From Bacteroidales bacterium (GTDB lineage Bacteria; Bacteroidota; Bacteroidia; Bacteroidales; UBA932): 62,121 bases of DNA. Of this stretch, positions 1 through 62,121 are shown piece by piece (position 1 is the first letter of the stretch; every line of letters starts with the position of its first letter). The DNA lies in contig JAGAKH010000119.1 in the NCBI GenBank assembly GCA_017625725.1, positions 1 to 62,121 of the forward strand, read 5' to 3'. The notes beneath the pieces were generated by a model that saw only the letters and a list, made by a program, of their open reading frames with translations, did not search any database and was not told the origin of the DNA. The position numbers and the translations under genes are program-made.

Positions 1-120
1 TATCAGAACAAGGGGAAAATGACTTCCAAAAGTGGGGACGAAAAACTGCTGAAATAAGGCATCTGCCGTCCAGTCTCACTTCCGAAAAGCGGGGAAACTC
101 ATTTTTCCGAAAAATGGGGA
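1..120. mobile_element. Probable terminal region of an IS21-like insertion sequence
   Basis: Three near-identical copies of a 15-16 base motif, TTCC(G)AAAA(G/A)nGGGGA, lie in direct orientation at 24-38, 80-95 and 105-120, with a partial copy (AGGGGAAAA) at 11-19. Multiple short direct repeats at the element ends are typical of the IS21 family, whose transposase binds them. No transposase gene is visible because the window begins here, so the family assignment is inference from the repeat pattern. The last repeat overlaps the first codons of the ORF at 114. Confidence 0.35.
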
Positions 121-401
121 AATATTATTTGCTTTTTACAAATGAGCCATTTTGGAACCTATATATGAATAATGGAAAGGACCTGAGTACTGTGACAAGC
201 CCTTACTCTGTAAATAGACTTCGGGAGAACACTTATGCAATTATTGACCAGGAGTTATTTGAGTTGATGCAAGATGTAGATAGTCGCGCAAGGCTGCGAG
301 TCCTTTTGATCAGTCAGTATCTTCAAGATCAGCATATTTCATTAGATAAATCACTACCTGTTTTAGCCATTATAGGTGTTTTGCTAAATCTGGCTGCATA
401 G
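114..401 (+). CDS. Unidentified protein fragment, probably the 3' end of an interrupted gene
   Basis: A 95-codon open frame whose ATG lies inside the third terminal repeat of the putative insertion sequence. The frame stays open upstream to a stop at 54-56, so the first codons are element DNA rather than native coding sequence. The product has no recognisable motif; it has an acidic and aromatic middle and a hydrophobic C-terminus (roughly residues 80-94). The simplest reading is a C-terminal remnant of a gene cut by the element, fused to a start codon supplied by the element end. It could also be a spurious frame. No function is proposed. Confidence 0.35.
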   Translation: MGKYYLLFTNEPFWNLYMNNGKDLSTVTSPYSVNRLRENTYAIIDQELFELMQDVDSRARLRVLLISQYLQDQHISLDKSLPVLAIIGVLLNLAA

Positions 402-435
402 TAGAATTCTTGAACTATACGTCATAAATTAATAG

Positions 436-472
436 GGGACAACTGGATAGATGTTGTCCAAATGTTGTCCAA
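436..472. repeat. Tandem 11-bp repeat with inverted partner beside tRNA-Arg
   Basis: ATGTTGTCCAA occurs twice with no spacer (451-461 and 462-472), and the reverse complement of its core, GGACAAC, lies at 438-444. The cluster is 43 bases beyond the 3' end of the tRNA-Arg gene. Paired core or arm repeats next to a tRNA 3' end are what a tyrosine-recombinase attachment region looks like. No integrase gene is in view, so this is inference. Confidence 0.35.
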
Positions 473-473
473 A

Positions 474-508
474 TCATAAAAAATAAGCCTCTCAGATATC
501 TGAGAGGC
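474..508 (-). terminator. Rho-independent terminator of tRNA-Arg
   Basis: 487-508 is a perfect 22-base palindrome (arms GCCTCTCAG and CTGAGAGGC). Read on the minus strand it is followed directly by TTATTTTTT. It begins seven bases past the CCA end of the tRNA. Confidence 0.85.
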
Positions 509-514
509 TGTTTC

Positions 515-591
515 TGGTGATTCGGTTGGGATTCGAACCCAAGACCCACAGCTTAGAAGGCTGTTGCTCTATCCAACTGAGCTACCGAACC
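515..591 (-). tRNA. tRNA-Arg (anticodon UCU)
   Basis: The minus strand folds into a full cloverleaf of 77 bases with encoded CCA. The acceptor stem is GGTTCGG/CCGAATC, the D stem GCTC/GAGC, the anticodon stem ACAGC/GCTGT with loop CTTCTAA (anticodon TCT at 555-557), and the T stem TTGGG/CCCAA around TTCGAAT. The gene has its own promoter at 636-665 and terminator at 474-508, so it is a single-gene unit. Its 3' flank carries short repeats and a possible insertion-sequence end, suggesting that mobile DNA has used this locus. Confidence 0.97.
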
Positions 592-635
592 GATCCTTTT
601 CTCCCGGACAGCGGGGCTGACGCGGAAAGTGGGTG

Positions 636-665
636 CAAAGGTAATGATTTTTTTCTTAATTACAA
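636..665 (-). promoter_or_regulatory. Bacteroidota promoter of tRNA-Arg
   Basis: On the minus strand the -7 element TACCTTTG (636-643) matches TAnnTTTG exactly, and a TTG -33 element (663-665) lies exactly 19 bases upstream. Initiation would fall about 38 bases before the tRNA 5' end. Confidence 0.8.
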
Positions 666-674
666 TAAGTAAAA

Positions 675-1694
675 TTATTTTCTTGTCATCCTTCCTGCAG
701 TCTCGATGCCTGTGACGAGGCAGAAGCCGATGAGGGCAAATATGATGGCAGAGCCTGTCTGAGGGTCGGCCTGGCTCCAGAACTGTGCGATGATTTCATC
801 AGGAAGGGTGGTGCCGAGGTTTTCAGCCATGGCTGCAGCTTCGGGGAATTGTGAACATACAATCGCTTCTGTATTGCTCCAAGGCCATACTTTGACAAGA
901 GAGCCGATGATGAAGCCGGCAAGGATGATGAGTGTTTCCTTGTTCCATCTTGCAAGAAGCCAGTGAAGGAATTTCGAAAATGCAAGAATGCCTGTCACGG
1001 CTCCTATGAGGAAGATGGCAAGGATTCCAATGGAGCTCCATAGCAGGCCTGAGTCAGATCCCGGTGAGCCGACCAGGGCACCGAGGTTGCTTATGCAGGT
1101 GGTGATCTGGCTCATTATAAATTCGTATTTTCCCAGAATCAGGAGTATGAAGCTGCCGGAGATGCCGGGAAGTATCATTGCACAGATGGCGATGGCTCCG
1201 CTTAAGAAGATGAACCACAATGCATCTGGTGTCTGGGTTGGGGAGAGTGTGCATATTACGGCTCCAAGTATGATTCCGAAAACCAGAAACAGTCCTTCAC
1301 GGACCTTCCAGCCGGATATGCCACGCAGGATGAAGATGGAGGATGCCACTATCAGCCCGAAGAAGAAGGCCCATGTCTGGATCGGATGCGAGTTCAGAAG
1401 ATATTGCATGAATCCTGCAAGGACGGCAATACTGATGCCTATTCCGATTACCAGCGAGAGTAGGAAGCTTCCGTTTATGTGTTTCCAGAAATCCTTGAAT
1501 CTTCCGTGGAACAGAAGCTTGACGGCTTCTGAATTTATCGATGCTATAGATCCTACGAATTCATCGTATATGCCCATTATGAATGCTATCGTGCCTCCTG
1601 AAACGCCGGGTATTACATCTGCTGCACCCATGCATGCACCTTTGACAGCAATTCCGAAATATTTCTTTATCTGCTTCATCTGCGAAAACCACAT
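675..1694 (-). CDS. DUF368 family membrane protein, predicted polyprenyl-phosphate transporter
   Basis: A polytopic membrane protein with about eight to ten hydrophobic segments. The two halves each carry a related proline-glycine motif, PGVSGGT near residue 31 and PGISGS in the second half, the hallmark of DUF368. From recent literature, DUF368 proteins (PopT) and DedA proteins (UptA) return undecaprenyl phosphate, the lipid carrier for wall and O-antigen building blocks, across the cytoplasmic membrane. The role here rests on family membership. The frame can begin at TTG 1697, ATG 1694 or ATG 1679; I chose 1694. The gene starts seven bases after the stop of the DUF6913-like gene and is probably cotranscribed with it and the kinase. 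Confidence 0.85.
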   Translation of the reverse strand: MWFSQMKQIKKYFGIAVKGACMGAADVIPGVSGGTIAFIMGIYDEFVGSIASINSEAVKLLFHGRFKDFWKHINGSFLLSLVIGIGISIAVLAGFMQYLLNSHPIQTWAFFFGLIVASSIFILRGISGWKVREGLFLVFGIILGAVICTLSPTQTPDALWFIFLSGAIAICAMILPGISGSFILLILGKYEFIMSQITTCISNLGALVGSPGSDSGLLWSSIGILAIFLIGAVTGILAFSKFLHWLLARWNKETLIILAGFIIGSLVKVWPWSNTEAIVCSQFPEAAAMAENLGTTLPDEIIAQFWSQADPQTGSAIIFALIGFCLVTGIETAGRMTRK

Positions 1695-1701
1695 CAAATT
1701 G

Positions 1702-2241
1702 TTATCTGACCATCTTAAGGAATTCTGTGATGGTCTTGAAAATCTCTTGAATTCCGCTTCTGAGATCTTCTGTTTCTCCTCCTGAGAACGTCATATTATA
1801 TGCATGCCCTTTGTAAGCAAGCCTTCCAATCTTGAATCTGGCTTTAGTACATTTGCTCAGGAAGTCGTTAGGGAAATAGGAGTTGCACACAAGGGATACG
1901 AAAAGGTCGCTTTTATCTTCAATGAGCGGTGCGATCTTTTCCAGGTCCGGCATGCCGATCCAGCTGAGTTCCTTTTTCAGCAGGGTTGTCTGAATGCTTG
2001 TGAGAAGAAGCTCGTTCTTGCCGAGCTTCCTGAAGTCGAAGAAGTATATGTTCGTTTTGATCCCTGTGTTTCTACTCCACGCCAGTATGTCTTCCTTTAC
2101 TTTGTCAAACCCGGGTTCTTCAACGTCTATGATGAAGTTGGCCGTCTTTATCTGGTCAAGAGGAACAAAACCGGTAGGGATGTCGCTGATGTGCTTTCTG
2201 AGCTTCCTTTTACGGAAAAAGTCCTTTATTATTTCAAACAT
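1702..2241 (-). CDS. Conserved Bacteroidota protein, DUF6913-like
   Basis: 179 residues, soluble, no signal peptide or membrane segment. The N-terminus is strongly basic (FFRKRKLRKH at about 8-17). A mixed alpha/beta body follows, with alternating hydrophobic strands such as NIYFFDF and SDLFVSLVCN, and an aromatic-rich C-terminal half. It resembles the DUF6913 family of Bacteroidota proteins of unknown function; I recognise the pattern from memory and no catalytic motif is visible. It sits between the PfkB kinase (5 bases upstream) and the DUF368 gene (7 bases downstream), so the three are very probably one transcript. No function is proposed. Confidence 0.6.
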   Translation of the reverse strand: MFEIIKDFFRKRKLRKHISDIPTGFVPLDQIKTANFIIDVEEPGFDKVKEDILAWSRNTGIKTNIYFFDFRKLGKNELLLTSIQTTLLKKELSWIGMPDLEKIAPLIEDKSDLFVSLVCNSYFPNDFLSKCTKARFKIGRLAYKGHAYNMTFSGGETEDLRSGIQEIFKTITEFLKMVR

Positions 2242-2246
2242 GGTCT

Positions 2247-3245
2247 CTATTCGTTTTTATTGGCGGAGATCAATTCCCTGATTTCCTTTTTAGCATCCCT
2301 CCATCTCGGGATATCTATCTTTGTGCCGACGACTTCTACAACCTTTGCCGCAATGATCGAGCCTATCTCACCGCAGACCTTAAGCGGCATGCCGAGTGAG
2401 TGTGCATAAAGGAAGCCGGCTGCATAGGTGTCTCCGGCACCGGTGGCGTCAACAGGATCTGCAGGCCATGCCTTGATGTAGTGGTACTCATCTCCGCTCT
2501 TGACCATCGAACCATCTTTACCGACCTTGACAACCGCAATGGTACAATGTCTTGCAATCTCGTCAAGTGCTTCCCTTGGCTCCATCTTGGTGAAGGCTTT
2601 CGCTTCGGTTTCATTTGCGAAGACGATGTCTACATAATTTTCCACGATGTCGTGAAGGAAGGCGTCGTTCGACTCGACGACATTATATGATGCCATATCT
2701 ATGGATATGATGCATCCGGCAGCTTTTGCCAGCTCGACAGCTCTGCGTATGGTTGCCTGATTCTGAACAAGATATCCTTCTATATGGAAATAGTCGTATC
2801 CTTCAAACCACTCCGGCTTAAGGTCCTCGGGAACCAGCTCCAGTGCAGCTCCGAGATAAACGGCGAATGTCCTTTCTGCATTCGGAGCCGTGATGAATAC
2901 CATGGCTTTACCTGAAGAATTGACTCCTTTCAGCAGGATGGATTTGATTCCGTACTGCTCCTGGTCACTTTTGAACAGATGTCCGAGGTCGTCGTCACCC
3001 ACTTTACCTATGAATCCTGTCTCCATCCCGAAGATTGCTGCACCTGTTATAGTGTTAGCTGCGGAGCCTCCGGCTACAAGTTCGACTCCCATAGGCTTTA
3101 GAGTCTGCCAGATCTTGTCTCCGGTTTCCATATCCACATGCTGCATGCTTCCTTTAGGAAGATGAAACTTTTTCAGGAAGCTGTCGTCCGGAAGGACTGC
3201 CAGGATGTCTGTAAGGGCATTTCCGATGCCTAGAATTGATGCCAT
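2247..3245 (-). CDS. PfkB-family kinase, adenosine-kinase-like
   Basis: A ribokinase/PfkB-fold kinase of about 332 residues that phosphorylates a sugar or nucleoside with ATP. Visible hallmarks are the N-terminal GIGNALTDI strand, the substrate-contacting GGSAANT motif, and the C-terminal signature DATGAGDTYAAGF, which holds the catalytic Asp and the anion hole. Overall similarity by eye is closest to the adenosine kinase branch common in Bacteroidota, but ribokinase or fructokinase activity is not excluded. The frame extends upstream to 3356, but that part is low-complexity and overlaps the promoter. ATG 3245 begins the canonical MASILGIGN start and lies about 20 bases after the predicted initiation site of the minus-strand promoter at 3272-3279. 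Confidence 0.85.
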   Translation of the reverse strand: MASILGIGNALTDILAVLPDDSFLKKFHLPKGSMQHVDMETGDKIWQTLKPMGVELVAGGSAANTITGAAIFGMETGFIGKVGDDDLGHLFKSDQEQYGIKSILLKGVNSSGKAMVFITAPNAERTFAVYLGAALELVPEDLKPEWFEGYDYFHIEGYLVQNQATIRRAVELAKAAGCIISIDMASYNVVESNDAFLHDIVENYVDIVFANETEAKAFTKMEPREALDEIARHCTIAVVKVGKDGSMVKSGDEYHYIKAWPADPVDATGAGDTYAAGFLYAHSLGMPLKVCGEIGSIIAAKVVEVVGTKIDIPRWRDAKKEIRELISANKNE

Positions 3246-3271
3246 AAACGTGTTTTTTATATTCAAACCTA

Positions 3272-3299
3272 CAAAGTTAACAACTTTTACATAACTTTG
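3272..3299. promoter_or_regulatory. Back-to-back divergent promoters
   Basis: CAAAGTTA (3272-3279) and TAACTTTG (3292-3299) form a perfect 8-bp inverted pair around 12 bases. Each is a TAnnTTTG -7 element, one for the kinase operon on the minus strand and one for the membrane protein on the plus strand. Convincing -33 elements are not seen. Confidence 0.6.
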
Positions 3300-3356
3300 C
3301 ATCCTCATTCTGCTTGTCTGTGACAAAAAGAAAATAAGGCAGAGAGTGTGATTCAA

Positions 3357-4343
3357 ATGAAGGAAAAGGTCGGCAAGATTCTTAAATATCTGATTTCCTC
3401 GGCATTGGCTGTTGTCATGCTGTGGTTTTCTTTTCGTGATGTGGAATGGGCTGAATTTGTAGCGGGACTCCAGGACTGCAGATGGTGGCTCGTAATCCTG
3501 TCCATGGCTGCCGGCTCATTTGCATTCTGGCTCAGGGCCGTTCGATGGAGATTGCTGCTTCTGCCGATCGACCCCTCCATTACAAGACTTACTGCTTTCA
3601 ATGGAATAAATATCGGTAATATATCGAATTTCGTCCTGCCTCGCATAGGGGAATTCGTCCGTTGCGGAGTGATTTCCAGAAGATCTCAAGGCAATAAGGC
3701 TTCCTATGACAAGGTACTGGGAACTGTTGTCCTTGAAAGAGGATGGGAACTTCTTGTCATGCTTCTGATGCTTGCCATAGTGGTCATCGGTGGTTTCGAC
3801 CGTTTCGGAAGCTTTTTCGTGGAGCAGATTTGGAATCCTATGTCGGCAAGGTTTTCCTTCAGCCTGTGGTGGGTTGTGGCGTCGGGACTGGCAATGGTTG
3901 CTGCTTCTGTTTTATTGATAATCCGCTTCAAGGATTCAAGCCGGTTCTGCGGTAAGCTGGTCGGCATATTCTCAGGCATCATGCAGGGATTCACCAGCTG
4001 TTTCAGAATGGAGAAGAAATGGCTTTTCCTGGCATATACAGTGTTCATATGGATGACTTATTGGGTAATGGCGGCTTGCACAGTACGGGCAGCACCGTTT
4101 CTTGAAGGTCTGGACCTGATAGATGCCCTGTTCCTCTCTCTTATCGGAGGTGTCGGTTTTGCCGTTCCGGTTCCTGGAGGTATCGGTGCTTTTCATTTTG
4201 TCATCAGTCTGGCACTGTCGGTAGTGTATGGTGTTCCGATGGAGACAGGTATAATCTATGCTACCATATCTCATACGTCTCAAGCCATAACACAGATTAT
4301 CTTCGGTGCCGCTTCCTATGCATATGAGGCCCTTAAAAAGTAA
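3357..4343 (+). CDS. Lysylphosphatidylglycerol synthase TM-region / flippase-like membrane protein
   Basis: An integral membrane protein of about 328 residues with roughly eight hydrophobic segments, beginning with one at residues 10-28. Conserved motifs of the COG0392 (UPF0104/YbhN) family are present: RIGEFVRC in the first half and PVPGGIGAFHF in the C-terminal half. Proteins of this family form the flippase-like membrane part of MprF, or stand alone with undefined roles in lipid transport. No aminoacyl-transferase domain is attached, so lysyl-PG synthesis is unlikely. I chose ATG 3357 over the in-frame GTG at 3348. Transcription should start from the divergent promoter at 3292-3299. Confidence 0.8.
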   Translation: MKEKVGKILKYLISSALAVVMLWFSFRDVEWAEFVAGLQDCRWWLVILSMAAGSFAFWLRAVRWRLLLLPIDPSITRLTAFNGINIGNISNFVLPRIGEFVRCGVISRRSQGNKASYDKVLGTVVLERGWELLVMLLMLAIVVIGGFDRFGSFFVEQIWNPMSARFSFSLWWVVASGLAMVAASVLLIIRFKDSSRFCGKLVGIFSGIMQGFTSCFRMEKKWLFLAYTVFIWMTYWVMAACTVRAAPFLEGLDLIDALFLSLIGGVGFAVPVPGGIGAFHFVISLALSVVYGVPMETGIIYATISHTSQAITQIIFGAASYAYEALKK

Positions 4344-4420
4344 ATACCGTCTTTGAATCACTTGACGGATTTGTCCATTTTCTTGAAATATTTGTCTATC
4401 GTGTCAGTTTTCCGTTGTAT

Positions 4421-4428
4421 TACCTTTG
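4421..4428 (+). promoter_or_regulatory. Promoter -7 element upstream of the GH127 gene
   Basis: TACCTTTG matches TAnnTTTG; initiation would be near 4435, about 32 bases before the ATG at 4467. The preceding gap (4344-4420) also has a weak CCGTC/GACGG hairpin at 4347-4368 that may end the previous transcript. Confidence 0.55.
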
Positions 4429-4466
4429 CAGGCATTGAATAACAACGAAAAAAACTGATAACCTCC

Positions 4467-6524
4467 ATGATTCCAGCCAATCTTTTGGGAAAGAAACTGC
4501 TGCTTGCGGTTTCTGTTATTGCGGCATCTGTCGTTACAGCTTGCACGCAGCAGCAGACAAATCAAAATTATTTGAACAATCCGGCACCTTTGCGTCCGAA
4601 CAGCTTCATTGAACTTCCATTGGGAAGCATCAAGGCTGAAGGATGGCTCAGGGAGATGCTCGTAAGTCAGGCAGAGGGTGCTACCGGTCATCTTGACGAA
4701 CTCTATCCTCAGGTGATGGGTGAACGAAACGGCTGGCTTGGCGGAGACGGTGACCAGTGGGAAAGAGGACCATATTGGATTGACGGTCTTCTGCCTTTGG
4801 CTTATATTCTGGATGATCAGAAACTTATCGACAAGACGACTCCTTGGATTGAATGGGCTCTTGCCAGCTCACAGGAGAGCGGACAGTTCGGACCGGCTAC
4901 CGATTATGCACCGGAGCCAGGTCTTCAGAGGGATAACTGTCAGGACTGGTGGCCTCGTATGGTAGTGCTCAAGATTCTCCAGCAGTATTATTCTGCAACA
5001 GGAGATGAGCGCGTTATCGAGCTTATGACGAACTATTTCCGTTATCAGCTCGAGAATCTGCAGGAGCAGCCTCTTGATAACTGGACTTTCTGGGCTCGTT
5101 ACCGCGGAGGTGACAACCTTATGTGTATCTACTGGCTTTATGGAATAACGAAGGAGGATTTCCTTCTTGACCTTGGAAAGCTCGTCTACGAGCAGACTGA
5201 GCCTTTCACCGAGATGTTCCTCGCCCACGACAAGCTTACCCGTGTAGGCTCAATACATAGCGTCAACCTTGCTCAGGGCATGAAGACTCCTATCGTCTAT
5301 TATCAGTTTGATCCTCAGCAGAAATATCTTGATGCCCTCGAGTGTGCCATCGACGATCTTGAAAAGTATCACGGATACCCTACAGGAATGTTCAGCGGTG
5401 ACGAGGCAATCCATGGCAACGACCCTACACAGGGTACAGAGCTTTGTACTATTGTGGAATATATGTTCTCTCTCGAGACCATGTACAAGATAACGGCAAA
5501 TCCACGTTTCGCTGAGATTCTTGAAAAGGTGGCATTCAATGCCCTTCCTACCCAGACTACCGATGATTATATGGCACGTCAGTATTTCCAGCAGGTCAAT
5601 CAGATAAAATCAGTGAAACGTCCTGCAAACTTTGACGTGAACCATTCAGGTCTCGATGCATGCTTCGGTCTTCTGACTGGTTATCCTTGCTGTACTTCCA
5701 ACATGCATCAGGGCTGGCCTAAGTTTACCCAGAATCTCTGGTATGCAACTCCTGACGGCGGACTTGCTGCTGTGATCTACTCTCCAAGCCGTGTCAATGC
5801 AAAGGTTGCAGACGGGGTTGACGTGACTTTTGTAGAAGATACGAAATATCCTTTCGAGGAGAAGATCTCCCTTAAGGTTGAGTCAATTGCAAGGCCGGCA
5901 TCGTTCCCTCTTGTCGTAAGAATTCCTGAATGGAGCCAGGCTACGGTAATATGTGTAAACGGAGACGAACTTGAGTGGGAGAAGGATCAGAATAATCTCG
6001 TCAAGATCAGCCGTGAGTGGAACGAGGGCGATTGCGTCACTCTTGAATTCACTCCTGAGATCAAGCTTTCAGTCTGGAAGGAGAACTCACGTGCAGTTGA
6101 GCGTGGACCGCTTGTGTATGCACTTAATGTGAAGGCAGAGGAGAAGAAGGTAATCAACGATGTGAATCCAGTGCAGCAGGGCCAGTTCTATTATGAGTAT
6201 ACCGCTGCATCACCTTGGAACTATGCCCTTATCCAGACACCGAAGGTCAAGTTCGATGAACACTATAAGGTGGATCTCAGCGGAACCGAAGGCGAACTTC
6301 TCAAACCGTGGACATTGGAAAATGCTCCTATCCGTATAACCACCAAGGGAGTCAGAGTCCTTAACTGGATGGAATACAATCAGATGGCAGGTCCTCTTCC
6401 ATACAGCTACATGTACGGTCTCCCTGTAAGTGAGGAGGTTGAGGAAATCGAGCTCATCCCTTATGGATGTACATTGCTCAGAATAGGACAGTTCCCTATC
6501 AAAGGACAGCATACAGCAGAATAA
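4467..6524 (+). CDS. GH127-family lipoprotein, beta-L-arabinofuranosidase-like
   Basis: A 685-residue glycoside hydrolase of the DUF1680 group (GH127, related to GH146), which removes terminal beta-L-arabinofuranose. The enzyme is an (alpha/alpha)6 barrel followed by beta-sandwich domains. Characterised members use a zinc-bound cysteine nucleophile. The expected ligands are visible: Glu325-Leu-Cys327 and the paired Cys408-Cys409 in a GYPCC motif, with Glu313 a plausible acid/base. A lipoprotein signal peptide ends at VVTAC (Cys26). Only uncharged residues follow the Cys, so a periplasmic anchor is more likely than surface display. It opens the utilization locus and has its own promoter, with the beta-sandwich lipoprotein 42 bases downstream. 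GH146-like specificity cannot be excluded. Confidence 0.85.
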   Translation: MIPANLLGKKLLLAVSVIAASVVTACTQQQTNQNYLNNPAPLRPNSFIELPLGSIKAEGWLREMLVSQAEGATGHLDELYPQVMGERNGWLGGDGDQWERGPYWIDGLLPLAYILDDQKLIDKTTPWIEWALASSQESGQFGPATDYAPEPGLQRDNCQDWWPRMVVLKILQQYYSATGDERVIELMTNYFRYQLENLQEQPLDNWTFWARYRGGDNLMCIYWLYGITKEDFLLDLGKLVYEQTEPFTEMFLAHDKLTRVGSIHSVNLAQGMKTPIVYYQFDPQQKYLDALECAIDDLEKYHGYPTGMFSGDEAIHGNDPTQGTELCTIVEYMFSLETMYKITANPRFAEILEKVAFNALPTQTTDDYMARQYFQQVNQIKSVKRPANFDVNHSGLDACFGLLTGYPCCTSNMHQGWPKFTQNLWYATPDGGLAAVIYSPSRVNAKVADGVDVTFVEDTKYPFEEKISLKVESIARPASFPLVVRIPEWSQATVICVNGDELEWEKDQNNLVKISREWNEGDCVTLEFTPEIKLSVWKENSRAVERGPLVYALNVKAEEKKVINDVNPVQQGQFYYEYTAASPWNYALIQTPKVKFDEHYKVDLSGTEGELLKPWTLENAPIRITTKGVRVLNWMEYNQMAGPLPYSYMYGLPVSEEVEEIELIPYGCTLLRIGQFPIKGQHTAE

Positions 6525-6566
6525 TACAACATCTTTATTTATAACCAACTAATCAAATAAAACATT

Positions 6567-7166
6567 ATGAAAAAGATTTTCTTTACATTGGCAATGGCTT
6601 CAATGGTAGCTTTTGCAGCATGCAACAAGGAAGACAACACAGGCGAGAACAACCAGCCAGAGGAACCAAAGGAGCAGGTATCTCGCGTATTCGAAGATTT
6701 CGAAGGTGAGGGTATGCTCAGCTGGACAGCTGCTGACGGATGCTCTTTCAAGGTTGTAGACAACCCTTCAAAGACTGGTATCAACACAACTGACAAGGTA
6801 GGTAACGTAACAGCAGGTGGTGCAAAGTGGGAGTTCACATGGAGCACAGGTTTCGGTGCAACTGAGGATTCATTCAATTTCGTAGACTTCTCTAAGGACG
6901 GTTACATCGTTAAGGTTGACGTTTACAGCTCTAAGGCAAACAGCCCTGTATATCTCAAGTTCGAAGGTGTTGATGTTCCTGCAGTTGAGATCACAACAGT
7001 TACTACTACAAAGGTTAACGAGTGGGAGACTCTCGAGTTCGACTATGAGCCTTATCAGATGGTTGACGGTGCTTACAAGAACTTCGTCATCCTCTTCGAT
7101 GCAGGTGTTGAAGGTGCTGGTGGAGAAGAGTTCTACTTCGACAACGTACGTCTTTGCAAGGAGTAA
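6567..7166 (+). CDS. Surface lipoprotein consisting of one beta-sandwich, carbohydrate-binding-like domain
   Basis: 199 residues: lipoprotein signal peptide with Cys19, an acidic linker, then a single domain (about 38-199). That domain recurs at the N-terminus of the three propeller proteins at 15949, 17527 and 19139. Shared landmarks are NPSKTGIN/NPKKEGLN, a GG(A/E)..(E/W)F.WS segment, a (V/M)YLK strand, VTTTK.(N/G)EWE.L.FD, and an ending (F/Y)(Y/W)FD(N/E). The pattern resembles family-11-type carbohydrate-binding modules. The residues after Cys19 (N-K-E-D) fit the Bacteroidota surface-export signal. Codon use is strongly biased toward a few codons, suggesting high expression, and a terminator follows. 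A glycan-capture role like SusE/SusF is inferred. Confidence 0.7.
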   Translation: MKKIFFTLAMASMVAFAACNKEDNTGENNQPEEPKEQVSRVFEDFEGEGMLSWTAADGCSFKVVDNPSKTGINTTDKVGNVTAGGAKWEFTWSTGFGATEDSFNFVDFSKDGYIVKVDVYSSKANSPVYLKFEGVDVPAVEITTVTTTKVNEWETLEFDYEPYQMVDGAYKNFVILFDAGVEGAGGEEFYFDNVRLCKE

Positions 7167-7190
7167 TCCTTCCTGATTAATGACAGATCA

Positions 7191-7228
7191 AGACCTGCTC
7201 CTCAGGGGCAGGTCTCATTTTTTTTATT
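7191..7228 (+). terminator. Rho-independent terminator after the beta-sandwich lipoprotein
   Basis: AGACCTGC (7191-7198) pairs with GCAGGTCT (7208-7215), followed by CATTTTTTTTATT. It separates the GH127/lipoprotein transcript from the regulator gene. Confidence 0.85.
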
Positions 7229-7235
7229 ATATTTG
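7228..7235 (+). promoter_or_regulatory. Promoter -7 element of the hybrid regulator gene
   Basis: TATATTTG matches TAnnTTTG and predicts initiation near 7242, 13 bases before ATG 7255. It overlaps the tail of the preceding terminator. Confidence 0.55.
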
Positions 7236-7254
7236 TCAATATAAGTCGAAACTG

Positions 7255-10200
7255 ATGGCTGCAAACAACAGATTCTTCAATTCTTTCGTGTGTCTTCGTC
7301 GTGTATTGGCGTTGCTGATATTGTTTTTCCAATTCATTCCCATCTCAGCAGTTGAAAATGTCCATTTCAGGCATATAGCTGAAAAAGAGGGACTAAAGCA
7401 CACATGGATTCTGCATATAACCCGTGACAGCAAAGGATATATGTGGTTTTCTACCATATACGGTGCATACCGTTATGATGGTTCCGATTTTGAAGAATAT
7501 GTCTTCATGGGCGATGATAATAATCAGGCTGCCAGAGTGAATTTTGTCTATGAGGACTCAGAGGGATGCATTTGGTTCGGAACAAGCAGTGGCCTGTATC
7601 GTCACAATCCGGAAACAGGTCAGCAGGTTCATTATACGACAGGACGTTACAGCCCGTCACGTCTGAGTTCGACCTATATTGACGACATGCTTGAAGATAT
7701 GGATGGAAACTTCTGGATCTCAGGCAATGGAGGAGTCGACCTCCTGAAAAAAGACGGCCAGGTCAGGAATTATGCTTTGGGAACTGTCAGAACCCTGCTG
7801 ATGGATTCGAGAAGCAATATATGGGCAGGTACGGCAGGAGGCCGTCTTCTTCGTATGAACAGGGATGAAGCAGACTTCGAACGTGTGCAGATTCCTCTAG
7901 AAGGAAGAACTGAAATACGCGACCTTTTCCAGGATTCAGGTAATGACATATGGATATCCACCACGGGCAAGGGACTGATACGTTACGTCTTGCCGCAGAT
8001 GGAATTCATTACCTATGATTTTGACAGCGGTAATCTCCCTAACGATATGGTCCGTCAGGTTGTCGAAGATGGTGAGGGGATGATCTGGGCTGCAACCGAG
8101 CAGGGCCTTGTGCGGATATCACCCGATGGAAGTGATTTCATCACAAGCCATGATGATAATCTATGGACGCTTAACGACAACGCAATCTACAGCCTGTACT
8201 CTGATGAGGATGATAACCTTTGGGTCGGAACCTTCTTCGGTGGTGTGAATGTGATGTACCGTCACTCGAACATGTTTGACTTCCTTCTGGCAGGTTCGGA
8301 AGGTTATTCTCAGGACAGCAAGGTCGTAAGTTCGATTGTCAGAAACGGAAACAAGCTTTATATTGGTACGGAAAATGACGGAGTATATGTCATTGGAGAA
8401 GGGGGTGGAAGGCCTGTTACCATAAATTCGTCCAACAGTAATCTTGCCAGCGACAACATCCACTCCATCTGTATTGATGATGCCGGGAACATGTGGCTGG
8501 GAAGCTATTATGGCGGTCTTTTCATGAGACGTCCCGGTTCCGGATATTTCAGGAACTTCAAGACCGATTCCATAAAAGGGGCAAGACTGTCAAGCAATCA
8601 TGTATATTGCGTATATCAGGACAGCAGGGGTAATCTTATGATAGGCACCCAGTATGGTGGCCTGTACAGGTATGATTATTCCACCGGACAGCTTAGGTAT
8701 TTCCATGAGGATCTGCCTAAGAATATATTTGTCTGGGATATACATGAGGACAAGGCTGGGGATATCTGGCTTGCATGTCATGGAGAGGGAATCTGGTGCA
8801 TGTCAGCATCAGACGACTATGAACCGAGGTTATTGGAAACTGGAAAGACAAAGCTTTATGTTACATTCTGTGAACTGGATGACGGACGTATGCTCGCCGG
8901 TACGGAAAAGGAGGGGCTGGTGTGCATAGATCCTCTGACCAAGGAGGTCAGGAACATCACTATGTCTGACGGACTGCCGGATAATACGGTATACGGAATA
9001 TTGCAGGACGGCCAGGGAAATATATGGATGTCATCCAATGCTGGTTTATGCAGGACAGATCCGACTTTTTCATCGTTTACCAATTATACGATTGCTGACG
9101 GCCTGCCTACTAACAGGTTCAATTATAATGCAGCGGAAAAGATTGACGGAAAACTCTACTTCGGCAGTATCAATGGCGTTGTCGTAGTGGATCCGGAGAA
9201 AGAGATGCCTGTTGACAAATATCGTCCGATCAGATTCAATAATCTGTATGTGAACAATATAAAGCAGAAACTGGGTGAAAGCGAGGTCCTGCATGCCGAT
9301 CTTAACAGTTGTCCGGAAATCAGACTTAAGCATTGGCAGAACACCATAGCAGTGGACTTTACATGTAATGTCTTCGGTTACAGTTCCGAGCAGTCCTTTG
9401 CATACAGGATGACGGGACTTGACGATGACTGGCATATACTTGGAGCCCAGAAAAGAATTGATTTTATCGGACTGAAACCCGGGAAATATACTCTTATGGT
9501 TGCCGGAGCGGACGGCAGCGAGATTCTTGATAATGAAGTCCAGCTCAAGATCAGAATCATTCCTGTCTGGTGGCAGAGTACCATTGCAAAGATATGTCTT
9601 GTACTCCTTGTACTATTTGTGGCGATATGGCTTATCTGGCTCTTCTTCCAGTCATCGAAGCATAAGCATGAGCTTGAACTTGAAAAGCTTGCAAGGGAGA
9701 GTGAAAAGGAAATCAATGAATTGAAACTCCGATTCTTTGTAAATATCTCTCATGAATTCAAGACCCCGCTGTCTTTGATCCTGGGACCGGTCGAACAGTT
9801 CATCCACGGCAGGGTGAGTGAAGAGAACACCAGCAGATATTTCAATATCATAAAGAGGAATGCGGACAAGCTTCTGGCCCTTATCAATGAACTTCTGGCT
9901 TTCCGTGAAATACAGTTCGCTACCTTGAAGACATCCAAGGTACGCGTTTACGATGTCATCTCGAAGGTTCTTTCCAGATATGACTGGCTGTTTGAAGATA
10001 AGGGGCTGACTGTGTCTGTGGATGTACCGGAAGATATATCGGTCGATGCGGATCCGCATAAGCTGGAAAAGGTTTTTGACAATCTGTTGTCAAATGCCTA
10101 TAAACACACTTCCAAGGGTGATTCGGTCACATTGTCCGCTGTCCGTCATCCGGATTATATATCCCTTGTGGTGGAGGATACCGGCTGTGGCATCCCTGAG

Positions 10201-11280
10201 GAGGAACTGCCTTATATATTCGAGAGGTTCTTTTCCGGCCGTTCATATGACATGTATTCATCCGGTGTGGGCCTCTCGTATGTCAAGTCTCTGGTAGAGC
10301 AGCATGGGGGAACCATTTCGGCGTCTTCGGAATTAGGAAAATACACCAGAATCGAAATGCACATGCCTCATACGGTCAAGAATATGGAGACTGACGAAGT
10401 CAAGAACGAGGAGTACAAGAAGGAATATGAAAAGATGAGGAAGCTCGAGGCAGAGGCGGTGGATCCCGATTTTGATAAGGAGGAATACAAGAAACTGGCA
10501 GCCGAGACCGTCGTGCTTATAGTTGAAGATGACCATACCATGCGCGACCTTCTTGTAGACCATCTTGGCCGAAGGTATATGGTCATGTGTGCGGATAATG
10601 GAGAGGTAGCTGCGAAGATTGTAAATGAATCGAAGGTGGATATCGTCATCAGTGACGTGATGCTTGCAGGTGGAATGACAGGTTTTGAATTATGCCATTT
10701 CATAAAGAACTCCGTGGAGACAAGTCATATCAAGGTCATTCTCATGACAGTCCTTTCGGAGCAGGACTATAAATTCCAGGGCTATCATGCGGGAGCCGAC
10801 GCTTATATGTTGAAGCCTTTTGCATTTTCTTTGCTTGAACTCAGAATCAGAAATCTTCTGGTCAATGCGTATAAGATGAGGGAAAGCTACAAAATAGAGA
10901 TTGACATGTCAAATGTCGAGATCAAGGCATCCAATACGGATGAACAGCTGATCCGCAAGGTGGTGGATGTGATATTCGACCATCTGTCTGAATCGGAGTT
11001 CAGTGTGGAAGATCTCTGTCTTATGGTCGGCATGAGCAAGGCAACCCTATACCGTAAGCTGAAAGCCATCACCGGTCAGTCTACAAATGAATTCATGCAG
11101 AATACCAGACTGAAATATGCGGCAAGAATCCTGAGTGAGACAGACAGGCCTGTTTCTGATGTCGCCTATGAGGTAGGCTTCTCTGATCCATATTATTTTT
11201 CACGTGCATTCAAGAAACTGTTCGGAAAATCCCCTAAACAATGGAGACAGGATTCAAGCGAAAATAGTGCATGTAATTGA
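7255..11280 (+). CDS. Hybrid two-component system sensor/regulator (HTCS) of the polysaccharide utilization locus
   Basis: 1341 residues joining sensor and regulator in one inner-membrane protein. In order: signal anchor (about 8-28), two periplasmic seven-bladed propellers built from Reg_prop repeats (W..T..GL/GVY motifs), a Y_Y_Y domain (about 690-770), a membrane helix (about 779-803), a HisKA domain with phospho-acceptor His833 (NISHEFKTPL), an ATPase domain with DTGCGIP, a receiver with phospho-acceptor Asp1134, and an AraC-type HTH pair at the C-terminus. Such proteins bind an oligosaccharide breakdown product in the periplasm and activate the adjacent susC/D operon. The frame continues upstream to 7180, but that stretch is the preceding terminator, so ATG 7255 is the start. 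Confidence 0.95.
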   Translation: MAANNRFFNSFVCLRRVLALLILFFQFIPISAVENVHFRHIAEKEGLKHTWILHITRDSKGYMWFSTIYGAYRYDGSDFEEYVFMGDDNNQAARVNFVYEDSEGCIWFGTSSGLYRHNPETGQQVHYTTGRYSPSRLSSTYIDDMLEDMDGNFWISGNGGVDLLKKDGQVRNYALGTVRTLLMDSRSNIWAGTAGGRLLRMNRDEADFERVQIPLEGRTEIRDLFQDSGNDIWISTTGKGLIRYVLPQMEFITYDFDSGNLPNDMVRQVVEDGEGMIWAATEQGLVRISPDGSDFITSHDDNLWTLNDNAIYSLYSDEDDNLWVGTFFGGVNVMYRHSNMFDFLLAGSEGYSQDSKVVSSIVRNGNKLYIGTENDGVYVIGEGGGRPVTINSSNSNLASDNIHSICIDDAGNMWLGSYYGGLFMRRPGSGYFRNFKTDSIKGARLSSNHVYCVYQDSRGNLMIGTQYGGLYRYDYSTGQLRYFHEDLPKNIFVWDIHEDKAGDIWLACHGEGIWCMSASDDYEPRLLETGKTKLYVTFCELDDGRMLAGTEKEGLVCIDPLTKEVRNITMSDGLPDNTVYGILQDGQGNIWMSSNAGLCRTDPTFSSFTNYTIADGLPTNRFNYNAAEKIDGKLYFGSINGVVVVDPEKEMPVDKYRPIRFNNLYVNNIKQKLGESEVLHADLNSCPEIRLKHWQNTIAVDFTCNVFGYSSEQSFAYRMTGLDDDWHILGAQKRIDFIGLKPGKYTLMVAGADGSEILDNEVQLKIRIIPVWWQSTIAKICLVLLVLFVAIWLIWLFFQSSKHKHELELEKLARESEKEINELKLRFFVNISHEFKTPLSLILGPVEQFIHGRVSEENTSRYFNIIKRNADKLLALINELLAFREIQFATLKTSKVRVYDVISKVLSRYDWLFEDKGLTVSVDVPEDISVDADPHKLEKVFDNLLSNAYKHTSKGDSVTLSAVRHPDYISLVVEDTGCGIPEEELPYIFERFFSGRSYDMYSSGVGLSYVKSLVEQHGGTISASSELGKYTRIEMHMPHTVKNMETDEVKNEEYKKEYEKMRKLEAEAVDPDFDKEEYKKLAAETVVLIVEDDHTMRDLLVDHLGRRYMVMCADNGEVAAKIVNESKVDIVISDVMLAGGMTGFELCHFIKNSVETSHIKVILMTVLSEQDYKFQGYHAGADAYMLKPFAFSLLELRIRNLLVNAYKMRESYKIEIDMSNVEIKASNTDEQLIRKVVDVIFDHLSESEFSVEDLCLMVGMSKATLYRKLKAITGQSTNEFMQNTRLKYAARILSETDRPVSDVAYEVGFSDPYYFSRAFKKLFGKSPKQWRQDSSENSACN

Positions 11281-11314
11281 TACGATAATCCATCACTAAA
11301 TTCTGCCTCCCGGA

Positions 11315-11322
11315 TAACTTTG
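11315..11322 (+). promoter_or_regulatory. Promoter -7 element of the susC/susD operon
   Basis: TAACTTTG matches TAnnTTTG; initiation near 11329 leaves a leader of about 40 bases before the SusC start. No -33 match is seen, as expected for an activator-dependent promoter. Confidence 0.55.
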
Positions 11323-11369
11323 CTAGGTCTGTATTTGGACAGGAATAAACTAACCAAATTATATCAGCT

Positions 11370-14294
11370 ATGACTAAAGCAAATCTTATCCGTAAGTTTT
11401 TTGTACTTGCTGCGATGGTTTTGTGTACTTTGATGTCAAATGCACAGAATATTGCGGTCAAGGGTACGGTAATCGATCAGGCCGGCAACCCCCTGATTGG
11501 AGTAGCTGTCATCGAGAACGGCACGACAAACGGTGTCATGACACTTGAAGACGGCTCTTATTCTATCAATGCTCCTGCAGATGCCGTTCTGGTTTTTTCA
11601 TGTATGGGTTATACAACCAGAGAGATTCCGGCATCGGACTCCAAGGCCCTCAAGGCAGTTGTTCTTGATGAGGAGAATCTGATGATTGACGGAACCGTCG
11701 TAATCGGTTACGGAACAATCCGCAGAAGCACTCTTGCCAACTCGGTGACAACCGTCAGAAGTGAAGATTTCGTTCAGGGAGCTGTGGCTTCTCCTCTTCA
11801 GATGCTTCAGGGAAAGGTGGCAGGTCTTTCAGTAGGAACATCTTCGGGAGACCCTAACGATAACGGTCTTCAGATGATGCTTCGTGGTGTGTCTACGCTC
11901 ATGGCCAGCCAGGAACCTCTCATCGTCATCGACGGAATCACAGGCGGCAGTCTCAATAATGTGACCCAGGACGACATCCTTTCGATTGATGTCCTCAAGG
12001 ATGGTGCAGCTGCAGCCATCTATGGTACACAGGGTAACAATGGTGTGATCCTCATCACCACCAAGAGAGGCAAGCGTGAGAACCAGTCGATCCTCTACCA
12101 TGGCTATGCGTCAGTGGAAAGCATCTCCAACCAGATAGATGTCTTCACTCCTGAGCAGTACCGCAATCTGAAGGAGCTCTCGGAAGGAGCATTCTCTCCA
12201 CTCGACAACGGTGCGTCCACAAACTGGGGAAGCGAGGTCTTCCGTCCTGCAATCAATCACTATCATAACCTTTCTATCAACGGTGGTGGAGAGCGTTCCA
12301 ACTATTATGCAAACATCTCCTATAACAGTCGCCAGGGTATCATGAAGGGATCAGGACTCGACAAACTCAATATTTCATTGGGAACGAGCCAGTCCTTCTT
12401 CAAGGATAAGCTTAAGGTGAGTGCTAACCTCAGCAATATCATTGCAAACGGAACACAGGTGTCTGAGGAAACCGTATATCTCGGATCCCTGACAGCCAAT
12501 CCTACATCTCCTGTCTATAATCCTTCGACAGGTGCATATTCTATCTTCGCAGAAGTCCCTAACGCAGTCCGTTCAATCAACGAATTCCGTGAGGATGTAA
12601 ATTGGGATGAGATGGCTGCGACAGGAAAGATCACTTATTCTCCGATCGAGTGCCTTACATTCAATGCCGTAGGAGGTATGAAGCTCTTCTCGCATTTCAA
12701 CGGAGCCTATGCTACAAAGGACTTCGATGAGAACCAGATGAACGGCCAGGCATGGCGTAACACCAGCATGAACGTCACATACAATGGCGAACTTTATGGC
12801 CAGTACAGCAACCGTTTCGGAAAGCATGACGTTACAGCAGTAGCGGGATACAGCTATTTCAGCTATAACGCTCAGGATTTTCATGCATATAACTATGATT
12901 TCCCTACGGATTCCTTCGAGTATAACAACATGGGCCTTGGTCTCGCACTCAAGGAAGGTAATGCGACAATGAGTTCAAGCCGTCAGATGAACAAGCTCAT
13001 CTCATTCTTCGGCCGTGTGAACTACAGCTACGATGAAAGATACATCCTTGCCCTTTCTCTTCGTGAAGACGGCTCATCAAAGTTCGGTCCTAACAACAGA
13101 TGGGGAACATTCTGGTCAGTTTCCGGAGCATGGCGTATTTCTCAGGAAAGCTTCATGCAGAATGCAGACTGGCTTGATGAACTCAAGCTCAAGGCAAGTT
13201 ATGGTGTGACAGGTGTTGAGCCGTCAAGTCCATATCTTTCCCAGATGATCTATAACTACTCATCACCTGTGTCGATGGGTGGAAAATACATCTGGACGGT
13301 TTCACCTGCGGCAGTAGCTAACCCTGACCTCAAATGGGAGGAGAAGCATGAGTATAACCTCGGAATCGATTTCTCAATGTTCAAGTCCCGTTTCAGCGGA
13401 TCATTGGATTTCTATCTGAGAGATACACATGACCTTCTTTACAGCTACAGCGTGCCTATGCCACCTAACCTTGCATCGACTATATATGCCAATGTAGGTT
13501 CTATTTCCAACAGGGGAGTCGAGCTCTCCCTCTCTGGCGAAGTCGTAAGGACAAGTGATTTCACACTCAATCTTTCAGGAAACGTTTCTTACAATGAGAA
13601 CAAGATCCTCAGCCTTTCCAACGACCGCTACCAGCGTGACTTCATGGAAGTCGGAAGCACAGGTGCACCGGTTCAGAAGTCGACTCACCTCGTTAAGGAA
13701 GGTGGTGCAGTAGGAGACTTCTACGGTTGGGAAAGTACAGGAATCAAGAAGAACGGAGCCTGGATCATCGAGGGAGGTTCTTACGGAAGCGAAGAATCCC
13801 GCAAGATCATCGGAAACGGTATTCCTAAGATCAATGCAGGTCTTTCTGTAAACATGGCTTATAAGGGCTTTGACCTCTCGTTCTCTCTCAGAGGAGCCTT
13901 CATGTACCAGATCCTCAACCAGTACCGTATGCTTTGGGAAACATGGCAGAAGGGACAGCAGTTCAACTACCCGGTTTCAATACTTGACAAGCCGTATGGA
14001 GGAGAGTATGGAATCAAGGCTACCACTTCACCGGCTTATGTCAGCTACTATGTTGAGGATGGTGATTTCGTGAAGCTCGACAACGTGACTTTTGGTTACA
14101 ACTTCAAGTTCAAGCCGGATTCTGCAGTTAAGACTCTCAGACTCTATCTCTCAGCTCTTAACCTCTTCACAATCACCGGTTATAAGGGAATCGACCCAGA
14201 GGTCAACTTCGGTGGACTTGCTCCTGGAATCGACTACACCTCAACCTATCCTACCACACGTTCCGTATCATTCGGAGTTAAGCTTGGATTCTAA
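11370..14294 (+). CDS. SusC-like TonB-dependent outer-membrane transporter
   Basis: 974 residues, a usual length for SusC proteins. A signal peptide ends at about residue 25 (SNAQ). A carboxypeptidase-regulatory-like domain follows (about 29-105), then the TonB box region (TVVIGYGT), the plug domain (about 115-235), and a 22-strand barrel ending in the expected aromatic residue (GVKLGF). It imports oligosaccharides across the outer membrane using TonB energy. SusD, the lid that closes over this channel, begins 23 bases downstream. No N-terminal secretin/STN domain is present, so control is by the neighbouring HTCS rather than by an anti-sigma pathway. Confidence 0.96.
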   Translation: MTKANLIRKFFVLAAMVLCTLMSNAQNIAVKGTVIDQAGNPLIGVAVIENGTTNGVMTLEDGSYSINAPADAVLVFSCMGYTTREIPASDSKALKAVVLDEENLMIDGTVVIGYGTIRRSTLANSVTTVRSEDFVQGAVASPLQMLQGKVAGLSVGTSSGDPNDNGLQMMLRGVSTLMASQEPLIVIDGITGGSLNNVTQDDILSIDVLKDGAAAAIYGTQGNNGVILITTKRGKRENQSILYHGYASVESISNQIDVFTPEQYRNLKELSEGAFSPLDNGASTNWGSEVFRPAINHYHNLSINGGGERSNYYANISYNSRQGIMKGSGLDKLNISLGTSQSFFKDKLKVSANLSNIIANGTQVSEETVYLGSLTANPTSPVYNPSTGAYSIFAEVPNAVRSINEFREDVNWDEMAATGKITYSPIECLTFNAVGGMKLFSHFNGAYATKDFDENQMNGQAWRNTSMNVTYNGELYGQYSNRFGKHDVTAVAGYSYFSYNAQDFHAYNYDFPTDSFEYNNMGLGLALKEGNATMSSSRQMNKLISFFGRVNYSYDERYILALSLREDGSSKFGPNNRWGTFWSVSGAWRISQESFMQNADWLDELKLKASYGVTGVEPSSPYLSQMIYNYSSPVSMGGKYIWTVSPAAVANPDLKWEEKHEYNLGIDFSMFKSRFSGSLDFYLRDTHDLLYSYSVPMPPNLASTIYANVGSISNRGVELSLSGEVVRTSDFTLNLSGNVSYNENKILSLSNDRYQRDFMEVGSTGAPVQKSTHLVKEGGAVGDFYGWESTGIKKNGAWIIEGGSYGSEESRKIIGNGIPKINAGLSVNMAYKGFDLSFSLRGAFMYQILNQYRMLWETWQKGQQFNYPVSILDKPYGGEYGIKATTSPAYVSYYVEDGDFVKLDNVTFGYNFKFKPDSAVKTLRLYLSALNLFTITGYKGIDPEVNFGGLAPGIDYTSTYPTTRSVSFGVKLGF

Positions 14295-14317
14295 ACCGGA
14301 AATAAAAATTTGATAGT

Positions 14318-15952
14318 ATGAAAAAGATAATCATTGCAATATCAGCTGTCTTGATTTCGGCTGCATCCTGCCTGAATCTTGATGAGGTCGTATATTCAAA
14401 GATGACAGCGGAAGAATATTATGCCAACTTCTCCGAGGCCGATGTCCCGGCTGCACTTGGCAAGCTTTATTCTGATCTTCGCCTTCTCTATGCCGGCTGG
14501 GATGTACATAAATCGGGTTGCTGGCACTACACCAATGAAGAGGTCGGTGACACATGGGTGACTCCTAAGAGAGGAGGTTCATGGTACGATGCTGGTGTGT
14601 ATTACCGCCTGAATCAGCATCAGTGGGAATGGTCGGATGCACATATGCTCAACAACTGGCGTTATGCCTACAGCAGTATCAATAACTGCAACCGCCTTAT
14701 GTATGAATTCCGTACGGCTCCAGTAAAGGACACGTTGAGCATGATGTCGGAAATCAGAGTAGCACGTGCATATTGGTACTATAACCTTTGTGACATGTAC
14801 GGAAATGTTCCTATCCAGACACGTTACGATGTGCCTGAAGGTTACCTTCCAAAGACCGCTCCAAGACAGAAAGTGTTCGATTTTGTGGTTAGCGAGATCG
14901 AGGAATGTCTTCCTAACCTTCTTGTAAAGGAATACGGACGCTGGGACCAGGGTGCTGCCAAGATGCTTCTTGCCAAATGCTACCTCAATGCAGAGAGCTG
15001 GGGTGTTACGGTAGAGGATAATGCCTGGGATAAGGTGATCAAGCTTTGTGATGAAATCATCAATTCGGGCAAGTATTCACTTGAGTCCGATTACAAGGCA
15101 CCTTTTGTCACAAATAACGAGAATTCCAACGAAATCATCATGGGAATCATCAATGATGAGGTCTATGACGCTAGTGTTCCTTTCCTTCTCCATCTGTGCA
15201 CAATGCACTGGAAATATTGCTATCACGGAAACACTGTAACTCAGTACTGGGGAGGCTGCTGTGCTACTCCTGAGTTCGCGATGAGCTATGATGAGGATGA
15301 CCTCCGTTATGAAAAGTCTTGGTTCGAGGGACAGCTTTATGACAATACAGGTGCTTACACAGGAACCCCTGGTACACCTATGACATGTGACCCATGGGAT
15401 TCCCGCGACAAGGGCAAGCTTCTCATCCACACCAAGGAGATTCCTATCTATCTCACCGAGCAGGGAGTTCCGGATGAGATCCCTACAACAGGAGAAGGTC
15501 CTGGAGTACGTATGCAGAAATATGAGATCCGTACCGGAGCTCTCAACCGTCTGAGCAATGACTTCGTGCTCTTCCGTTATGCTGATGTCCTCTTCATGAA
15601 GGCCGAGGCTCTGTATTGGAAGAATTCGGGCACTGCGACACAGGAGGTATGCGATCTTATCAATCAGGTAAGGTCTCGTGCATTCAGCAACTTTACTGAT
15701 GACAAGAAGGTTACTGTCGGACAGCTTGATGACGACCGCTTCCTTCTCGAATACGCATGGGAGTTCTGCCAGGAAGGTCACCGTCGCCAGCAGCTCATCC
15801 GTTTCGGACAGTTCCTCACAAAGACATGGTTCCTGCATGACACCCCTACAAATGACCCTAACCGTCTTCTGTTCCCGATCCCTCGTGAGGAAATGCTTGC
15901 GAATCCGGAACTGAAACAGAATCCAGGTTATTCGACATTAAAAGAAGAATGA
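14318..15952 (+). CDS. SusD-like surface glycan-binding lipoprotein (RagB/SusD family)
   Basis: 544 residues. The lipoprotein signal peptide ends at Cys18 (SAASC). The remainder shows the SusD/RagB pattern: an N-terminal helical tetratricopeptide-like core with (L/A)(R/Y)A..Y..L...YGNVP near residues 147-165, aromatic-rich loops for sugar stacking, and a C-terminal LLEYAWEF..EGHRRQ.LIRFG..L segment typical of the family, ending in PIP..E...NP.L.QNPGY. It forms the binding lid over the SusC channel encoded immediately upstream. Its stop codon overlaps the start of the next gene (ATGA), which implies translational coupling with the propeller enzymes. Confidence 0.96.
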   Translation: MKKIIIAISAVLISAASCLNLDEVVYSKMTAEEYYANFSEADVPAALGKLYSDLRLLYAGWDVHKSGCWHYTNEEVGDTWVTPKRGGSWYDAGVYYRLNQHQWEWSDAHMLNNWRYAYSSINNCNRLMYEFRTAPVKDTLSMMSEIRVARAYWYYNLCDMYGNVPIQTRYDVPEGYLPKTAPRQKVFDFVVSEIEECLPNLLVKEYGRWDQGAAKMLLAKCYLNAESWGVTVEDNAWDKVIKLCDEIINSGKYSLESDYKAPFVTNNENSNEIIMGIINDEVYDASVPFLLHLCTMHWKYCYHGNTVTQYWGGCCATPEFAMSYDEDDLRYEKSWFEGQLYDNTGAYTGTPGTPMTCDPWDSRDKGKLLIHTKEIPIYLTEQGVPDEIPTTGEGPGVRMQKYEIRTGALNRLSNDFVLFRYADVLFMKAEALYWKNSGTATQEVCDLINQVRSRAFSNFTDDKKVTVGQLDDDRFLLEYAWEFCQEGHRRQQLIRFGQFLTKTWFLHDTPTNDPNRLLFPIPREEMLANPELKQNPGYSTLKEE

Positions 15953-17502
15953 TGAGATACATATTATTACTGGCGTCTGCGGCCGTTTTGGCCGCAGGCT
16001 GCCAGTCTTCATCTGAAGATGTAATCCAGTTCATGGATTATGCATCCTTTGAGGATGACAGGGTCGAGATGACTTTCCATGCCGGGAATGATTCCATGTT
16101 ATGCGATGAAGTTGACAACCCTAAAAAAGAGGGCTTGAATGTCACTGCACGTTGTGGACGTGTCATCAGCGGCGGTGGAGAGAATGAGTTCGTATGGTCG
16201 GAACCGTTCGGAAGAAACTTTGACTTTACGGCAAATCCACCTGTCTTCAAGATGATGGTCCTCGCACCTGAAGCAGGTGCCCGTGTGTGGATGAAGCTTG
16301 AACCGGAGAACTTCAACAGCGGTATAGCGGCAGTCGAGGTAAAGAACGTAAGGACCACAAAGGCAGGAGAATGGGAAGAACTCGTCTTTGACTTTTCAGA
16401 GTTTGCTCCGAGAAGCAGCTGGTACCGCAAGATTGTCATCATGTTCGATGCCGGCAATACATCCTTTGACAAGGAGTGGTATTTCGATGAGATAAAGGGT
16501 CCGAGTGATGACCTTACCAAGATCAGTCTTTTCAAACGCTACGAGGGCAATCCTGTATTCTATCCGGAAGGATCCGGAAACTGGAGGGATTCCCATATTG
16601 CCAATGCCAGCATAATCTCACCGGCAGACTCTCCTGACGGGAACTGGTGGATGTATGTGAGAGGCAGCGGACACACTCCTGATTATCATGATCAGATCGG
16701 TCTGTTTACCCAGCCGGCAGATGATTTCAAACCATTCGGACCTTGGAACGAGTATAAGGGAAATCCTGTGATTCCTCATGGACCGGAAGGCTCTTATGAC
16801 GAATGGCACCTTCTTGACTGTGCTGCAGTAAAGGGCCCGGACGGAACTGTCTATGTATATTATAAGGGACGTATGCACAATGATAATGGAAGCATGGACC
16901 CGACAAGCTGCATAGGCTGTGCTTATTCAAAGGACGGCGGATACACATTCACGAAGATGGACAGACCATGGAAGAAGAATGCCGGACCGTCAGATGCTGT
17001 ATATCACGACGGTAAATTCTATATCTTCTGCGGACCGAGGGTCTACGTGACTGAAGATCCTCTCAGCTACGAGACGGCTCAGATGTATAAGATTCTCAAT
17101 CTTGGCGACGGCCCGGCAGAGTTTGACAGGGCATCCATATGGGGCTCGATGGTCTTCCGTCTTGAAGGTGTGGACAAGTGGTTCCTGGCCTACCAGGGAA
17201 TGTCCATCAGAAACGATTTCCCTGACAGGTTTCATGTGGCGTATTCCGATGACCTGATCAACTGGACCAAGGTCGATAATGATCAGCCTCTTTATGGACG
17301 CGGACAGGCAGGAGAATGGGATCAGGGAGGAATGTGGTGCCCTGAAATCATCGAGCACGAAGGAATGCTCTACCTATACTATGAAGGATGGGGCTTCAAG
17401 GGGCATGTCAAGGACCGTAATGCTCCATATTTCGGCGGCAACTCGTCAATCGGTGTCGCATACGCATCGAAGGAGGATTTCCTGAGATGGTGCGGACTTT
17501 AA
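15949..17502 (+). CDS. Lipoprotein with beta-sandwich domain plus GH43/GH130-like five-bladed propeller (paralog 1)
   Basis: 517 residues. A lipoprotein signal (LAAGC, Cys18) precedes a beta-sandwich domain (about 30-185) of the type found alone at 6567. A propeller domain (about 195-517) follows, with repeated blades such as GNWWMYVRG, VYVYYKG and MLYLYYEGWG. By analogy with GH43/32/117/130 propeller enzymes, three acidic residues conserved in all three paralogs are likely catalytic: Asp290 (LLD), Asp349 (SDAVYH) and Glu466 (PEIIEHE). The substrate is unknown. The start overlaps the SusD stop by four bases. The next paralog follows after 24 bases. It is probably a surface or periplasmic glycosidase acting on the imported glycan. 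Confidence 0.75.
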   Translation: MMRYILLLASAAVLAAGCQSSSEDVIQFMDYASFEDDRVEMTFHAGNDSMLCDEVDNPKKEGLNVTARCGRVISGGGENEFVWSEPFGRNFDFTANPPVFKMMVLAPEAGARVWMKLEPENFNSGIAAVEVKNVRTTKAGEWEELVFDFSEFAPRSSWYRKIVIMFDAGNTSFDKEWYFDEIKGPSDDLTKISLFKRYEGNPVFYPEGSGNWRDSHIANASIISPADSPDGNWWMYVRGSGHTPDYHDQIGLFTQPADDFKPFGPWNEYKGNPVIPHGPEGSYDEWHLLDCAAVKGPDGTVYVYYKGRMHNDNGSMDPTSCIGCAYSKDGGYTFTKMDRPWKKNAGPSDAVYHDGKFYIFCGPRVYVTEDPLSYETAQMYKILNLGDGPAEFDRASIWGSMVFRLEGVDKWFLAYQGMSIRNDFPDRFHVAYSDDLINWTKVDNDQPLYGRGQAGEWDQGGMWCPEIIEHEGMLYLYYEGWGFKGHVKDRNAPYFGGNSSIGVAYASKEDFLRWCGL

Positions 17503-17526
17503 CAGCAATATAAATAGGATTACATT

Positions 17527-19110
17527 ATGAACAGACATTTATATCTGGCCGGTCTTTTGACAATGATGCTCCTGGCATCTGGAGCATGTGAGAAGTCACC
17601 GATGGATACTCCTGATGACCAGACACAAGTGGATATGAAAAACAATTTCCTGAACCGCTGTAATTTTGACAATATTAAACTGGAATTTCATCCTACAGGG
17701 GTGCAGTATGCTGTTGTCAACAATCCTCAGAAGACCGACGGCAACATGTCAAGGAAATGCGGCAAGGTGGTGTCCAATGGAGGAGGCAACGAATTCATCT
17801 GGTGTGATCCTATGCCGAGGAAACTTGACTTTACCCGCAATGCCCCTATCTTCAAGATGAAGGTACTTGCTCCAAAAGCTGGAGCCAAGGTTTCCTTAAA
17901 GATAGAACATCCGCACGATTATTCCCTCAAACCATTGGCTATAACGGATGTCGTGACAACCAAAGCCGGTGAATGGGAAGAACTTGTCTTTGATTTTACC
18001 GCCCTTGCACCGGAGAACAACTTCTACCAGAAATTCGTTATTTCATTTGACGGTGAAGGGCGTCAGGCCGGGGATGTCTGGTATTTTGACGATATAATGT
18101 GTCCTGATGATGATTTGACTGACATATGTCTGTTCCAACGTTATGAGAACAACCCTGTCTTCAAGCCACAGGGCGGTCCAAGCTGGAGAAACCAGCACAT
18201 GGCCAATGCCGGTATCCTGTCACCAGACAAGTCACCTGACGGCAACTGGTGGATGTATCTGCGTGGCAGTGGAGACTCTCCTTACTATTGTGACCAGATA
18301 GGCCTTTATCAGCAGACCGCTTCTGATTTCAAGCCTTTCGGCCCATGGAATGAGTACAGGAACAATCCGGTACTGCCTGTCGGAGCCCAGGGCAGCTTTG
18401 ATGACGGATTCCTTCTGGATACTGCTCCGGTTGTTGGAGAGAATGGGGTCGTCTATGTCTATTACAACGGCAACAACAGGGATAGGAGCAAGCATGGCCT
18501 CTGTGTAAGATATTCTACAGACGGCGGTTATACCTTTGAAGGTATAGATGCTCCGGTTCTGGTCGGAAAGGGATGCAGTGACGCTGTGTATCATGACGGT
18601 AAATATTATATATATTATGGCGGCGGCAATCCGTGCAGGCTTTATGTTACCGTGACTGACAATCCTTTGTCATTCGAAGGAGCCCAGACTTACGAGACCA
18701 TTCCTATCGGCGGCGGTCCTTCGAACTTCGACTCTTATGCTGTCAACGGTTCGATGGTCTTCCGTCTCAAGGGAGTGGACAAGTGGTTTGCATCCTACCA
18801 GGGCAGCAGCAATGTTTATGACTTCCCGGACCGTTTCCATATCGCAGTTTCAGATGACCTGATCCATTGGACAAAGATTGAAAATGACAAGCCTCTATTC
18901 ACGAGAGGTTCACGCGGACAGTGGGATCAGGGTGGTATCTGGTTCTGTGAAATCATAGAACATGAGGATATGCTGTATCTTTATTATGAAGGTTGGGGAA
19001 GAGTAGGATATGTCGAGAATCGTGACCAGCCTTATTTCCAGGGCCGTTCATGCATAGGTGCTGCATCAGCATCGAAAGAGGAGTTCCTTAAATGGTGCGG
19101 GCTCAAGTAG
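17527..19110 (+). CDS. Lipoprotein with beta-sandwich domain plus GH43/GH130-like five-bladed propeller (paralog 2)
   Basis: 527 residues, same layout as the gene before it: lipoprotein signal (SGAC, Cys21), beta-sandwich domain (about 40-195), propeller (about 205-527). The candidate catalytic acids are Asp298 (LLDTAP), Asp352 (SDAVYH) and Glu475 (CEIIEHE). It keeps the near-invariant DFPDRFH(I/V)A.SDDLI(H/N)WTK and G.WDQGG.W blocks. It differs in loop content, for example an extra GGGNPCR segment around residue 360 and QNYFQR-type changes in the first blade. These differences suggest altered substrate specificity rather than simple dosage. All three paralogs end in F(L)(K/R/E)WCGL(K). Confidence 0.75.
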   Translation: MNRHLYLAGLLTMMLLASGACEKSPMDTPDDQTQVDMKNNFLNRCNFDNIKLEFHPTGVQYAVVNNPQKTDGNMSRKCGKVVSNGGGNEFIWCDPMPRKLDFTRNAPIFKMKVLAPKAGAKVSLKIEHPHDYSLKPLAITDVVTTKAGEWEELVFDFTALAPENNFYQKFVISFDGEGRQAGDVWYFDDIMCPDDDLTDICLFQRYENNPVFKPQGGPSWRNQHMANAGILSPDKSPDGNWWMYLRGSGDSPYYCDQIGLYQQTASDFKPFGPWNEYRNNPVLPVGAQGSFDDGFLLDTAPVVGENGVVYVYYNGNNRDRSKHGLCVRYSTDGGYTFEGIDAPVLVGKGCSDAVYHDGKYYIYYGGGNPCRLYVTVTDNPLSFEGAQTYETIPIGGGPSNFDSYAVNGSMVFRLKGVDKWFASYQGSSNVYDFPDRFHIAVSDDLIHWTKIENDKPLFTRGSRGQWDQGGIWFCEIIEHEDMLYLYYEGWGRVGYVENRDQPYFQGRSCIGAASASKEEFLKWCGLK

Positions 19111-19138
19111 TTTGTAAACTTATTAATAAATCGGTTAT

Positions 19139-20740
19139 ATGAAATGGTCGGCAATCATTCTGACTGCCGTGATGATTTTCTCCTCATGCGTCAAGAACGC
19201 AGGAGGAGAAATCTCATCAGGTGACTCTCAGAAACCTGAGACAGAAGTTCCGGATACAGGTCACGTGCAGGAACCTGCAGATTCAACTGTCATGACTATA
19301 GTGAACTTTGAGACAAGCTTCCTGACTTTTCATGAGGCAGGTGGTGATCTGGAGTATTCCATTGTCTCAAATCCAGTTAAAGACGCAGTCAACGCTTCCA
19401 GACGTTGCGGACTTGTCGTATCAGGAGGGTCACAATGGGAGTTCCTGTGGTCTGAACCATACGGAAAGAACTTCGATTTCACTGCCAATCCTCCGGTTTT
19501 CAGGATGAAGGTGCTTTCACCTCGAAAAGGTGTCAAGGTCTATATGAAGCTGGAATCTTCCGATTATCCCTCTGTTGCCCCTCCTAAGGAAGTCCAGAAT
19601 GTTGTCACGACAAAGGAAGGCTGCTGGGAGGATCTGGTCTTTGATTTCCGAAGTCTGGATCCGGCTTCTAACCGCTACAATAAATTTGTACTTCTTTTCG
19701 ATGCAGGCGGAACAGGCAAAGGTGAGGAATGGTATTTTGATGAAATACGTGTCCCCGACGATGACCTCACAGAAATAAGTCTCTTCAAACGCTGGGAAGG
19801 CAATCCTGTACTCAGTCCTGTAGATGGACCGGATGACTGGATGAACACTCATATTGCAAATGCAGCTGTAATTGGTCCGGAACACTCGATCGACGGCAAC
19901 TGGTGGATGTATGCACGTGGAGGAAACAACAGGAACGGAAGCAACGAGCAGATCGGAGTCTTCACTCAGAAGGCAGAAGAATTCAGTCCGTTCGGACCTT
20001 GGATACCTTATGAGGGCAATCCGGTCATTGCAAACGGACCGAAAGGTTCGTATGACGAATGGAGGGCTCTTGACAGTACGCCTGTCGTCGGCAAGGATGA
20101 TGTGACCTATCTTTACTATAAGGCAAGACCTTCCGATGGATCAAGCAGCACAGCTCTTGCCTATTCGACAGACGGTGTCAATTTCACGAAGCTTCCGCAG
20201 CTGTGGAAGAAGAATTCAGGTCCGACAGATGCCGTCTATCATCAGGGTATGTATTATATATTTCTTGGTGATGAGGTATATGTGACAGATGATCCTCTTT
20301 CTTCGGAGAATGCCCGGGTCTATCCTACCATAACTCCCGGTGGAGCTCCTTCAAATTTCGACGACAAGATATTCTTCGGCAACATGACCTTCCGACTCAA
20401 AGGAGTCGACAAATGGTTCATGGCCTATCAGGGAAGTGCATCGCATTGGGATTTTCCTGACCGTTTCCATGTTGCTGTTTCTGACGACCTGATCCATTGG
20501 ACCAAGGTGCAGAACGATCAGCCTTTCTTTTCGCGAGGCAAGGCCGGCGAATGGGACCAGTGCGGAATCTGGTTTCCAGAAGTCATTGAACATGAGGACA
20601 TGCTTTACATGTACTATGAAGGCTGGGGCAAGGATGGATATATTGAGGACAGAAACAAGCCATACCTCGACGGAAATTCATGCGTGGGCATTGCAATCGC
20701 GTCGAAAGATGCTTTTCTTGAATGGTGCGGATTGAAATAG
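19139..20740 (+). CDS. Lipoprotein with beta-sandwich domain plus GH43/GH130-like five-bladed propeller (paralog 3)
   Basis: 533 residues. The lipoprotein signal ends at FSSC (Cys17), followed by an unusually long Pro/Glu/Ser-rich linker (about 18-50), the beta-sandwich domain (about 52-205) and the propeller (about 213-533). Candidate catalytic acids are Asp312 (ALDSTP), Asp364 (TDAVYH) and Glu481 (PEVIEHE). The linker would hold the catalytic part further from the membrane than in paralogs 1 and 2. It is the last gene of the locus and converges on der with only six bases between stops. No terminator hairpin is visible. Confidence 0.75.
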   Translation: MKWSAIILTAVMIFSSCVKNAGGEISSGDSQKPETEVPDTGHVQEPADSTVMTIVNFETSFLTFHEAGGDLEYSIVSNPVKDAVNASRRCGLVVSGGSQWEFLWSEPYGKNFDFTANPPVFRMKVLSPRKGVKVYMKLESSDYPSVAPPKEVQNVVTTKEGCWEDLVFDFRSLDPASNRYNKFVLLFDAGGTGKGEEWYFDEIRVPDDDLTEISLFKRWEGNPVLSPVDGPDDWMNTHIANAAVIGPEHSIDGNWWMYARGGNNRNGSNEQIGVFTQKAEEFSPFGPWIPYEGNPVIANGPKGSYDEWRALDSTPVVGKDDVTYLYYKARPSDGSSSTALAYSTDGVNFTKLPQLWKKNSGPTDAVYHQGMYYIFLGDEVYVTDDPLSSENARVYPTITPGGAPSNFDDKIFFGNMTFRLKGVDKWFMAYQGSASHWDFPDRFHVAVSDDLIHWTKVQNDQPFFSRGKAGEWDQCGIWFPEVIEHEDMLYMYYEGWGKDGYIEDRNKPYLDGNSCVGIAIASKDAFLEWCGLK

Positions 20741-20746
20741 CTTGTT

Positions 20747-22054
20747 CTATTTCTGTCTGAGGAAGACATTGACCGGACATCCGAGGAAGTCGAACTTGCT
20801 TCTCAGCTTGTTTTCAAGGAATCTTCTGTATGGCTCACGTATATACTGCGGGAGATTGCAGAAGAAAGCGAATGACGGAGACCTGGTCGGCAGCTGCGTC
20901 ACATACTTTATCTTGATGTATTTTCCCTTCCATGCAGGTGGCGGATAGTTCTCTATCTCAGGAAGCATCTCGTCATTGAGCTTGGAAGTGGAGATCTTCC
21001 TTGAATAGTTCTCATATACGTGTGCGGCTGCATCCAGAACGTCCATTATTCTCTGCTTGTTGATCACGGAAGTGAAGATGATGGGAAGATCGTTGAATGG
21101 TGCAAGCCTTTCCTTGATGGCTATGGTATACTCCTTCATCGTATTGCTGTCCTTCTCGATGGTATCCCATTTGTTTACGACGATGACGCATCCTTTCTTG
21201 TTTCTCTGGATAAGATTGAATATGGCCATGTCCTGAGACTCGATGCCGGTCTGGGCATCAATCATAAGGATACATACGTCTGAATGCTCTATGGCACGGA
21301 TGGAACGCATTACGGAGTAGAATTCAAGGTCTTCATGCACCTTGGCCTTCTTTCTCATGCCGGCAGTGTCCACCAGCATGAATTCATGACCGAACTTGTT
21401 GTATAAGGTGGCGATTGAATCTCGTGTGGTACCTGCTATAGGAGTAACGATATTCCTCTCTTTTCCGAGAAGTGCGTTTGTCAAAGATGACTTTCCTACG
21501 TTAGGCTTGCCGACGATTGTAAAATGCGGAAGTTCAGGATGTTCGTCCTGGTCCGGGTCTTCAGCCGGAAGAAGCTTCACTATCTGGTCAAGAAGGTCTC
21601 CTGTGCCTCCTCCGTTTGCAGCCGATATGCTGTAGATTTCTCCAAGTCCAAGTGAATAGAACTGGAAGGCATCGTACATCTTCTCGCCTGAATCGATCTT
21701 ATTGACTGCAAGAACGACCGGCTTGCCGCTTCTTCTGAGAAGGTCGGCGATCTCCTCGTCGTAGTCGGTGATGCCGGTGCCGGCCTCGACCATGAAGAGT
21801 ACCACATGTGCTTCTTCAATAGCAAGTACAACCTGTTTGCGGATTTCCTCTTCGAATATATCATCCGAATTCGAGGTATATCCTCCGGTGTCCACCACAG
21901 AAAACTCGTTACCGCACCATTCGCATCTGCCATAGTGCCTGTCACGGGTTACACCAGCTGTTTCATCGACAATAGCCTGTCTCATTCCGACAAGGCGGTT
22001 AAAAAGAGTAGACTTACCTACATTAGGACGTCCTACAATCGCTAAAAGACTCAT
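20747..22054 (-). CDS. der: Ribosome biogenesis GTPase Der (EngA)
   Basis: 435 residues with two GTPase domains in tandem, the mark of Der. Domain 1 has GRPNVGKST at residues 7-15, a DTGG G3 motif and NKID. Domain 2 has GKPNVGKSS at about 182-190, DTAGM and NKWD. A C-terminal KH-like domain follows (about 350-435, including PP.WKGK and a basic tail). It acts in 50S subunit maturation. The gene lies at the end of a minus-strand housekeeping group and converges with the utilization locus. Confidence 0.97.
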
Positions 22055-22124
22055 AGTGAATATGTTGTTAATTTAAAATCCCGCCTCACGGCGATAATTG
22101 CATGCCCCTCTCCGGGACCGTAGT

Positions 22125-22376
22125 TCATCGGCAGTATTCGCTGCTGCCACAGCTGCTGCATCCGCCCTCGTCGCAGACGGGCTTGCCGTCGGCATCTTTC
22201 TTGCCCCAGAGTTTCATTTCCTCCTCCTTGGCACATTTGATACCTCTCTTTCTCATCTCCTTGTTGTTTTCAATCTCCGTTTCAGGAAATTTTCCATCCT
22301 TGCGGAAAATTATATTGAAACAAAGACCGAAAACACAAAGTCCGACGAGGACTACAGCTGCCAGTAAAATCTCCAT
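22125..22376 (-). CDS. Small membrane-anchored Cys-rich protein, Bacteroidota-specific type
   Basis: 83 residues. One N-terminal membrane helix (about 3-24) is followed by a short basic and acidic cytoplasmic region with the family-typical GKFPETEI..N.EMRK.GI.CA..E.E motif. It ends in a cysteine cluster (Cys69, Cys74, Cys77, Cys82 in a GGCSSCGSSEYC context). Similar small proteins without the C-terminal cluster are common in Bacteroidota and have no known role. The cluster could bind a metal or an iron-sulfur centre, which is speculation. It lies between der and prs on the same strand. Confidence 0.65.
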   Translation of the reverse strand: MEILLAAVVLVGLCVFGLCFNIIFRKDGKFPETEIENNKEMRKRGIKCAKEEEMKLWGKKDADGKPVCDEGGCSSCGSSEYCR

Positions 22377-22396
22377 ATTATTATATATGCAGTCCC

Positions 22397-23347
22397 TTAG
22401 TTGATGAAGTTAGGACTGATAGGCTCGTAATTGTATACCTTCTCGATGATATCGGCAAAGATCTCGGTCATAGAGAGCACAGTGATCTTGCTTGTATCCT
22501 TTGAAGGATCGTTTGTGAGAGGAATAGTGTCTGAAATGATCACTTCCTCAAGGGCAGAATCTGCGATTCTCTCGTAAGCCGGGCCAGAGAATACAGGGTG
22601 TGTGGCACAAGCTCTTACGCTTGCAGCTCCCATTTCCTTCAGTACGTTTGCAGCCTTTACAAGTGTTCCGGCTGTGTCGATCATGTCATCTACGATAACG
22701 ACATTCTTACCTTCAACTTCACCGATTGCTGTAATCGATCCCACTACATTGGCTTTCTCACGGGACTTGTGGCAGATGATTACAGGGCACTGGAGATATC
22801 TTGCGTATGCATTGGCTCTTTTTGCACCTCCCATATCCGGGGCAGCAATTGCGAGATTCTCGATGTTCATGGACTTCAGGTATGGAAGGAATACAGCACT
22901 TGCATAAATGTGGTCCACTGGAAAATCAAAGAAACCCTGGATCTGGTCTGCGTGAAGGTCGCATGTCATCACGCGGTCACATCCTGCAGCATGAAGCATA
23001 TTGGCTACGAGTTTTGCACCGATGGATACTCTTGGCTTGTCCTTGCGGTCCTGACGTGCCCATCCGAAATAAGGCATCACGGCGATAACCTTGTGTGCTG
23101 AAGCTCTTTTGGCAGCGTCAATCATCAGAAGGAGCTCGAAGAGGTTCTCAACCGGTGGAAATGTTGACTGCACGATGAATACAGTCGCACCTCTGACACT
23201 TTCATTGAATGACGGCTGGAATTCACCGTCGCTGAACACGAGGACATCCGATGCCCCCAATTCAATATTCATAGCCTTGGCTACCTTTTCTGCAAAGTCC
23301 TTTGAAGCTCTGCAGGTAAAGAGTTTGATTTTATGTTCGTTATGCAT
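22397..23347 (-). CDS. prs: Ribose-phosphate pyrophosphokinase (PRPP synthetase)
   Basis: Makes PRPP from ribose-5-phosphate and ATP for nucleotide, His and Trp synthesis. Class I landmarks are present: FSDGE near the N-terminus, YFGWARQDRKD (ATP loop), CDLHA(D)QIQGFFD, a flexible loop with CHKSRE, and the PRPP-binding signature VVIVDDMIDTAGTL. ATG 23347 gives 316 residues, the usual family length. An upstream in-frame ATG at 23377 would add ten basic residues and overlap engB by 17 bases. The engB stop is 14 bases upstream, consistent with one transcript. Confidence 0.95.
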   Translation of the reverse strand: MHNEHKIKLFTCRASKDFAEKVAKAMNIELGASDVLVFSDGEFQPSFNESVRGATVFIVQSTFPPVENLFELLLMIDAAKRASAHKVIAVMPYFGWARQDRKDKPRVSIGAKLVANMLHAAGCDRVMTCDLHADQIQGFFDFPVDHIYASAVFLPYLKSMNIENLAIAAPDMGGAKRANAYARYLQCPVIICHKSREKANVVGSITAIGEVEGKNVVIVDDMIDTAGTLVKAANVLKEMGAASVRACATHPVFSGPAYERIADSALEEVIISDTIPLTNDPSKDTSKITVLSMTEIFADIIEKVYNYEPISPNFIN

Positions 23348-23360
23348 CTTATGTGAGGAT

Positions 23361-23972
23361 TTATGGTTTTTCTTCATCCAATGTTTCGAGAACGTTTCCT
23401 ATGTAATCGAGGATTTCTTCTCTGCCTTGGCCGGTCTCTGATGAACTTACAAACACAGGAGGGAGTTCTTCCCAAAGTTCAAGAATCTGCTTCTTGTTCT
23501 TTTCAATCTGTGCATTGAGTGCATTCGGACCGTTCTTGTCGCCTTTAGTGAATATTATTGCAAAAGGGATACGGCTTTGTCCGAGCTCGATCAGGAAATC
23601 CATGTCTGTCTTGCCGATGTCATGTCTGGAATCGATCAGAACAAACAGCATGATCATTTCCTGCGATAGATTTATGTAATTCCTGATGATCTGTTCGAGC
23701 TTCTGTTTTCCCGTCGCAGACATTTTTGCATATCCGTATCCGGGGAGGTCCACCAGATACCATTGTCTGTTGATGAGGAAATGGTTGACCAGTCTTGTCT
23801 TTCCCGGCTTGCTTGAGGTCATTGCAAGCTTCTTGTTTCTGCAAAGCATGTTGATCAAGGAAGATTTTCCTACATTAGACCTGCCGATGAAGGCAAATTC
23901 CGGGAATTTCTGTTTAGGTTTTTCAGAAATTCTCGTACTGCTTCCTGCGAAAAGTGCTTCTGTAATCTTCAT
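23361..23972 (-). CDS. engB: Ribosome biogenesis GTPase EngB (YihA/YsxC)
   Basis: 203 residues, single small GTPase domain of the EngB type. It has GRSNVGKSSL (G1), a TSSKPGKT switch I, DLPGYGYAKM (G3), TKGDK (G4) and SSETGQG (G5). It assists 50S subunit assembly. The frame extends to 24014, but ATG 23972 gives the normal family start (MKITEALF). It also agrees with a TATCTTTG promoter element at 24012-24019, whose predicted initiation site near 24005 would lie inside the longer version. Confidence 0.93.
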   Translation of the reverse strand: MKITEALFAGSSTRISEKPKQKFPEFAFIGRSNVGKSSLINMLCRNKKLAMTSSKPGKTRLVNHFLINRQWYLVDLPGYGYAKMSATGKQKLEQIIRNYINLSQEMIMLFVLIDSRHDIGKTDMDFLIELGQSRIPFAIIFTKGDKNGPNALNAQIEKNKKQILELWEELPPVFVSSSETGQGREEILDYIGNVLETLDEEKP

Positions 23973-24011
23973 ACTGCTTGCTGTAATGAGCCAGGTTAGG
24001 CGAACAGTCGG

Positions 24012-24019
24012 CAAAGATA
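24012..24019 (-). promoter_or_regulatory. Promoter -7 element of the engB-prs-der group
   Basis: The minus strand reads TATCTTTG, a TAnnTTTG match; initiation near 24005 is 33 bases before the chosen engB start. Confidence 0.5.
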
Positions 24020-24031
24020 TGAAATAATTTC

Positions 24032-24049
24032 TTATTTCTTAAGAAATAA
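24032..24049. repeat. Perfect 18-bp palindrome between divergent promoters
   Basis: TTATTTCTT/AAGAAATAA is an exact inverted repeat without spacer. It is centred between the engB element (24012-24019) and the xseA element (24072-24079). Its position fits an operator acting on both directions; the factor is unknown. It may also be only AT-rich promoter DNA. Confidence 0.4.
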
Positions 24050-24071
24050 TGGCATGTATGGGAAATTTTGC

Positions 24072-24079
24072 TAAATTTG
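24072..24079 (+). promoter_or_regulatory. Promoter -7 element of xseA
   Basis: TAAATTTG matches TAnnTTTG; predicted initiation near 24086 leaves about 17 bases before ATG 24103. Confidence 0.6.
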
Positions 24080-24102
24080 TCGTGCTACTAAGATAAACGG
24101 GT

Positions 24103-25281
24103 ATGGAAAGAGAGCATATTGACCTTCTGGAGTTTCAGTCAAGATTGAAGAAGGGGATAGAAGGCTTGTTTCCTTCCCGATTCTGGCTCAAGGCGGAAGT
24201 CAGTTCTGTAAAAGCCCGTCCCGGCGGCCATTGCTGGATGGAACTTTCTCAAAGTTCCGAGGACGGTCTGGTCGCAAAGGCCAATGCTGTCATCTGGAGT
24301 TCCCGCTATCGCTTCATCGCACCTTATTTCGAATCTGTTGCCGGATCGCCGATCCAGGAGGGCATGACTGTGCTCATGGAAGTGCAGGCTAACTTCAGTG
24401 AACTTTATGGCTTCTCTCTGGTCGTAAGTGACATTGATCCCGAATATTCTCTGGGAATCAAGGAGATGGAACGTCAGCGGACAATTGAACGACTTCGCAG
24501 CGAAGGACTTCTGGATCTTCAGAAAGATCTGCCTCTGCCGGTTCTTCCATATAGGCTGGCAGTCATTTCTGCTGAAGATGCAGCCGGCTACAGGGACTTT
24601 ATACGTCACCTTGAAGGGAATCCTTACGGGTTCTCTTTTTGTGTCCGCCTCTATCCTGCACTCATGCAGGGAGCGGAATGTCCCAAGTCTGTGATTTCGG
24701 CCCTCGACTGCATTCTGGAGGATGGCTGGTGTGATGTCGTCATGATTCTTCGTGGCGGAGGAGGAAAACTGGATCTATCATGTTACGATGACTATGAAAT
24801 GGCTGCAGTCATAGCCCAGTTCCCTCTGCCGGTCCTTGTGGCAGTCGGCCATGATCAGGATTATCATGTGTGCGACATGGTGGCCAATGTTTCGGTGAAG
24901 ACACCGACAGCTCTGGCAGATTATTTCATCGGGATTTATGAAGATGAGGATGCAAGGCTTTCTGCATTGCGGACCCGCATGAAACTTGCAGTGAATCAAC
25001 GCCTTTCTCAATCCAGAATAGAACTGGACAGGCTGAGGCTCAAGGTCAGGGGAGCGGTCGGGTTGCGTCTGGAAAGGATGGAATCGGCACTGGAACTGCT
25101 CCGGACGAGGATATGTGCAGCGGATCCGAGGAAGATACTGGACAGAGGCTATTCACTGATACTTGACAGTCAGGGCGTGGTTGTCAAGGACGCAAGTACA
25201 AGGAAGGCAGGGGACAGGATTTCTGTCGTGACTTCGGATGTCGTGATGGAATGTACCGTAGATTCGGTAGTAAATAAATGA
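24103..25281 (+). CDS. xseA: Exodeoxyribonuclease VII large subunit
   Basis: 392 residues, slightly short for the family. An N-terminal OB-fold (about 15-105, including F.LKAEVSSV and a beta-strand GHCWMEL) is followed by the catalytic domain, with RLAVIS, ILRGGGG.LDLS and the D..VA....TPTALA region near residues 260-275. A short helical and coiled-coil segment and a C-terminal RGY(S)L motif end the protein. The enzyme degrades single-stranded DNA into oligonucleotides together with XseB, encoded four bases downstream. The two genes are in tight operon spacing. Confidence 0.93.
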   Translation: MEREHIDLLEFQSRLKKGIEGLFPSRFWLKAEVSSVKARPGGHCWMELSQSSEDGLVAKANAVIWSSRYRFIAPYFESVAGSPIQEGMTVLMEVQANFSELYGFSLVVSDIDPEYSLGIKEMERQRTIERLRSEGLLDLQKDLPLPVLPYRLAVISAEDAAGYRDFIRHLEGNPYGFSFCVRLYPALMQGAECPKSVISALDCILEDGWCDVVMILRGGGGKLDLSCYDDYEMAAVIAQFPLPVLVAVGHDQDYHVCDMVANVSVKTPTALADYFIGIYEDEDARLSALRTRMKLAVNQRLSQSRIELDRLRLKVRGAVGLRLERMESALELLRTRICAADPRKILDRGYSLILDSQGVVVKDASTRKAGDRISVVTSDVVMECTVDSVVNK

Positions 25282-25285
25282 CAGG

Positions 25286-25492
25286 ATGAAAGTATTTGAT
25301 ATGGAGAATTTTGATTATTCCAAAGCTGTTGAGGAGCTGGAACTCATAGCTGAAAAGGTTGAAGACCCGCAGACCCCATTCGGAGAGATTGAAAAGATGG
25401 TTGCGAGGTCGGAACAGCTTCTGGCCTCATGCAGGGCCTATCTCCGCGGAACAAGGGAGAATCTTGATTCTATGGTTGATACAGATGAATAA
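25286..25492 (+). CDS. xseB: Exodeoxyribonuclease VII small subunit
   Basis: 68 residues, helical, with the family pattern (F)DY..AVEELE.I..KVEDP.T...E...M..RS..L...C...L. It forms the multi-copy helical sheath on XseA. The first ATG is four bases after the xseA stop; a second ATG five codons in (MENFDYSK) is an equally plausible start. The glycogen branching enzyme gene follows after 15 bases, so the glycogen operon may be partly read from the xseA promoter. Confidence 0.88.
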   Translation: MKVFDMENFDYSKAVEELELIAEKVEDPQTPFGEIEKMVARSEQLLASCRAYLRGTRENLDSMVDTDE

Positions 25493-25507
25493 ATATATAT
25501 TGCCTTT

Positions 25508-27520
25508 ATGGATAAGAACAAGACTATGATTTATGACACAGATCCTTGGCTGTTGCCTTATAAGGATGTGATAGACTCAAGACATGAAATGATCGGTCAG
25601 ATCAGGGACAGGTTTGCCGTTGACGGGTCATTGAGCAAAGGGATGAACAATCATATCTATTATGGACTTCATAGAATGGATGATGGTTCATGGCTGTTCC
25701 GTGAGTGGGCACCGAATGCTGTGAAGATTTATCTGATAGGCGATTTCAATAATTGGAAAAGAAGCGAGATCTATGCCTTGAAACCTATCGGAGGAGGAAA
25801 CTGGGAGATAGCTCTCCCTGCCATGTTCCTTGAACACGGCACTCTGTATAAGCTTTACATCGAGTGGCCGGGCGGAGGAGCGGAACGCCTTCCTGCCTAT
25901 GTCACAAGAACAGTTCAGGACCCTGTCACGAAACAGTTCTGCGCTCAGGTCTGGAATCCAGGCGCTCCATACCAATGGAAGAATCCGGGACCGGGCAGAC
26001 GCCCTCATCCTCTTATCTATGAGTGTCATATAGGTATGGCTGCCGAGGAGGAAAAGGTAGGAACCTTCGAGGAGTTCCGTCTAAATGTCCTTCCTAAGAT
26101 TGCCGACCTGGGCTACGATACCATCCAGATAATGGCCCTTCAGGAACACCCTTATTACGGATCCTTCGGTTATCAGGTCGCCAACTTCTTCGCCCTCAGT
26201 TCTCGTTTCGGTACGCCGGAAGAGTTCAAGGCTCTTGTGGACGATGCACATGGATACGGAATAGCTGTCGTAATGGATATAGTCCATTCTCATTCAGTGG
26301 ATAATGAGGCAGAAGGACTTGGCCTGTTTGATGGAAAGGAAGACCTCTATTTCTATACCGGCTGGCAGGGCAGGCATCCGGCATGGGGCTCCCGCTGCTT
26401 CGATTACGGAAAGGATGAGACAAAGTGCTTCCTTCTGTCGAACTGCAAGTATTGGATGGAGGAGTATCATCTTGACGGCTTCAGGTTTGACGGAGTGACC
26501 AGCATGCTTTATTGGGATCATGGTCTGGAGAAGGATTTCGTCGGTTATGATAATTACTTCAATAATGGTGTTGATGAAAATGCCATTGCATATCTTGCTC
26601 TTGCAAACATCCTTGTCCGCGAGATGAATCCTGATGCGTTCACGATTGCAGAGGATGTAAGCGGCATGGCAGGACTTGCTGCTCCTTTCGAGGCAGGCGG
26701 AGTCGGATTTGACTTCAGAATGAGCATGGGTGTTGCAGATAACTGGATCAAATGGATCAAGGAACTCACGGATGACCAGTGGCAGATGGGGGAGATATGG
26801 TGGCAGCTGACCAATAAGCGTGAGGATGAAAAGACCATCAGTTATGCCGAATGTCATGATCAGGCCATGGTGGGAGACAAGACGATAGCCTTCCGTCTGA
26901 TGGACAAGGAAATGTACTTCTCCATGAACAAGGATTCCCAGTCCCCTATTGTTGACAGGGGTATGGCCTTGCACAAGATGATACGTCTTGCTACCATAGC
27001 GACTTGTGGAGACGGCTATCTGACCTTCATGGGTAATGAATTCGGTCATCCGGAGTGGATTGACTTTCCTCGTGAGGGGAACGGATGGTCCTATAAGCAT
27101 GCCAGAAGACAGTGGTCTTTGGCGGAGCCTGACTATCTGAGATACAGGTATCTGAGGAATTTTGACAAGGCAATGGTGGCTCTGACGCATCAGGAAGCCA
27201 TACTTGATGAAAAACCGGAACTTTTTGTACAGGATGAAGAGAAAAAGATACTGATTTTCAAAAGAAAAAGTTGTATCTTTGCATTCAATTTCAACCCCAC
27301 TTCCTCATTTGCTGATTACGGCTTTGCCGCACCGGCTGGAAAATATGAGGTTGTACTGAATACGGACGAAAACGAATTTGACGGCTTCTCCAGGATAAAG
27401 ACTGGAGAGGTACATTTTAGTGTGCCGGAGAAGAATGCCAACGGCGACACCAGATACGATGACAGTCTGTCTTTATATCTGCCTTCACGTTGTGCCGTGG
27501 TTTTGAAGAAACTGGATTAA
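25508..27520 (+). CDS. glgB: 1,4-alpha-glucan branching enzyme (GH13, eukaryote-like type)
   Basis: 670 residues. An N-terminal CBM48 domain (about 60-150, with FREWAPNA and IGDFNNW) precedes a GH13 barrel. Catalytic residues are visible: Asp328 nucleophile in DGFRFDGV and Glu382 acid/base in TIAEDVSG, with the conserved transition-state Asp after YAECHDQ. A C-terminal beta domain follows. The pattern, in particular GFRFDGVTSMLYWDHG and FMGNEFGHPEW, is that of the animal/plant-type subfamily (GH13_8) found in Bacteroidota. It cuts alpha-1,4 chains and reattaches them by alpha-1,6 bonds during glycogen synthesis. It is the first gene of the glycogen cluster, 21 bases before the debranching enzyme. 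Confidence 0.95.
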   Translation: MDKNKTMIYDTDPWLLPYKDVIDSRHEMIGQIRDRFAVDGSLSKGMNNHIYYGLHRMDDGSWLFREWAPNAVKIYLIGDFNNWKRSEIYALKPIGGGNWEIALPAMFLEHGTLYKLYIEWPGGGAERLPAYVTRTVQDPVTKQFCAQVWNPGAPYQWKNPGPGRRPHPLIYECHIGMAAEEEKVGTFEEFRLNVLPKIADLGYDTIQIMALQEHPYYGSFGYQVANFFALSSRFGTPEEFKALVDDAHGYGIAVVMDIVHSHSVDNEAEGLGLFDGKEDLYFYTGWQGRHPAWGSRCFDYGKDETKCFLLSNCKYWMEEYHLDGFRFDGVTSMLYWDHGLEKDFVGYDNYFNNGVDENAIAYLALANILVREMNPDAFTIAEDVSGMAGLAAPFEAGGVGFDFRMSMGVADNWIKWIKELTDDQWQMGEIWWQLTNKREDEKTISYAECHDQAMVGDKTIAFRLMDKEMYFSMNKDSQSPIVDRGMALHKMIRLATIATCGDGYLTFMGNEFGHPEWIDFPREGNGWSYKHARRQWSLAEPDYLRYRYLRNFDKAMVALTHQEAILDEKPELFVQDEEKKILIFKRKSCIFAFNFNPTSSFADYGFAAPAGKYEVVLNTDENEFDGFSRIKTGEVHFSVPEKNANGDTRYDDSLSLYLPSRCAVVLKKLD

Positions 27521-27541
27521 ATTACTTAAATATTATATAAT

Positions 27542-29485
27542 ATGGGTTTTCTTAAATTCAACAAGTCCGAGCTTGTGAACCTTGAATATTCGTTGAAGCG
27601 TGAGATCATCACTGCCAACGAGTCAGGTGCATATTGCAACATGTCGATAGTTGCCTGCAACACCAGGCGTTATCACGGACTTCTTGCAGCTCCTGTAGAG
27701 GAACTGGGAGGAGGAAAGTACATGCTGCTTTCTGCACTTGATGAGAGCCTTGTGCTGAGAGGTAAGCAGTTCAACCTCGGAATTCATTGCTATGGCGATA
27801 CTTATGATCCTAAGGGACATAAGTATATCGTAGACTTTGATGCCAATCCTGTTCCTGTAATCACTTACAAGGTAGGAGGTATCCTGTTTACAAAGACCAT
27901 CATGATGGTGCCGGACAATGATCAGGTACTCATCAAGTATGATCTTCTTGAGGCTCCTTCCAAACTGACACTGATGCTCAAGCCTTTCCTCGCGTTCAGA
28001 AGTGTTCATAGCCTGACAAGCCAGAATCTCGAGGCATATACGGGTTATGATGAGGTTGACGGTGGAGTTGCGTTCAGACTTTACAACGGTTTCCCTTATC
28101 TGAACATGCAGCTTTCAGGTCAGTCAGTCTTCAAATCCCAGCCTTACTGGTACACAGGAGTTACATATTCCGACGAGTACCGTCGAGGCTTTGACTGCAA
28201 GGAGGATCTCTTCGTTCCGGGTTCATTCTCGCTTGAACTTAAGCCGGGTGAATCAGTTGTGTTCTCGGCATCAGTGAACGAGGTCAATCCAAGAGGACTC
28301 AAGAGGAAGTTTACCGACACTCTCAAAAAGATGGGCGAGATCGAGTCCTTCTCTGACCTTCTTGTCCACAATGCAGAGATGTTCAAGTGTCATAAAGGTG
28401 ACAAGGCCCGCATCAATGCCGGTTTCTCATGGCTTGAAACCGGTCTTCTAAGAGAGACTGTCGTGGCTCTTCCTGGACTTACCCTCTATGCCAACGGTGA
28501 TTGCAACGAGTTTGAGAAGATTCTTGATACGCTTATCGAAGAAGAGCAGGAGCGTCTTTTCCGCAGGACAACCCAGTGTGAGGCTCCTCTCAGATTGACA
28601 GATACCATCCAGCAGTATATCCGTTTCAGCGGAAAGGAAAGACAGATCTGGAAAAAATATGGCGAGACCCTTAAGGGAATCATCGAGAGCTATGCTCCGG
28701 GACGCAGAAAGGAAATCTCAATGCATCCTAACGGACTTCTCTGGGCTCAGATGGACGGAGTTGCCCTTTCGTGGATGAATGCCTATGTTTATGGCAGACC
28801 TGTTACCGAGAGAGCAGGTTATCAGGTAGAGACTAATGCTTTCTGGTACAACGCCTTGTGCTTTGCCATCGATATGGAGAACAAGTATGGTCCTAAGAAG
28901 AGCGAGTTCGCGGATAAGTGGACACCGGTACGTGACCTCGTGAAGCAGAACTTCCAGCCGACATTCTGGAAACCTGAATGGGGCTACCTTGCAGATTATG
29001 TAGGTAACGGTCCTGTCGATCAGGCAGTAAGGCCGAACATGCTCTTCCCGATCTATCTTGAGTACTGCCCGGTTGATGACGAGATCGTATCCGAGGTTGT
29101 TATGACAATCAACGATGAACTTGTCACAAAGAGGGGACTCAGGTCACTCTCTCCAAGAAATGAGGCATATAGAGGAGTCTATGAGGGCTCCCAGATAGAC
29201 CGAGACCTGGCTTACCATCAGGGTTGTGCCTTCCCGGTCCTTCTTGCACCATATATTGATGTATGCTTCAGGATGATGGGAGACACTTTCTATGGAAGGG
29301 CAAAATACCTTGTTGAGGGATTCTTTGAAGACGTCAGCAAGCACGGAGTAGGAGCATTCTCTGAGCTTTACGACGGAGACCCTCCACACGAGCCGCATGG
29401 TGCCATTGCATCGGCAATGAGCACGGCAGCCCTTCTGCATGTAGCATATGTTATGGAACAATATAAGAAGGAGGATAGAAAATGA
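27542..29485 (+). CDS. Glycogen debranching enzyme, amylo-alpha-1,6-glucosidase (GH133)
   Basis: 647 residues. An N-terminal GDE_N_bis-like beta domain (about 10-245, with NTRRYHGLL near residue 40) is followed by an (alpha/alpha)6 GH133 catalytic domain (about 300-640). Conserved elements are GLLWAQMDGVALSWMNA, GYQVETNAFWYNAL, the NEAYRG.Y.G.....R..AYHQGC block and FSELYDGDPPHEP. It hydrolyses alpha-1,6 branch glucose during glycogen breakdown. The stop overlaps the ATG of the GT4 gene by four bases, so translation is probably coupled. No signal peptide is present, so it acts in the cytoplasm. Confidence 0.9.
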   Translation: MGFLKFNKSELVNLEYSLKREIITANESGAYCNMSIVACNTRRYHGLLAAPVEELGGGKYMLLSALDESLVLRGKQFNLGIHCYGDTYDPKGHKYIVDFDANPVPVITYKVGGILFTKTIMMVPDNDQVLIKYDLLEAPSKLTLMLKPFLAFRSVHSLTSQNLEAYTGYDEVDGGVAFRLYNGFPYLNMQLSGQSVFKSQPYWYTGVTYSDEYRRGFDCKEDLFVPGSFSLELKPGESVVFSASVNEVNPRGLKRKFTDTLKKMGEIESFSDLLVHNAEMFKCHKGDKARINAGFSWLETGLLRETVVALPGLTLYANGDCNEFEKILDTLIEEEQERLFRRTTQCEAPLRLTDTIQQYIRFSGKERQIWKKYGETLKGIIESYAPGRRKEISMHPNGLLWAQMDGVALSWMNAYVYGRPVTERAGYQVETNAFWYNALCFAIDMENKYGPKKSEFADKWTPVRDLVKQNFQPTFWKPEWGYLADYVGNGPVDQAVRPNMLFPIYLEYCPVDDEIVSEVVMTINDELVTKRGLRSLSPRNEAYRGVYEGSQIDRDLAYHQGCAFPVLLAPYIDVCFRMMGDTFYGRAKYLVEGFFEDVSKHGVGAFSELYDGDPPHEPHGAIASAMSTAALLHVAYVMEQYKKEDRK

Positions 29486-30777
29486 GAGTTCTGATGTTTG
29501 GATGGGAGTTTCCTCCTCATATTGCGGGAGGACTCGGAACAGCTTGCTACGGAATGACCAAGGGTCTTGCGTACAATGATGTAGACGTGCTCTTCGTGAT
29601 GCCTTCGGCTTCGGGTGACGAGGACGAGAGTGCAGTGAAGATCATCAATGCCAGTGATGTTGCCATTGACACTGTAAGTGCGACAGTGGATGAATTCCTT
29701 GGAAAGGTCCAGTTCGTTCATATCGGAACCAACATGGTTCCTTATGTGGATCCTCAGGATTTCAAGCAGATTGTTGAAAAGGAACGCAAGAGGCAGATCA
29801 AGGGCTTCCGTGTCCAGTACGGACAGAAATATAAATTCTCGGGCAAGTACGGTGCCAACCTCATGGAGGAGGTTGCAAGATATGCCATGGTAGGTGCTAC
29901 AATCGCCATGCAGTACAAGGATCAGTTCGACGTGATCCATGCCCATGACTGGCTTACCTATCTTGCAGGAATAGCTGCAAAGCAGTTGACCGGAAAGCCT
30001 CTTGTAGTTCACATGCATGCGACATCTTATGACCGTGCCAGTGACGATCAGGTGGATACAAGGGTAGTTGACCTTGAGACCAAGGGTATGATGGCTGCGG
30101 ACAAGGTGATGGCAGTGAGTGAGCTCACAAGAAACATCTGCATCAACCGTTACGGAATCGAACCGGAAAAGGTTGTAGCTGTTCATAATGCAGTGGATTT
30201 CAGCGGACGTGAGAAACTCGAGGTCGAGAGAAACGTTAAGGAGAAGGTCGTAACCTTCCTTGGACGTGTTACTTATCAGAAAGGACCTGAGTACTTCATC
30301 GAAGCTGCGGCAAAGGTTCTCAAGAGATGCAAAAATGTGCGTTTCGTGATGGCAGGAAGCGGTGATATGCTCAACAGATGTATCCGTCACGTGGCACGTC
30401 TTGGCATATCTGACAGATTCCATTTCACAGGCTTCCTTCGTGGAAAGGAGGTACACAAGATGTTTGCATTGTCGGATGTCTATGTGATGCCGTCCATCTC
30501 CGAGCCTTTCGGAATCTCACCTCTGGAGGCTATGCAGACCAATGTGCCGTCAATCATTTCAAAGCAGTCAGGTTGTGCCGAGATCCTCAAGTACGCCCTT
30601 AAGGTGGACTTCTGGGATGTGGATGCAATGGCTGACCAGATCTATGGTCTCCTTCAGTATCCGGCCATTTCCAACCTTGCAGCCCGCTGCGGTTATGATG
30701 AGGTAAACAGCATCAAGTGGAATGATGTGGCAGCCAAGATCAAGGGAATTTATCAGGAAGTTATTGACAAGAATTAA
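29482..30777 (+). CDS. GT4-family glycosyltransferase, probable alpha-glucan synthase
   Basis: 431 residues with two Rossmann domains of the GT-B fold. The N-terminal domain has PPHIAGGLGTA (nucleotide-sugar loop) and DVIHAHDWLTY. The C-terminal domain has FLGRVTYQKGPEYFIEA, the donor-phosphate-binding segment, and EPFGISPLEAM, the E-x7-E motif. In Bacteroidota this gene usually sits between GH133 and GH57 genes in glycogen loci, so a role in glycogen or maltooligosaccharide synthesis is likely, but substrate and donor are not determined by sequence. It is coupled to the debranching gene by overlap, and GH57 follows 14 bases on. Confidence 0.85.
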   Translation: MRVLMFGWEFPPHIAGGLGTACYGMTKGLAYNDVDVLFVMPSASGDEDESAVKIINASDVAIDTVSATVDEFLGKVQFVHIGTNMVPYVDPQDFKQIVEKERKRQIKGFRVQYGQKYKFSGKYGANLMEEVARYAMVGATIAMQYKDQFDVIHAHDWLTYLAGIAAKQLTGKPLVVHMHATSYDRASDDQVDTRVVDLETKGMMAADKVMAVSELTRNICINRYGIEPEKVVAVHNAVDFSGREKLEVERNVKEKVVTFLGRVTYQKGPEYFIEAAAKVLKRCKNVRFVMAGSGDMLNRCIRHVARLGISDRFHFTGFLRGKEVHKMFALSDVYVMPSISEPFGISPLEAMQTNVPSIISKQSGCAEILKYALKVDFWDVDAMADQIYGLLQYPAISNLAARCGYDEVNSIKWNDVAAKIKGIYQEVIDKN

Positions 30778-30791
30778 AAATATATATCATT

Positions 30792-32111
30792 ATGAAAAAG
30801 AGTTTATGTCTGTATTTTCAGGTTCATCAGCCAAACAGATTGAGATTATACAGATTCTTTGACATCGGAAAGGATTCACACTATTACGATGACTTTGCCA
30901 ACAGGACGATTCTCAGAAGAGTTGCTCAGAAGTGTTATCTTCCGATGAATGCCCTTCTTCTCGAGCTTATCGAAGCTAACAAGGGTGCATTCAAGGTGGC
31001 ATTTTCAATTTCAGGATCGGCACTCGAGCAGTTCGACAGATATGCTCCGGAAGTACTTGATAGCTTCCGTAAGCTTGCTCAGACAGGTTGCGTAGAGTTC
31101 CTTTCAGAGACTTATTACCATTCTTTGGCATCTCTTGCATCGGAGTCAGAGTTCAAACATCAGGTGCAGAAGCATAAAGAGGCTATCGAACACTATTTCG
31201 GTGTGACTCCTAAGGCCTTCCGTAACACTGAGCTCATCTATTCGGATGCTATCGGTGAAATGGTATACGAGATGGGATTCAAGACCATGCTTACAGAGGG
31301 TGCTAAGCACGTTCTCGGATGGAAGAGCCCTAATTTCGTATATAAAGGTGCACTTGCTCCGAATCTTAAGCTTCTCCTTAAGAATGCTTCACTCAGCGAT
31401 GACATTGCTTTCCGTTTCTCTGACAGTTCATGGGAAAACTGGCCGCTTACCAGCGAGAAATATCTCTCATGGCTCAAGGCAGCAGCTCAGAATGATGACA
31501 TCATCAATCTTTTCATGGATTACGAGACCTTCGGTGAGCACCAGAAGGCAGCAAGCGGTATCTTTGATTTCATGAGATTCCTCCCTGAGGTAGTTCTCGC
31601 AGACGGAGAATTCGAATTCGTGACCCCATCACAGGCTACCAAGAAACATCGTCCTGTTGCTGATCTTGACGTTCCGGATCCGATCTCATGGGCAGACGAG
31701 GAGCGTGATGTCACAGCATGGCTTGGTAACGAACTCCAGAACGACGCTTTCAATAAGCTTAACGAACAGGCAGAGAAGCTTGCTTTACTCAATGATGAGA
31801 CACTTTGGGCAGATTTCGGACATCTTCAGGAGAGCGACCACTTCTATTACATGTGTACAAAGTTCTTCTCTGATGGAGCAGTGCATAAATATTTCAACCC
31901 GTATGATACTCCGTATGAGGCATTTATAAACTATATGAATGTTTTGAGCGACTTTATTTTGCGAGTTGATGATGCAATTTCAATTTCAGATGTTAACTTT
32001 GCAGCCGCAAAAGTAAAGAAGGCTCCTGCAAAGAAGACAACTGCCAAGAAAGCACCAGCCAAGAAAGCACCAGCCAAGAAGACTTCTGCAAAAAAGACAG
32101 CTAAGAAATAA
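30792..32111 (+). CDS. GH57 alpha-amylase-like enzyme with histone-H1-like C-terminal tail
   Basis: 439 residues. GH57 conserved regions are present: VHQP (His12), the NTELIY region with the likely nucleophile Glu147, and FMDYETFGEH with the likely acid/base Asp243. Family members hydrolyse or transfer alpha-glucans in the cytoplasm; no signal peptide is seen. The catalytic part ends near residue 406. The last 33 residues are almost only Lys, Ala, Pro and Thr/Ser in KK(A/T)PA-type repeats, encoded partly by exact 15-bp tandem repeats. This tail is like histone-H1-type DNA-binding proteins and is not part of GH57. It could bind nucleic acid, polyphosphate or the glycogen particle; none of these is shown. 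Confidence 0.88.
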   Translation: MKKSLCLYFQVHQPNRLRLYRFFDIGKDSHYYDDFANRTILRRVAQKCYLPMNALLLELIEANKGAFKVAFSISGSALEQFDRYAPEVLDSFRKLAQTGCVEFLSETYYHSLASLASESEFKHQVQKHKEAIEHYFGVTPKAFRNTELIYSDAIGEMVYEMGFKTMLTEGAKHVLGWKSPNFVYKGALAPNLKLLLKNASLSDDIAFRFSDSSWENWPLTSEKYLSWLKAAAQNDDIINLFMDYETFGEHQKAASGIFDFMRFLPEVVLADGEFEFVTPSQATKKHRPVADLDVPDPISWADEERDVTAWLGNELQNDAFNKLNEQAEKLALLNDETLWADFGHLQESDHFYYMCTKFFSDGAVHKYFNPYDTPYEAFINYMNVLSDFILRVDDAISISDVNFAAAKVKKAPAKKTTAKKAPAKKAPAKKTSAKKTAKK

Positions 32112-32145
32112 CAGAGGGTTGTAAAATCCTATGTTTTGAATATTT

Positions 32146-32179
32146 CCCCGGACGGAACCTTACGAGGCTCCGGCCGGGG
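32146..32179 (+). promoter_or_regulatory. Stable hairpin in the leader of the glycogen synthase-phosphorylase gene
   Basis: CCCCGGaCGGA pairs with TCCGgCCGGGG (11 positions, one mismatch), then after a further mismatch CCT pairs with AGG around a TACG loop. No T-run follows, so it is not a classical terminator. It sits 25 bases before ATG 32205 and could process or stabilise the mRNA between the GH57 and synthase genes. Confidence 0.55.
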
Positions 32180-32204
32180 TAACTAAGTAAATTTATTTAT
32201 ATAC

Positions 32205-35200
32205 ATGAAAACAGAACTTATCAAGCCTGATTATCTGTTTGAGGTTAGTTGGGAAGTGTGTAACAAGGTCGGAGGAATCTATACGGTGATAGCGACCAAG
32301 TCCCTTTATCTGAAGAGCGAGTTCAACCGTCGGCACATCATGGTCGGTCCTGATGTGTGGATGGATGTAGAGAGTAATCCTGACTTTATCGAGGATCCTA
32401 CACTCTACAGGTCCTGGAAGATGCAGGCTGCATCTGAAGGACTGAGAGTCCGTGTCGGAAGATGGAACGTTCCCGGAAAGCCAACTGCTATCCTTGTGGA
32501 TTTCAAGCAGTTCCTTACAAGTCAGAACGAAATCCTTACCGAATTCTGGAAAAAGTTCGGTGTGGATTCCATAAGCGGTAACTGGGATTATCGTGAGTCT
32601 GCCTTGTTCGGTTATGCTGCCGGAAGGGTGATCGAGAGTTTCTGCAGATATAATCTCGATGCGTCTGACAAGGTGGTTGCCCAGTTCCATGAATGGATGA
32701 CCGGTACCGGTCTTCTCTATCTCAAATCAGTCAATATCCCTGTTGCTACGGTCTTTACTACCCATGCAACCGTGATCGGAAGGTGCATTGCAGGAAACAA
32801 TCTCCCTCTATACGATGGCATCATGGGATACAACTCTGATGAGAAGGCAAGACATTTTAATGTTGTCGCAAGACACTCCCTCGAGAAGAAGGCCGCTCAG
32901 AACAGCGACATCTTCACAACGGTCAGCGACATAACTGCCCAGGAGTGCAGACAGTTCCTTGGCAGAGCAGTAGATGTAGTGACTCCTAACGGATTTGAAC
33001 CTAGCTTTACGCCTCCTACTGACGAAGAGTATGAAATCAAGCGTGAGGCAGCAAGACGGAAACTTACTGAAGTGGCCTCGGCCATGAGCGGTGAAGAATT
33101 ACCTGAGAATGCCGTATTGGTCGGAATCGGAGGCCGTTACGAGTGGAAGAACAAGGGAATAGATGTGTTCATCGACGCCCTGAACAAGCTTAATGTGGAA
33201 GGGTACAAAGGAAAGCCTGTACATGCTTTCATCATGATTCCTTCAGGACATAACGGCCCTGACAAACAGCTTGCGGCAAAGCTTGCAGGAAATGAATCCA
33301 CATATGTTACCGGAACATCACATTATCTGATGAATCCGGAGTACGATTCGGTAACAAGGCGTCTTAGAGAACTGAATCTGAATAATTCGACAGGAGATAA
33401 GGTCAAGGTATATTTCATTCCTTCGTATCTTAACGGCAATGATGGAATCTTCAACATGTCTTACTATGACCTTCTTGCCGGTCTGGATCTCACTGTGTTC
33501 CCTTCATATTATGAGCCATGGGGATATACACCGCTTGAGAGCCTGGCCTTCAGAGTACCTACCCTCACCACTACTCTTGCCGGTTTCGGCCTTTGGGTGC
33601 GTACCCACTATGGAAAGAAACATCCGGGCATCACAGTCCTTGACAGGGATGATTCCAATTATTTCGATGTAGTGGACGGAGTGGTAGAAAGAATCAAGGA
33701 AATCTCAGGTCTCCGCAAGGACACCAGAAAGAAATATATGCAGAATGCCAAGGAGGTGTCGGAGATAGCTCTTTGGGAAAACAATATCATTTATTATAAG
33801 GAAGCTTATTCTAAAGCTTTGGAGAAATTAATATCGGTCAACGGAGCTTATCCTATGATCAAGAATGAAAAATCTATGTACAAGAAGTTTGAAGTAAATC
33901 AACCTACCTGGAACAGCGTATTCGTGACACGTCATCTTCCAGAAAGTCTTAAAGATCTCGAAATATTGTCCAAGAACCTTTGGTGGTGCTGGAATGAGTC
34001 TGCGAAGAATCTCTTTGCATCTGTTGATCCACAGGCGTGGGAAGCCTCTGGACAGAACCCTATCGCAATGCTTGACAAAGTCAGCCACAAGAGATATCAG
34101 AAACTTGAAAAGGATACCAAGTTCCTTGCAGACATGAAGGCTGTCATGGACGAGTTCAACGGCTACATGGCACTTAAGGCAGAGCGTACCACTCCTTCAG
34201 TAGCTTATTTCTGTATGGAGTATGGCCTTGACACATCTTTGAAGATATATTCAGGTGGTCTCGGTATCCTTGCCGGTGACTATATCAAGGAGACTTCAGA
34301 CATGAACACCAATCTCGTTGCAGTCGGTCTCCTCTATAGATTCGGATATTTCAACCAGAAGCTTACAGCTCAGGGCGAGCAGGTTGCAGAGGATGTGGCT
34401 CAGGACTTCATGAAGATCCCTGCATCTCCTGTCCGTGATGAGAACGGAAACTGGGTGTCGATCAGCGTCGCCTTCCCTGGACGTAACCTCAATGCACGTC
34501 TCTGGAGAGTGGATGTTGGTCGTACGGAGCTTTATCTTCTTGATACAGACATTCCTGAGAACCTTCCGGAAGACAGATCAATTACATATAACCTTTATGG
34601 TGGCGATTGGGAGAACCGTCTCAAGCAGGAACTTCTCCTTGGAGTCGGTGGTATCCGTGCCCTCCGCAAGCTCGGTATGAATCCTCAGGTTTATCACTGC
34701 AATGAGGGCCATGCTGCATTCATCGGACTTGAAAGACTCCGTGAGCTTATTGCTGAGGATAACCTTGAGTTCCAGGAAGCTCTTGAAGTAGTAAGAGCTT
34801 CATCACTCTTCACTACTCATACTCCTGTTCCAGCAGGACACGATGCATTCGATGAGGGCATGCTCCGTAAATACATCGGTCACTATCCGCAGCGTCTTAA
34901 GATCGATTGGGAGACTATGATGGGTCTTGGAAAGAACAACGGTGCCGATGTGAACGAGAAGTTCTCTATGTCCATTCTTGCCGCTAACATCTCACAGGGT
35001 GTGAATGGCGTTTCATGGCTCCACGGAGAAGTGAGCAAGGACATCCTTGGACACATGTGGCCTGGCTATCTCCCTGAGGAACTTCATGTAAGCTACGTTA
35101 CCAACGGCGTACACTATCCTACATGGGCTGCTCCGGAGTGGAAAGAGGTTCATTCAAGAGTCTTCGGTGAGGAGTTCAAGACACATCATTATGACAAGTC

Positions 35201-36440
35201 ATGCTTCGACGGTATATATAAAGTGTCAGACGAAGAGGTATGGAGCATCCGCACTTCACTCCGCAAGAAGCTTATCGACGAGGTGAAGAGAAGACTCTCT
35301 GACCCTGCAGCAGCAAGCCACTATTCACCAAAGCAGGTGGTGACAATCAAGGAAACACTCCGTGACGATGTACTTACAATCGGTTTTGCACGTCGTTTCG
35401 CTACATACAAGAGAGCACACCTTATTTTCCGTGACCTTGACAGACTTGCGGAAATCGTGAATGACCCTAAGCAGCCTGTACAGTTCCTCTTCGCAGGAAA
35501 GGCACATCCTGCAGACAAGGCTGGTCAGGACCTCATCAAGATGATCGTGGACATTTCAAAGCAGCCACGTTTCATCGGAAAGATCGTTTTCGTCCCTAAC
35601 TATGACATTACAGTTGCGAAGTATCTCGTACAGGGAGTTGACGTATGGATGAACAACCCTACACGCCCTCTCGAGGCTTCCGGTACTTCTGGAGAAAAGG
35701 CTGCAATGAACGGTGTAATGCATTTCTCTGTACTCGACGGATGGTGGGTTGAAGGCTACAAGCAGGGTGCAGGATGGGCACTCCCAATGGAGCGTACCTA
35801 CGATGACCAGAACTATCAGGACGAGCTCGATGCAGCTACGATCTATAATATCATCGAGAACGAGATCGCTCCTACATTCTACAACAAGAGCCTTTCAACA
35901 GGACGTTCTTCAGACTGGATCGAGTATATCAAGAACTGCGTGGCGCAGGTTGCATGCAACTTTACGACAAACCGTATGCTCACTGACTATATCAATCAGT
36001 ACTATGTGCCTCAGGCAGAGCGTGTTGATGGCATTGTAGCAGATGATTATGCTCAGGCACGTGAGATCGCAGCATGGAAGAAGAAGCTTCGCCGTGAGTG
36101 GAAGAACGTTGAGGTTGTTTCAGTGTCAATGCCTGACAGCAACAGTGACAACTTTGCTATCGGAAACACTTTCAATGCAGAGATTGTCCTCAATATCGGT
36201 GACCTTAAGGCAGAGGAGATCGGAGTGGAGCTTCTTTTCGCAACATTCGACAAGAAGGGCAAGCTCCATATCCAGGAGAAGTATGATTTTGCTCCTGTTG
36301 AGTCTGAGGATGGTGTCGCTAAGTATACAGCAGCTATCAATCCTGACAGATCAGGTATCTATCAGGTAGCCGGACGTATCTATGCCAAGAACGACAAGAT
36401 GCCTCACAGACAGGACTTTGAACTTGTAAGATGGTTGTAG
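32205..36440 (+). CDS. Fused glycogen synthase (GT3) and alpha-glucan phosphorylase (GT35)
   Basis: 1411 residues in one uninterrupted frame. Residues about 1-545 are a eukaryote-type GT3 glycogen synthase (FEVSWEVCNKVGGIYTVI at the start, FHEWMTG, FTTHAT, VTPNGF, FPSYYEPWGYTPLES). Residues about 560-1411 are a DUF3417-plus-phosphorylase unit: NLWWCWN, YFCMEYG, SGGLGILAGDY, VYHCNEGH, RFATYKRA. The pyridoxal-phosphate lysine is Lys1165 in GTSGEKAAMNG. The protein thus pairs chain elongation with phosphorolysis. An internal Met551 at the junction could give a free phosphorylase. Similar long proteins exist in other Bacteroidales, from memory. No ADP-glucose pyrophosphorylase gene is nearby, which fits a UDP-glucose-using GT3 enzyme. 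The 3' end overlaps ribF by ten bases. Confidence 0.92.
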   Translation: MKTELIKPDYLFEVSWEVCNKVGGIYTVIATKSLYLKSEFNRRHIMVGPDVWMDVESNPDFIEDPTLYRSWKMQAASEGLRVRVGRWNVPGKPTAILVDFKQFLTSQNEILTEFWKKFGVDSISGNWDYRESALFGYAAGRVIESFCRYNLDASDKVVAQFHEWMTGTGLLYLKSVNIPVATVFTTHATVIGRCIAGNNLPLYDGIMGYNSDEKARHFNVVARHSLEKKAAQNSDIFTTVSDITAQECRQFLGRAVDVVTPNGFEPSFTPPTDEEYEIKREAARRKLTEVASAMSGEELPENAVLVGIGGRYEWKNKGIDVFIDALNKLNVEGYKGKPVHAFIMIPSGHNGPDKQLAAKLAGNESTYVTGTSHYLMNPEYDSVTRRLRELNLNNSTGDKVKVYFIPSYLNGNDGIFNMSYYDLLAGLDLTVFPSYYEPWGYTPLESLAFRVPTLTTTLAGFGLWVRTHYGKKHPGITVLDRDDSNYFDVVDGVVERIKEISGLRKDTRKKYMQNAKEVSEIALWENNIIYYKEAYSKALEKLISVNGAYPMIKNEKSMYKKFEVNQPTWNSVFVTRHLPESLKDLEILSKNLWWCWNESAKNLFASVDPQAWEASGQNPIAMLDKVSHKRYQKLEKDTKFLADMKAVMDEFNGYMALKAERTTPSVAYFCMEYGLDTSLKIYSGGLGILAGDYIKETSDMNTNLVAVGLLYRFGYFNQKLTAQGEQVAEDVAQDFMKIPASPVRDENGNWVSISVAFPGRNLNARLWRVDVGRTELYLLDTDIPENLPEDRSITYNLYGGDWENRLKQELLLGVGGIRALRKLGMNPQVYHCNEGHAAFIGLERLRELIAEDNLEFQEALEVVRASSLFTTHTPVPAGHDAFDEGMLRKYIGHYPQRLKIDWETMMGLGKNNGADVNEKFSMSILAANISQGVNGVSWLHGEVSKDILGHMWPGYLPEELHVSYVTNGVHYPTWAAPEWKEVHSRVFGEEFKTHHYDKSCFDGIYKVSDEEVWSIRTSLRKKLIDEVKRRLSDPAAASHYSPKQVVTIKETLRDDVLTIGFARRFATYKRAHLIFRDLDRLAEIVNDPKQPVQFLFAGKAHPADKAGQDLIKMIVDISKQPRFIGKIVFVPNYDITVAKYLVQGVDVWMNNPTRPLEASGTSGEKAAMNGVMHFSVLDGWWVEGYKQGAGWALPMERTYDDQNYQDELDAATIYNIIENEIAPTFYNKSLSTGRSSDWIEYIKNCVAQVACNFTTNRMLTDYINQYYVPQAERVDGIVADDYAQAREIAAWKKKLRREWKNVEVVSVSMPDSNSDNFAIGNTFNAEIVLNIGDLKAEEIGVELLFATFDKKGKLHIQEKYDFAPVESEDGVAKYTAAINPDRSGIYQVAGRIYAKNDKMPHRQDFELVRWL

Positions 36441-37321
36441 CAACCGGTTTTTTTGACGGTGTCCATCTGGGACACCGTCAGGTAATAAGGCAGCTTGTGG
36501 AAGCTGCTGCGGAACGCGGGGATGAAAGCATGGTCATAACATTCTGGCCACATCCCCGGAATGTTCTGCAGAAGGAAGCAAGAAGCCTTAGACTTTTGAA
36601 CACTCTTCAGGAAAAGAAGGATATCCTTCTTGAACTGGGAGTCGATAAAGTTGAAGTCCTTTCTTTTACGAAGGATTTCAGTTCCATGAGTACCGAAGAA
36701 TACCTGAGGATGCTCATGGATGAATATGGTGCCAGAACCCTTCTGCTTGGTTATGACAACAGGATGGGTAATGATGCCAAAGGTGCGGATGAGGTGGCAC
36801 AGACAGCAGCCGGTCTGGGACTTGAGGTTCTTAGGGCCTCGATGGTTCCTTCGGAGGAAGGTTTTGCAGTAAGTTCTACCAAGATCCGTCAAAGACTGGA
36901 GGCGGGAGATGTGGATGCTGCATCTGCCATGTTGGGTTATAACTACTTTATCCACGGTGTGGTTGTTGCAGGCAACCGCCTGGGGCGCAAGATTGGTTTC
37001 CCGACTGCAAACATGCAGCTTTATGAACCTTTGAAACTGATTCCTGGCAATGGGGTCTATTTTGTAAAGGTTGCTACTTTGGGAAGACAGTTATACGGAA
37101 TGTGCAATATCGGGCACAGACCTACCGTAGGAAACGGGAACGCCCGTACTGTCGAGACCAATATTTTTGATTTTGATGAAGATATTTATGGTCTGGACAT
37201 GGATGTGACCTTTCTGTCGAAAATCAGGGATGAGATAAGGTTCGATTCACTTGATGAACTTAAGTCTCAGCTTGAAAAAGACAGAAAAACATGTCTTGAC
37301 TTTTTGAGTCACAATTTGTAA
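36431..37321 (+). CDS. ribF: Bifunctional riboflavin kinase / FAD synthetase
   Basis: 296 residues. The N-terminal FAD-synthetase domain has the nucleotidyltransferase signature GFFDGVHLGH at residues 6-15 and a SSTKIR motif near 156. The C-terminal flavokinase domain (about 170-296) has GRKIGFPTAN and a conserved Glu in VETNIFDF. It converts riboflavin to FMN and FAD in the cytoplasm. The N-terminus is a little shorter than typical RibF, because the ATG lies only five codons before the signature and inside the end of the preceding gene. Translation is probably coupled to the glycogen fusion gene. Confidence 0.92.
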   Translation: MVVATGFFDGVHLGHRQVIRQLVEAAAERGDESMVITFWPHPRNVLQKEARSLRLLNTLQEKKDILLELGVDKVEVLSFTKDFSSMSTEEYLRMLMDEYGARTLLLGYDNRMGNDAKGADEVAQTAAGLGLEVLRASMVPSEEGFAVSSTKIRQRLEAGDVDAASAMLGYNYFIHGVVVAGNRLGRKIGFPTANMQLYEPLKLIPGNGVYFVKVATLGRQLYGMCNIGHRPTVGNGNARTVETNIFDFDEDIYGLDMDVTFLSKIRDEIRFDSLDELKSQLEKDRKTCLDFLSHNL

Positions 37322-37339
37322 AACTGAATAGTTGAACTG

Positions 37340-37684
37340 ATGGAAACCATTATCGGTCTTCTTGTGATACTGCTGCCTGTCATCTTCAAGGCCATCGAGA
37401 AGAAACTGCAGCAGTCCGGTCCGCAACCAGCAAAGGAAGAGTTGCCGGATCTGTCTGAACTTTTCGGTGAGGCCCTGGCTGAAGATGTACAGCAGGAGCC
37501 GGCTCCGGAACCTGTCCGTCCGGTCCGTCGTGCAGAACCTCTGCCTAAGCCTGCAGAGATGAAACGCCAGGCCAGAAAGATCAAGCCTATCCTTATGGAG
37601 GAACCGGAAAAGAAAAGGGAAAAGATCGATCCTAAGAAACTGATCATCTATTCAGAGATAATGAAACCGAAATGCAACGAATAA
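37340..37684 (+). CDS. Small membrane-anchored Pro/Glu-rich protein, unknown function
   Basis: 114 residues: one N-terminal hydrophobic segment (about 3-17), then a charged, low-complexity region rich in Pro, Glu, Arg and Lys (about 28-95), and a compact conserved-looking end KIDPKKLIIYSEIMKPK. The ending suggests a short binding motif. Proteins of this kind are found in Bacteroidales next to housekeeping genes; I do not recognise a named family. It lies 18 bases after ribF and 18 before greA and should be cotranscribed with them. Confidence 0.65.
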   Translation: METIIGLLVILLPVIFKAIEKKLQQSGPQPAKEELPDLSELFGEALAEDVQQEPAPEPVRPVRRAEPLPKPAEMKRQARKIKPILMEEPEKKREKIDPKKLIIYSEIMKPKCNE

Positions 37685-37702
37685 CATTAAAATAATATAA
37701 TT

Positions 37703-38170
37703 ATGGCACTTCAATACATGACCCAGGAAGGTCTTGACAAACTGAAGAAGGAACTTGCTGAGGCAATCGCCCAGCGACCTGTAATTTCTGCAGCTATTGC
37801 AGAGGCCAGAGATAAGGGCGACCTCTCTGAAAATGCGGAATATGAGGCTGCTAGAGAGGCTCAGGGATTGTTGGAACTTAATATCTCCAAGCTGCAGAAT
37901 CTTGTGGCTAATGCAAGGGTGATCGATGAATCTCAGATTGGTACCGACAAAGTGCAGATGCTTAATAAGGTTAAGGTTAAGAATCTTAATACCAATCAGA
38001 TAATGAACTTTACCCTAGTGAGTGAGAACGAGGCTGACTTCATGGCAGGCAAGCTTGCTGCCAAGACTCCTATCGGTCAGGCACTGATGGGACATGCTGT
38101 AGGTGATGTTGTGGAAGCCAAGGTTCCTGCTGGTGTAATCAAGTTCGAAATTCTGGATATTACTCTTTAA
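37703..38170 (+). CDS. greA: Transcription elongation factor GreA
   Basis: 155 residues, normal length. The N-terminal coiled coil (about 8-75) carries the acidic tip with DKGDLSENAEYEAARE, whose acidic residues are inserted into the RNA polymerase secondary channel to stimulate transcript cleavage. The C-terminal FKBP-like domain (about 80-155) ends with SPIG-type TPIGQALMGH.VGD.VE.K.P.G. The HIT gene follows three bases later. Confidence 0.96.
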   Translation: MALQYMTQEGLDKLKKELAEAIAQRPVISAAIAEARDKGDLSENAEYEAAREAQGLLELNISKLQNLVANARVIDESQIGTDKVQMLNKVKVKNLNTNQIMNFTLVSENEADFMAGKLAAKTPIGQALMGHAVGDVVEAKVPAGVIKFEILDITL

Positions 38171-38173
38171 GCT

Positions 38174-38581
38174 ATGGCAACTATTTTTACGAGAATCGCC
38201 AAAGGAGAGATTCCGTCATACAAGGTGGCGGAGAATGAGGAGTACTATGCATTTCTTGATATAGCTCCTATGGCTAAGGGTCACACTCTTGTGATTCCCA
38301 AGAATGTTGAGGATGATTACATCTTCAATCTTGATGAAAAGACCTATATGGGATTATGTGCTTTTGCACGTAAGGTGGCTCAGGCAATCAAGGCAGCTCT
38401 TCCATGCAAGAGGGTAGGAGTGGCAGTGCTTGGAATGGAAGTTCCTCACACCCATATCCATCTGGTTCCACTCAATGTTGAGGCCGACATGGATTTCAGA
38501 AAACCTAAACTGGAACTTTCTTCGGAGGAGTTCTCCGAGATTGCTTCTGCAATATATGAAGAGTATGTCAAGATTCAGTAG
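38174..38581 (+). CDS. HIT family nucleotide hydrolase
   Basis: 135 residues, Hint-like histidine-triad protein. FTRIAKGEIP(S) at the N-terminus and the active-site triad HTHIHLVPL near residue 95 are plain. Family members hydrolyse nucleoside phosphoramidates and AMP adducts. It is three bases after greA; its 3' end overlaps the next lipoprotein gene by 17 bases. Confidence 0.94.
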   Translation: MATIFTRIAKGEIPSYKVAENEEYYAFLDIAPMAKGHTLVIPKNVEDDYIFNLDEKTYMGLCAFARKVAQAIKAALPCKRVGVAVLGMEVPHTHIHLVPLNVEADMDFRKPKLELSSEEFSEIASAIYEEYVKIQ

Positions 38582-39713
38582 ATTCATTCTTTTTGTATCG
38601 TTGGCTGTCGTGGCGGCTTCATGTTCTGATGTAGCTGTCATTGAAGGAACGATTGCTCAGGCACCGTCTTCGGAAGTTGTAGTCAAACTTCTGAATGTCA
38701 ATCAATATGATGTTGTGGATACGCTGTCTCTTGACGAAGCGGGGCGTTTTGAATGTAAGGTTGAAATTGCAGAAGGTCAGCCTGAATTTGTATATGTCTT
38801 CCGCAACGGAAGACGTCTCGCGTCTCTTATCCTGGAGAAAGGAGACAAGGTTTCTTTTATTGCCGATACCCTAGGCAACTACACTGTTGAGGGCTCAGAG
38901 GAGTCAGCAAAGCTTGCACAGGTGGAGGCCGAGCATGCAGCAGTATCAAGGAATATGGAGCAGCTGGCTTCAAGACTTGAAAATGTAAAGCCTGGATCTG
39001 TCGAAGAGTCTGAAATCAAGTCCGAGATCGGTGCTGAATATATCAGATATTACAGAAGCCGTGTAAAGTATGTGTTGGAAAACAGCAAATCCCTGACTGT
39101 AGTTCCGGTCCTGTACCAGAAAGTGGCAGAAACTATTCCGGTCTTTTCTCAGAATACAGATGCAATACATTTCAGTAATCTTGCAGATTCATTGGAGGTC
39201 GTATATCCTGAATCCAAATATGTAAAGGCCTTACGTAAAGAAGCGGAGAGACGTTTTGCCGTCCTGGATCTTCAGAACCGCCTCAGTACTGCTGAGGAGG
39301 TTGGCTTCTTTGACATAGAGCTTCCGGACGTACGCTCGCAGAAAATAAAATTGAGCGATATGGATTCAAGGGTGATTCTTGTATATTTCTGGAGTCCTGC
39401 GGATGCTGCACAGAAGATGTTCAATCTGGATGTACTCAAACCGGTATATGAGGAGTTCCACAAGAAAGGATTTGATATATATCAGGTTGCTCTTGATCCT
39501 GACAAGGCTTTATGGGCGAGTGTCATGAAGGAACAGAATCTCCCATGGGTCAATGTGTGTGACGGCTTGGGAACAGCATCCAGATATGCGGCAACATACA
39601 ACATATCTTCAGTCCCTACCGCCTTCATCATAAAGGACGGAGCTTTGACAGATGCTGCATTCACTGATGAAAAGTCGCTGAGGAAGCGTCTGAATGAACT
39701 TCTTGGAAGATGA
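38565..39713 (+). CDS. Thioredoxin-fold lipoprotein lacking the CxxC motif (TlpA/DUF4369-like)
   Basis: 382 residues. A lipoprotein signal peptide (VAASC, Cys20) is followed by a DUF4369-like N-terminal beta domain (about 25-110) and a helical middle. The C-terminal thioredoxin fold (about 245-380) has VILVYFWSP, VSSVPTAFII(K) and the cis-proline. In TlpA/ResA proteins the segment after FW holds the redox pair CxxC. Here it reads SPADAAQ, with no cysteine at either position, so disulfide exchange is not expected and a binding or chaperone role is more likely. The frame extends upstream inside the HIT gene, but ATG 38565 gives the signal peptide. Confidence 0.85.
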   Translation: MSRFSRFILFVSLAVVAASCSDVAVIEGTIAQAPSSEVVVKLLNVNQYDVVDTLSLDEAGRFECKVEIAEGQPEFVYVFRNGRRLASLILEKGDKVSFIADTLGNYTVEGSEESAKLAQVEAEHAAVSRNMEQLASRLENVKPGSVEESEIKSEIGAEYIRYYRSRVKYVLENSKSLTVVPVLYQKVAETIPVFSQNTDAIHFSNLADSLEVVYPESKYVKALRKEAERRFAVLDLQNRLSTAEEVGFFDIELPDVRSQKIKLSDMDSRVILVYFWSPADAAQKMFNLDVLKPVYEEFHKKGFDIYQVALDPDKALWASVMKEQNLPWVNVCDGLGTASRYAATYNISSVPTAFIIKDGALTDAAFTDEKSLRKRLNELLGR

Positions 39714-40427
39714 TCAGAAAAGCTTTTTCTTGCTGACAGTGGCAACGAATTCCTTAAGATAGAACGGTTCGAAGTACGCAACGTCTTCGAATCGTTTTTC
39801 GTTATAGGCCTTGAGAGCAGGTATCGGCATTGATGATGCCTTCGGATTGCACTGGCAGAAATGGGCATTCGGATGCTTGATTACATCTGCACATTTTCCT
39901 GCTCCGTCTCCGATGAACAGCACCGGACCTTCGTCAAGACATTCCGCAAAACTGCTTTCGTCTATTATGGCCGGAGCTGTTTCGCTGATCTGCATCCATC
40001 TGCATTCTTCTGCTGCCGCATCCATAGAGAACTTTGCGGTGTAGACCTCCATACGTCGGGCATCTATCATAGGAATGATATATCTGCAGCCTTCCGGAAT
40101 GATGTCTTCCTTTATTGCCTGTGCGACGAGGGTGTCAAGCGTTCCGACTGCTAAAAGCGGCAGTCCGCTTCCGAAACACAGTCCTTTGGCTGTAGAAACC
40201 CCGACTCTGAGTCCGGTGTAGGAACCAGGTCCCATGCTCACACATACGGCGTCGCAATCCTTCAGGGAAATATTGTTTTCTGCAAGGATATCGCTGACAA
40301 AAACGGCTGTCAGTGATGCATGTGCCTTCGGTGCGGAACTCTCTTTATATGACCTGATTACTTCATTTTCAGCAAGAGCGGCCGAGCAGAGTGCAGTTGA
40401 TGTTTCTATAAGCAGGATTCTAGCCAT
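39714..40427 (-). CDS. tsaB: tRNA threonylcarbamoyladenosine biosynthesis protein TsaB
   Basis: 237 residues of the ASKHA fold. It has the TsaB start ILLIETST, the conserved PGSYTGLRVGVSTAKGL loop near residues 70-86, and KAHASL. It pairs with TsaD to make t6A37 in ANN-decoding tRNAs. It lies 12 bases downstream of the CvpA gene on the same strand and its stop abuts the stop of the convergent lipoprotein gene. Confidence 0.92.
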   Translation of the reverse strand: MARILLIETSTALCSAALAENEVIRSYKESSAPKAHASLTAVFVSDILAENNISLKDCDAVCVSMGPGSYTGLRVGVSTAKGLCFGSGLPLLAVGTLDTLVAQAIKEDIIPEGCRYIIPMIDARRMEVYTAKFSMDAAAEECRWMQISETAPAIIDESSFAECLDEGPVLFIGDGAGKCADVIKHPNAHFCQCNPKASSMPIPALKAYNEKRFEDVAYFEPFYLKEFVATVSKKKLF

Positions 40428-40439
40428 TTAATAAGATTT

Positions 40440-40937
40440 TTAGAGGTTGCCTGTAACCAGGGATTTCAGATATGGGAACACTGTGTCTGCGATTTCCTTG
40501 AGCGGGTTGTAAAGGATGGATGCATTCAAGGTGTCTTTATCGACAAGGTCGAAAGATGTGTTCAGGGAGTCGAACAACAGGATGACCATACCGATAAGCA
40601 GGGAGTATTTTGCTATGGAAAACACGGCTCCAAGCAATTTGTTGAGCCATCCCAGCATTATCAGATGGATAAGTGCCTCAATAAGTTTTGACAGCAAGGT
40701 CATGATTACGGAGACGACGATCAGAATCAAGGCAAACGCCATGACATTGAGGACTTTTATGTCGGCCTTGATGAAACCTGCAAGCCATTCGCCTGTCGGT
40801 GAGGCAAACCTGAAAGCCAGCCAGATGCTCAGAATCAATGATATGATTGCAATGACCTGAGAGATCAGGCCTTTTCTGATTCCCTGTATCAGGGCAGGAA
40901 TAAAGCATATTAAAAGAATGGCGTCCAGTATGTTCAT
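40440..40937 (-). CDS. CvpA family membrane protein
   Basis: 165 residues with four hydrophobic segments (about 3-22, 25-45, 60-85 and 100-125). The CvpA pattern is seen: D..L......GI.KGLI.Q and F.....L....W. CvpA proteins are inner-membrane proteins, named for colicin V production but widespread, with a role in envelope stress resistance. It is probably cotranscribed with tsaB. Confidence 0.85.
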   Translation of the reverse strand: MNILDAILLICFIPALIQGIRKGLISQVIAIISLILSIWLAFRFASPTGEWLAGFIKADIKVLNVMAFALILIVVSVIMTLLSKLIEALIHLIMLGWLNKLLGAVFSIAKYSLLIGMVILLFDSLNTSFDLVDKDTLNASILYNPLKEIADTVFPYLKSLVTGNL

Positions 40938-40954
40938 AAATCCCTTAAAATGTG

Positions 40955-40962
40955 TATATTTG
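40955..40962 (+). promoter_or_regulatory. Promoter -7 element of ileS
   Basis: TATATTTG matches TAnnTTTG, with TTC at 40933-40935 in the -33 position. It predicts a leader of about 128 bases with a small GGCG/CGCC hairpin at 40980-40994. Nothing in that leader looks like a T-box. Confidence 0.6.
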
Positions 40963-41096
40963 CAGATTGAATAAATCCGGGCGGATGTTTCGCCTGCAAA
41001 AATAGATAATTATTTTCAGAATGCTGCCATTCATGCGGTTTTGTCGATATGGCAACTTGATGAAAATTGACGGAAAATTGGAAAAATTAACATATT

Positions 41097-44000
41097 ATGT
41101 CGTTTAGAGAGTATAAAGGTCTTGACCTCGTGACGATCGGCAATGAGGTGCTTGACAGATGGAGAAAGAATCATGCTTTTGAGAAATCCCTTGAACTGAG
41201 GGAGGGTGCCCCTGAATTCATTTTCTTTGAGGGCCCGCCTTCTGCCAACGGTATGCCTGGCATACACCATGTCATGGCCCGTTCGATCAAGGATGCCATC
41301 TGCCGTTACAAGACTCAGAGCGGTTATAAGGTAAATCGTCGTGCTGGTTGGGATACTCATGGACTTCCTGTTGAGCTTGGTGTTGAAAAGCTTCTTGGAA
41401 TAACCAAGGAGGATATCGGAACCAAGATCACCGTTGAAGAGTACAACAATGCATGTCGCAGAGAGGTCATGAAATACACTGCAGAGTGGGTGAATATGAC
41501 CGAAAGAGTGGGTTATTGGGTTGATATGAACGATCCGTATATAACTTATGACAACCGCTATATCGAGACTCTCTGGTTCCTTCTCAAGAAGATTTATGAC
41601 AAGGGACTTCTCTATAAGGGAAAATCCATCCAGCCATACTCTCCGGCTGCAGGAACAGGACTCAGCACCCATGAACTTAATCAGCCTGGCTGCTACCGTG
41701 ATGTCAAGGATACCACTGCGACCGTTCAGTTTGCTGTGATCCGCAACGAAAAGTCAGAGTTCCTCTTCAGCGAGGGAGTTCCGGCTTATATCCTTGCATG
41801 GACGACTACTCCATGGACCCTGCCTTCGAATACTGCTCTTTGTGTGGGTCCTAACATCGACTATGTCCGTGTCCTTTCATTTAACCCATATACCGGCCAG
41901 CCGGCTCTCTATGTAGTTGCCGAGGCTCTTGTCAATTCGCTTTTCAATCCAAAGGCTGCGGAAGTGGCATTTGAGGATTACAAGGCCGGTGACAAGCTTG
42001 TACCGTTCAAGGTGCTTGACGGAAAGCTTAAGGGAACAGACCTGACAGGCATCAGCTATGAGCAGCTCATCCCATGGTTCAATCCGGGAGAAGGTGCATT
42101 CAAGGTTATCCCTGGAGACTATGTGACCACTGAAGACGGTACCGGAATCGTCCACATCGCCCCTACTTTCGGTGCAGATGACGCCAAGGTGGCAAGGCTT
42201 GCAGGCGTACCGGGACTTCAGGTAGTTGACCGTAACGGTGACCTACAGGCACAGGTGGACCTTCGCGGCCGTTTCTTCCGCATCGAGGATCTTGATCCTG
42301 AGTATGCTGCAGCAAACATGTCACCTGATTATGCGGAATGGGCCGGACGTTATGTGAAGAATGCCTACGATGCAGAACTGCCTGCCGATGCTCCTACTCT
42401 TGATGTGGACCTCTGTGTTATGCTCAAGCAGCAGAACAAGGCGTTCAGGATCGAGAAACATACACATAATTATCCTCACTGCTGGCGTACGGACAAGCCT
42501 GTCCTCTATTATCCTTTGAACTCATGGTTCATCAGGACGACAGCAGTACGCGAGAGGATGATGGAACTCAACGAGCAGATTACATGGAAGCCTGAATCTA
42601 CCGGAACAGGACGTTTCGGCAAGTGGCTTGAGAATATCCAGGACTGGAACCTCAGCCGTAGCCGTTACTGGGGAACACCTCTCCCTATCTGGCAGACAGA
42701 AGACGGCAAGGAGGCGAAGTGCATCGGTTCTATCGCAGAGCTTTATGCAGAAATAGAGAAGGCTGTCGCTGCGGGCATCATGTCGGAGAATCCGTTTGCT
42801 GCAAAAGGGTTCGACCCGTCAGACATGTCGAAGGAAAATTATGACAAGATCGATATCCACAGACCTTATGTCGACAATATCTTCCTTGTTTCTGACAGTG
42901 GAAAGAAGATGGTACGTGAGCTTGACCTGATTGACGTATGGTTTGATTCTGGAGCCATGCCTTATGCACAGGAGGGCCTCCGTAACCTTGATTCCGAGAA
43001 ATTCGGAATTACTGCAGACTTCATTGCCGAGGGTGTGGACCAGACCAGAGGATGGTTCTATACGCTTCACGCAATCAATACAATGGTCAGCGACAAATGT
43101 GCGTTCAAGAGGGTGATCTCAAACGGACTCGTTCTTGACAAGGACGGAAACAAGATGAGTAAGCGTCTTGGAAATGCCGTGGATCCGTTCTGGGCACTTG
43201 ATACATATGGAGCAGATGCCCTCAGATGGTATATGCTTACAAATTCACAGCCTTGGGACAACCTTCGCTTTGATGCATCAGGCGTGGATGAGATAAGAAG
43301 AAAGTTCTTCGGAACCCTGTATAATACATATTCGTTCTTCGCTCTTTATGCGAATATCGATGGCTTTGACCCTAAGGCTGAGTTGGTTCCGCTGTCAGAG
43401 CGTCCGGAAATCGACAGATGGATCATCTCTCTTCTCAATACCCTTGTAAAGGACGTTGTAGCTGCTTATGAGGACTACGACATTACCACAGCAGGCCGAC
43501 TAATCCAGGATTTTGTCTGTGACCATGTCAGCAACTGGTATGTGCGCCTTGGTAGAAAGAGATTCTGGGGTGGTGAGATGAATGTTGATAAGCTGTCGGC
43601 TTATCAGACTCTTTATCAGGTGCTTGTGGCTGTTGCCAAGTTGTCTGCACCGATCGCTCCATTCTTTATGGACCGTCTCTTCCTTGATCTTGTAGAGGGT
43701 GAGGAGTCTGTTCACTATGTTGCAATGCCGGAGTATGATCCAGCTGTTGTCGATAAGGATCTCGAAGAGCGTATGGCACTTGCCCAGAGGGCGACTTCAA
43801 TGGTGCTTGCACTTCGTCGTAAGGCTGAAATCAATGTCCGCAAGCCGCTCTCGAAGATCATCATACCTGTTATCGATGAGCATGTGAAGGAACAGCTTGA
43901 ACTTGTGAAGACCTTGATTCTCAATGAGGTGAATGTAAAGGAGGCAGAGTTTATCTCCGACACAGCCGGCTTGATAACAAAGAAGATCCGTCCGAACTTC

Positions 44001-44528
44001 AAGACACTTGGAAAGATCTACGGCAAGCAGATGAAGGAGATTGCAGCTGCATTCGGTACGTTGTCTCAGGAAGTGATTTCTACAATCCAGGCTTCCGAGG
44101 CCTCTGGCACGGGATATGTTTTGAATCTGCCTTCTGGTGATGTGACCTTGAACAAGGGAGACTATGAAATATCTTCTGAAGATATGCCAGGTTGGCTCGT
44201 GGCAACAGAAGGTTCGATGACAATCGCTCTGGATGTGACTATTACAGAAGCTCTTAAGCAGGAAGGAGTTGCACGTGAGCTCATCAACAGAATCCAGAAT
44301 CTTCGTAAGAGCAGCGGATTTGATGTGACTGACAAGGTCTATGTCAAGATATTTGCAGACGGCTCTGACGGAGAGGAAATTTCGGCATCTCTTGCCAACT
44401 TCGCCGATTATGTTGCGGCACAGACATTGGCTCTGGAGGTTGCACATGCTCCAATGTCCGAGGCTGGTGATGCTCCGGAGGTAGAGTGGAACGAGGGAAT
44501 GATACGTATTGCAGTAACAAGACGATAA
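41097..44528 (+). CDS. ileS: Isoleucyl-tRNA synthetase (eukaryote-like clade)
   Basis: 1143 residues. The class I signature appears as PGIHH (HIGH equivalent) near residue 57 and KMSKR at 686-690. The editing (CP1) domain lies between them, including the TTPWTLPSNTA and IVHIAP..G.DD elements. The WKPESTGTGRFGKWLEN and CVSNWYVR(L)-type anticodon-domain motifs follow. Length and motifs fit the eukaryote-like IleS clade common in Bacteroidota, which is associated with natural mupirocin tolerance. The C-terminal zinc ribbon of the E. coli type is absent, as expected for this clade. It heads an operon with the DksA-like gene and lspA. Confidence 0.96.
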   Translation: MSFREYKGLDLVTIGNEVLDRWRKNHAFEKSLELREGAPEFIFFEGPPSANGMPGIHHVMARSIKDAICRYKTQSGYKVNRRAGWDTHGLPVELGVEKLLGITKEDIGTKITVEEYNNACRREVMKYTAEWVNMTERVGYWVDMNDPYITYDNRYIETLWFLLKKIYDKGLLYKGKSIQPYSPAAGTGLSTHELNQPGCYRDVKDTTATVQFAVIRNEKSEFLFSEGVPAYILAWTTTPWTLPSNTALCVGPNIDYVRVLSFNPYTGQPALYVVAEALVNSLFNPKAAEVAFEDYKAGDKLVPFKVLDGKLKGTDLTGISYEQLIPWFNPGEGAFKVIPGDYVTTEDGTGIVHIAPTFGADDAKVARLAGVPGLQVVDRNGDLQAQVDLRGRFFRIEDLDPEYAAANMSPDYAEWAGRYVKNAYDAELPADAPTLDVDLCVMLKQQNKAFRIEKHTHNYPHCWRTDKPVLYYPLNSWFIRTTAVRERMMELNEQITWKPESTGTGRFGKWLENIQDWNLSRSRYWGTPLPIWQTEDGKEAKCIGSIAELYAEIEKAVAAGIMSENPFAAKGFDPSDMSKENYDKIDIHRPYVDNIFLVSDSGKKMVRELDLIDVWFDSGAMPYAQEGLRNLDSEKFGITADFIAEGVDQTRGWFYTLHAINTMVSDKCAFKRVISNGLVLDKDGNKMSKRLGNAVDPFWALDTYGADALRWYMLTNSQPWDNLRFDASGVDEIRRKFFGTLYNTYSFFALYANIDGFDPKAELVPLSERPEIDRWIISLLNTLVKDVVAAYEDYDITTAGRLIQDFVCDHVSNWYVRLGRKRFWGGEMNVDKLSAYQTLYQVLVAVAKLSAPIAPFFMDRLFLDLVEGEESVHYVAMPEYDPAVVDKDLEERMALAQRATSMVLALRRKAEINVRKPLSKIIIPVIDEHVKEQLELVKTLILNEVNVKEAEFISDTAGLITKKIRPNFKTLGKIYGKQMKEIAAAFGTLSQEVISTIQASEASGTGYVLNLPSGDVTLNKGDYEISSEDMPGWLVATEGSMTIALDVTITEALKQEGVARELINRIQNLRKSSGFDVTDKVYVKIFADGSDGEEISASLANFADYVAAQTLALEVAHAPMSEAGDAPEVEWNEGMIRIAVTRR

Positions 44529-44549
44529 TAATACTTAAAACTATAAATT

Positions 44550-44957
44550 ATGGCAGAAGAAATGAAGAACGTATCTGAAAAAGTACGTTACAGTGATGAG
44601 GAACTCCAGGAGTTCAAGGCTATAATCCTCGAGATGCTTGAAAAGGCAAAGAAGGAATATAAGCACCTCCGTGACATTGTCACACATGACTCCAGCAATG
44701 ATATCGAGGATACTTCGCCTACATTCAAGATCATGGAAGAAGGTGCAATGACTCTATCTAAAGAAGAGGCAGGTGCATTGGCTCAGCGTCAGTACAAGTT
44801 CATCCAGAACCTTGAGGCAGCTCTCATCAGGATAGAGAACAAGACATACGGTGTATGCCGTATGACAGGTAAGCTGATCCCTAAGGAAAGACTCCGCCTC
44901 GTGCCTCATGCAACCCTTACTGTTGAGGCGAAGGAGATGATGAATAAGAATAAATAA
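44550..44957 (+). CDS. TraR/DksA-family transcription factor with degenerate zinc finger
   Basis: 135 residues: an N-terminal coiled coil (about 18-90) and a short C-terminal domain with YGVCRMTGKLIPKERL..VPHA. Only one of the usual four zinc-binding cysteines is present (in YGVC). This non-zinc form is usual in Bacteroidota members. DksA proteins bind in the RNA polymerase secondary channel and act with ppGpp; the acidic DDxxDxA tip is not conserved here. It is placed 21 bases after ileS and six bases before lspA. Confidence 0.88.
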   Translation: MAEEMKNVSEKVRYSDEELQEFKAIILEMLEKAKKEYKHLRDIVTHDSSNDIEDTSPTFKIMEEGAMTLSKEEAGALAQRQYKFIQNLEAALIRIENKTYGVCRMTGKLIPKERLRLVPHATLTVEAKEMMNKNK

Positions 44958-44963
44958 GTCCTT

Positions 44964-45548
44964 ATGAAGATTTCCAGAGGAAAGGGACTTATAATTCTAG
45001 GGACGCTTTTAGTCGTCATCGATCAGATTTTCAAGGTACTCGTCAAGACCAATATGGATCTTGGCGAGACCATTGATGTCATAGGCGACTGGTTCAAGCT
45101 TCATTTTGTCCTGAATAAGGGAATGGCATTCGGTATGGCATTCGGTGGCGTCTGGGGCAAGTTGCTCCTTTCGGTTTTCCGAATTGTCCTGTTCGGTGCC
45201 TTATGCTGGTGGATATCTTCCTTGACAAAGAAAAAGGAAACTCCGACCGGTGTGCTCGTCGGATTGACGATGATTACAGCCGGAGCCTTGGGAAACATCA
45301 TAGATTGTTTCTTTTACGGACTTATATGGCCGGAGACTATAATGCCGGGAGCACCTTTCGCCTTCCTTTTCGGTCAGGTCGTGGATATGCTTTATTTCCC
45401 ATTGTTTGAATATAAGCTTCCATGGATGGAATATCCTCAGACCTTTTTCGGGGCAGTGTTCAACTTCGCAGATTCTTGTGTGACCTGCGGTGCATTCTAT
45501 CTGATTCTTTTTCAGTATAAATTCTTCTCAAAGGAAGATCAGAAATAA
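44964..45548 (+). CDS. lspA: Lipoprotein signal peptidase II
   Basis: 194 residues with four membrane helices. The two catalytic aspartates are Asp114 in the GNIID motif and Asp170 in the FNFADSC motif. It cleaves the signal peptide of prolipoproteins after diacylglyceryl transfer, and so processes the many lipoproteins of this window. It is slightly longer than the E. coli enzyme because of an extra loop (about 120-155), typical of Bacteroidota. The last ten bases overlap the convergent barrel gene. Confidence 0.95.
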   Translation: MKISRGKGLIILGTLLVVIDQIFKVLVKTNMDLGETIDVIGDWFKLHFVLNKGMAFGMAFGGVWGKLLLSVFRIVLFGALCWWISSLTKKKETPTGVLVGLTMITAGALGNIIDCFFYGLIWPETIMPGAPFAFLFGQVVDMLYFPLFEYKLPWMEYPQTFFGAVFNFADSCVTCGAFYLILFQYKFFSKEDQK

Positions 45549-46126
45549 AATCTGAAGCCGATAGATGGTTTCATTATGCTTGAAAGATTGAAGTCAACGT
45601 TGTGATTGCTCACTGTGACTTTGGTCTTTTCTTCTTTTATGCTCTCCATGTCGTAGTATAGACCTCCGAAACTGACTCCTATGCCGATCTGCTTTGTGGC
45701 CTTGATTTCAAAGGCCAGCAGATCAAGACCCATCTTGAAACGGAAGGCAGTTGCATTTTCCGAGTATGAATTGAATCCGAATCCAATAGAAAAGGATGGT
45801 GCATAATACAGCCTGTTGGCTAGAAGTGAGATGAAGTATCTGGCTTCAGGAGCAAAGAGCAAGGAGTTGGAACCTTTGGATGAATTGTGTTCATAAATAA
45901 GGTCTGCTCCGATTTCAAGATTCTTCTCTATGAAATATCCATAGCTTCCGTTGATTGAGATTCTTGTATCTTTTGGAGTTGTAATCGTGCTTCCTCCGCT
46001 TATTGCGGTGATTGTGCTGCCGCCGGAGATGGCGAGGTTTCCGGAGATTGTCTGGGTACCGACTTTCTGTGCGTGCATGGCTATGCAGCATAAGGTGGCT
46101 GCGAGAACTGTCATTATTCTTTTCAT
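45539..46126 (-). CDS. Small outer-membrane beta-barrel protein
   Basis: 195 residues. The signal peptide ends near AMHAQ (about 19). The rest is alternating hydrophobic/polar strands consistent with an eight-stranded barrel and ends in Phe (IGFRFYF), the outer-membrane insertion signal. A peptide repeat, AISGGSTIT, occurs twice in a row near residues 32-48. ATG 46126 was chosen over an upstream ATG at 46201 because it gives the signal peptide. Function is unknown; porin-like or structural roles are possible. It lies just downstream of the histidine kinase on the same strand. Confidence 0.75.
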   Translation of the reverse strand: MKRIMTVLAATLCCIAMHAQKVGTQTISGNLAISGGSTITAISGGSTITTPKDTRISINGSYGYFIEKNLEIGADLIYEHNSSKGSNSLLFAPEARYFISLLANRLYYAPSFSIGFGFNSYSENATAFRFKMGLDLLAFEIKATKQIGIGVSFGGLYYDMESIKEEKTKVTVSNHNVDFNLSSIMKPSIGFRFYF

Positions 46127-46163
46127 GGTCTCATTATTTGTCTGTAAAGATAAGATAATTTTG

Positions 46164-47372
46164 CTATTTGAATGCAAGAGTGAAGACTGTTTCCTTTTCA
46201 TTGCTGCGGGCCAGCGTCAGCGAACCATTGTGCATCCGCATGATCTGGCGGGAAAGGCTCAATCCGATTCCGGTTCCATCCTGCTTGGTAGTGAAGAACG
46301 GAACGAAGATTTCTTCCTGACTCTCGCGGCTGATAGGAAGGCCATCGTTTGTCACATTGATGATGACTTGCTCCGAAAGATTTATTTCTGCTGAGATTTC
46401 GATGTTTTTGGCTTCTGCCTGTATTGCATTTCTGACCAGATTGATGAGGATCTGGGTAATCTGTCCCTGATCAGCGTACAGAAGTACATCTTCGGACTTT
46501 TCTATATATGTGCATACGGCATTGGAAATCACAGCCTGTTCATGAGTCAGATTCATTACCCTCTCTGCGATTTCCCTGAAGTAGAAGGCCTTCTTTACAG
46601 GAGGAGCTATCCGAGTGAGATTCCTGTATGAATCCACGAATTTTATCAATGCCTTCGAAGATTCGGAAATGGTGCTGAGACCGTTCCTTACCTCCTCGCT
46701 TACCCCGTCAAAACTTAAAAGGGTGTCGCTAAGCGAAGATATTGGTGTAATGGTGTTCATGATCTCATGAGTCAGAACCCTGATGAGCTTGGACCATGAC
46801 TGTTGCTCGTTCTCCGCAATCTCGTTGCTGATATCATTGAAAGCAATGACCCGGACTGTATCATTGTTGATTGTCGCCTCAGCTGCGGTCAACGAAATTG
46901 TCATCTTTCCACTCTCATTGTAATAGCTTGCCTTTTCCTCACTGCCGTCTGCAATAGTCCGGAATATCTGATAAAGCGGGTCGCTTACAGCACGAATCTG
47001 TCTGATGTGTCCAAGCGTAGCAATACCAAGCAGATGGAGAGCGGTGTTATTGCAATATGCAACCCGGCCGTCTTTCTCGATGACTGCAATTCCTGTCTTG
47101 ACATGGTCCAGCATCAGACCAAAGTATTTCTCCTGCTCTATGATCTCGTGCCTTTCCTTATCGAAAATATTGCGGAGGCGGTTGAGAATGCGGTTGAATC
47201 TGCGTCCCCTCAGGCTCTTTTCATCAAATCTGAAGTTCAGTTCCTTATCTTCCATGGCATCCAGCATATAGGCGACCTTGCCTCTCATCTTTCTGGATGT
47301 GATAATTGAGGCGACAGCGGCTGCCAGAATTGCAGCCGCAACAGCAATGAATATGGTCTGTATCGTTGTCAT
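46164..47372 (-). CDS. Sensor histidine kinase, NtrB-like partner of the NtrC-type regulator
   Basis: 402 residues. One N-terminal membrane helix (about 5-25), a PAS-like domain (about 85-185, with HVKTGIAVIEKDGRV), a dimerization domain with phospho-acceptor His202 (LTHEIMNT), and an ATPase domain with N box NLVRNAIQA, F box VPFFTTK and G box DGTGIGLSL. With no periplasmic domain it probably senses a cytoplasmic or membrane signal. It is encoded 28 bases after the sigma54 response regulator and is its likely partner. Its start codon is embedded in a REP-like repeat that fills the gap. Confidence 0.92.
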   Translation of the reverse strand: MTTIQTIFIAVAAAILAAAVASIITSRKMRGKVAYMLDAMEDKELNFRFDEKSLRGRRFNRILNRLRNIFDKERHEIIEQEKYFGLMLDHVKTGIAVIEKDGRVAYCNNTALHLLGIATLGHIRQIRAVSDPLYQIFRTIADGSEEKASYYNESGKMTISLTAAEATINNDTVRVIAFNDISNEIAENEQQSWSKLIRVLTHEIMNTITPISSLSDTLLSFDGVSEEVRNGLSTISESSKALIKFVDSYRNLTRIAPPVKKAFYFREIAERVMNLTHEQAVISNAVCTYIEKSEDVLLYADQGQITQILINLVRNAIQAEAKNIEISAEINLSEQVIINVTNDGLPISRESQEEIFVPFFTTKQDGTGIGLSLSRQIMRMHNGSLTLARSNEKETVFTLAFK

Positions 47373-47406
47373 TTAGAGCGAGCGGAGCGGGTCGAGAAAT
47401 CTAAAT
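47366..47406. repeat. REP-like palindromic element between regulator and kinase genes
   Basis: TTGTCATTTAGA is followed by a GC-rich GAGCGAGCGGAGCGGGTCGAG core and AAATCTAAAT. ATTTAGA (47371-47377) and TCTAAAT (47400-47406) are exact inverted repeats. It closely resembles the TGTCATTTCGACCGAGCG... sequence scattered in Bacteroidota genomes, here with the regulator stop and kinase start at its ends. Confidence 0.6.
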
Positions 47407-48747
47407 ATTATACTTCTTCAACTTTGCATAAAGCGTAGGACGACTTATCTCCAACGACTTAGCCACCATGGAAAGATTCCCTCCGAATCGGGCCATAGCC
47501 GCACGGATTGTCTTCTCTTCTGTCTCTTCCAATGTCTCGTTTCCTGACATTTCCTGTCTATCGTTCAGCATGATGTCACGAGGCAGTTCGATGTCCGCGA
47601 CGTCAAGTGTAGTGCCTTCTGACATGATGACAGCCTTTTCTATGCAGTTTGACAGCTCGCGGATATTACCGCTCCATGAATGTCCCTTCAGGAGTTCGAT
47701 TGCATCTGAGGAAAGCCCCTTCAGGTCTCTTCTGTATTTCTCTGCAAAATTCTTGACAAACATCTCCGCCAGTGGTGCAATCTCGTCTTTCCTCTCCCTT
47801 AAAGCCGGAAGGTGCAGTTCGAAAGTATTGATCCTGTAGTATAGATCCTGGCGGAATCCGCCGTTTGCGACCATCTGTTTCAGATCTTTGTTAGTGGCAC
47901 ATATCAGTCTGATATCCACGGTAATAGGCTTATTGTCTCCTACTCGTGTGATACATCTGTTCTGAAGGGCACGCAGCAGCTTTGCCTGAAGATGCAGCGG
48001 AATGTTGCCGATCTCGTCAAGGAAGAGCGTACCGCCATTGGCCTGTTCAAACTTTCCTACATGGTCATTATGTGCATCTGTGAATGCTCCCTTGACATGG
48101 CCGAAGAGTTCGCTTTCGAAAAGAGTGTCCGTGATGGCTCCAGCATCGACGCATACCATAGGTCTGAGGGATCTGTCCGACATCCTGTGAATTTCTCCTG
48201 CAAGGACGTCCTTTCCTGTGCCGTTCTCGCCTGTAATAAGTACGGTCGCATCAGTCGGAGCTATCTTCTCCACTGTCTGCCTTAAACCGGTCATCACAGG
48301 TCCTTTACCCCAATACATCTTCATTGAAGATGGCTGGATGGCATTTTTAGCCTCTTTGTTTCTGTTCTCGTATGCCGCCTTGAGAGTGTCAATCAGTTTG
48401 TCGTTATCCCAAGGCTTCACGATGAAGTCAAACGCACCTCGTTTCATTCCTTCTACAGCCAGCTGGATGTCAGCGTATGCGGTGAACAGCACAACCTCAG
48501 TCTCCGGCGTCCGTTTCTTTATTTCTGAAAGCCAGTAAAGGCCCTCGTTACCGGTATTGATGTCAGTGTGGAAGTTCATGTCCAACAATACGACATCCGG
48601 ACGGAAGTCTGCCATCTTGCTCACCAGTTCCTTTGGAGACGGAATCAGTTCTACCTGTGGGAAATGCAGTGGCAGCAGAACCTTCAATGCCGCCCTGATT
48701 CCGCTGTTGTCATCAACAACAAGTATTTTTGCCTTGCTTTTTGCCAT
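47401..48747 (-). CDS. Sigma54-dependent response regulator (NtrC/AtoC type)
   Basis: 448 residues. A receiver domain with DD at 12-13 and phospho-acceptor Asp56 is followed by an AAA+ sigma54-interaction domain and a Fis-type HTH (SLEISRPTLYAKLKKYNI at the end). The AAA+ domain carries Walker A GENGTGKD, the sigma54 contact loop GAFTDA in place of the textbook GAFTGA, and Walker B GGTLFLDE. GAFTDA is frequent in Bacteroidota regulators. It presumably activates the upstream efflux operon from the sigma54-like element at 59671-59686. The frame extends to 48822, but ATG 48747 gives the usual receiver start, and a promoter element lies at 48871-48878. Confidence 0.93.
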   Translation of the reverse strand: MAKSKAKILVVDDNSGIRAALKVLLPLHFPQVELIPSPKELVSKMADFRPDVVLLDMNFHTDINTGNEGLYWLSEIKKRTPETEVVLFTAYADIQLAVEGMKRGAFDFIVKPWDNDKLIDTLKAAYENRNKEAKNAIQPSSMKMYWGKGPVMTGLRQTVEKIAPTDATVLITGENGTGKDVLAGEIHRMSDRSLRPMVCVDAGAITDTLFESELFGHVKGAFTDAHNDHVGKFEQANGGTLFLDEIGNIPLHLQAKLLRALQNRCITRVGDNKPITVDIRLICATNKDLKQMVANGGFRQDLYYRINTFELHLPALRERKDEIAPLAEMFVKNFAEKYRRDLKGLSSDAIELLKGHSWSGNIRELSNCIEKAVIMSEGTTLDVADIELPRDIMLNDRQEMSGNETLEETEEKTIRAAMARFGGNLSMVAKSLEISRPTLYAKLKKYNI

Positions 48748-48870
48748 GTTTCTTTCAACTGCTCTGCGAAGACAGATCTTCGTAGCCGTTATTTTCCATC
48801 CTATGCTTTTCACATAGGGCAACTATCTGATCGATATTCCTCTGAATCAGTTTTATAACCGTCGTTTCAG

Positions 48871-48878
48871 CAAATATA
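48871..48878 (-). promoter_or_regulatory. Promoter -7 element of the two-component system genes
   Basis: The minus strand reads TATATTTG (TAnnTTTG). Initiation near 48864 gives a leader of about 117 bases containing two small hairpins (CTATG/CATAG and CGAAG/CTTCG). It implies that regulator and kinase are transcribed independently of the efflux operon. Confidence 0.5.
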
Positions 48879-48944
48879 GATAATTTCTCCTCGGAATACA
48901 AGTTCCTGACCACCGCTCCTGATTGTCCTATGCCCGGCTCCTGT

Positions 48945-48970
48945 TGTCATGCCCGGCTCCGACCGGGCAT
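48945..48970. repeat. REP-like hairpin at the end of the efflux operon
   Basis: TGTCATGCCCGG, a short loop, then CCGGGCAT; ATGCCCGG (48949-48956) and CCGGGCAT (48963-48970) pair perfectly. A second TGCCCGGCTCCTG copy is at 48930-48942. It touches the stop codon of the last permease and may protect or end the transcript. Confidence 0.55.
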
Positions 48971-51322
48971 CTACTCCTTCTTCAGTGCTTCGGCCGGGTT
49001 GATGTGCATCAGACGAAGGGCCTGGATGGTGACGGTCGCGAGGGTCATCAGCAGGACGATGGCGAGGGCGGCGAGGTAGATGGCCGGGGAGTTCCCGATA
49101 CGTACCGGATATGCCTGGAGCCATCGGCCGAAGTAGGCATATGTCAGCGGTATCGCAACGGCTGCACCGGTCAGGATAGGTGCGATGAAGCCCCATACAG
49201 TCATCCAGAATACAGCCCCGTGCGAGATTCCGAATACCTTCCGCACGGCTATGTCGTGCCTGTTAGTCTGTGCGTAATAACTGCTTAAGGCGATGATGGC
49301 AAGAGCAGTCATGATCATACTGATGATGGCAAATACCGCTATGAGCCTCATCATCCTGTTCTCATCCTCATAATTCATCATTCCCCATTCCTCAAGGGTG
49401 TGGATGTGCAGCTGGTCATTATACAGTCCCTTGTCCATATAGAACTGACGGATCGCATCCCTTGCTTCATACTGGTCGCCGGACACCTTTACAAGAAGAT
49501 TATTGCCAATCCATTCTATGGCTGTTTCATTAATCTGCACATCAAATATCGTCTTGCTTTTTGCCACTTCCTTGATGTTGCCAATATGAAAATCCTCCAA
49601 TATTCCCACAATCCTGCCGGACCAGTCAATCTCTTCTAATGAATTGTGAATTTCATAACTGCTTTCAGACAGATAAGTCTGCCGGTTGGCCATACCTGAA
49701 ACATCAAGATATTCCTTGACCTTGAATCCCAATATATCAAATGCAGACTGATCGCATGTGAGATTGCACCATTTTATATCGTCTTCAAGATTCTGTATAG
49801 AAGCATGTCTTATAAACTCATTGATAGTGCATCCTATATCTTCTACAAAATGCAGATTACGGAGCTCATCCTTGTAATTCATATATGACTTTTCATCTCC
49901 GTTGATCTGTATGATGTTCTCCGTATTATAGCCGACAGGATAATCGGTCATCTTCTTTGTCTGCATCATGATCCCGATGCCGAAAATCACTGTCGCAATG
50001 CAGATTGCACTCTGGAAGCCGATGAATATCTTTCCCATAACCGCCTTGTCGTGGTAACGGCTTTCTCCGCGGATCACATCGATCGGGCGGTATCTTCTGT
50101 TGATCATGAAGTTGATGCTGCTCGCACAAGCTGCTGTCAGTACAGCTGTGATTACAATAGCTACAACTACAGCAGCATTGCCTAATGGGCTGATTTCTAT
50201 GCCTAAGAATGAACTTAATTCATTCTGGAATGCAAAAATCAGCATGACTGCCAGAATGCAGGAACTTCCGACAAGGATCAATGATTCAGCAAGTCCTCTC
50301 AACACAATCTCTCTTCCAGAGGTGCCCAGCAGAGATCTGGTAGCCGCCTCCTTGAGTCTGAAACGGGAGAAGGCAACAGTCAGCGATATGTAATTCAGGA
50401 GAGCGAAAGCAAGGATGACTATACATATCAGGCTGAATGCGTTAGAGAACTTAGGAACCGAGATATGGCGATAGTTGTATGCCGGTATCTTTCCGTCCTT
50501 GATGTCCTCAAACGGAATGATGTCGGTCTGCTGGAAGTCCCGCTGGTCGTATTCGTTCTCGGTCTTGTGAGTCCTGATAAGGTTCAGAATTGCCTTTATA
50601 TCCTTCTTCGAATTCGGTTTGAACATATAACTGTTTCTATGATATGGAGCTTCATAAAAACTTATGTATAGGTCTGCATCAGGAAGGACGTTTTTTCCCA
50701 GTTCCTCCGCTATACCCGTGATCGTATATACACCCCTTATGTCCCAATCTGCATAAAGGCTGATGCTTTTTCCGATCGGATATTCATCGGGAAAGACTGC
50801 GTCTGCAAGATGCTTTGACAGCACGACATGACCTCTTGGCAGTAGCGGCTTTTCGTCCTGATTGACCGGACCATCAACCATAAAGGCACCGCCACCTGAA
50901 CTGACAAAAGGCATTTCTGCTCCATTCACTTTCAAAGCCTGCTCCGGATCACCGTTGTCCAGGTCGATTCCGAAGAAACTGAAAAAGTTGGATGTGACCT
51001 CCATAGGGGAGACGAACAGGCTGTCTCCATTCTCCTTTTTCATCATCACTTGTCTGACAGGATTGAAACGGCACCATTCCTTTACCATCGGAATCTGATC
51101 AAGGAATGACCCTACACTTCCGTAATGACCTATCGAGGCATACTCTCCCGTAGTGGCTAATGAATAAATTTCATCTGCGTACTTTATATCGTCATTGACC
51201 TGACTCTTCTCGATAAGTATCGACCCAAGAACTATAAGAAACGCCAGCGCAAGGCTGAGGCCCACCACCTCGATCGCGGTGTACAGCTTGTTTCTGGAAA
51301 GGAATCTTAAATAGCTTTTCAT
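48971..51322 (-). CDS. MacB/FtsX-like ABC transporter permease (third permease of the cluster)
   Basis: 783 residues: N-terminal helix (about 18-38), a large periplasmic MacB_PCD domain, an FtsX helix bundle (about 330-440), a second periplasmic domain, and a second bundle (about 670-770), ending in NPAEALKKE. The double FtsX-half layout with an MKSY(L/F)RFLS(R/Q)NKLYT start is shared with the frameshifted permease. ATG 51322 was chosen because upstream codons to 51430 are REP-like DNA. It works with the single ATPase gene at 53828, probably in mechanotransmission or efflux from the periplasm via the adaptor and TolC-like channel. Confidence 0.88.
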   Translation of the reverse strand: MKSYLRFLSRNKLYTAIEVVGLSLALAFLIVLGSILIEKSQVNDDIKYADEIYSLATTGEYASIGHYGSVGSFLDQIPMVKEWCRFNPVRQVMMKKENGDSLFVSPMEVTSNFFSFFGIDLDNGDPEQALKVNGAEMPFVSSGGGAFMVDGPVNQDEKPLLPRGHVVLSKHLADAVFPDEYPIGKSISLYADWDIRGVYTITGIAEELGKNVLPDADLYISFYEAPYHRNSYMFKPNSKKDIKAILNLIRTHKTENEYDQRDFQQTDIIPFEDIKDGKIPAYNYRHISVPKFSNAFSLICIVILAFALLNYISLTVAFSRFRLKEAATRSLLGTSGREIVLRGLAESLILVGSSCILAVMLIFAFQNELSSFLGIEISPLGNAAVVVAIVITAVLTAACASSINFMINRRYRPIDVIRGESRYHDKAVMGKIFIGFQSAICIATVIFGIGIMMQTKKMTDYPVGYNTENIIQINGDEKSYMNYKDELRNLHFVEDIGCTINEFIRHASIQNLEDDIKWCNLTCDQSAFDILGFKVKEYLDVSGMANRQTYLSESSYEIHNSLEEIDWSGRIVGILEDFHIGNIKEVAKSKTIFDVQINETAIEWIGNNLLVKVSGDQYEARDAIRQFYMDKGLYNDQLHIHTLEEWGMMNYEDENRMMRLIAVFAIISMIMTALAIIALSSYYAQTNRHDIAVRKVFGISHGAVFWMTVWGFIAPILTGAAVAIPLTYAYFGRWLQAYPVRIGNSPAIYLAALAIVLLMTLATVTIQALRLMHINPAEALKKE

Positions 51323-51348
51323 GTTTTGTTGTATATAGTCCTTATTCC

Positions 51349-51401
51349 TGTCATTTCGACCGAGCGAAGCAAGACTCCACTTCGTTCCGCCCGAAATGGC
51401 A
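51349..51401. repeat. REP-like palindromic element between permease genes
   Basis: TGTCATTTCGACCGAGCGAAG at the left and CTTCG...CCGAAATGGCA at the right form nested inverted repeats (CATTTCG/CGAAATG and CGAAG/CTTCG). Same class as the element at 47366. It fills most of the 88-base gap between the two permease genes. Confidence 0.6.
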
Positions 51402-51410
51402 ATAAAGTCT

Positions 51411-53828
51411 CTATTCTGTTTTAAGTGCATTGGCCGGATCAGCGGTTGCAGCCTTCCAGCTTCTGATGACCACCACGCCGATGGTTACTGCAAGCACAGC
51501 CACAAGAGCAAGTGCGAACACCCACCAGTACATAGGACAGCGGTTTGCGAATGTTGCAAGATAGCGGTCTGTTATGATCCAGCTTAGAGGAGCAGCGACA
51601 GCATAGCATACAAGCACAATCTTCACGAACTTGCTGCAGAACATTGCCAGTATCTCATTTATGGTGGCTCCATTCACCCTGCGGAGAGCAATCTCTCTTC
51701 GGCGATACTTTGTCTCGAACATGACCAGACCGAATACTCCCATAAGCGATATGATCATTGCAACAAGAGTGAAGAGGCTGATAAGCAGTGAGAGGTCTTC
51801 TTCTTTCTTGTATTGGGCGTTGATGTTCTCGTCGAAGAAATGAATATTCCATTCTTCCGGCGATACATCTGTCTCGAGACAGCTCAATACTTCCCTGATG
51901 TGCCTCATGACATCCTTATAATCAGCGTTGGCATTTACCCTTATGAAGCAGGTTCCGGGATGATACCAAGGATCTTTACCGAAAAGATATAATGCGAATG
52001 GCTGTACGTCCTTCTTCAAGGTCATGAAGCTGAAATTCTCGCAGAAACCTACGATTTCTGAAGGTTCACCTGTATGCCCTTCGATCCGGTCTTCGAGTGT
52101 GAAACCGTATTTCTCCTGTGCAGCCTTATTGAAAATGAACGTGCCGTGACTGTTGTGTTCATCCGCCTTAATGAAACTTCTTCCTTCACTTATGCCGATT
52201 CCCATGAACTGAGGAAAGTCGTAGGCGACAGGATAGCATTGAAACATTACTATCTGCCCCTTCCAGTCTCGGCCCCATCCCATTCTTTCCGCGGCGAGAA
52301 GATCTCCGTTAGCCCATGTCACATCCTTTATCTGATGATTCTGTCTAAGCCTTTCTTCCACTTCCTCTGCTCTTGAACCTATGTCGTTGCCTAAGTGGAT
52401 ATACAGCAGTTGTTCTTTGTCGAATCCCATGTCATGGTTGATCATATACCTCCATTGAAGTCCGATGAAGCAGGAGCATATTGTAAGGCATATTGAGATG
52501 ACAAATTGGACTCCTATCAGTGTGTAACGGATGAACTGTCCAGTCTTTGTGCCGCTGAAGGAACCTTTCAGCACCATCGCTGGCATGAATGAGGTTATAT
52601 AGAATGCCGGATACAGACTTGACAGGACAGAAACTGTAACGGCAATGATGACAGTAATGGCACATATTTCAGGATTTGCAGCAAATCCGGCATCTGCTGT
52701 GATAAGGTCTGCCGCCTGACTTGTGTTGAACAGCAATACGGATATGAAGGCCAATGACAGGATGAAGATTATCTGTGTCAGGCTTTCTTTGACTATGTCA
52801 ATTATCAGTTCACTTCTCGAGCTGCCTAGAACCTTTTTTGTGTTGACGGCTTTTATACGTTCCGGAATCTGTGCAAAGAAGAAGTTGATGTAGTTTATGA
52901 CTGCAATCCCAATTATCATGAGTGCAACCAGAAACAGTATGAAGGTTGTCTTTTTGTTTCCCCTTTCAATGTTGGTGTTTATCTCATCGTTGAAATATAA
53001 GTCCCGTAACGGAATAAGGCTGAAGGCTGCAGAGGAAATCAGTTTGGCAACCGTTTCATCGAACTCTTCCTGACTCATACCCATCTCCTCAGGGGGCGGC
53101 ATGTTGCCGAAATATTTCTCCATGTAGCACTTACGTACCAGATCCTGACCTATTCTCTCCATTTCGCTGACCATCTCAGGGTCATGTACCTTTATGAAAT
53201 AAGTATATCCCCATTCAGCAAAGGAATCTATCTTTTCGTCAGCAATGTTCCTTATTACATCAAATCCTTTGAAATGAGAGTTTTGAGGCAGATCCTCATA
53301 GATTGCCGCTATTGTGAGAATTTCGTCGTTATGATATAGCACGGAACCAGCTTTCAGATCGAATCTGTCTGATATGCTTTTGCTTATACCAAGTGTGTTC
53401 CTGTCTGTGATTTCGTTCAGGGACCCTTCAACTGCTTTCAGGCCTATTACGTCGGTTGCCTTTCCACTTATGTCTGCAACGTGCATGAACAGACTTTCCT
53501 CGCTGCCGTTACGGTCTCTTTGAAACCGCATACCCTTTAGATTGGCAATACGTATGATGCCTCCGCATTCGATGTTCGGGGAAGACTCCAGAATCATTTC
53601 TGCCAGAGGACGGCAATAATACAGGTTTTTTCTGGAACTGCCTTCCATGTCTTCTGAAGCGATGACAAAGACTTTATCTGATTCGTCGATACCTTTGTTG
53701 AAGTTAAGGTCGTAACTCACCTGAACCAGAATTATATAGAAAGCTGCGAAAGCTACTGCCATACCCAGCATGTTGAGGATGCCGGATATGGTTGAGCCAC
53801 CTTTTCTTATTATATTGAATGATGTCAT
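51411..53828 (-). CDS. MacB/FtsX-like ABC transporter permease (second permease of the cluster)
   Basis: 805 residues with the same layout as its neighbours: helix near 15-38, periplasmic domain, FtsX bundle (about 290-430), second periplasmic domain, second bundle (about 670-790), C-terminus DPANALKTE. The segment KTTFILFLVALMIIGIAVINYINF and RREIALRRVNGAT are typical of FtsX halves in Bacteroidota. The start codon overlaps the ATPase stop by one base, so the two are translationally coupled. It differs more from the other two permeases than they do from each other. Confidence 0.88.
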   Translation of the reverse strand: MTSFNIIRKGGSTISGILNMLGMAVAFAAFYIILVQVSYDLNFNKGIDESDKVFVIASEDMEGSSRKNLYYCRPLAEMILESSPNIECGGIIRIANLKGMRFQRDRNGSEESLFMHVADISGKATDVIGLKAVEGSLNEITDRNTLGISKSISDRFDLKAGSVLYHNDEILTIAAIYEDLPQNSHFKGFDVIRNIADEKIDSFAEWGYTYFIKVHDPEMVSEMERIGQDLVRKCYMEKYFGNMPPPEEMGMSQEEFDETVAKLISSAAFSLIPLRDLYFNDEINTNIERGNKKTTFILFLVALMIIGIAVINYINFFFAQIPERIKAVNTKKVLGSSRSELIIDIVKESLTQIIFILSLAFISVLLFNTSQAADLITADAGFAANPEICAITVIIAVTVSVLSSLYPAFYITSFMPAMVLKGSFSGTKTGQFIRYTLIGVQFVISICLTICSCFIGLQWRYMINHDMGFDKEQLLYIHLGNDIGSRAEEVEERLRQNHQIKDVTWANGDLLAAERMGWGRDWKGQIVMFQCYPVAYDFPQFMGIGISEGRSFIKADEHNSHGTFIFNKAAQEKYGFTLEDRIEGHTGEPSEIVGFCENFSFMTLKKDVQPFALYLFGKDPWYHPGTCFIRVNANADYKDVMRHIREVLSCLETDVSPEEWNIHFFDENINAQYKKEEDLSLLISLFTLVAMIISLMGVFGLVMFETKYRRREIALRRVNGATINEILAMFCSKFVKIVLVCYAVAAPLSWIITDRYLATFANRCPMYWWVFALALVAVLAVTIGVVVIRSWKAATADPANALKTE

Positions 53829-54508
53829 TATAATTCGTTCTTTACGTCGCTTACGATCTGTCCGTCGAAGAGGTTCACGACCCTCTGAGCCACGGATGCA
53901 TCCTTCTGGGAGTGGGTTACCATCACGATTGTCGTACCTTCCTTATTGAGTTCTGTGAGGAGATCCATCACTTCCTTTCCGTTCTTTGAATCGAGATTAC
54001 CGGTAGGCTCATCGGCGAGGATCAGTTTAGGATTCGACACGACAGCACGGGCGATGGCTACACGTTGCTGCTGACCGCCGGAAAGCTGCTGAGGAAAGTG
54101 CTGTGCCCTGTGGCTGATGTTCATCCGCTTGAGCATCTCGGTCACACGCTGCTTTCTTTCTGATGAACTGATGTTGAGATATTTCAGAGGAAGTTCCACA
54201 TTCTCATATACATTTAGTTCGTCGATCAGATTGAAACTCTGGAATACGAAGCCGATGTTGCCCTTGCGGAACTTGGTGCGGTCTTTCTCCTTGAGCTTTG
54301 CTACCTCCTGTCCGAGAAGCATATAGCTGCCTTCTGTAGGATTGTCAAGAAGACCGAGAATGTTCAGGAGGGTTGACTTGCCACATCCTGAAGGGCCCAT
54401 GATGGCCACGAATTCGCCATCCTTGATTTCGAATGACACACCGTTAAGTGCTGTAGTCTCGATTTCCTCTGTACGGAAAACCTTGCTGAGGTTTGATACT
54501 GTGATCAT
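53828..54508 (-). CDS. ABC transporter ATPase, MacB/LolD type
   Basis: 226 residues, a single nucleotide-binding domain. Walker [10 protein letters not shown] near 39-47, Q loop FVFQSFNL, signature [13 protein letters not shown], Walker [13 protein letters not shown] and the switch His in VTHSQ are all intact. It is the only ATPase in the cluster and presumably serves all three permeases. Type VII ABC systems of this kind use ATP to drive conformational work in the periplasm rather than membrane passage. Confidence 0.95.
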
Positions 54509-54543
54509 AATATAAGTTGTTTTATGTTAATTATTTATATTCT

Positions 54544-55248
54544 TTACTCTTTCTTTAATGCCTCGACCGGGTTGGTGCGGGCTGCACGGAGGGTCTGCCA
54601 GAGGACGGATGCCAGGGAGGTCAGGAAGACTGCAATGGCAGCGACGACGAACACCCATGCAGGAAGTTCCATCCTATAGACAAAGGTTTCAAGGTATCGA
54701 CCGGCAACCCATATAGCAATAGGAATGGCAACAGCCGAAGCTATAAGACAGTATCCCATATATTCGAAGATATTGCGGGCACTTTCGCTGCTGATCGTAC
54801 CTCCGAAGACTTTACGTATACTGATTTCTTTCTCCTTTTCTGTCGCATAATATGTACTCATGGCTACTTGACCGAGGGCGGTGAGCAGGATGGCTATTAC
54901 CATGAATAATGTTACCATCTTCGCCTGTTTCATTATAGGCTCATATGCCTGTTCGATAAGATCAGGATAATAGCCTGAGACCATAGGTATGCTTCTGCCG
55001 TGTACCCTGATGACTTCCTCTTCGCAGAGCCTTGCGAGCTCTCTTATATTATCCTTCGATGGGTCGGACATCTTTACTATGTAGTCGCTCCAGTCAGGGT
55101 CCTGAGGGCCTTTGAGGACGAATCCGCCTGCGTCAGGATTGATGTTCATTGCAGAACGGAACGGTACATCCTCAATGATTCCAGCTATGGTACTGTTGTT
55201 TATGGCCCATGCATATCTCGCTGGGAAAACTGGTTTTTCCGGGTCCAT
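54544..55248 (-). pseudogene. MacB/FtsX-like permease, C-terminal part (separated by frameshift)
   Basis: Codes for the second FtsX bundle and C-terminus NPVEALKKE of the permease whose N-terminal part is 55275-56879. The frame is open upstream of its first ATG: it reads RWAWLTETAVRKLG before MDPEKPV, which joins smoothly to the N-terminal part if one base is restored near 55272-55280. Both parts together give about 780 residues, the normal length of the two sister permeases. No slippery heptamer is visible at the junction. The break is either a recent mutation, a phase-variable change or a sequence error. If real, the transporter lacks one permease. Confidence 0.8.
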
Positions 55249-55274
55249 ACCGAGCTTCCTGACAGCTGTTTCCG

Positions 55275-56879
55275 TCAGCCATGCCCATCTCCCATCGGCA
55301 CACCATAGTCTTTCACAATCTTGAATCCAAACAGCTCGAATGCCGTTGAATCACATTCGCATATGTCAAGGTTCACCTTCCTGGGGATATCCCCTTCCAG
55401 ATCGAATCCATAGCTTCCGTACGCCATGCCCGGACTTCCCAGAGACCTGCCGAATTCTGCAACATACGGAAGTTCGCGAAGGGTCTTTTCAAATTCGCCG
55501 CTGAATGTACGGCATATGAAAAGTCCTTCTGTGTTCGCGTTCAATGGCATGTCAATCATGTACCTTATCTGGGAATTCATCGTAAAGGTCATTGCCACTA
55601 TGATGATCGCAGTGGCGTTCTGGAGTATGATGAATATCTTGCTGAATGTCCTTTTGCTCTGGTACCGATAGCTGCCCTTGATAATATCGACGGCCTGGAA
55701 TCTAATCGAAATCAAAGCCGGGATAATGCCGCAGAAGAAGGCTGTTACGCCGAGGATCAGCATGTACATGTAAATATACCCGTGAGAGAATTTCATCTGT
55801 ACCGGAATAGGGGAATCCAGAAGTGAGTTCACATACTGCAGGCTCACTTTGGCGAGAATGAATGCCATGCACATGCATATGGCCATGAATCCGAGTGATT
55901 CAATAAGGTTGCGTGTGAATATGCTCATGCGATCTTCTCCAAGAAGTTCCCTGATTGCGATTTCCTTGCTCCTTCTGCCGGCTATAGCTGTGCTGAGGTT
56001 GATGTAGTTGAATATGGCTGAAACCAGAAGAAAAGCTACGATTATGCTGAATACGGTCATCAGGCTGGAGTTACCTTTCTTCAGTCCTGTATATTCTCCA
56101 TCGTTGTTGTCTGATGTGTATGCTTTGTCAAGTCGGGTGAGGCTGAGATAGCTGTCCTCACGATATTTTTCGTTTATGTCCTTTTCATAGATTCTGTCCA
56201 TTTTGTCAAGCAGAATATTCTCATCAGTGCCAACCCTGGCCTTGACTATTGCCAGCACTCCGCTTGACAACACATGGATGTCGTTGTTCTGGTTCCCATT
56301 TTTCCATTTTTGCTGACTCTCATGGCTGATATTGATAATCACCTGCTCGTTTTCAAAGATGGTATCATCAAAATCCTCGATGACTGCAGAAATGATAAGT
56401 TCGTACTCTCCTGCAAAAAGGACTGTTTTTCCAATAATATCTTCTCCACCGTACTCCTTCGCAAGGCTCTCGGTGACAATTGCGTTGCCTGTGTCATTAA
56501 GAACATCAGCGTTTCCGTATACAAATCTTGTCGGAAACATCTCGAAGAAGTTCTTCTCGATAGCCATGTATGATTCACGCTTGAGTAAGTTTCCGTCGAT
56601 TGAGCTCGGGTCGCATGTCATCCTCAATACTGTGGTTCCGCATTCCAGCTCCGGAATGGCATCCAGCATTGTCTGAGCCATGTTGAGATTGGACATGAGC
56701 GATCCTTTTCCTCCGATTGTGTACATCCTGTCCTGGTCCGGATACATATTGTTGACTCTTGTGTTCTGCCACACAAAACAGCTCATGATGATCACGAACG
56801 CCAACGACACGCTCATTCCCACAGCCATGATGACAGTGTAAAGTTTATTTTGACTCAAGAACCTGAAATAGCTTTTCAT
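55275..56879 (-). pseudogene. MacB/FtsX-like permease, N-terminal part (separated by frameshift)
   Basis: About 534 residues: N-terminal helix (about 15-37), periplasmic domain, first FtsX bundle (about 270-400) and most of the second periplasmic domain. It ends abruptly after GVPMG with a few out-of-frame residues and a TGA. ATG 56879 (MKSYFRFLSQ) was preferred to GTG 56885 because it matches the sister permease start. It is the first permease after the adaptor gene, seven bases away. See the C-terminal part at 54544-55248. Confidence 0.8.
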
Positions 56880-56885
56880 ATGCAC

Positions 56886-58142
56886 TTAAAATATTAACGT
56901 ATTATTATCTCCAAATTTGTCATACCCCGAAGTTATCACTTTTTCTCCAGGTTCGAGGCCTTCGAGGACCTCATAGAACTGAGGATTCTGGCGTCCGATG
57001 CGGATTTCGCGTCTTGTGGCCTTCCCTCCTTCCGGAGCGACTACATAAATCCATTTGCCTCCGGTCTTCTGATAGAACGTGCCTCGTGGTATCAGGATGG
57101 CCTTTTCAGGCTGGCCTAGCTGCAGATTCAGATAGTATGTCTGACCTGTCCTGATGTTTGATGGTTGTTCGCCACTGAACTTGAAGTCAGCCTGAAACTT
57201 GCCTCCGCGTACCTCTGGGTAGATCTTGCGTATCACTGCATCGAATGTCTCATTCTGTCTTTCGAAAGTTGCCGCAAGTCCCGCACTGACCCTGTCAATA
57301 TAGTGTTCATCTATCAGAGCCTCAATCTTATAGCTTCCTACTGCATTGATCTGACCTATCTTCGTTCCGCTACCCACAGATTCTCCTAGGCCGACTTCAA
57401 TCAGTCCAAGTTCTCCGTCAATAGGTGCCTTGACCGCGAGATTCTCCTTTCTTTTACGGATCCTGTCCATGTTGAGTTTCATATTCTCCAGACTTTCCTC
57501 CATCTGCCTGATCTGTACGTTTCTGTACATGCTGTCCTGCTTTGCACGTGCTATCGTGACCTCCAGCTTCTTGCAGAAGAGAATGTAGTCTTCCTCGCTG
57601 CGAAGGAACTCCTCCTTGCCGATGAGTCCGTCGTCGAACAACCTCTTCTGAGATTCCAGAGCCCGTCCCTTGCGTTTGACTTCAGTCTCCAGTTCGAGAA
57701 TGTTCAGGCTTAGCTGCATCTTCTCCTGTTCCATCTGGATCATAGTGTTGCGAAGAGCATTCTCCTTCTCAGCCAGATTGGCTTCAGAATTGAGAATTTC
57801 AAGGTCAAGGTCGTCATTGCTCAGACGGATTATCACATCTCCGGCTTTCACCTGAGTGCCTTCTTCAATTATGATTTCTTCCACTATACCTGACTCGCGC
57901 GGACTCACCTGAATCGTTGTCATCGGATGCACCTGCCCGCTTATGCGGATATAGTCGTTGAACTCACCGGATATCACTTCGCTGATTGTAAGCGTCTCTG
58001 AGTTTACCCGGAGCGTGCTTGCATCGTCACGGAAAATGAGCCAAAGTATGAACGCGGCCATGAATGCACCGAACCAATAGGGAAGTGCTTTTGATGTGAA
58101 TGCGAGGGCTATACCCTTCTTTTTTTCAATAGGTTTATCCAT
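56886..58142 (-). CDS. HlyD/MacA-like periplasmic adaptor (membrane fusion protein)
   Basis: 418 residues. One membrane helix (about 18-36), then a lipoyl-like half motif (VSPRESGIVEEIIIEEGTQVKAGDVI near 80-105), a long helical hairpin (about 110-225) rich in heptads, the second lipoyl half (VKAPIDGELG near 235), and beta-barrel and membrane-proximal domains. It bridges the ABC permeases and the TolC-like channel. It is two bases after the TolC gene and seven before the first permease, so all are one operon. Confidence 0.92.
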   Translation of the reverse strand: MDKPIEKKKGIALAFTSKALPYWFGAFMAAFILWLIFRDDASTLRVNSETLTISEVISGEFNDYIRISGQVHPMTTIQVSPRESGIVEEIIIEEGTQVKAGDVIIRLSNDDLDLEILNSEANLAEKENALRNTMIQMEQEKMQLSLNILELETEVKRKGRALESQKRLFDDGLIGKEEFLRSEEDYILFCKKLEVTIARAKQDSMYRNVQIRQMEESLENMKLNMDRIRKRKENLAVKAPIDGELGLIEVGLGESVGSGTKIGQINAVGSYKIEALIDEHYIDRVSAGLAATFERQNETFDAVIRKIYPEVRGGKFQADFKFSGEQPSNIRTGQTYYLNLQLGQPEKAILIPRGTFYQKTGGKWIYVVAPEGGKATRREIRIGRQNPQFYEVLEGLEPGEKVITSGYDKFGDNNTLIF

Positions 58143-58144
58143 AG

Positions 58145-59629
58145 TTAAAATATCATCTCGTTAACATCTATCTCAAGATCTTCATCCTTGATGAAGTCAT
58201 ATAATGTAGCACGACGGAGACTGTAATAGAATGTCCTGTAATTGCTGACGTCGCTGATCCACTGACGGAACGCACTGTCATTCTCGGTCTGGGCCATGTT
58301 GAGGTCTGTCACAGTTGCATTCCCTTCGCGGAAACGGTGCATTGTCAATTCGTAGCGTTCAGATGCGATTTTCATTGCCCTCTCGGACACCATACACTGT
58401 TGTCTTTGGTTGTTGAACTGGTTTACGGCAGTATACATCTGTCTTCTGTAGTCGTTTTCGTACTGCTGTACCTGAGCCTTTACTACCTCCTGAGCTGCCT
58501 TTGCCTTCTGAACCTTGCCCTTTCCAAGTCCCCAGTCGAAGATAGGGATGCTGAAAGTCACACCTACGGTCTCCTGATCAAGCAGGTTCTTGTAGGCTTG
58601 CGGGAACTCCGGCCCTGTCTGTGATAAGCCGAAACGTGCATTGAGGGCAAACGAGAATCCCCTTGATGCCTTTGCCTTGGCGACATCTGACTCAGCATTC
58701 AGCAGACTGAGTTCATTATCCAGGCTGAAGCTGGAGTTGTCGAGTACCTTCTGCATCACAAGAGCATAGTCCATCTGAATCGCAGGCAGTTCCGCACCCA
58801 TGTCAGGAATGACCTCGAGAGACTCATCATATCCAAGCAGAGAGTTAAGAACCATCTGGGCTTCGCGTACCTGCACCGCTGTTTCATTAATGGAGATGCT
58901 GTCGTTAAGCATGCGAAGTTCGAGCTGCAGGTATTCAGCCTTTGTCACGTTGCCCAGTTGAAGCCTTTCCTTTGCAATCTTCAGCATATTGCCCGAGTTC
59001 TCGAAGTTGCTTTGACTTATCTCGTTATTCATCTTGGCAAGCAGAAGGTTGTAGTATGCATACACAACATTGATTGTTATAGTCTCCATAGCTTCCAGAT
59101 AATCTCTCTTGCCTTTCTCGTATGCCTTAGGCTCAATTTTCTTGTCCCATTTGAACTGGTTATAAGTAAAGAGAGGCTGATAATATGATACAGTTATGGG
59201 TCTTGAGTACCATGTGAGGTTTTTGTTGCCTCCGAACTGGTCGATTCTGGACAGATCCGAAAATACGGAAAGAGTTCCTCCGGTAAATGTGATGTTCTGG
59301 TTCATCTGCAGGCCTATGCCGTTCTGGAGGTTGTTCGAACTTACATAATTGAGTGTACCGTCTTCAGGATTCTGAAGCAGTGTCAGAGAACGGTCGAAAT
59401 TCATTATGTCACCGTACAGATACAACGACGGAAGTCTGCTTGCCTTATATGACCGATATGCCCAGTAAGTCGATATGAATGCCTGTCGTGCCTCCATTGC
59501 TTGAACAGACTGACGTCGTGCAATATATATTGCCTCGTCAAGACTCATTTCATTCTGTGCTGATCCGTTTGCTGAAGCCAGTGTCAAAGCCAGAATTGTC
59601 AATAATAGATTCTTCATCAAGTTCATCAT
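58145..59629 (-). CDS. TolC-family outer-membrane efflux channel
   Basis: 494 residues. The signal peptide ends near SANGSAQ (about 25). Two OEP repeats follow (about 30-250 and 270-470), each with long helices and barrel strands; motifs such as LDEAIYIAR, NVVYAYYNLLLAK and FSIPIFDWG are typical. It forms the outer-membrane duct of the tripartite system. Alternative ATGs at 59626 and 59617 exist; 59617 gives the most standard signal peptide. It is the first gene of the efflux operon and lies 42 bases from a sigma54-like element. Confidence 0.93.
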   Translation of the reverse strand: MMNLMKNLLLTILALTLASANGSAQNEMSLDEAIYIARRQSVQAMEARQAFISTYWAYRSYKASRLPSLYLYGDIMNFDRSLTLLQNPEDGTLNYVSSNNLQNGIGLQMNQNITFTGGTLSVFSDLSRIDQFGGNKNLTWYSRPITVSYYQPLFTYNQFKWDKKIEPKAYEKGKRDYLEAMETITINVVYAYYNLLLAKMNNEISQSNFENSGNMLKIAKERLQLGNVTKAEYLQLELRMLNDSISINETAVQVREAQMVLNSLLGYDESLEVIPDMGAELPAIQMDYALVMQKVLDNSSFSLDNELSLLNAESDVAKAKASRGFSFALNARFGLSQTGPEFPQAYKNLLDQETVGVTFSIPIFDWGLGKGKVQKAKAAQEVVKAQVQQYENDYRRQMYTAVNQFNNQRQQCMVSERAMKIASERYELTMHRFREGNATVTDLNMAQTENDSAFRQWISDVSNYRTFYYSLRRATLYDFIKDEDLEIDVNEMIF

Positions 59630-59670
59630 GTAATAATAACGGCTGTTTTCCGTTGGTTTACACCGAAACA

Positions 59671-59686
59671 GACACTAGCTGTGCCA
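59671..59686 (-). promoter_or_regulatory. Candidate sigma54 promoter of the efflux operon
   Basis: The minus strand reads TGGCACA (59680-59686), an exact -24 element, then GTGTC at the -12 position, where TTGC(A/T) is expected; the essential GC reads GT. Initiation near 59659 would be 30 bases before the TolC start. The link is supported by the NtrC-type regulator encoded in the same cluster. The -12 mismatch lowers confidence. Confidence 0.4.
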
Positions 59687-59742
59687 AACATTATAACATT
59701 CTGAACGATAGCTATTTAGCTTAAATGCTCTCCGAGGTGGAC

Positions 59743-59770
59743 TGTAAAGAAACTTTACACTTTTGTAAAG
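59743..59770. promoter_or_regulatory. Triple-half-site operator, probable enhancer of the NtrC-type regulator
   Basis: TGTAAAG (59743-59749), CTTTACA (59753-59759) and TGTAAAG (59764-59770) alternate in orientation. Their centres are 10 and 11 bp apart, so all lie on one helix face. The nearest edge is 57 bp upstream of the -24 element, a normal distance for an upstream activating sequence. Confidence 0.6.
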
Positions 59771-59895
59771 CCGATATATCTTTCTGCTTTGGTACAATTT
59801 AAGCAGACCCCGCTAACTTATTCTCAGGGATTTACAGGTAATGATGCAAAAACAGTTGGTGAAAGTATGTATAAGTAATTGAAATATAGAATTTA

Positions 59896-60111
59896 AGACT
59901 AGTTTAGTCTATGTGGCATCCTGTCCACAGAAACAGCCCTTTTTGTGGGTGGAGATTATCAGGGTAAGAGCGTACACACGCGTCCGCCTTGGTAAGATGG
60001 AGAAGGGCCGCGGTCACTGGCGCAGATATAGGGTAAGCTGCCCAGAGATTTTCGTAACCGTGTCTAAGTAAAATAGTCTGCTATCCTCCCTCGGTTTTTA
60101 TCTATAAAAAC
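59896..60111. ncRNA. Candidate structured non-coding RNA, unknown class
   Basis: This stretch has no open frame but much pairing potential (plus-strand view). There is a CCACA/TGTGG hairpin (59925-59948), a GCGT-ACAC-ACGC hairpin (59970-59981), a CTGGcGCAG/CTGCCCAG stem (60017-60045) enclosed by CGGT/ACCG (60011-60060), and an AT palindrome GTTTTTAT/ATAAAAAC (60094-60111). AGACTA (59896-59901) can pair either with TAGTCT at 59905-59910 or with TAGTCT at 60074-60079, closing the whole region. GGTAAG occurs three times (59963, 59991, 60032) in likely loop or junction positions. Strand is uncertain. No match to tmRNA or SRP RNA; RNase P core motifs are incomplete. Confidence 0.4.
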
Positions 60112-60177
60112 AAAAAACTCAAATTTCATTTATCCGTACTCGTTTTACACCAGCGTACATATCTATGCAATAATTCG

Positions 60178-60185
60178 TATATTTG
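60178..60185 (+). promoter_or_regulatory. Promoter -7 element of the MORN/Sel1 gene
   Basis: TATATTTG matches TAnnTTTG; initiation near 60192 leaves about 15 bases before ATG 60207. It makes the gene independent of the non-coding region upstream. Confidence 0.6.
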
Positions 60186-60206
60186 TGATGCACTAAATTT
60201 CAGGAT

Positions 60207-62111
60207 ATGAAACTGCCCGGAAACATGTCGACAATTGCCGGCAAGACCTATAAAGGCCAGAAGGATGACGAGGGTCGTCCTCACGGTCATGGCACCATGG
60301 AATATTCCACAAAGACAGAAAAGAAATACAAGTACGAGGGACATTTCGAACACGGAGTGAGATCAGGCTATGGAGTGTGGCATGAGACCATCCGGTTCAT
60401 CCGTGAATATGAGCCATGGGAGTGGGCACAGATGGGAGAGTACGACAGCGCAGGCAGATTGATTCATCCGAACACGAAACCTGGCCCTCGTAGGGAGGTC
60501 GTCAACAGTTGGGATGAGAAGTTCAGAGGATGGTGGAAGAACGATGATGCTGTCCACAGCCTGAAACACAAGAAGTACGCTGACTGGCAGTCTGACCATT
60601 TTGAAGATGAAAAGAGTCTGAAAGATCTGATCGATTTCAAAGCGGTCAGAATGTTGCCTCAACCGATGGTTTACAGACTCATGACCAGCGACAACGCGTA
60701 TGCCAGACATGCATACAGCTTATGGCTTTGGACATGCCAAAAAGACTGCGATTCTCTAAAAAAAGCATTCAGGATTTTTGAGGAGTCTGCACATGCAGGC
60801 ATTGCCGATGCTCTGCAGATGATGTCAAGAATGTACTATCTTGGAGAGGCATATGATGAAGAGACTGGAAAGTTTGTGATGGATCGTAAACTTTCCCAAG
60901 GACTGACAGCCCAGGCAATAGAGAAAGGAAGTATTCTCGCAAAACTCAGACATAACAGAGATCTCTTCTTTGGCACAACAGAGGTCTCGGAGGATAGGGC
61001 TTCCGCCATTGCAGAAGCTGAACGTGAGTCATCGGAGATCTTCAGTGAATCGATTCTCTGGACAGAGCAACTCGGATGCTTTTACGAAATCGAAGGTGAG
61101 AGAGAAAAAGCCATCAAGGCATACGAGAAGTGTATCATCAACGGATATTATGCTCCGATCTACGACCTTGCTCTGATATATCTGGAAGATGGAGATGAGG
61201 GATACTATGAAACCTTGATGAAAGTCGGAATGGAGCTGGGCGTACCGGACTGCCGGATCCTGGGATTTGAGAATGAGCACAGGTGGGAGTCTCTCAGCGG
61301 TGACGAAAGGCTTGACATATACCGCCAGATGAAGAGGAATCTGCCGAAAGGCATTGCACAGGGCAGCGGGATATGTGCATATATTTTAGCAGATGCATTG
61401 CTGAACGGCAAATTCGGATTTGATATAGATCTGCGCATGGGAAAGGAATATGCTGACATTGCATTGACCTACGGCTTCAATTCGGGTGCTGCTTTGGTCA
61501 TTGAGGCTGCGGAGATACTTCAGGATCCTGAATTCATATCTGATGACGAGCTGTTGAAGCTGAGGTACGATGCCTTGCGATATGGCATTGAAGAACAGCT
61601 TGATTATGTCATCAAGAATAAGGACACATACTCAGAGATGGGATACGGCGATGAGATTGAAAAAGTCTGGATGCCTATGTGGAAAAAGAACCATCCGGAG
61701 GCTAAGACTCAGGTCTCACCTTCTGTAATCATCATACAGCCTTCAGGAGCAGCTTCCGTTGTAGAAGCAGATGTGTTTGCCATGTCATATCGAGAAATGC
61801 GTCAGCTTATCGATGCAGAAGGACTTGATGCAGTCCATTTCTCGGAACCTTTGAATCAGATCACGAAGGCTTGCGCATTCAGAGGGTATCAGATTGCAAT
61901 GTATGCAGACAGGAACGGATATGCAAAGGACCTTCCGGATAACGCAATCGGTACTATGCTTTATGGAACCGGTGCCGAAATACGAGGTGCCGTAATCATT
62001 GCCCTTGAAGACAACAAGTACGACACCCATTCGTTCCATTTCAAGGAAGATCTTGAATCGGTATTATCGAAAATTTCCACAATCACTGGAAATCTGTTGA
62101 GAATGGATTGA
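60207..62111 (+). CDS. MORN- and Sel1-like-repeat protein with DUF3846-like C-terminal domain
   Basis: 634 residues, no signal peptide. The N-terminus has two MORN-type repeats (YKGQKDDEGRPHGHGTM and YEGHFEHGVRSGYGVW, about 15-60). The middle (about 160-500) is helical with Sel1/TPR-like units such as ESAHAGIADALQMMSRMYYLGEAY and KAIKAYEKCIINGYYAPIYDLALIYLEDGD. The C-terminal part (about 515-634) begins with a beta-rich stretch and contains MYADRNGYAKDLPDNAIGTMLYG followed by IRGAVIIAL. That block resembles the DUF3846 pattern from phage and plasmid proteins, by eye only. A cytoplasmic scaffold is likely; function is unknown. Confidence 0.7.
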   Translation: MKLPGNMSTIAGKTYKGQKDDEGRPHGHGTMEYSTKTEKKYKYEGHFEHGVRSGYGVWHETIRFIREYEPWEWAQMGEYDSAGRLIHPNTKPGPRREVVNSWDEKFRGWWKNDDAVHSLKHKKYADWQSDHFEDEKSLKDLIDFKAVRMLPQPMVYRLMTSDNAYARHAYSLWLWTCQKDCDSLKKAFRIFEESAHAGIADALQMMSRMYYLGEAYDEETGKFVMDRKLSQGLTAQAIEKGSILAKLRHNRDLFFGTTEVSEDRASAIAEAERESSEIFSESILWTEQLGCFYEIEGEREKAIKAYEKCIINGYYAPIYDLALIYLEDGDEGYYETLMKVGMELGVPDCRILGFENEHRWESLSGDERLDIYRQMKRNLPKGIAQGSGICAYILADALLNGKFGFDIDLRMGKEYADIALTYGFNSGAALVIEAAEILQDPEFISDDELLKLRYDALRYGIEEQLDYVIKNKDTYSEMGYGDEIEKVWMPMWKKNHPEAKTQVSPSVIIIQPSGAASVVEADVFAMSYREMRQLIDAEGLDAVHFSEPLNQITKACAFRGYQIAMYADRNGYAKDLPDNAIGTMLYGTGAEIRGAVIIALEDNKYDTHSFHFKEDLESVLSKISTITGNLLRMD

Positions 62112-62121
62112 CAGCGCCTCA

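Follow-up and report, generated by a model that had tools for sequence, protein, structure and literature searches.

A Bacteroidales polysaccharide utilization locus with three sandwich–propeller lipoproteins that fit no glycoside hydrolase family cleanly

Three tandem genes in a Bacteroidales polysaccharide utilization locus (PUL) encode lipoproteins that join an N-terminal sandwich domain to a C-terminal propeller. Its genes described here span positions 4467–20740 of the window, the 62,121-nucleotide stretch of DNA analyzed here. The source assembly is 79.7% complete, and its bacterium probably lives in an animal gut. The explanation we favor, with modest confidence, is that the three sandwich–propeller proteins and a neighboring GH127-type enzyme trim one imported glycan. 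Judging from sequence, the propellers are members of the GH43/32/117/130-like superfamily, with no family a clean fit.

Organization of the locus

Pfam matches place SusC and SusD genes, a regulator, and carbohydrate-active enzyme genes side by side, the arrangement that defines a PUL. Specifically, eight genes lie on the forward strand, separated by −4 to 89 bases. The first (4467–6524) encodes P0005, a GH127-type lipoprotein enzyme by Pfam and by its likeness to PDB entry 5mqo, with a cysteine at residue 26 following a signal-like stretch. The second (6567–7166) encodes P0001, a stand-alone sandwich lipoprotein (domain 6684–7163; cysteine at residue 19). Directly after it comes a terminator-like hairpin on the same strand (7191–7215; 11 pairs, a loop of 3, and a T run). 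Its stem is the longest among 8 terminator-like sites, a number of sites not above that in shuffled sequence (mean 12.6). A hybrid two-component sensor-regulator (HTCS) follows, listed at 7180–11280 and containing Reg_prop, HisKA, HATPase_c, Response_reg, and HTH_18 domains in Pfam. Because the listed start precedes the hairpin, an inner ATG, for example at 7255, is more likely the real one.

Next are a SusC-like TonB-dependent transporter (11370–14294; PF00593, E 1.9e-20, with PF13715 and PF07715) and a SusD-like lipoprotein (14318–15952; PF07980, E 1.2e-26). The SusD gene overlaps by 4 bases the gene for the first sandwich–propeller lipoprotein, P0002 (15949–17502; sandwich 16030–16518, propeller 16519–17499). 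P0003 (17527–19110; sandwich 17647–18120, propeller 18121–19107) and P0004 (19139–20740; sandwich 19289–19771, propeller 19772–20737) complete the locus.

The same gene order occurs in three Bacteroidales metagenome-assembled genomes (MAGs; L005, L006, and L007), with the GH127 gene just upstream there, and the PUL organization is also conserved in L040 and L041. PULs of this general kind are familiar, but this variant is rare. A sigma-70 promoter scan gave no excess of sites (25 versus 24.8), and a PHROGs search gave no useful match. A plasmid search with P0002 returned 15 Rhizobium records; among the matches listed, identity was 27–28% over 44%. Among the titles listed by literature searches combining GH127 with GH43/GH130 and with propeller or rumen themes, none concerned this locus.

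A sandwich domain shared by four proteins

The sandwich domain, about 160 residues long, makes up most of P0001 and the N-terminal part of P0002, P0003, and P0004. In comparisons among the window proteins, blastp matches P0001 to P0004 with an E value of 1e-28 and to P0002 with 8e-22, and 34 columns are invariant across all four domains. These values put the likeness far beyond chance, and thus the original prediction of one domain in four proteins holds. A profile built from the four finds exactly four sites in the source genome, namely the same four genes.

The only clearly significant PDB relative is 8qx6, deposited as a "PKD domain-containing protein" (E 4.1e-16). Judging from its name and length (165 residues), 8qx6 appears to lack a propeller, unlike the fused proteins. 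A literature search found no mention of it. The C-terminal domain of PKD lipoproteins from the same bacterial family also resembles the sandwich. Two carbohydrate-binding module (CBM) families match below their Pfam cut-offs: CBM_35_2 (21.2 of 23 bits) and CBM_4_9 (13.5 of 25.9 bits). Literature searches found nothing on CBM102–CBM107, and nothing relevant for DUF5107/DUF6259. The 8qx6 match and the two sub-threshold matches suggest the sandwich fold, and the domain probably binds glycans.

An old triplication and a fixed domain pairing

P0002, P0003, and P0004 are 51–57% identical to one another over their aligned lengths and 55–62% identical in their propellers. Their tandem arrangement beside the HTCS, SusC/SusD, and GH127 genes bears out the predicted triplication within a utilization locus. 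Altogether, 24 sandwich–propeller proteins were found, three in the window and 21 elsewhere, and all 24 have the same domain pairing. The pairing, originally described as new, is thus real, but the idea that it is unique to the window was rejected, as it is common to all 21 outside members. Five of the 24 additionally carry a SASA esterase domain on the same chain. In a tree, each of the three paralog positions clusters with its counterparts in the other genomes (support 82/93, not starred; 100/98; and 99/98). The triplication is older than the split of the three Bacteroidales MAGs. That the copies have been distinct since before the genomes separated fits different jobs for each paralog.

Conserved residues of the propeller

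Profile matches to GH43, GH130, and GH117 proteins indicate a propeller fold. Its three acids, D290, D349, and E466 in the numbering of P0002, originally described as invariant, are constant in the three window paralogs; across all members they occur in 22, 21, and 17 of 24, respectively. D290 is glycine in both L047 proteins, and E466 is replaced by alanine, serine, or aspartate in seven members; the triad was therefore rejected as the catalytic set. Other positions are more strongly conserved. Among 21 chosen columns counted in the 24 members, the residues invariant throughout include D284, D393, D423, D458, E469, and E479, along with R238, R427, H429, R451, R490, and Y494. This charged set suggests an enzyme.

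Could the propellers instead be non-enzymatic proteins that capture glycan together with the sandwich? Several of the usual catalytic acids are indeed lost or variable, and a capture role would be in keeping with three copies and an additional binding lipoprotein that stands alone. However, many charged and aromatic residues stay invariant in 24 propellers that are 43–92% identical to the first (P0002), and five members are fused to an esterase. We regard a purely binding role as very unlikely.

Relationship of the propeller to known families

The propeller is distantly homologous to GH130, GH117, and GH43. With respect to GH43, the three window proteins just pass the PF04616 cut-off of 32.2 bits (35.0, 38.2, and 32.6 bits), and Pfam ranks GH43 above GH130 for them. 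The scan outside the window took in 10 members and left out the 11 others; eight of the 10 pass (best 55.2 bits, L044), and two fall below (L041, 28.7 bits; L048:7094, 30.5 bits). These matches make it conceivable that the propellers are divergent GH43 enzymes of an unnumbered subfamily, which would use the customary Asp/Asp/Glu triad to attack arabinofuranosides or xylosides. The Pfam pieces, however, are out of phase with each other: residues 426–486 align with profile positions 33–85, and residues 249–375 with positions 73–197. In native order, hhalign against 21 GH43 proteins scores 69 and 65.5, below the GH130 values given below, in pieces with conflicting blades. Doubling the profile or recutting it before blade 4 raises the score to 100.2, at the price of a blade omitted or moved.

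GH43 carries its general-base Asp on blade I, its pKa-modulating Asp on blade III, and its general-acid Glu on blade IV. Only the pKa-modulating Asp has a clear counterpart, aligning with D290 in the longest native piece. In that alignment, whose phase is itself uncertain, the acid Glu is placed in a gap that immediately precedes Pro347. Neither of the leading alignments covers the base Asp, and no acid stands at the expected place by eye. With conflicting Pfam phases and the acid Glu unmatched, we do not accept GH43 as a plain answer, and we consider the divergent form unlikely.

GH130 is the best native-order profile partner. Against 19 GH130 proteins, hhalign scores 106 and 92, with a probability of 98.3–98.5% for the best piece. 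With bridge proteins added, 277 columns align collinearly at a probability of 98.4 and a score of 110.7, compared with 22.8 for the reversed profile and no more than 19.3 in 20 shuffles. One bridge protein, L050, passes Pfam GH130 (49.5 of 26 bits) and has LDPA in place of the D-P-R of GH130 proteins. The collinear alignment matches N219 and R238 with the Asn and Arg that GH130 has in blade I. The top PDB match of a 21-row profile is 9fj8, a 1,2-beta-oligomannan phosphorylase (E 2.5e-12), which we take to be a GH130 member. Profile–profile comparison would thus put the propeller somewhat nearer GH130 than GH43.

By this evidence, the propellers could be enzymes of the GH130 type, in which D290 would serve as the catalytic Asp and which might act as glycoside phosphorylases. 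Several observations speak against such a placement. The window proteins fall far under the Pfam GH130 cut-off (PF04041; only P0003 is listed, at 11.4 of 26 bits) and reach at most 24.2 of 450 bits against the NCBIfam GH130 equivalogs. They also differ from GH130 in having an N-terminal sandwich. The catalytic Asp of GH130 sits in an (E)DPR motif. In the propellers, this motif is reduced to the Asp, with the Arg absent, and the counterpart of the Asp is D290 or D284 depending on one gap; hhalign pairs it with D284. A shifted-blade piece scores as high as the collinear alignment (112.7 versus 110.7). Finally, little phosphate would be expected around secreted lipoproteins. We judge a GH130-type assignment improbable. 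Circular permutation relative to GH43 or GH130 was considered using doubled and rotated profiles; the GH43 score rises from 69 to 100.2 as described above, and the GH130 score is about 105–106 with or without rotation. Since the collinear GH130 alignment with bridges roughly equals the shifted one in quality, permutation, while conceivable, is not claimed.

For GH117, the 24-row propeller profile has 3r4y as its top PDB match (E 9.2e-10); we assume that this entry, 3p2n, 4ak5, and also 4u6b/4u6d represent GH117. By eye, RG..G-W/Y-D...PE and YYKG stretches are similar. The matches come in two separate pieces, however, with their order swapped between GH117 and the window propellers.

Two further systems invite comparison. 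GH159 is a five-bladed propeller with arabino-/galactofuranosidase activity and a GH43-type triad, D19/D142/E190 (PMC9278983); it would share five blades with the window propellers but differs in its triad. Its structure, 7ZEI, is not among the 41 PDB matches shown at E ≤1, assuming that the searched copy includes it. The "GH43-like" protein CbE1Xyn43-l, which CDD places in its GH43_62_32_68_117_130-like group, is likewise not covered by CAZy (PMC11022575). It differs from the window propellers in having the Asp/Glu dyad of GH43 and, at its C-terminus, a CBM6.

No characterized family placed the propeller cleanly, as originally predicted. A clear GH subfamily together with a known CBM family was sought; the searches returned a marginal, shifted GH43 match and sub-threshold CBMs. 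We tentatively raise the possibility, though we hold it doubtful, that the propeller clade constitutes a new family of glycoside hydrolases or phosphorylases. The catalytic apparatus of its five-bladed propeller, unlike those of GH43, GH117, and GH130, would draw on some of D284, D393, D423, D458, E479, R427, and H429; the sandwich in all members would be a new carbohydrate-binding domain; and the target would be a glycan side chain, perhaps acetylated.

The GH127 neighbor and the substrate

The predicted GH127 neighbor is confirmed: P0005 matches PF07944 (83.2 bits versus a cut-off of 24.9; E 2.4e-23) and PF20736 (E 6.4e-18). Its best PDB relatives are 5mqo (E 1.2e-15) and 4qjy (E 3.4e-11), and its E-x-C and Cys-Cys columns align with 5mqo. 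In GH127, these Glu/Cys and Cys-Cys residues bind zinc. Both entries were deposited as beta-L-arabinofuranosidase, which agrees with the arabinofuranose-containing glycan first proposed. Conversely, 5mqo is BT1003, which hydrolyzes aceric acid linkages. Among NCBIfam models, "aceric acid hydrolase" comes nearest, although P0005 lies outside that equivalog (91.7 of 950 bits, far below cut-off). The arabinofuranose reading derives from the GH127 gene, and our most likely guess from that gene is a side chain that contains either arabinofuranose or aceric acid. No GH127 gene lies beside the second-class relatives in the stretches of L042–L048 examined.

A proposed model for glycan trimming

In the PUL explanation that we favor, SusC/SusD would import a glycan fragment, the HTCS would sense it and turn the genes on, and the GH127 enzyme would take off one residue type. 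Each propeller, predicted to be five-bladed, would most likely work as a glycosidase in exo mode, probably with inversion, and its targets would be branches of that glycan. The paralogs, at the surface or in the periplasm, would each attack a different linkage, with P0001 as a small additional glycan-binding protein. Pfam recognizes no endo-acting enzyme in the locus; thus, either the polymer is short or its cleavage takes place elsewhere. Whether GH43 or GH130 is the nearest known family is a matter that arises within this explanation and does not compete with it.

The locus brings to light an uncharacterized clade of predicted enzymes that keep a constant partner domain, have a sister group fused to an esterase, and are encoded in a compact operon. 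Four small proteins make it feasible to study what the enzymes do, which substrate they act on, and what the sandwich contributes. Placing the family would aid annotation of five-bladed propellers that Pfam now assigns only marginally to GH43 or GH130.

The locus and its shared sandwich domain

The four genes of the original prediction lie where it placed them: a stand-alone sandwich lipoprotein gene (6567-7166) and three genes, at 15949, 17527 and 19139, encoding tandem sandwich-propeller lipoproteins (the fused proteins). The neighbouring protein at 4467..6524, predicted to be GH127-like, is one by Pfam (PF07944, 83.2 bits versus a cut-off of 24.9). Pfam gives the gene order as GH127-type gene, lipoprotein, hybrid two-component sensor-regulator (HTCS), SusC, SusD, and the three fused genes, with intergenic gaps of 42, 13, 89, 23, -4, 24, and 28 bases. 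Lipoproteins start with a hydrophobic stretch closing in Cys, and such an N-terminal stretch, with its Cys at residues 17-26, is present in the GH127 protein, the lipoprotein, SusD, and all three fused proteins. Of 8 terminator-like hairpins, the longest (7191-7215) falls inside the HTCS frame as listed, in its 5' end. Translation of the HTCS thus probably begins at an internal ATG rather than at the mechanical 7180; 7255 would be compatible with a signal peptide. The hairpin likewise suggests that the GH127 gene and the lipoprotein gene may form a transcript of their own.

One domain is indeed common to the lipoprotein and to the N-termini of the three fused proteins, as had been proposed. 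Among window proteins, blastp links the lipoprotein to the third fused protein (E 1e-28) and to the first (8e-22). The four sandwich domains have 34 invariant columns, and the three propellers are 55-62% identical. The genome that the window comes from is 79.7% complete, and the profile matches it at these four places and nowhere else. With the propeller alone as query, the sandwich lies directly N-terminal of it in 24/24 members (3 from the window, 9 from the related loci L005-L007, and 12 from six other genomes). One fused protein in genome G688 (locus L041, 7965-10073) carries two tandem sandwiches ahead of the propeller, and there the HTCS frame directly follows the GH127 gene, with no lipoprotein gene in between. 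The extra sandwich can therefore be stand-alone or fused in tandem.

Elsewhere in the window, positions 32205-36440 (+) encode a 1411-residue fusion of glycogen synthase (PF05693, E 9.6e-95) and glycogen phosphorylase (PF00343, E 6.8e-33), clustered with an alpha-amylase family protein, a debranching enzyme, a glycosyltransferase, and a GH57 protein (25508-32111). The 634-residue protein at 60207-62111 (+) has no Pfam match at E 1e-5.

What is the sandwich? Its profile finds a single clearly significant PDB chain, 8qx6 (E 4.1e-16, against 0.27 for the runner-up), deposited simply as "PKD domain-containing protein" and not mentioned in the literature searched. Matches to CBM_35_2 and CBM_4_9 stay under the Pfam cut-off. 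At E 1e-6 the profile matched 12 of 398 genomes of the family, the 7 with the propeller plus 5 more. PKD-type lipoproteins have the sandwich as their C-terminal end in four of these additional genomes (G354, G367, G369, and G381); two of the proteins (L126 and L135) score above the Pfam PKD cut-offs and two (L125 and L128) fall slightly below. G367 also has a multidomain repeat protein (L127), and the fifth genome, G393, has a 207-residue lipoprotein-like frame (L124). These PKD lipoproteins look like surface glycan-binding proteins. Glycan binding is our best guess for the putative role of the sandwich, given its occurrence as the lone domain of a lipoprotein in a polysaccharide utilization locus (PUL), its fusion to probable enzymes, and its place at the end of the PKD lipoproteins.

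Conservation of the locus and of the triplication

One scan of the genome collection with two peptide patterns returned 124 matches, among them three loci, L005, L006, and L007, with best-segment identities of 92%, 92%, and 64%; L007 is, by its record title, from a goat-omasum MAG. All three keep the order lipoprotein, HTCS, SusC, SusD, three fused genes (SusD of L007 assigned by eye), and, by coordinate comparison, GH127 adjoins the lipoprotein gene in each. The L007 regulator frame (2156-4942) has 928 residues versus 1366 in the window and matches the window HTCS in two pieces, as if its kinase part were missing, through an assembly error or a real deletion. Two fused genes are present in genome G332 (L040), together with GH127, lipoprotein, HTCS (two frames), SusC, and SusD.

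A tree built from 26 propellers groups the copies of the window, L005, L006, and L007 by position: first copies, second copies, and third copies each cluster together, with support of 82/93 (not starred; 84% of bootstrap trees), 100/98, and 99/98, respectively. Of the propeller columns, 125 are invariant in all 12 proteins and 14 are fixed within copy sets and different between them. Copies kept apart in this manner would fit a division of labour, without proving it.

Within the genomes sampled, the propeller family is rare and patchy. At the level of the order, only the window's own genome among 295 matched at E 1e-10. At the family level, 46/398 matched at E 0.001, 7 of them (the window's own included) with E below 1e-80; the best of the remaining 39 was 1.9e-8. 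Across the phylum, 14/395 matched at E 1e-6, and, the window's own genome aside, only G702 gave a near-full-length match (L050, E 5.6e-47). G702 encodes two stand-alone propellers without a sandwich (L050 and L064), which bridge the window clade to GH130 and GH43; a search run without a positive control gave no sandwich match there at E 1.

A second class of loci (L042-L048) has other neighbours. Specifically, DUF5107-TPR and DUF6259 proteins adjoin the sandwich-propeller genes in L042 (3313-8899) and L045 (12066-17523), and a DUF5107-TPR protein does so in L048 (3735-7073). Of two neighbours scanned in L043, one is without a match and one is an FAD oxidoreductase. The Pfam scan covered 10 of the 21 members outside the window, and in 5 of these 10 (L042, L043, L045, L046, and L048:7094) a SASA esterase domain lies N-terminal of the sandwich (E 1.4e-43 to 7.5e-34). 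DUF6259 proteins also occur in L155 (12245-14365, G585) and L156 (14599-16656, G545), loci of the same class whose sandwich-propeller members are without SASA. A literature search by name, judged by title, found nothing on these DUF5107 and DUF6259 proteins.

Placement of the propeller

The family ranking differs between Pfam and profile-profile comparison. The window proteins narrowly pass Pfam GH43 (35.0, 38.2, and 32.6 versus 32.2 bits), as do 8 of the 10 members scanned from outside the window, the highest at 55.2 bits, with the GH43 pieces assigning different blades to the same stretch of the profile. With hhalign, 21 GH43 proteins from related genomes (28 loci among the matches listed, 7 atypical ones left out) scored 69 and 65.5, with phases in conflict; of the GH43 triad, the pKa-modulating Asp is the sole position with a counterpart, D290 (residue numbers are those of the first fused protein). 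The 19 GH130 proteins (16 of 20 loci plus 3 from the phylum search) scored 106 in a shifted register and 92 collinear, and 112.7 and 110.7 once the bridge proteins L050 and L064 were added. No reversed or shuffled profile (20 shuffles) scored above 22.8 with GH130 or 23.6 with GH43, and the GH130 and GH43 profiles score 76.9 with each other. Counting against a closer kinship with GH130, the GH43 score rises to 100.2, near that of GH130, when blades are moved or left out. Against the PDB, the 24-row propeller profile places GH117 3r4y first (9.2e-10), and a 21-row profile places GH130 9fj8 first (2.5e-12), followed by 3r4y (1.8e-11). From these sequence comparisons we conclude only that the propeller forms its own clade within the GH43/32/62/68/117/130-like superfamily and lies somewhat closer to GH130. 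Searches of open-access literature gave no description of the window locus.

None of the three acids originally called invariant is universal across the 24 proteins. Position 290 is Asp in 22 and G in the two L047 proteins. D349 is found in 21, with E in two others and S in one; E466 is found in 17, the remainder having A (four), S (two), or D (one). Among 21 chosen columns, those retained in 24/24 include D284, D393, D423, D458, E469, E479, R238, R427, H429, R451, R490, and Y494; of these, D284, D393, D423, D458, and E479 are retained also in L050 and L064. By eye, D284, D393, and D458 stand at like places ahead of the first strand in three blades and may be structural. D290 is the best single candidate for a catalytic acid, since L050 has LDPA where GH130 proteins have DPR. 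Against D290, hhalign pairs D284 at that position.

GH127 and the possible substrate

The GH127 neighbour retains the E-x-C and Cys-Cys columns of PDB entry 5mqo and is therefore probably active. The original prediction named an arabinofuranose-containing glycan, and the PDB relatives of the neighbour are indeed named beta-L-arabinofuranosidase by their depositors. The GH127 family acts on more than beta-L-arabinofuranose, however, including aceric acid, and GH127 was not found in the stretches covered of the second-class loci L042-L048. For both reasons an arabinofuranose-containing substrate is only possible. GH127 stands beside the operon in 6/6 genomes of the window's locus type (the window, L005, L006, L007, G332, and G688), which argues for a glycan bearing a GH127-type residue.
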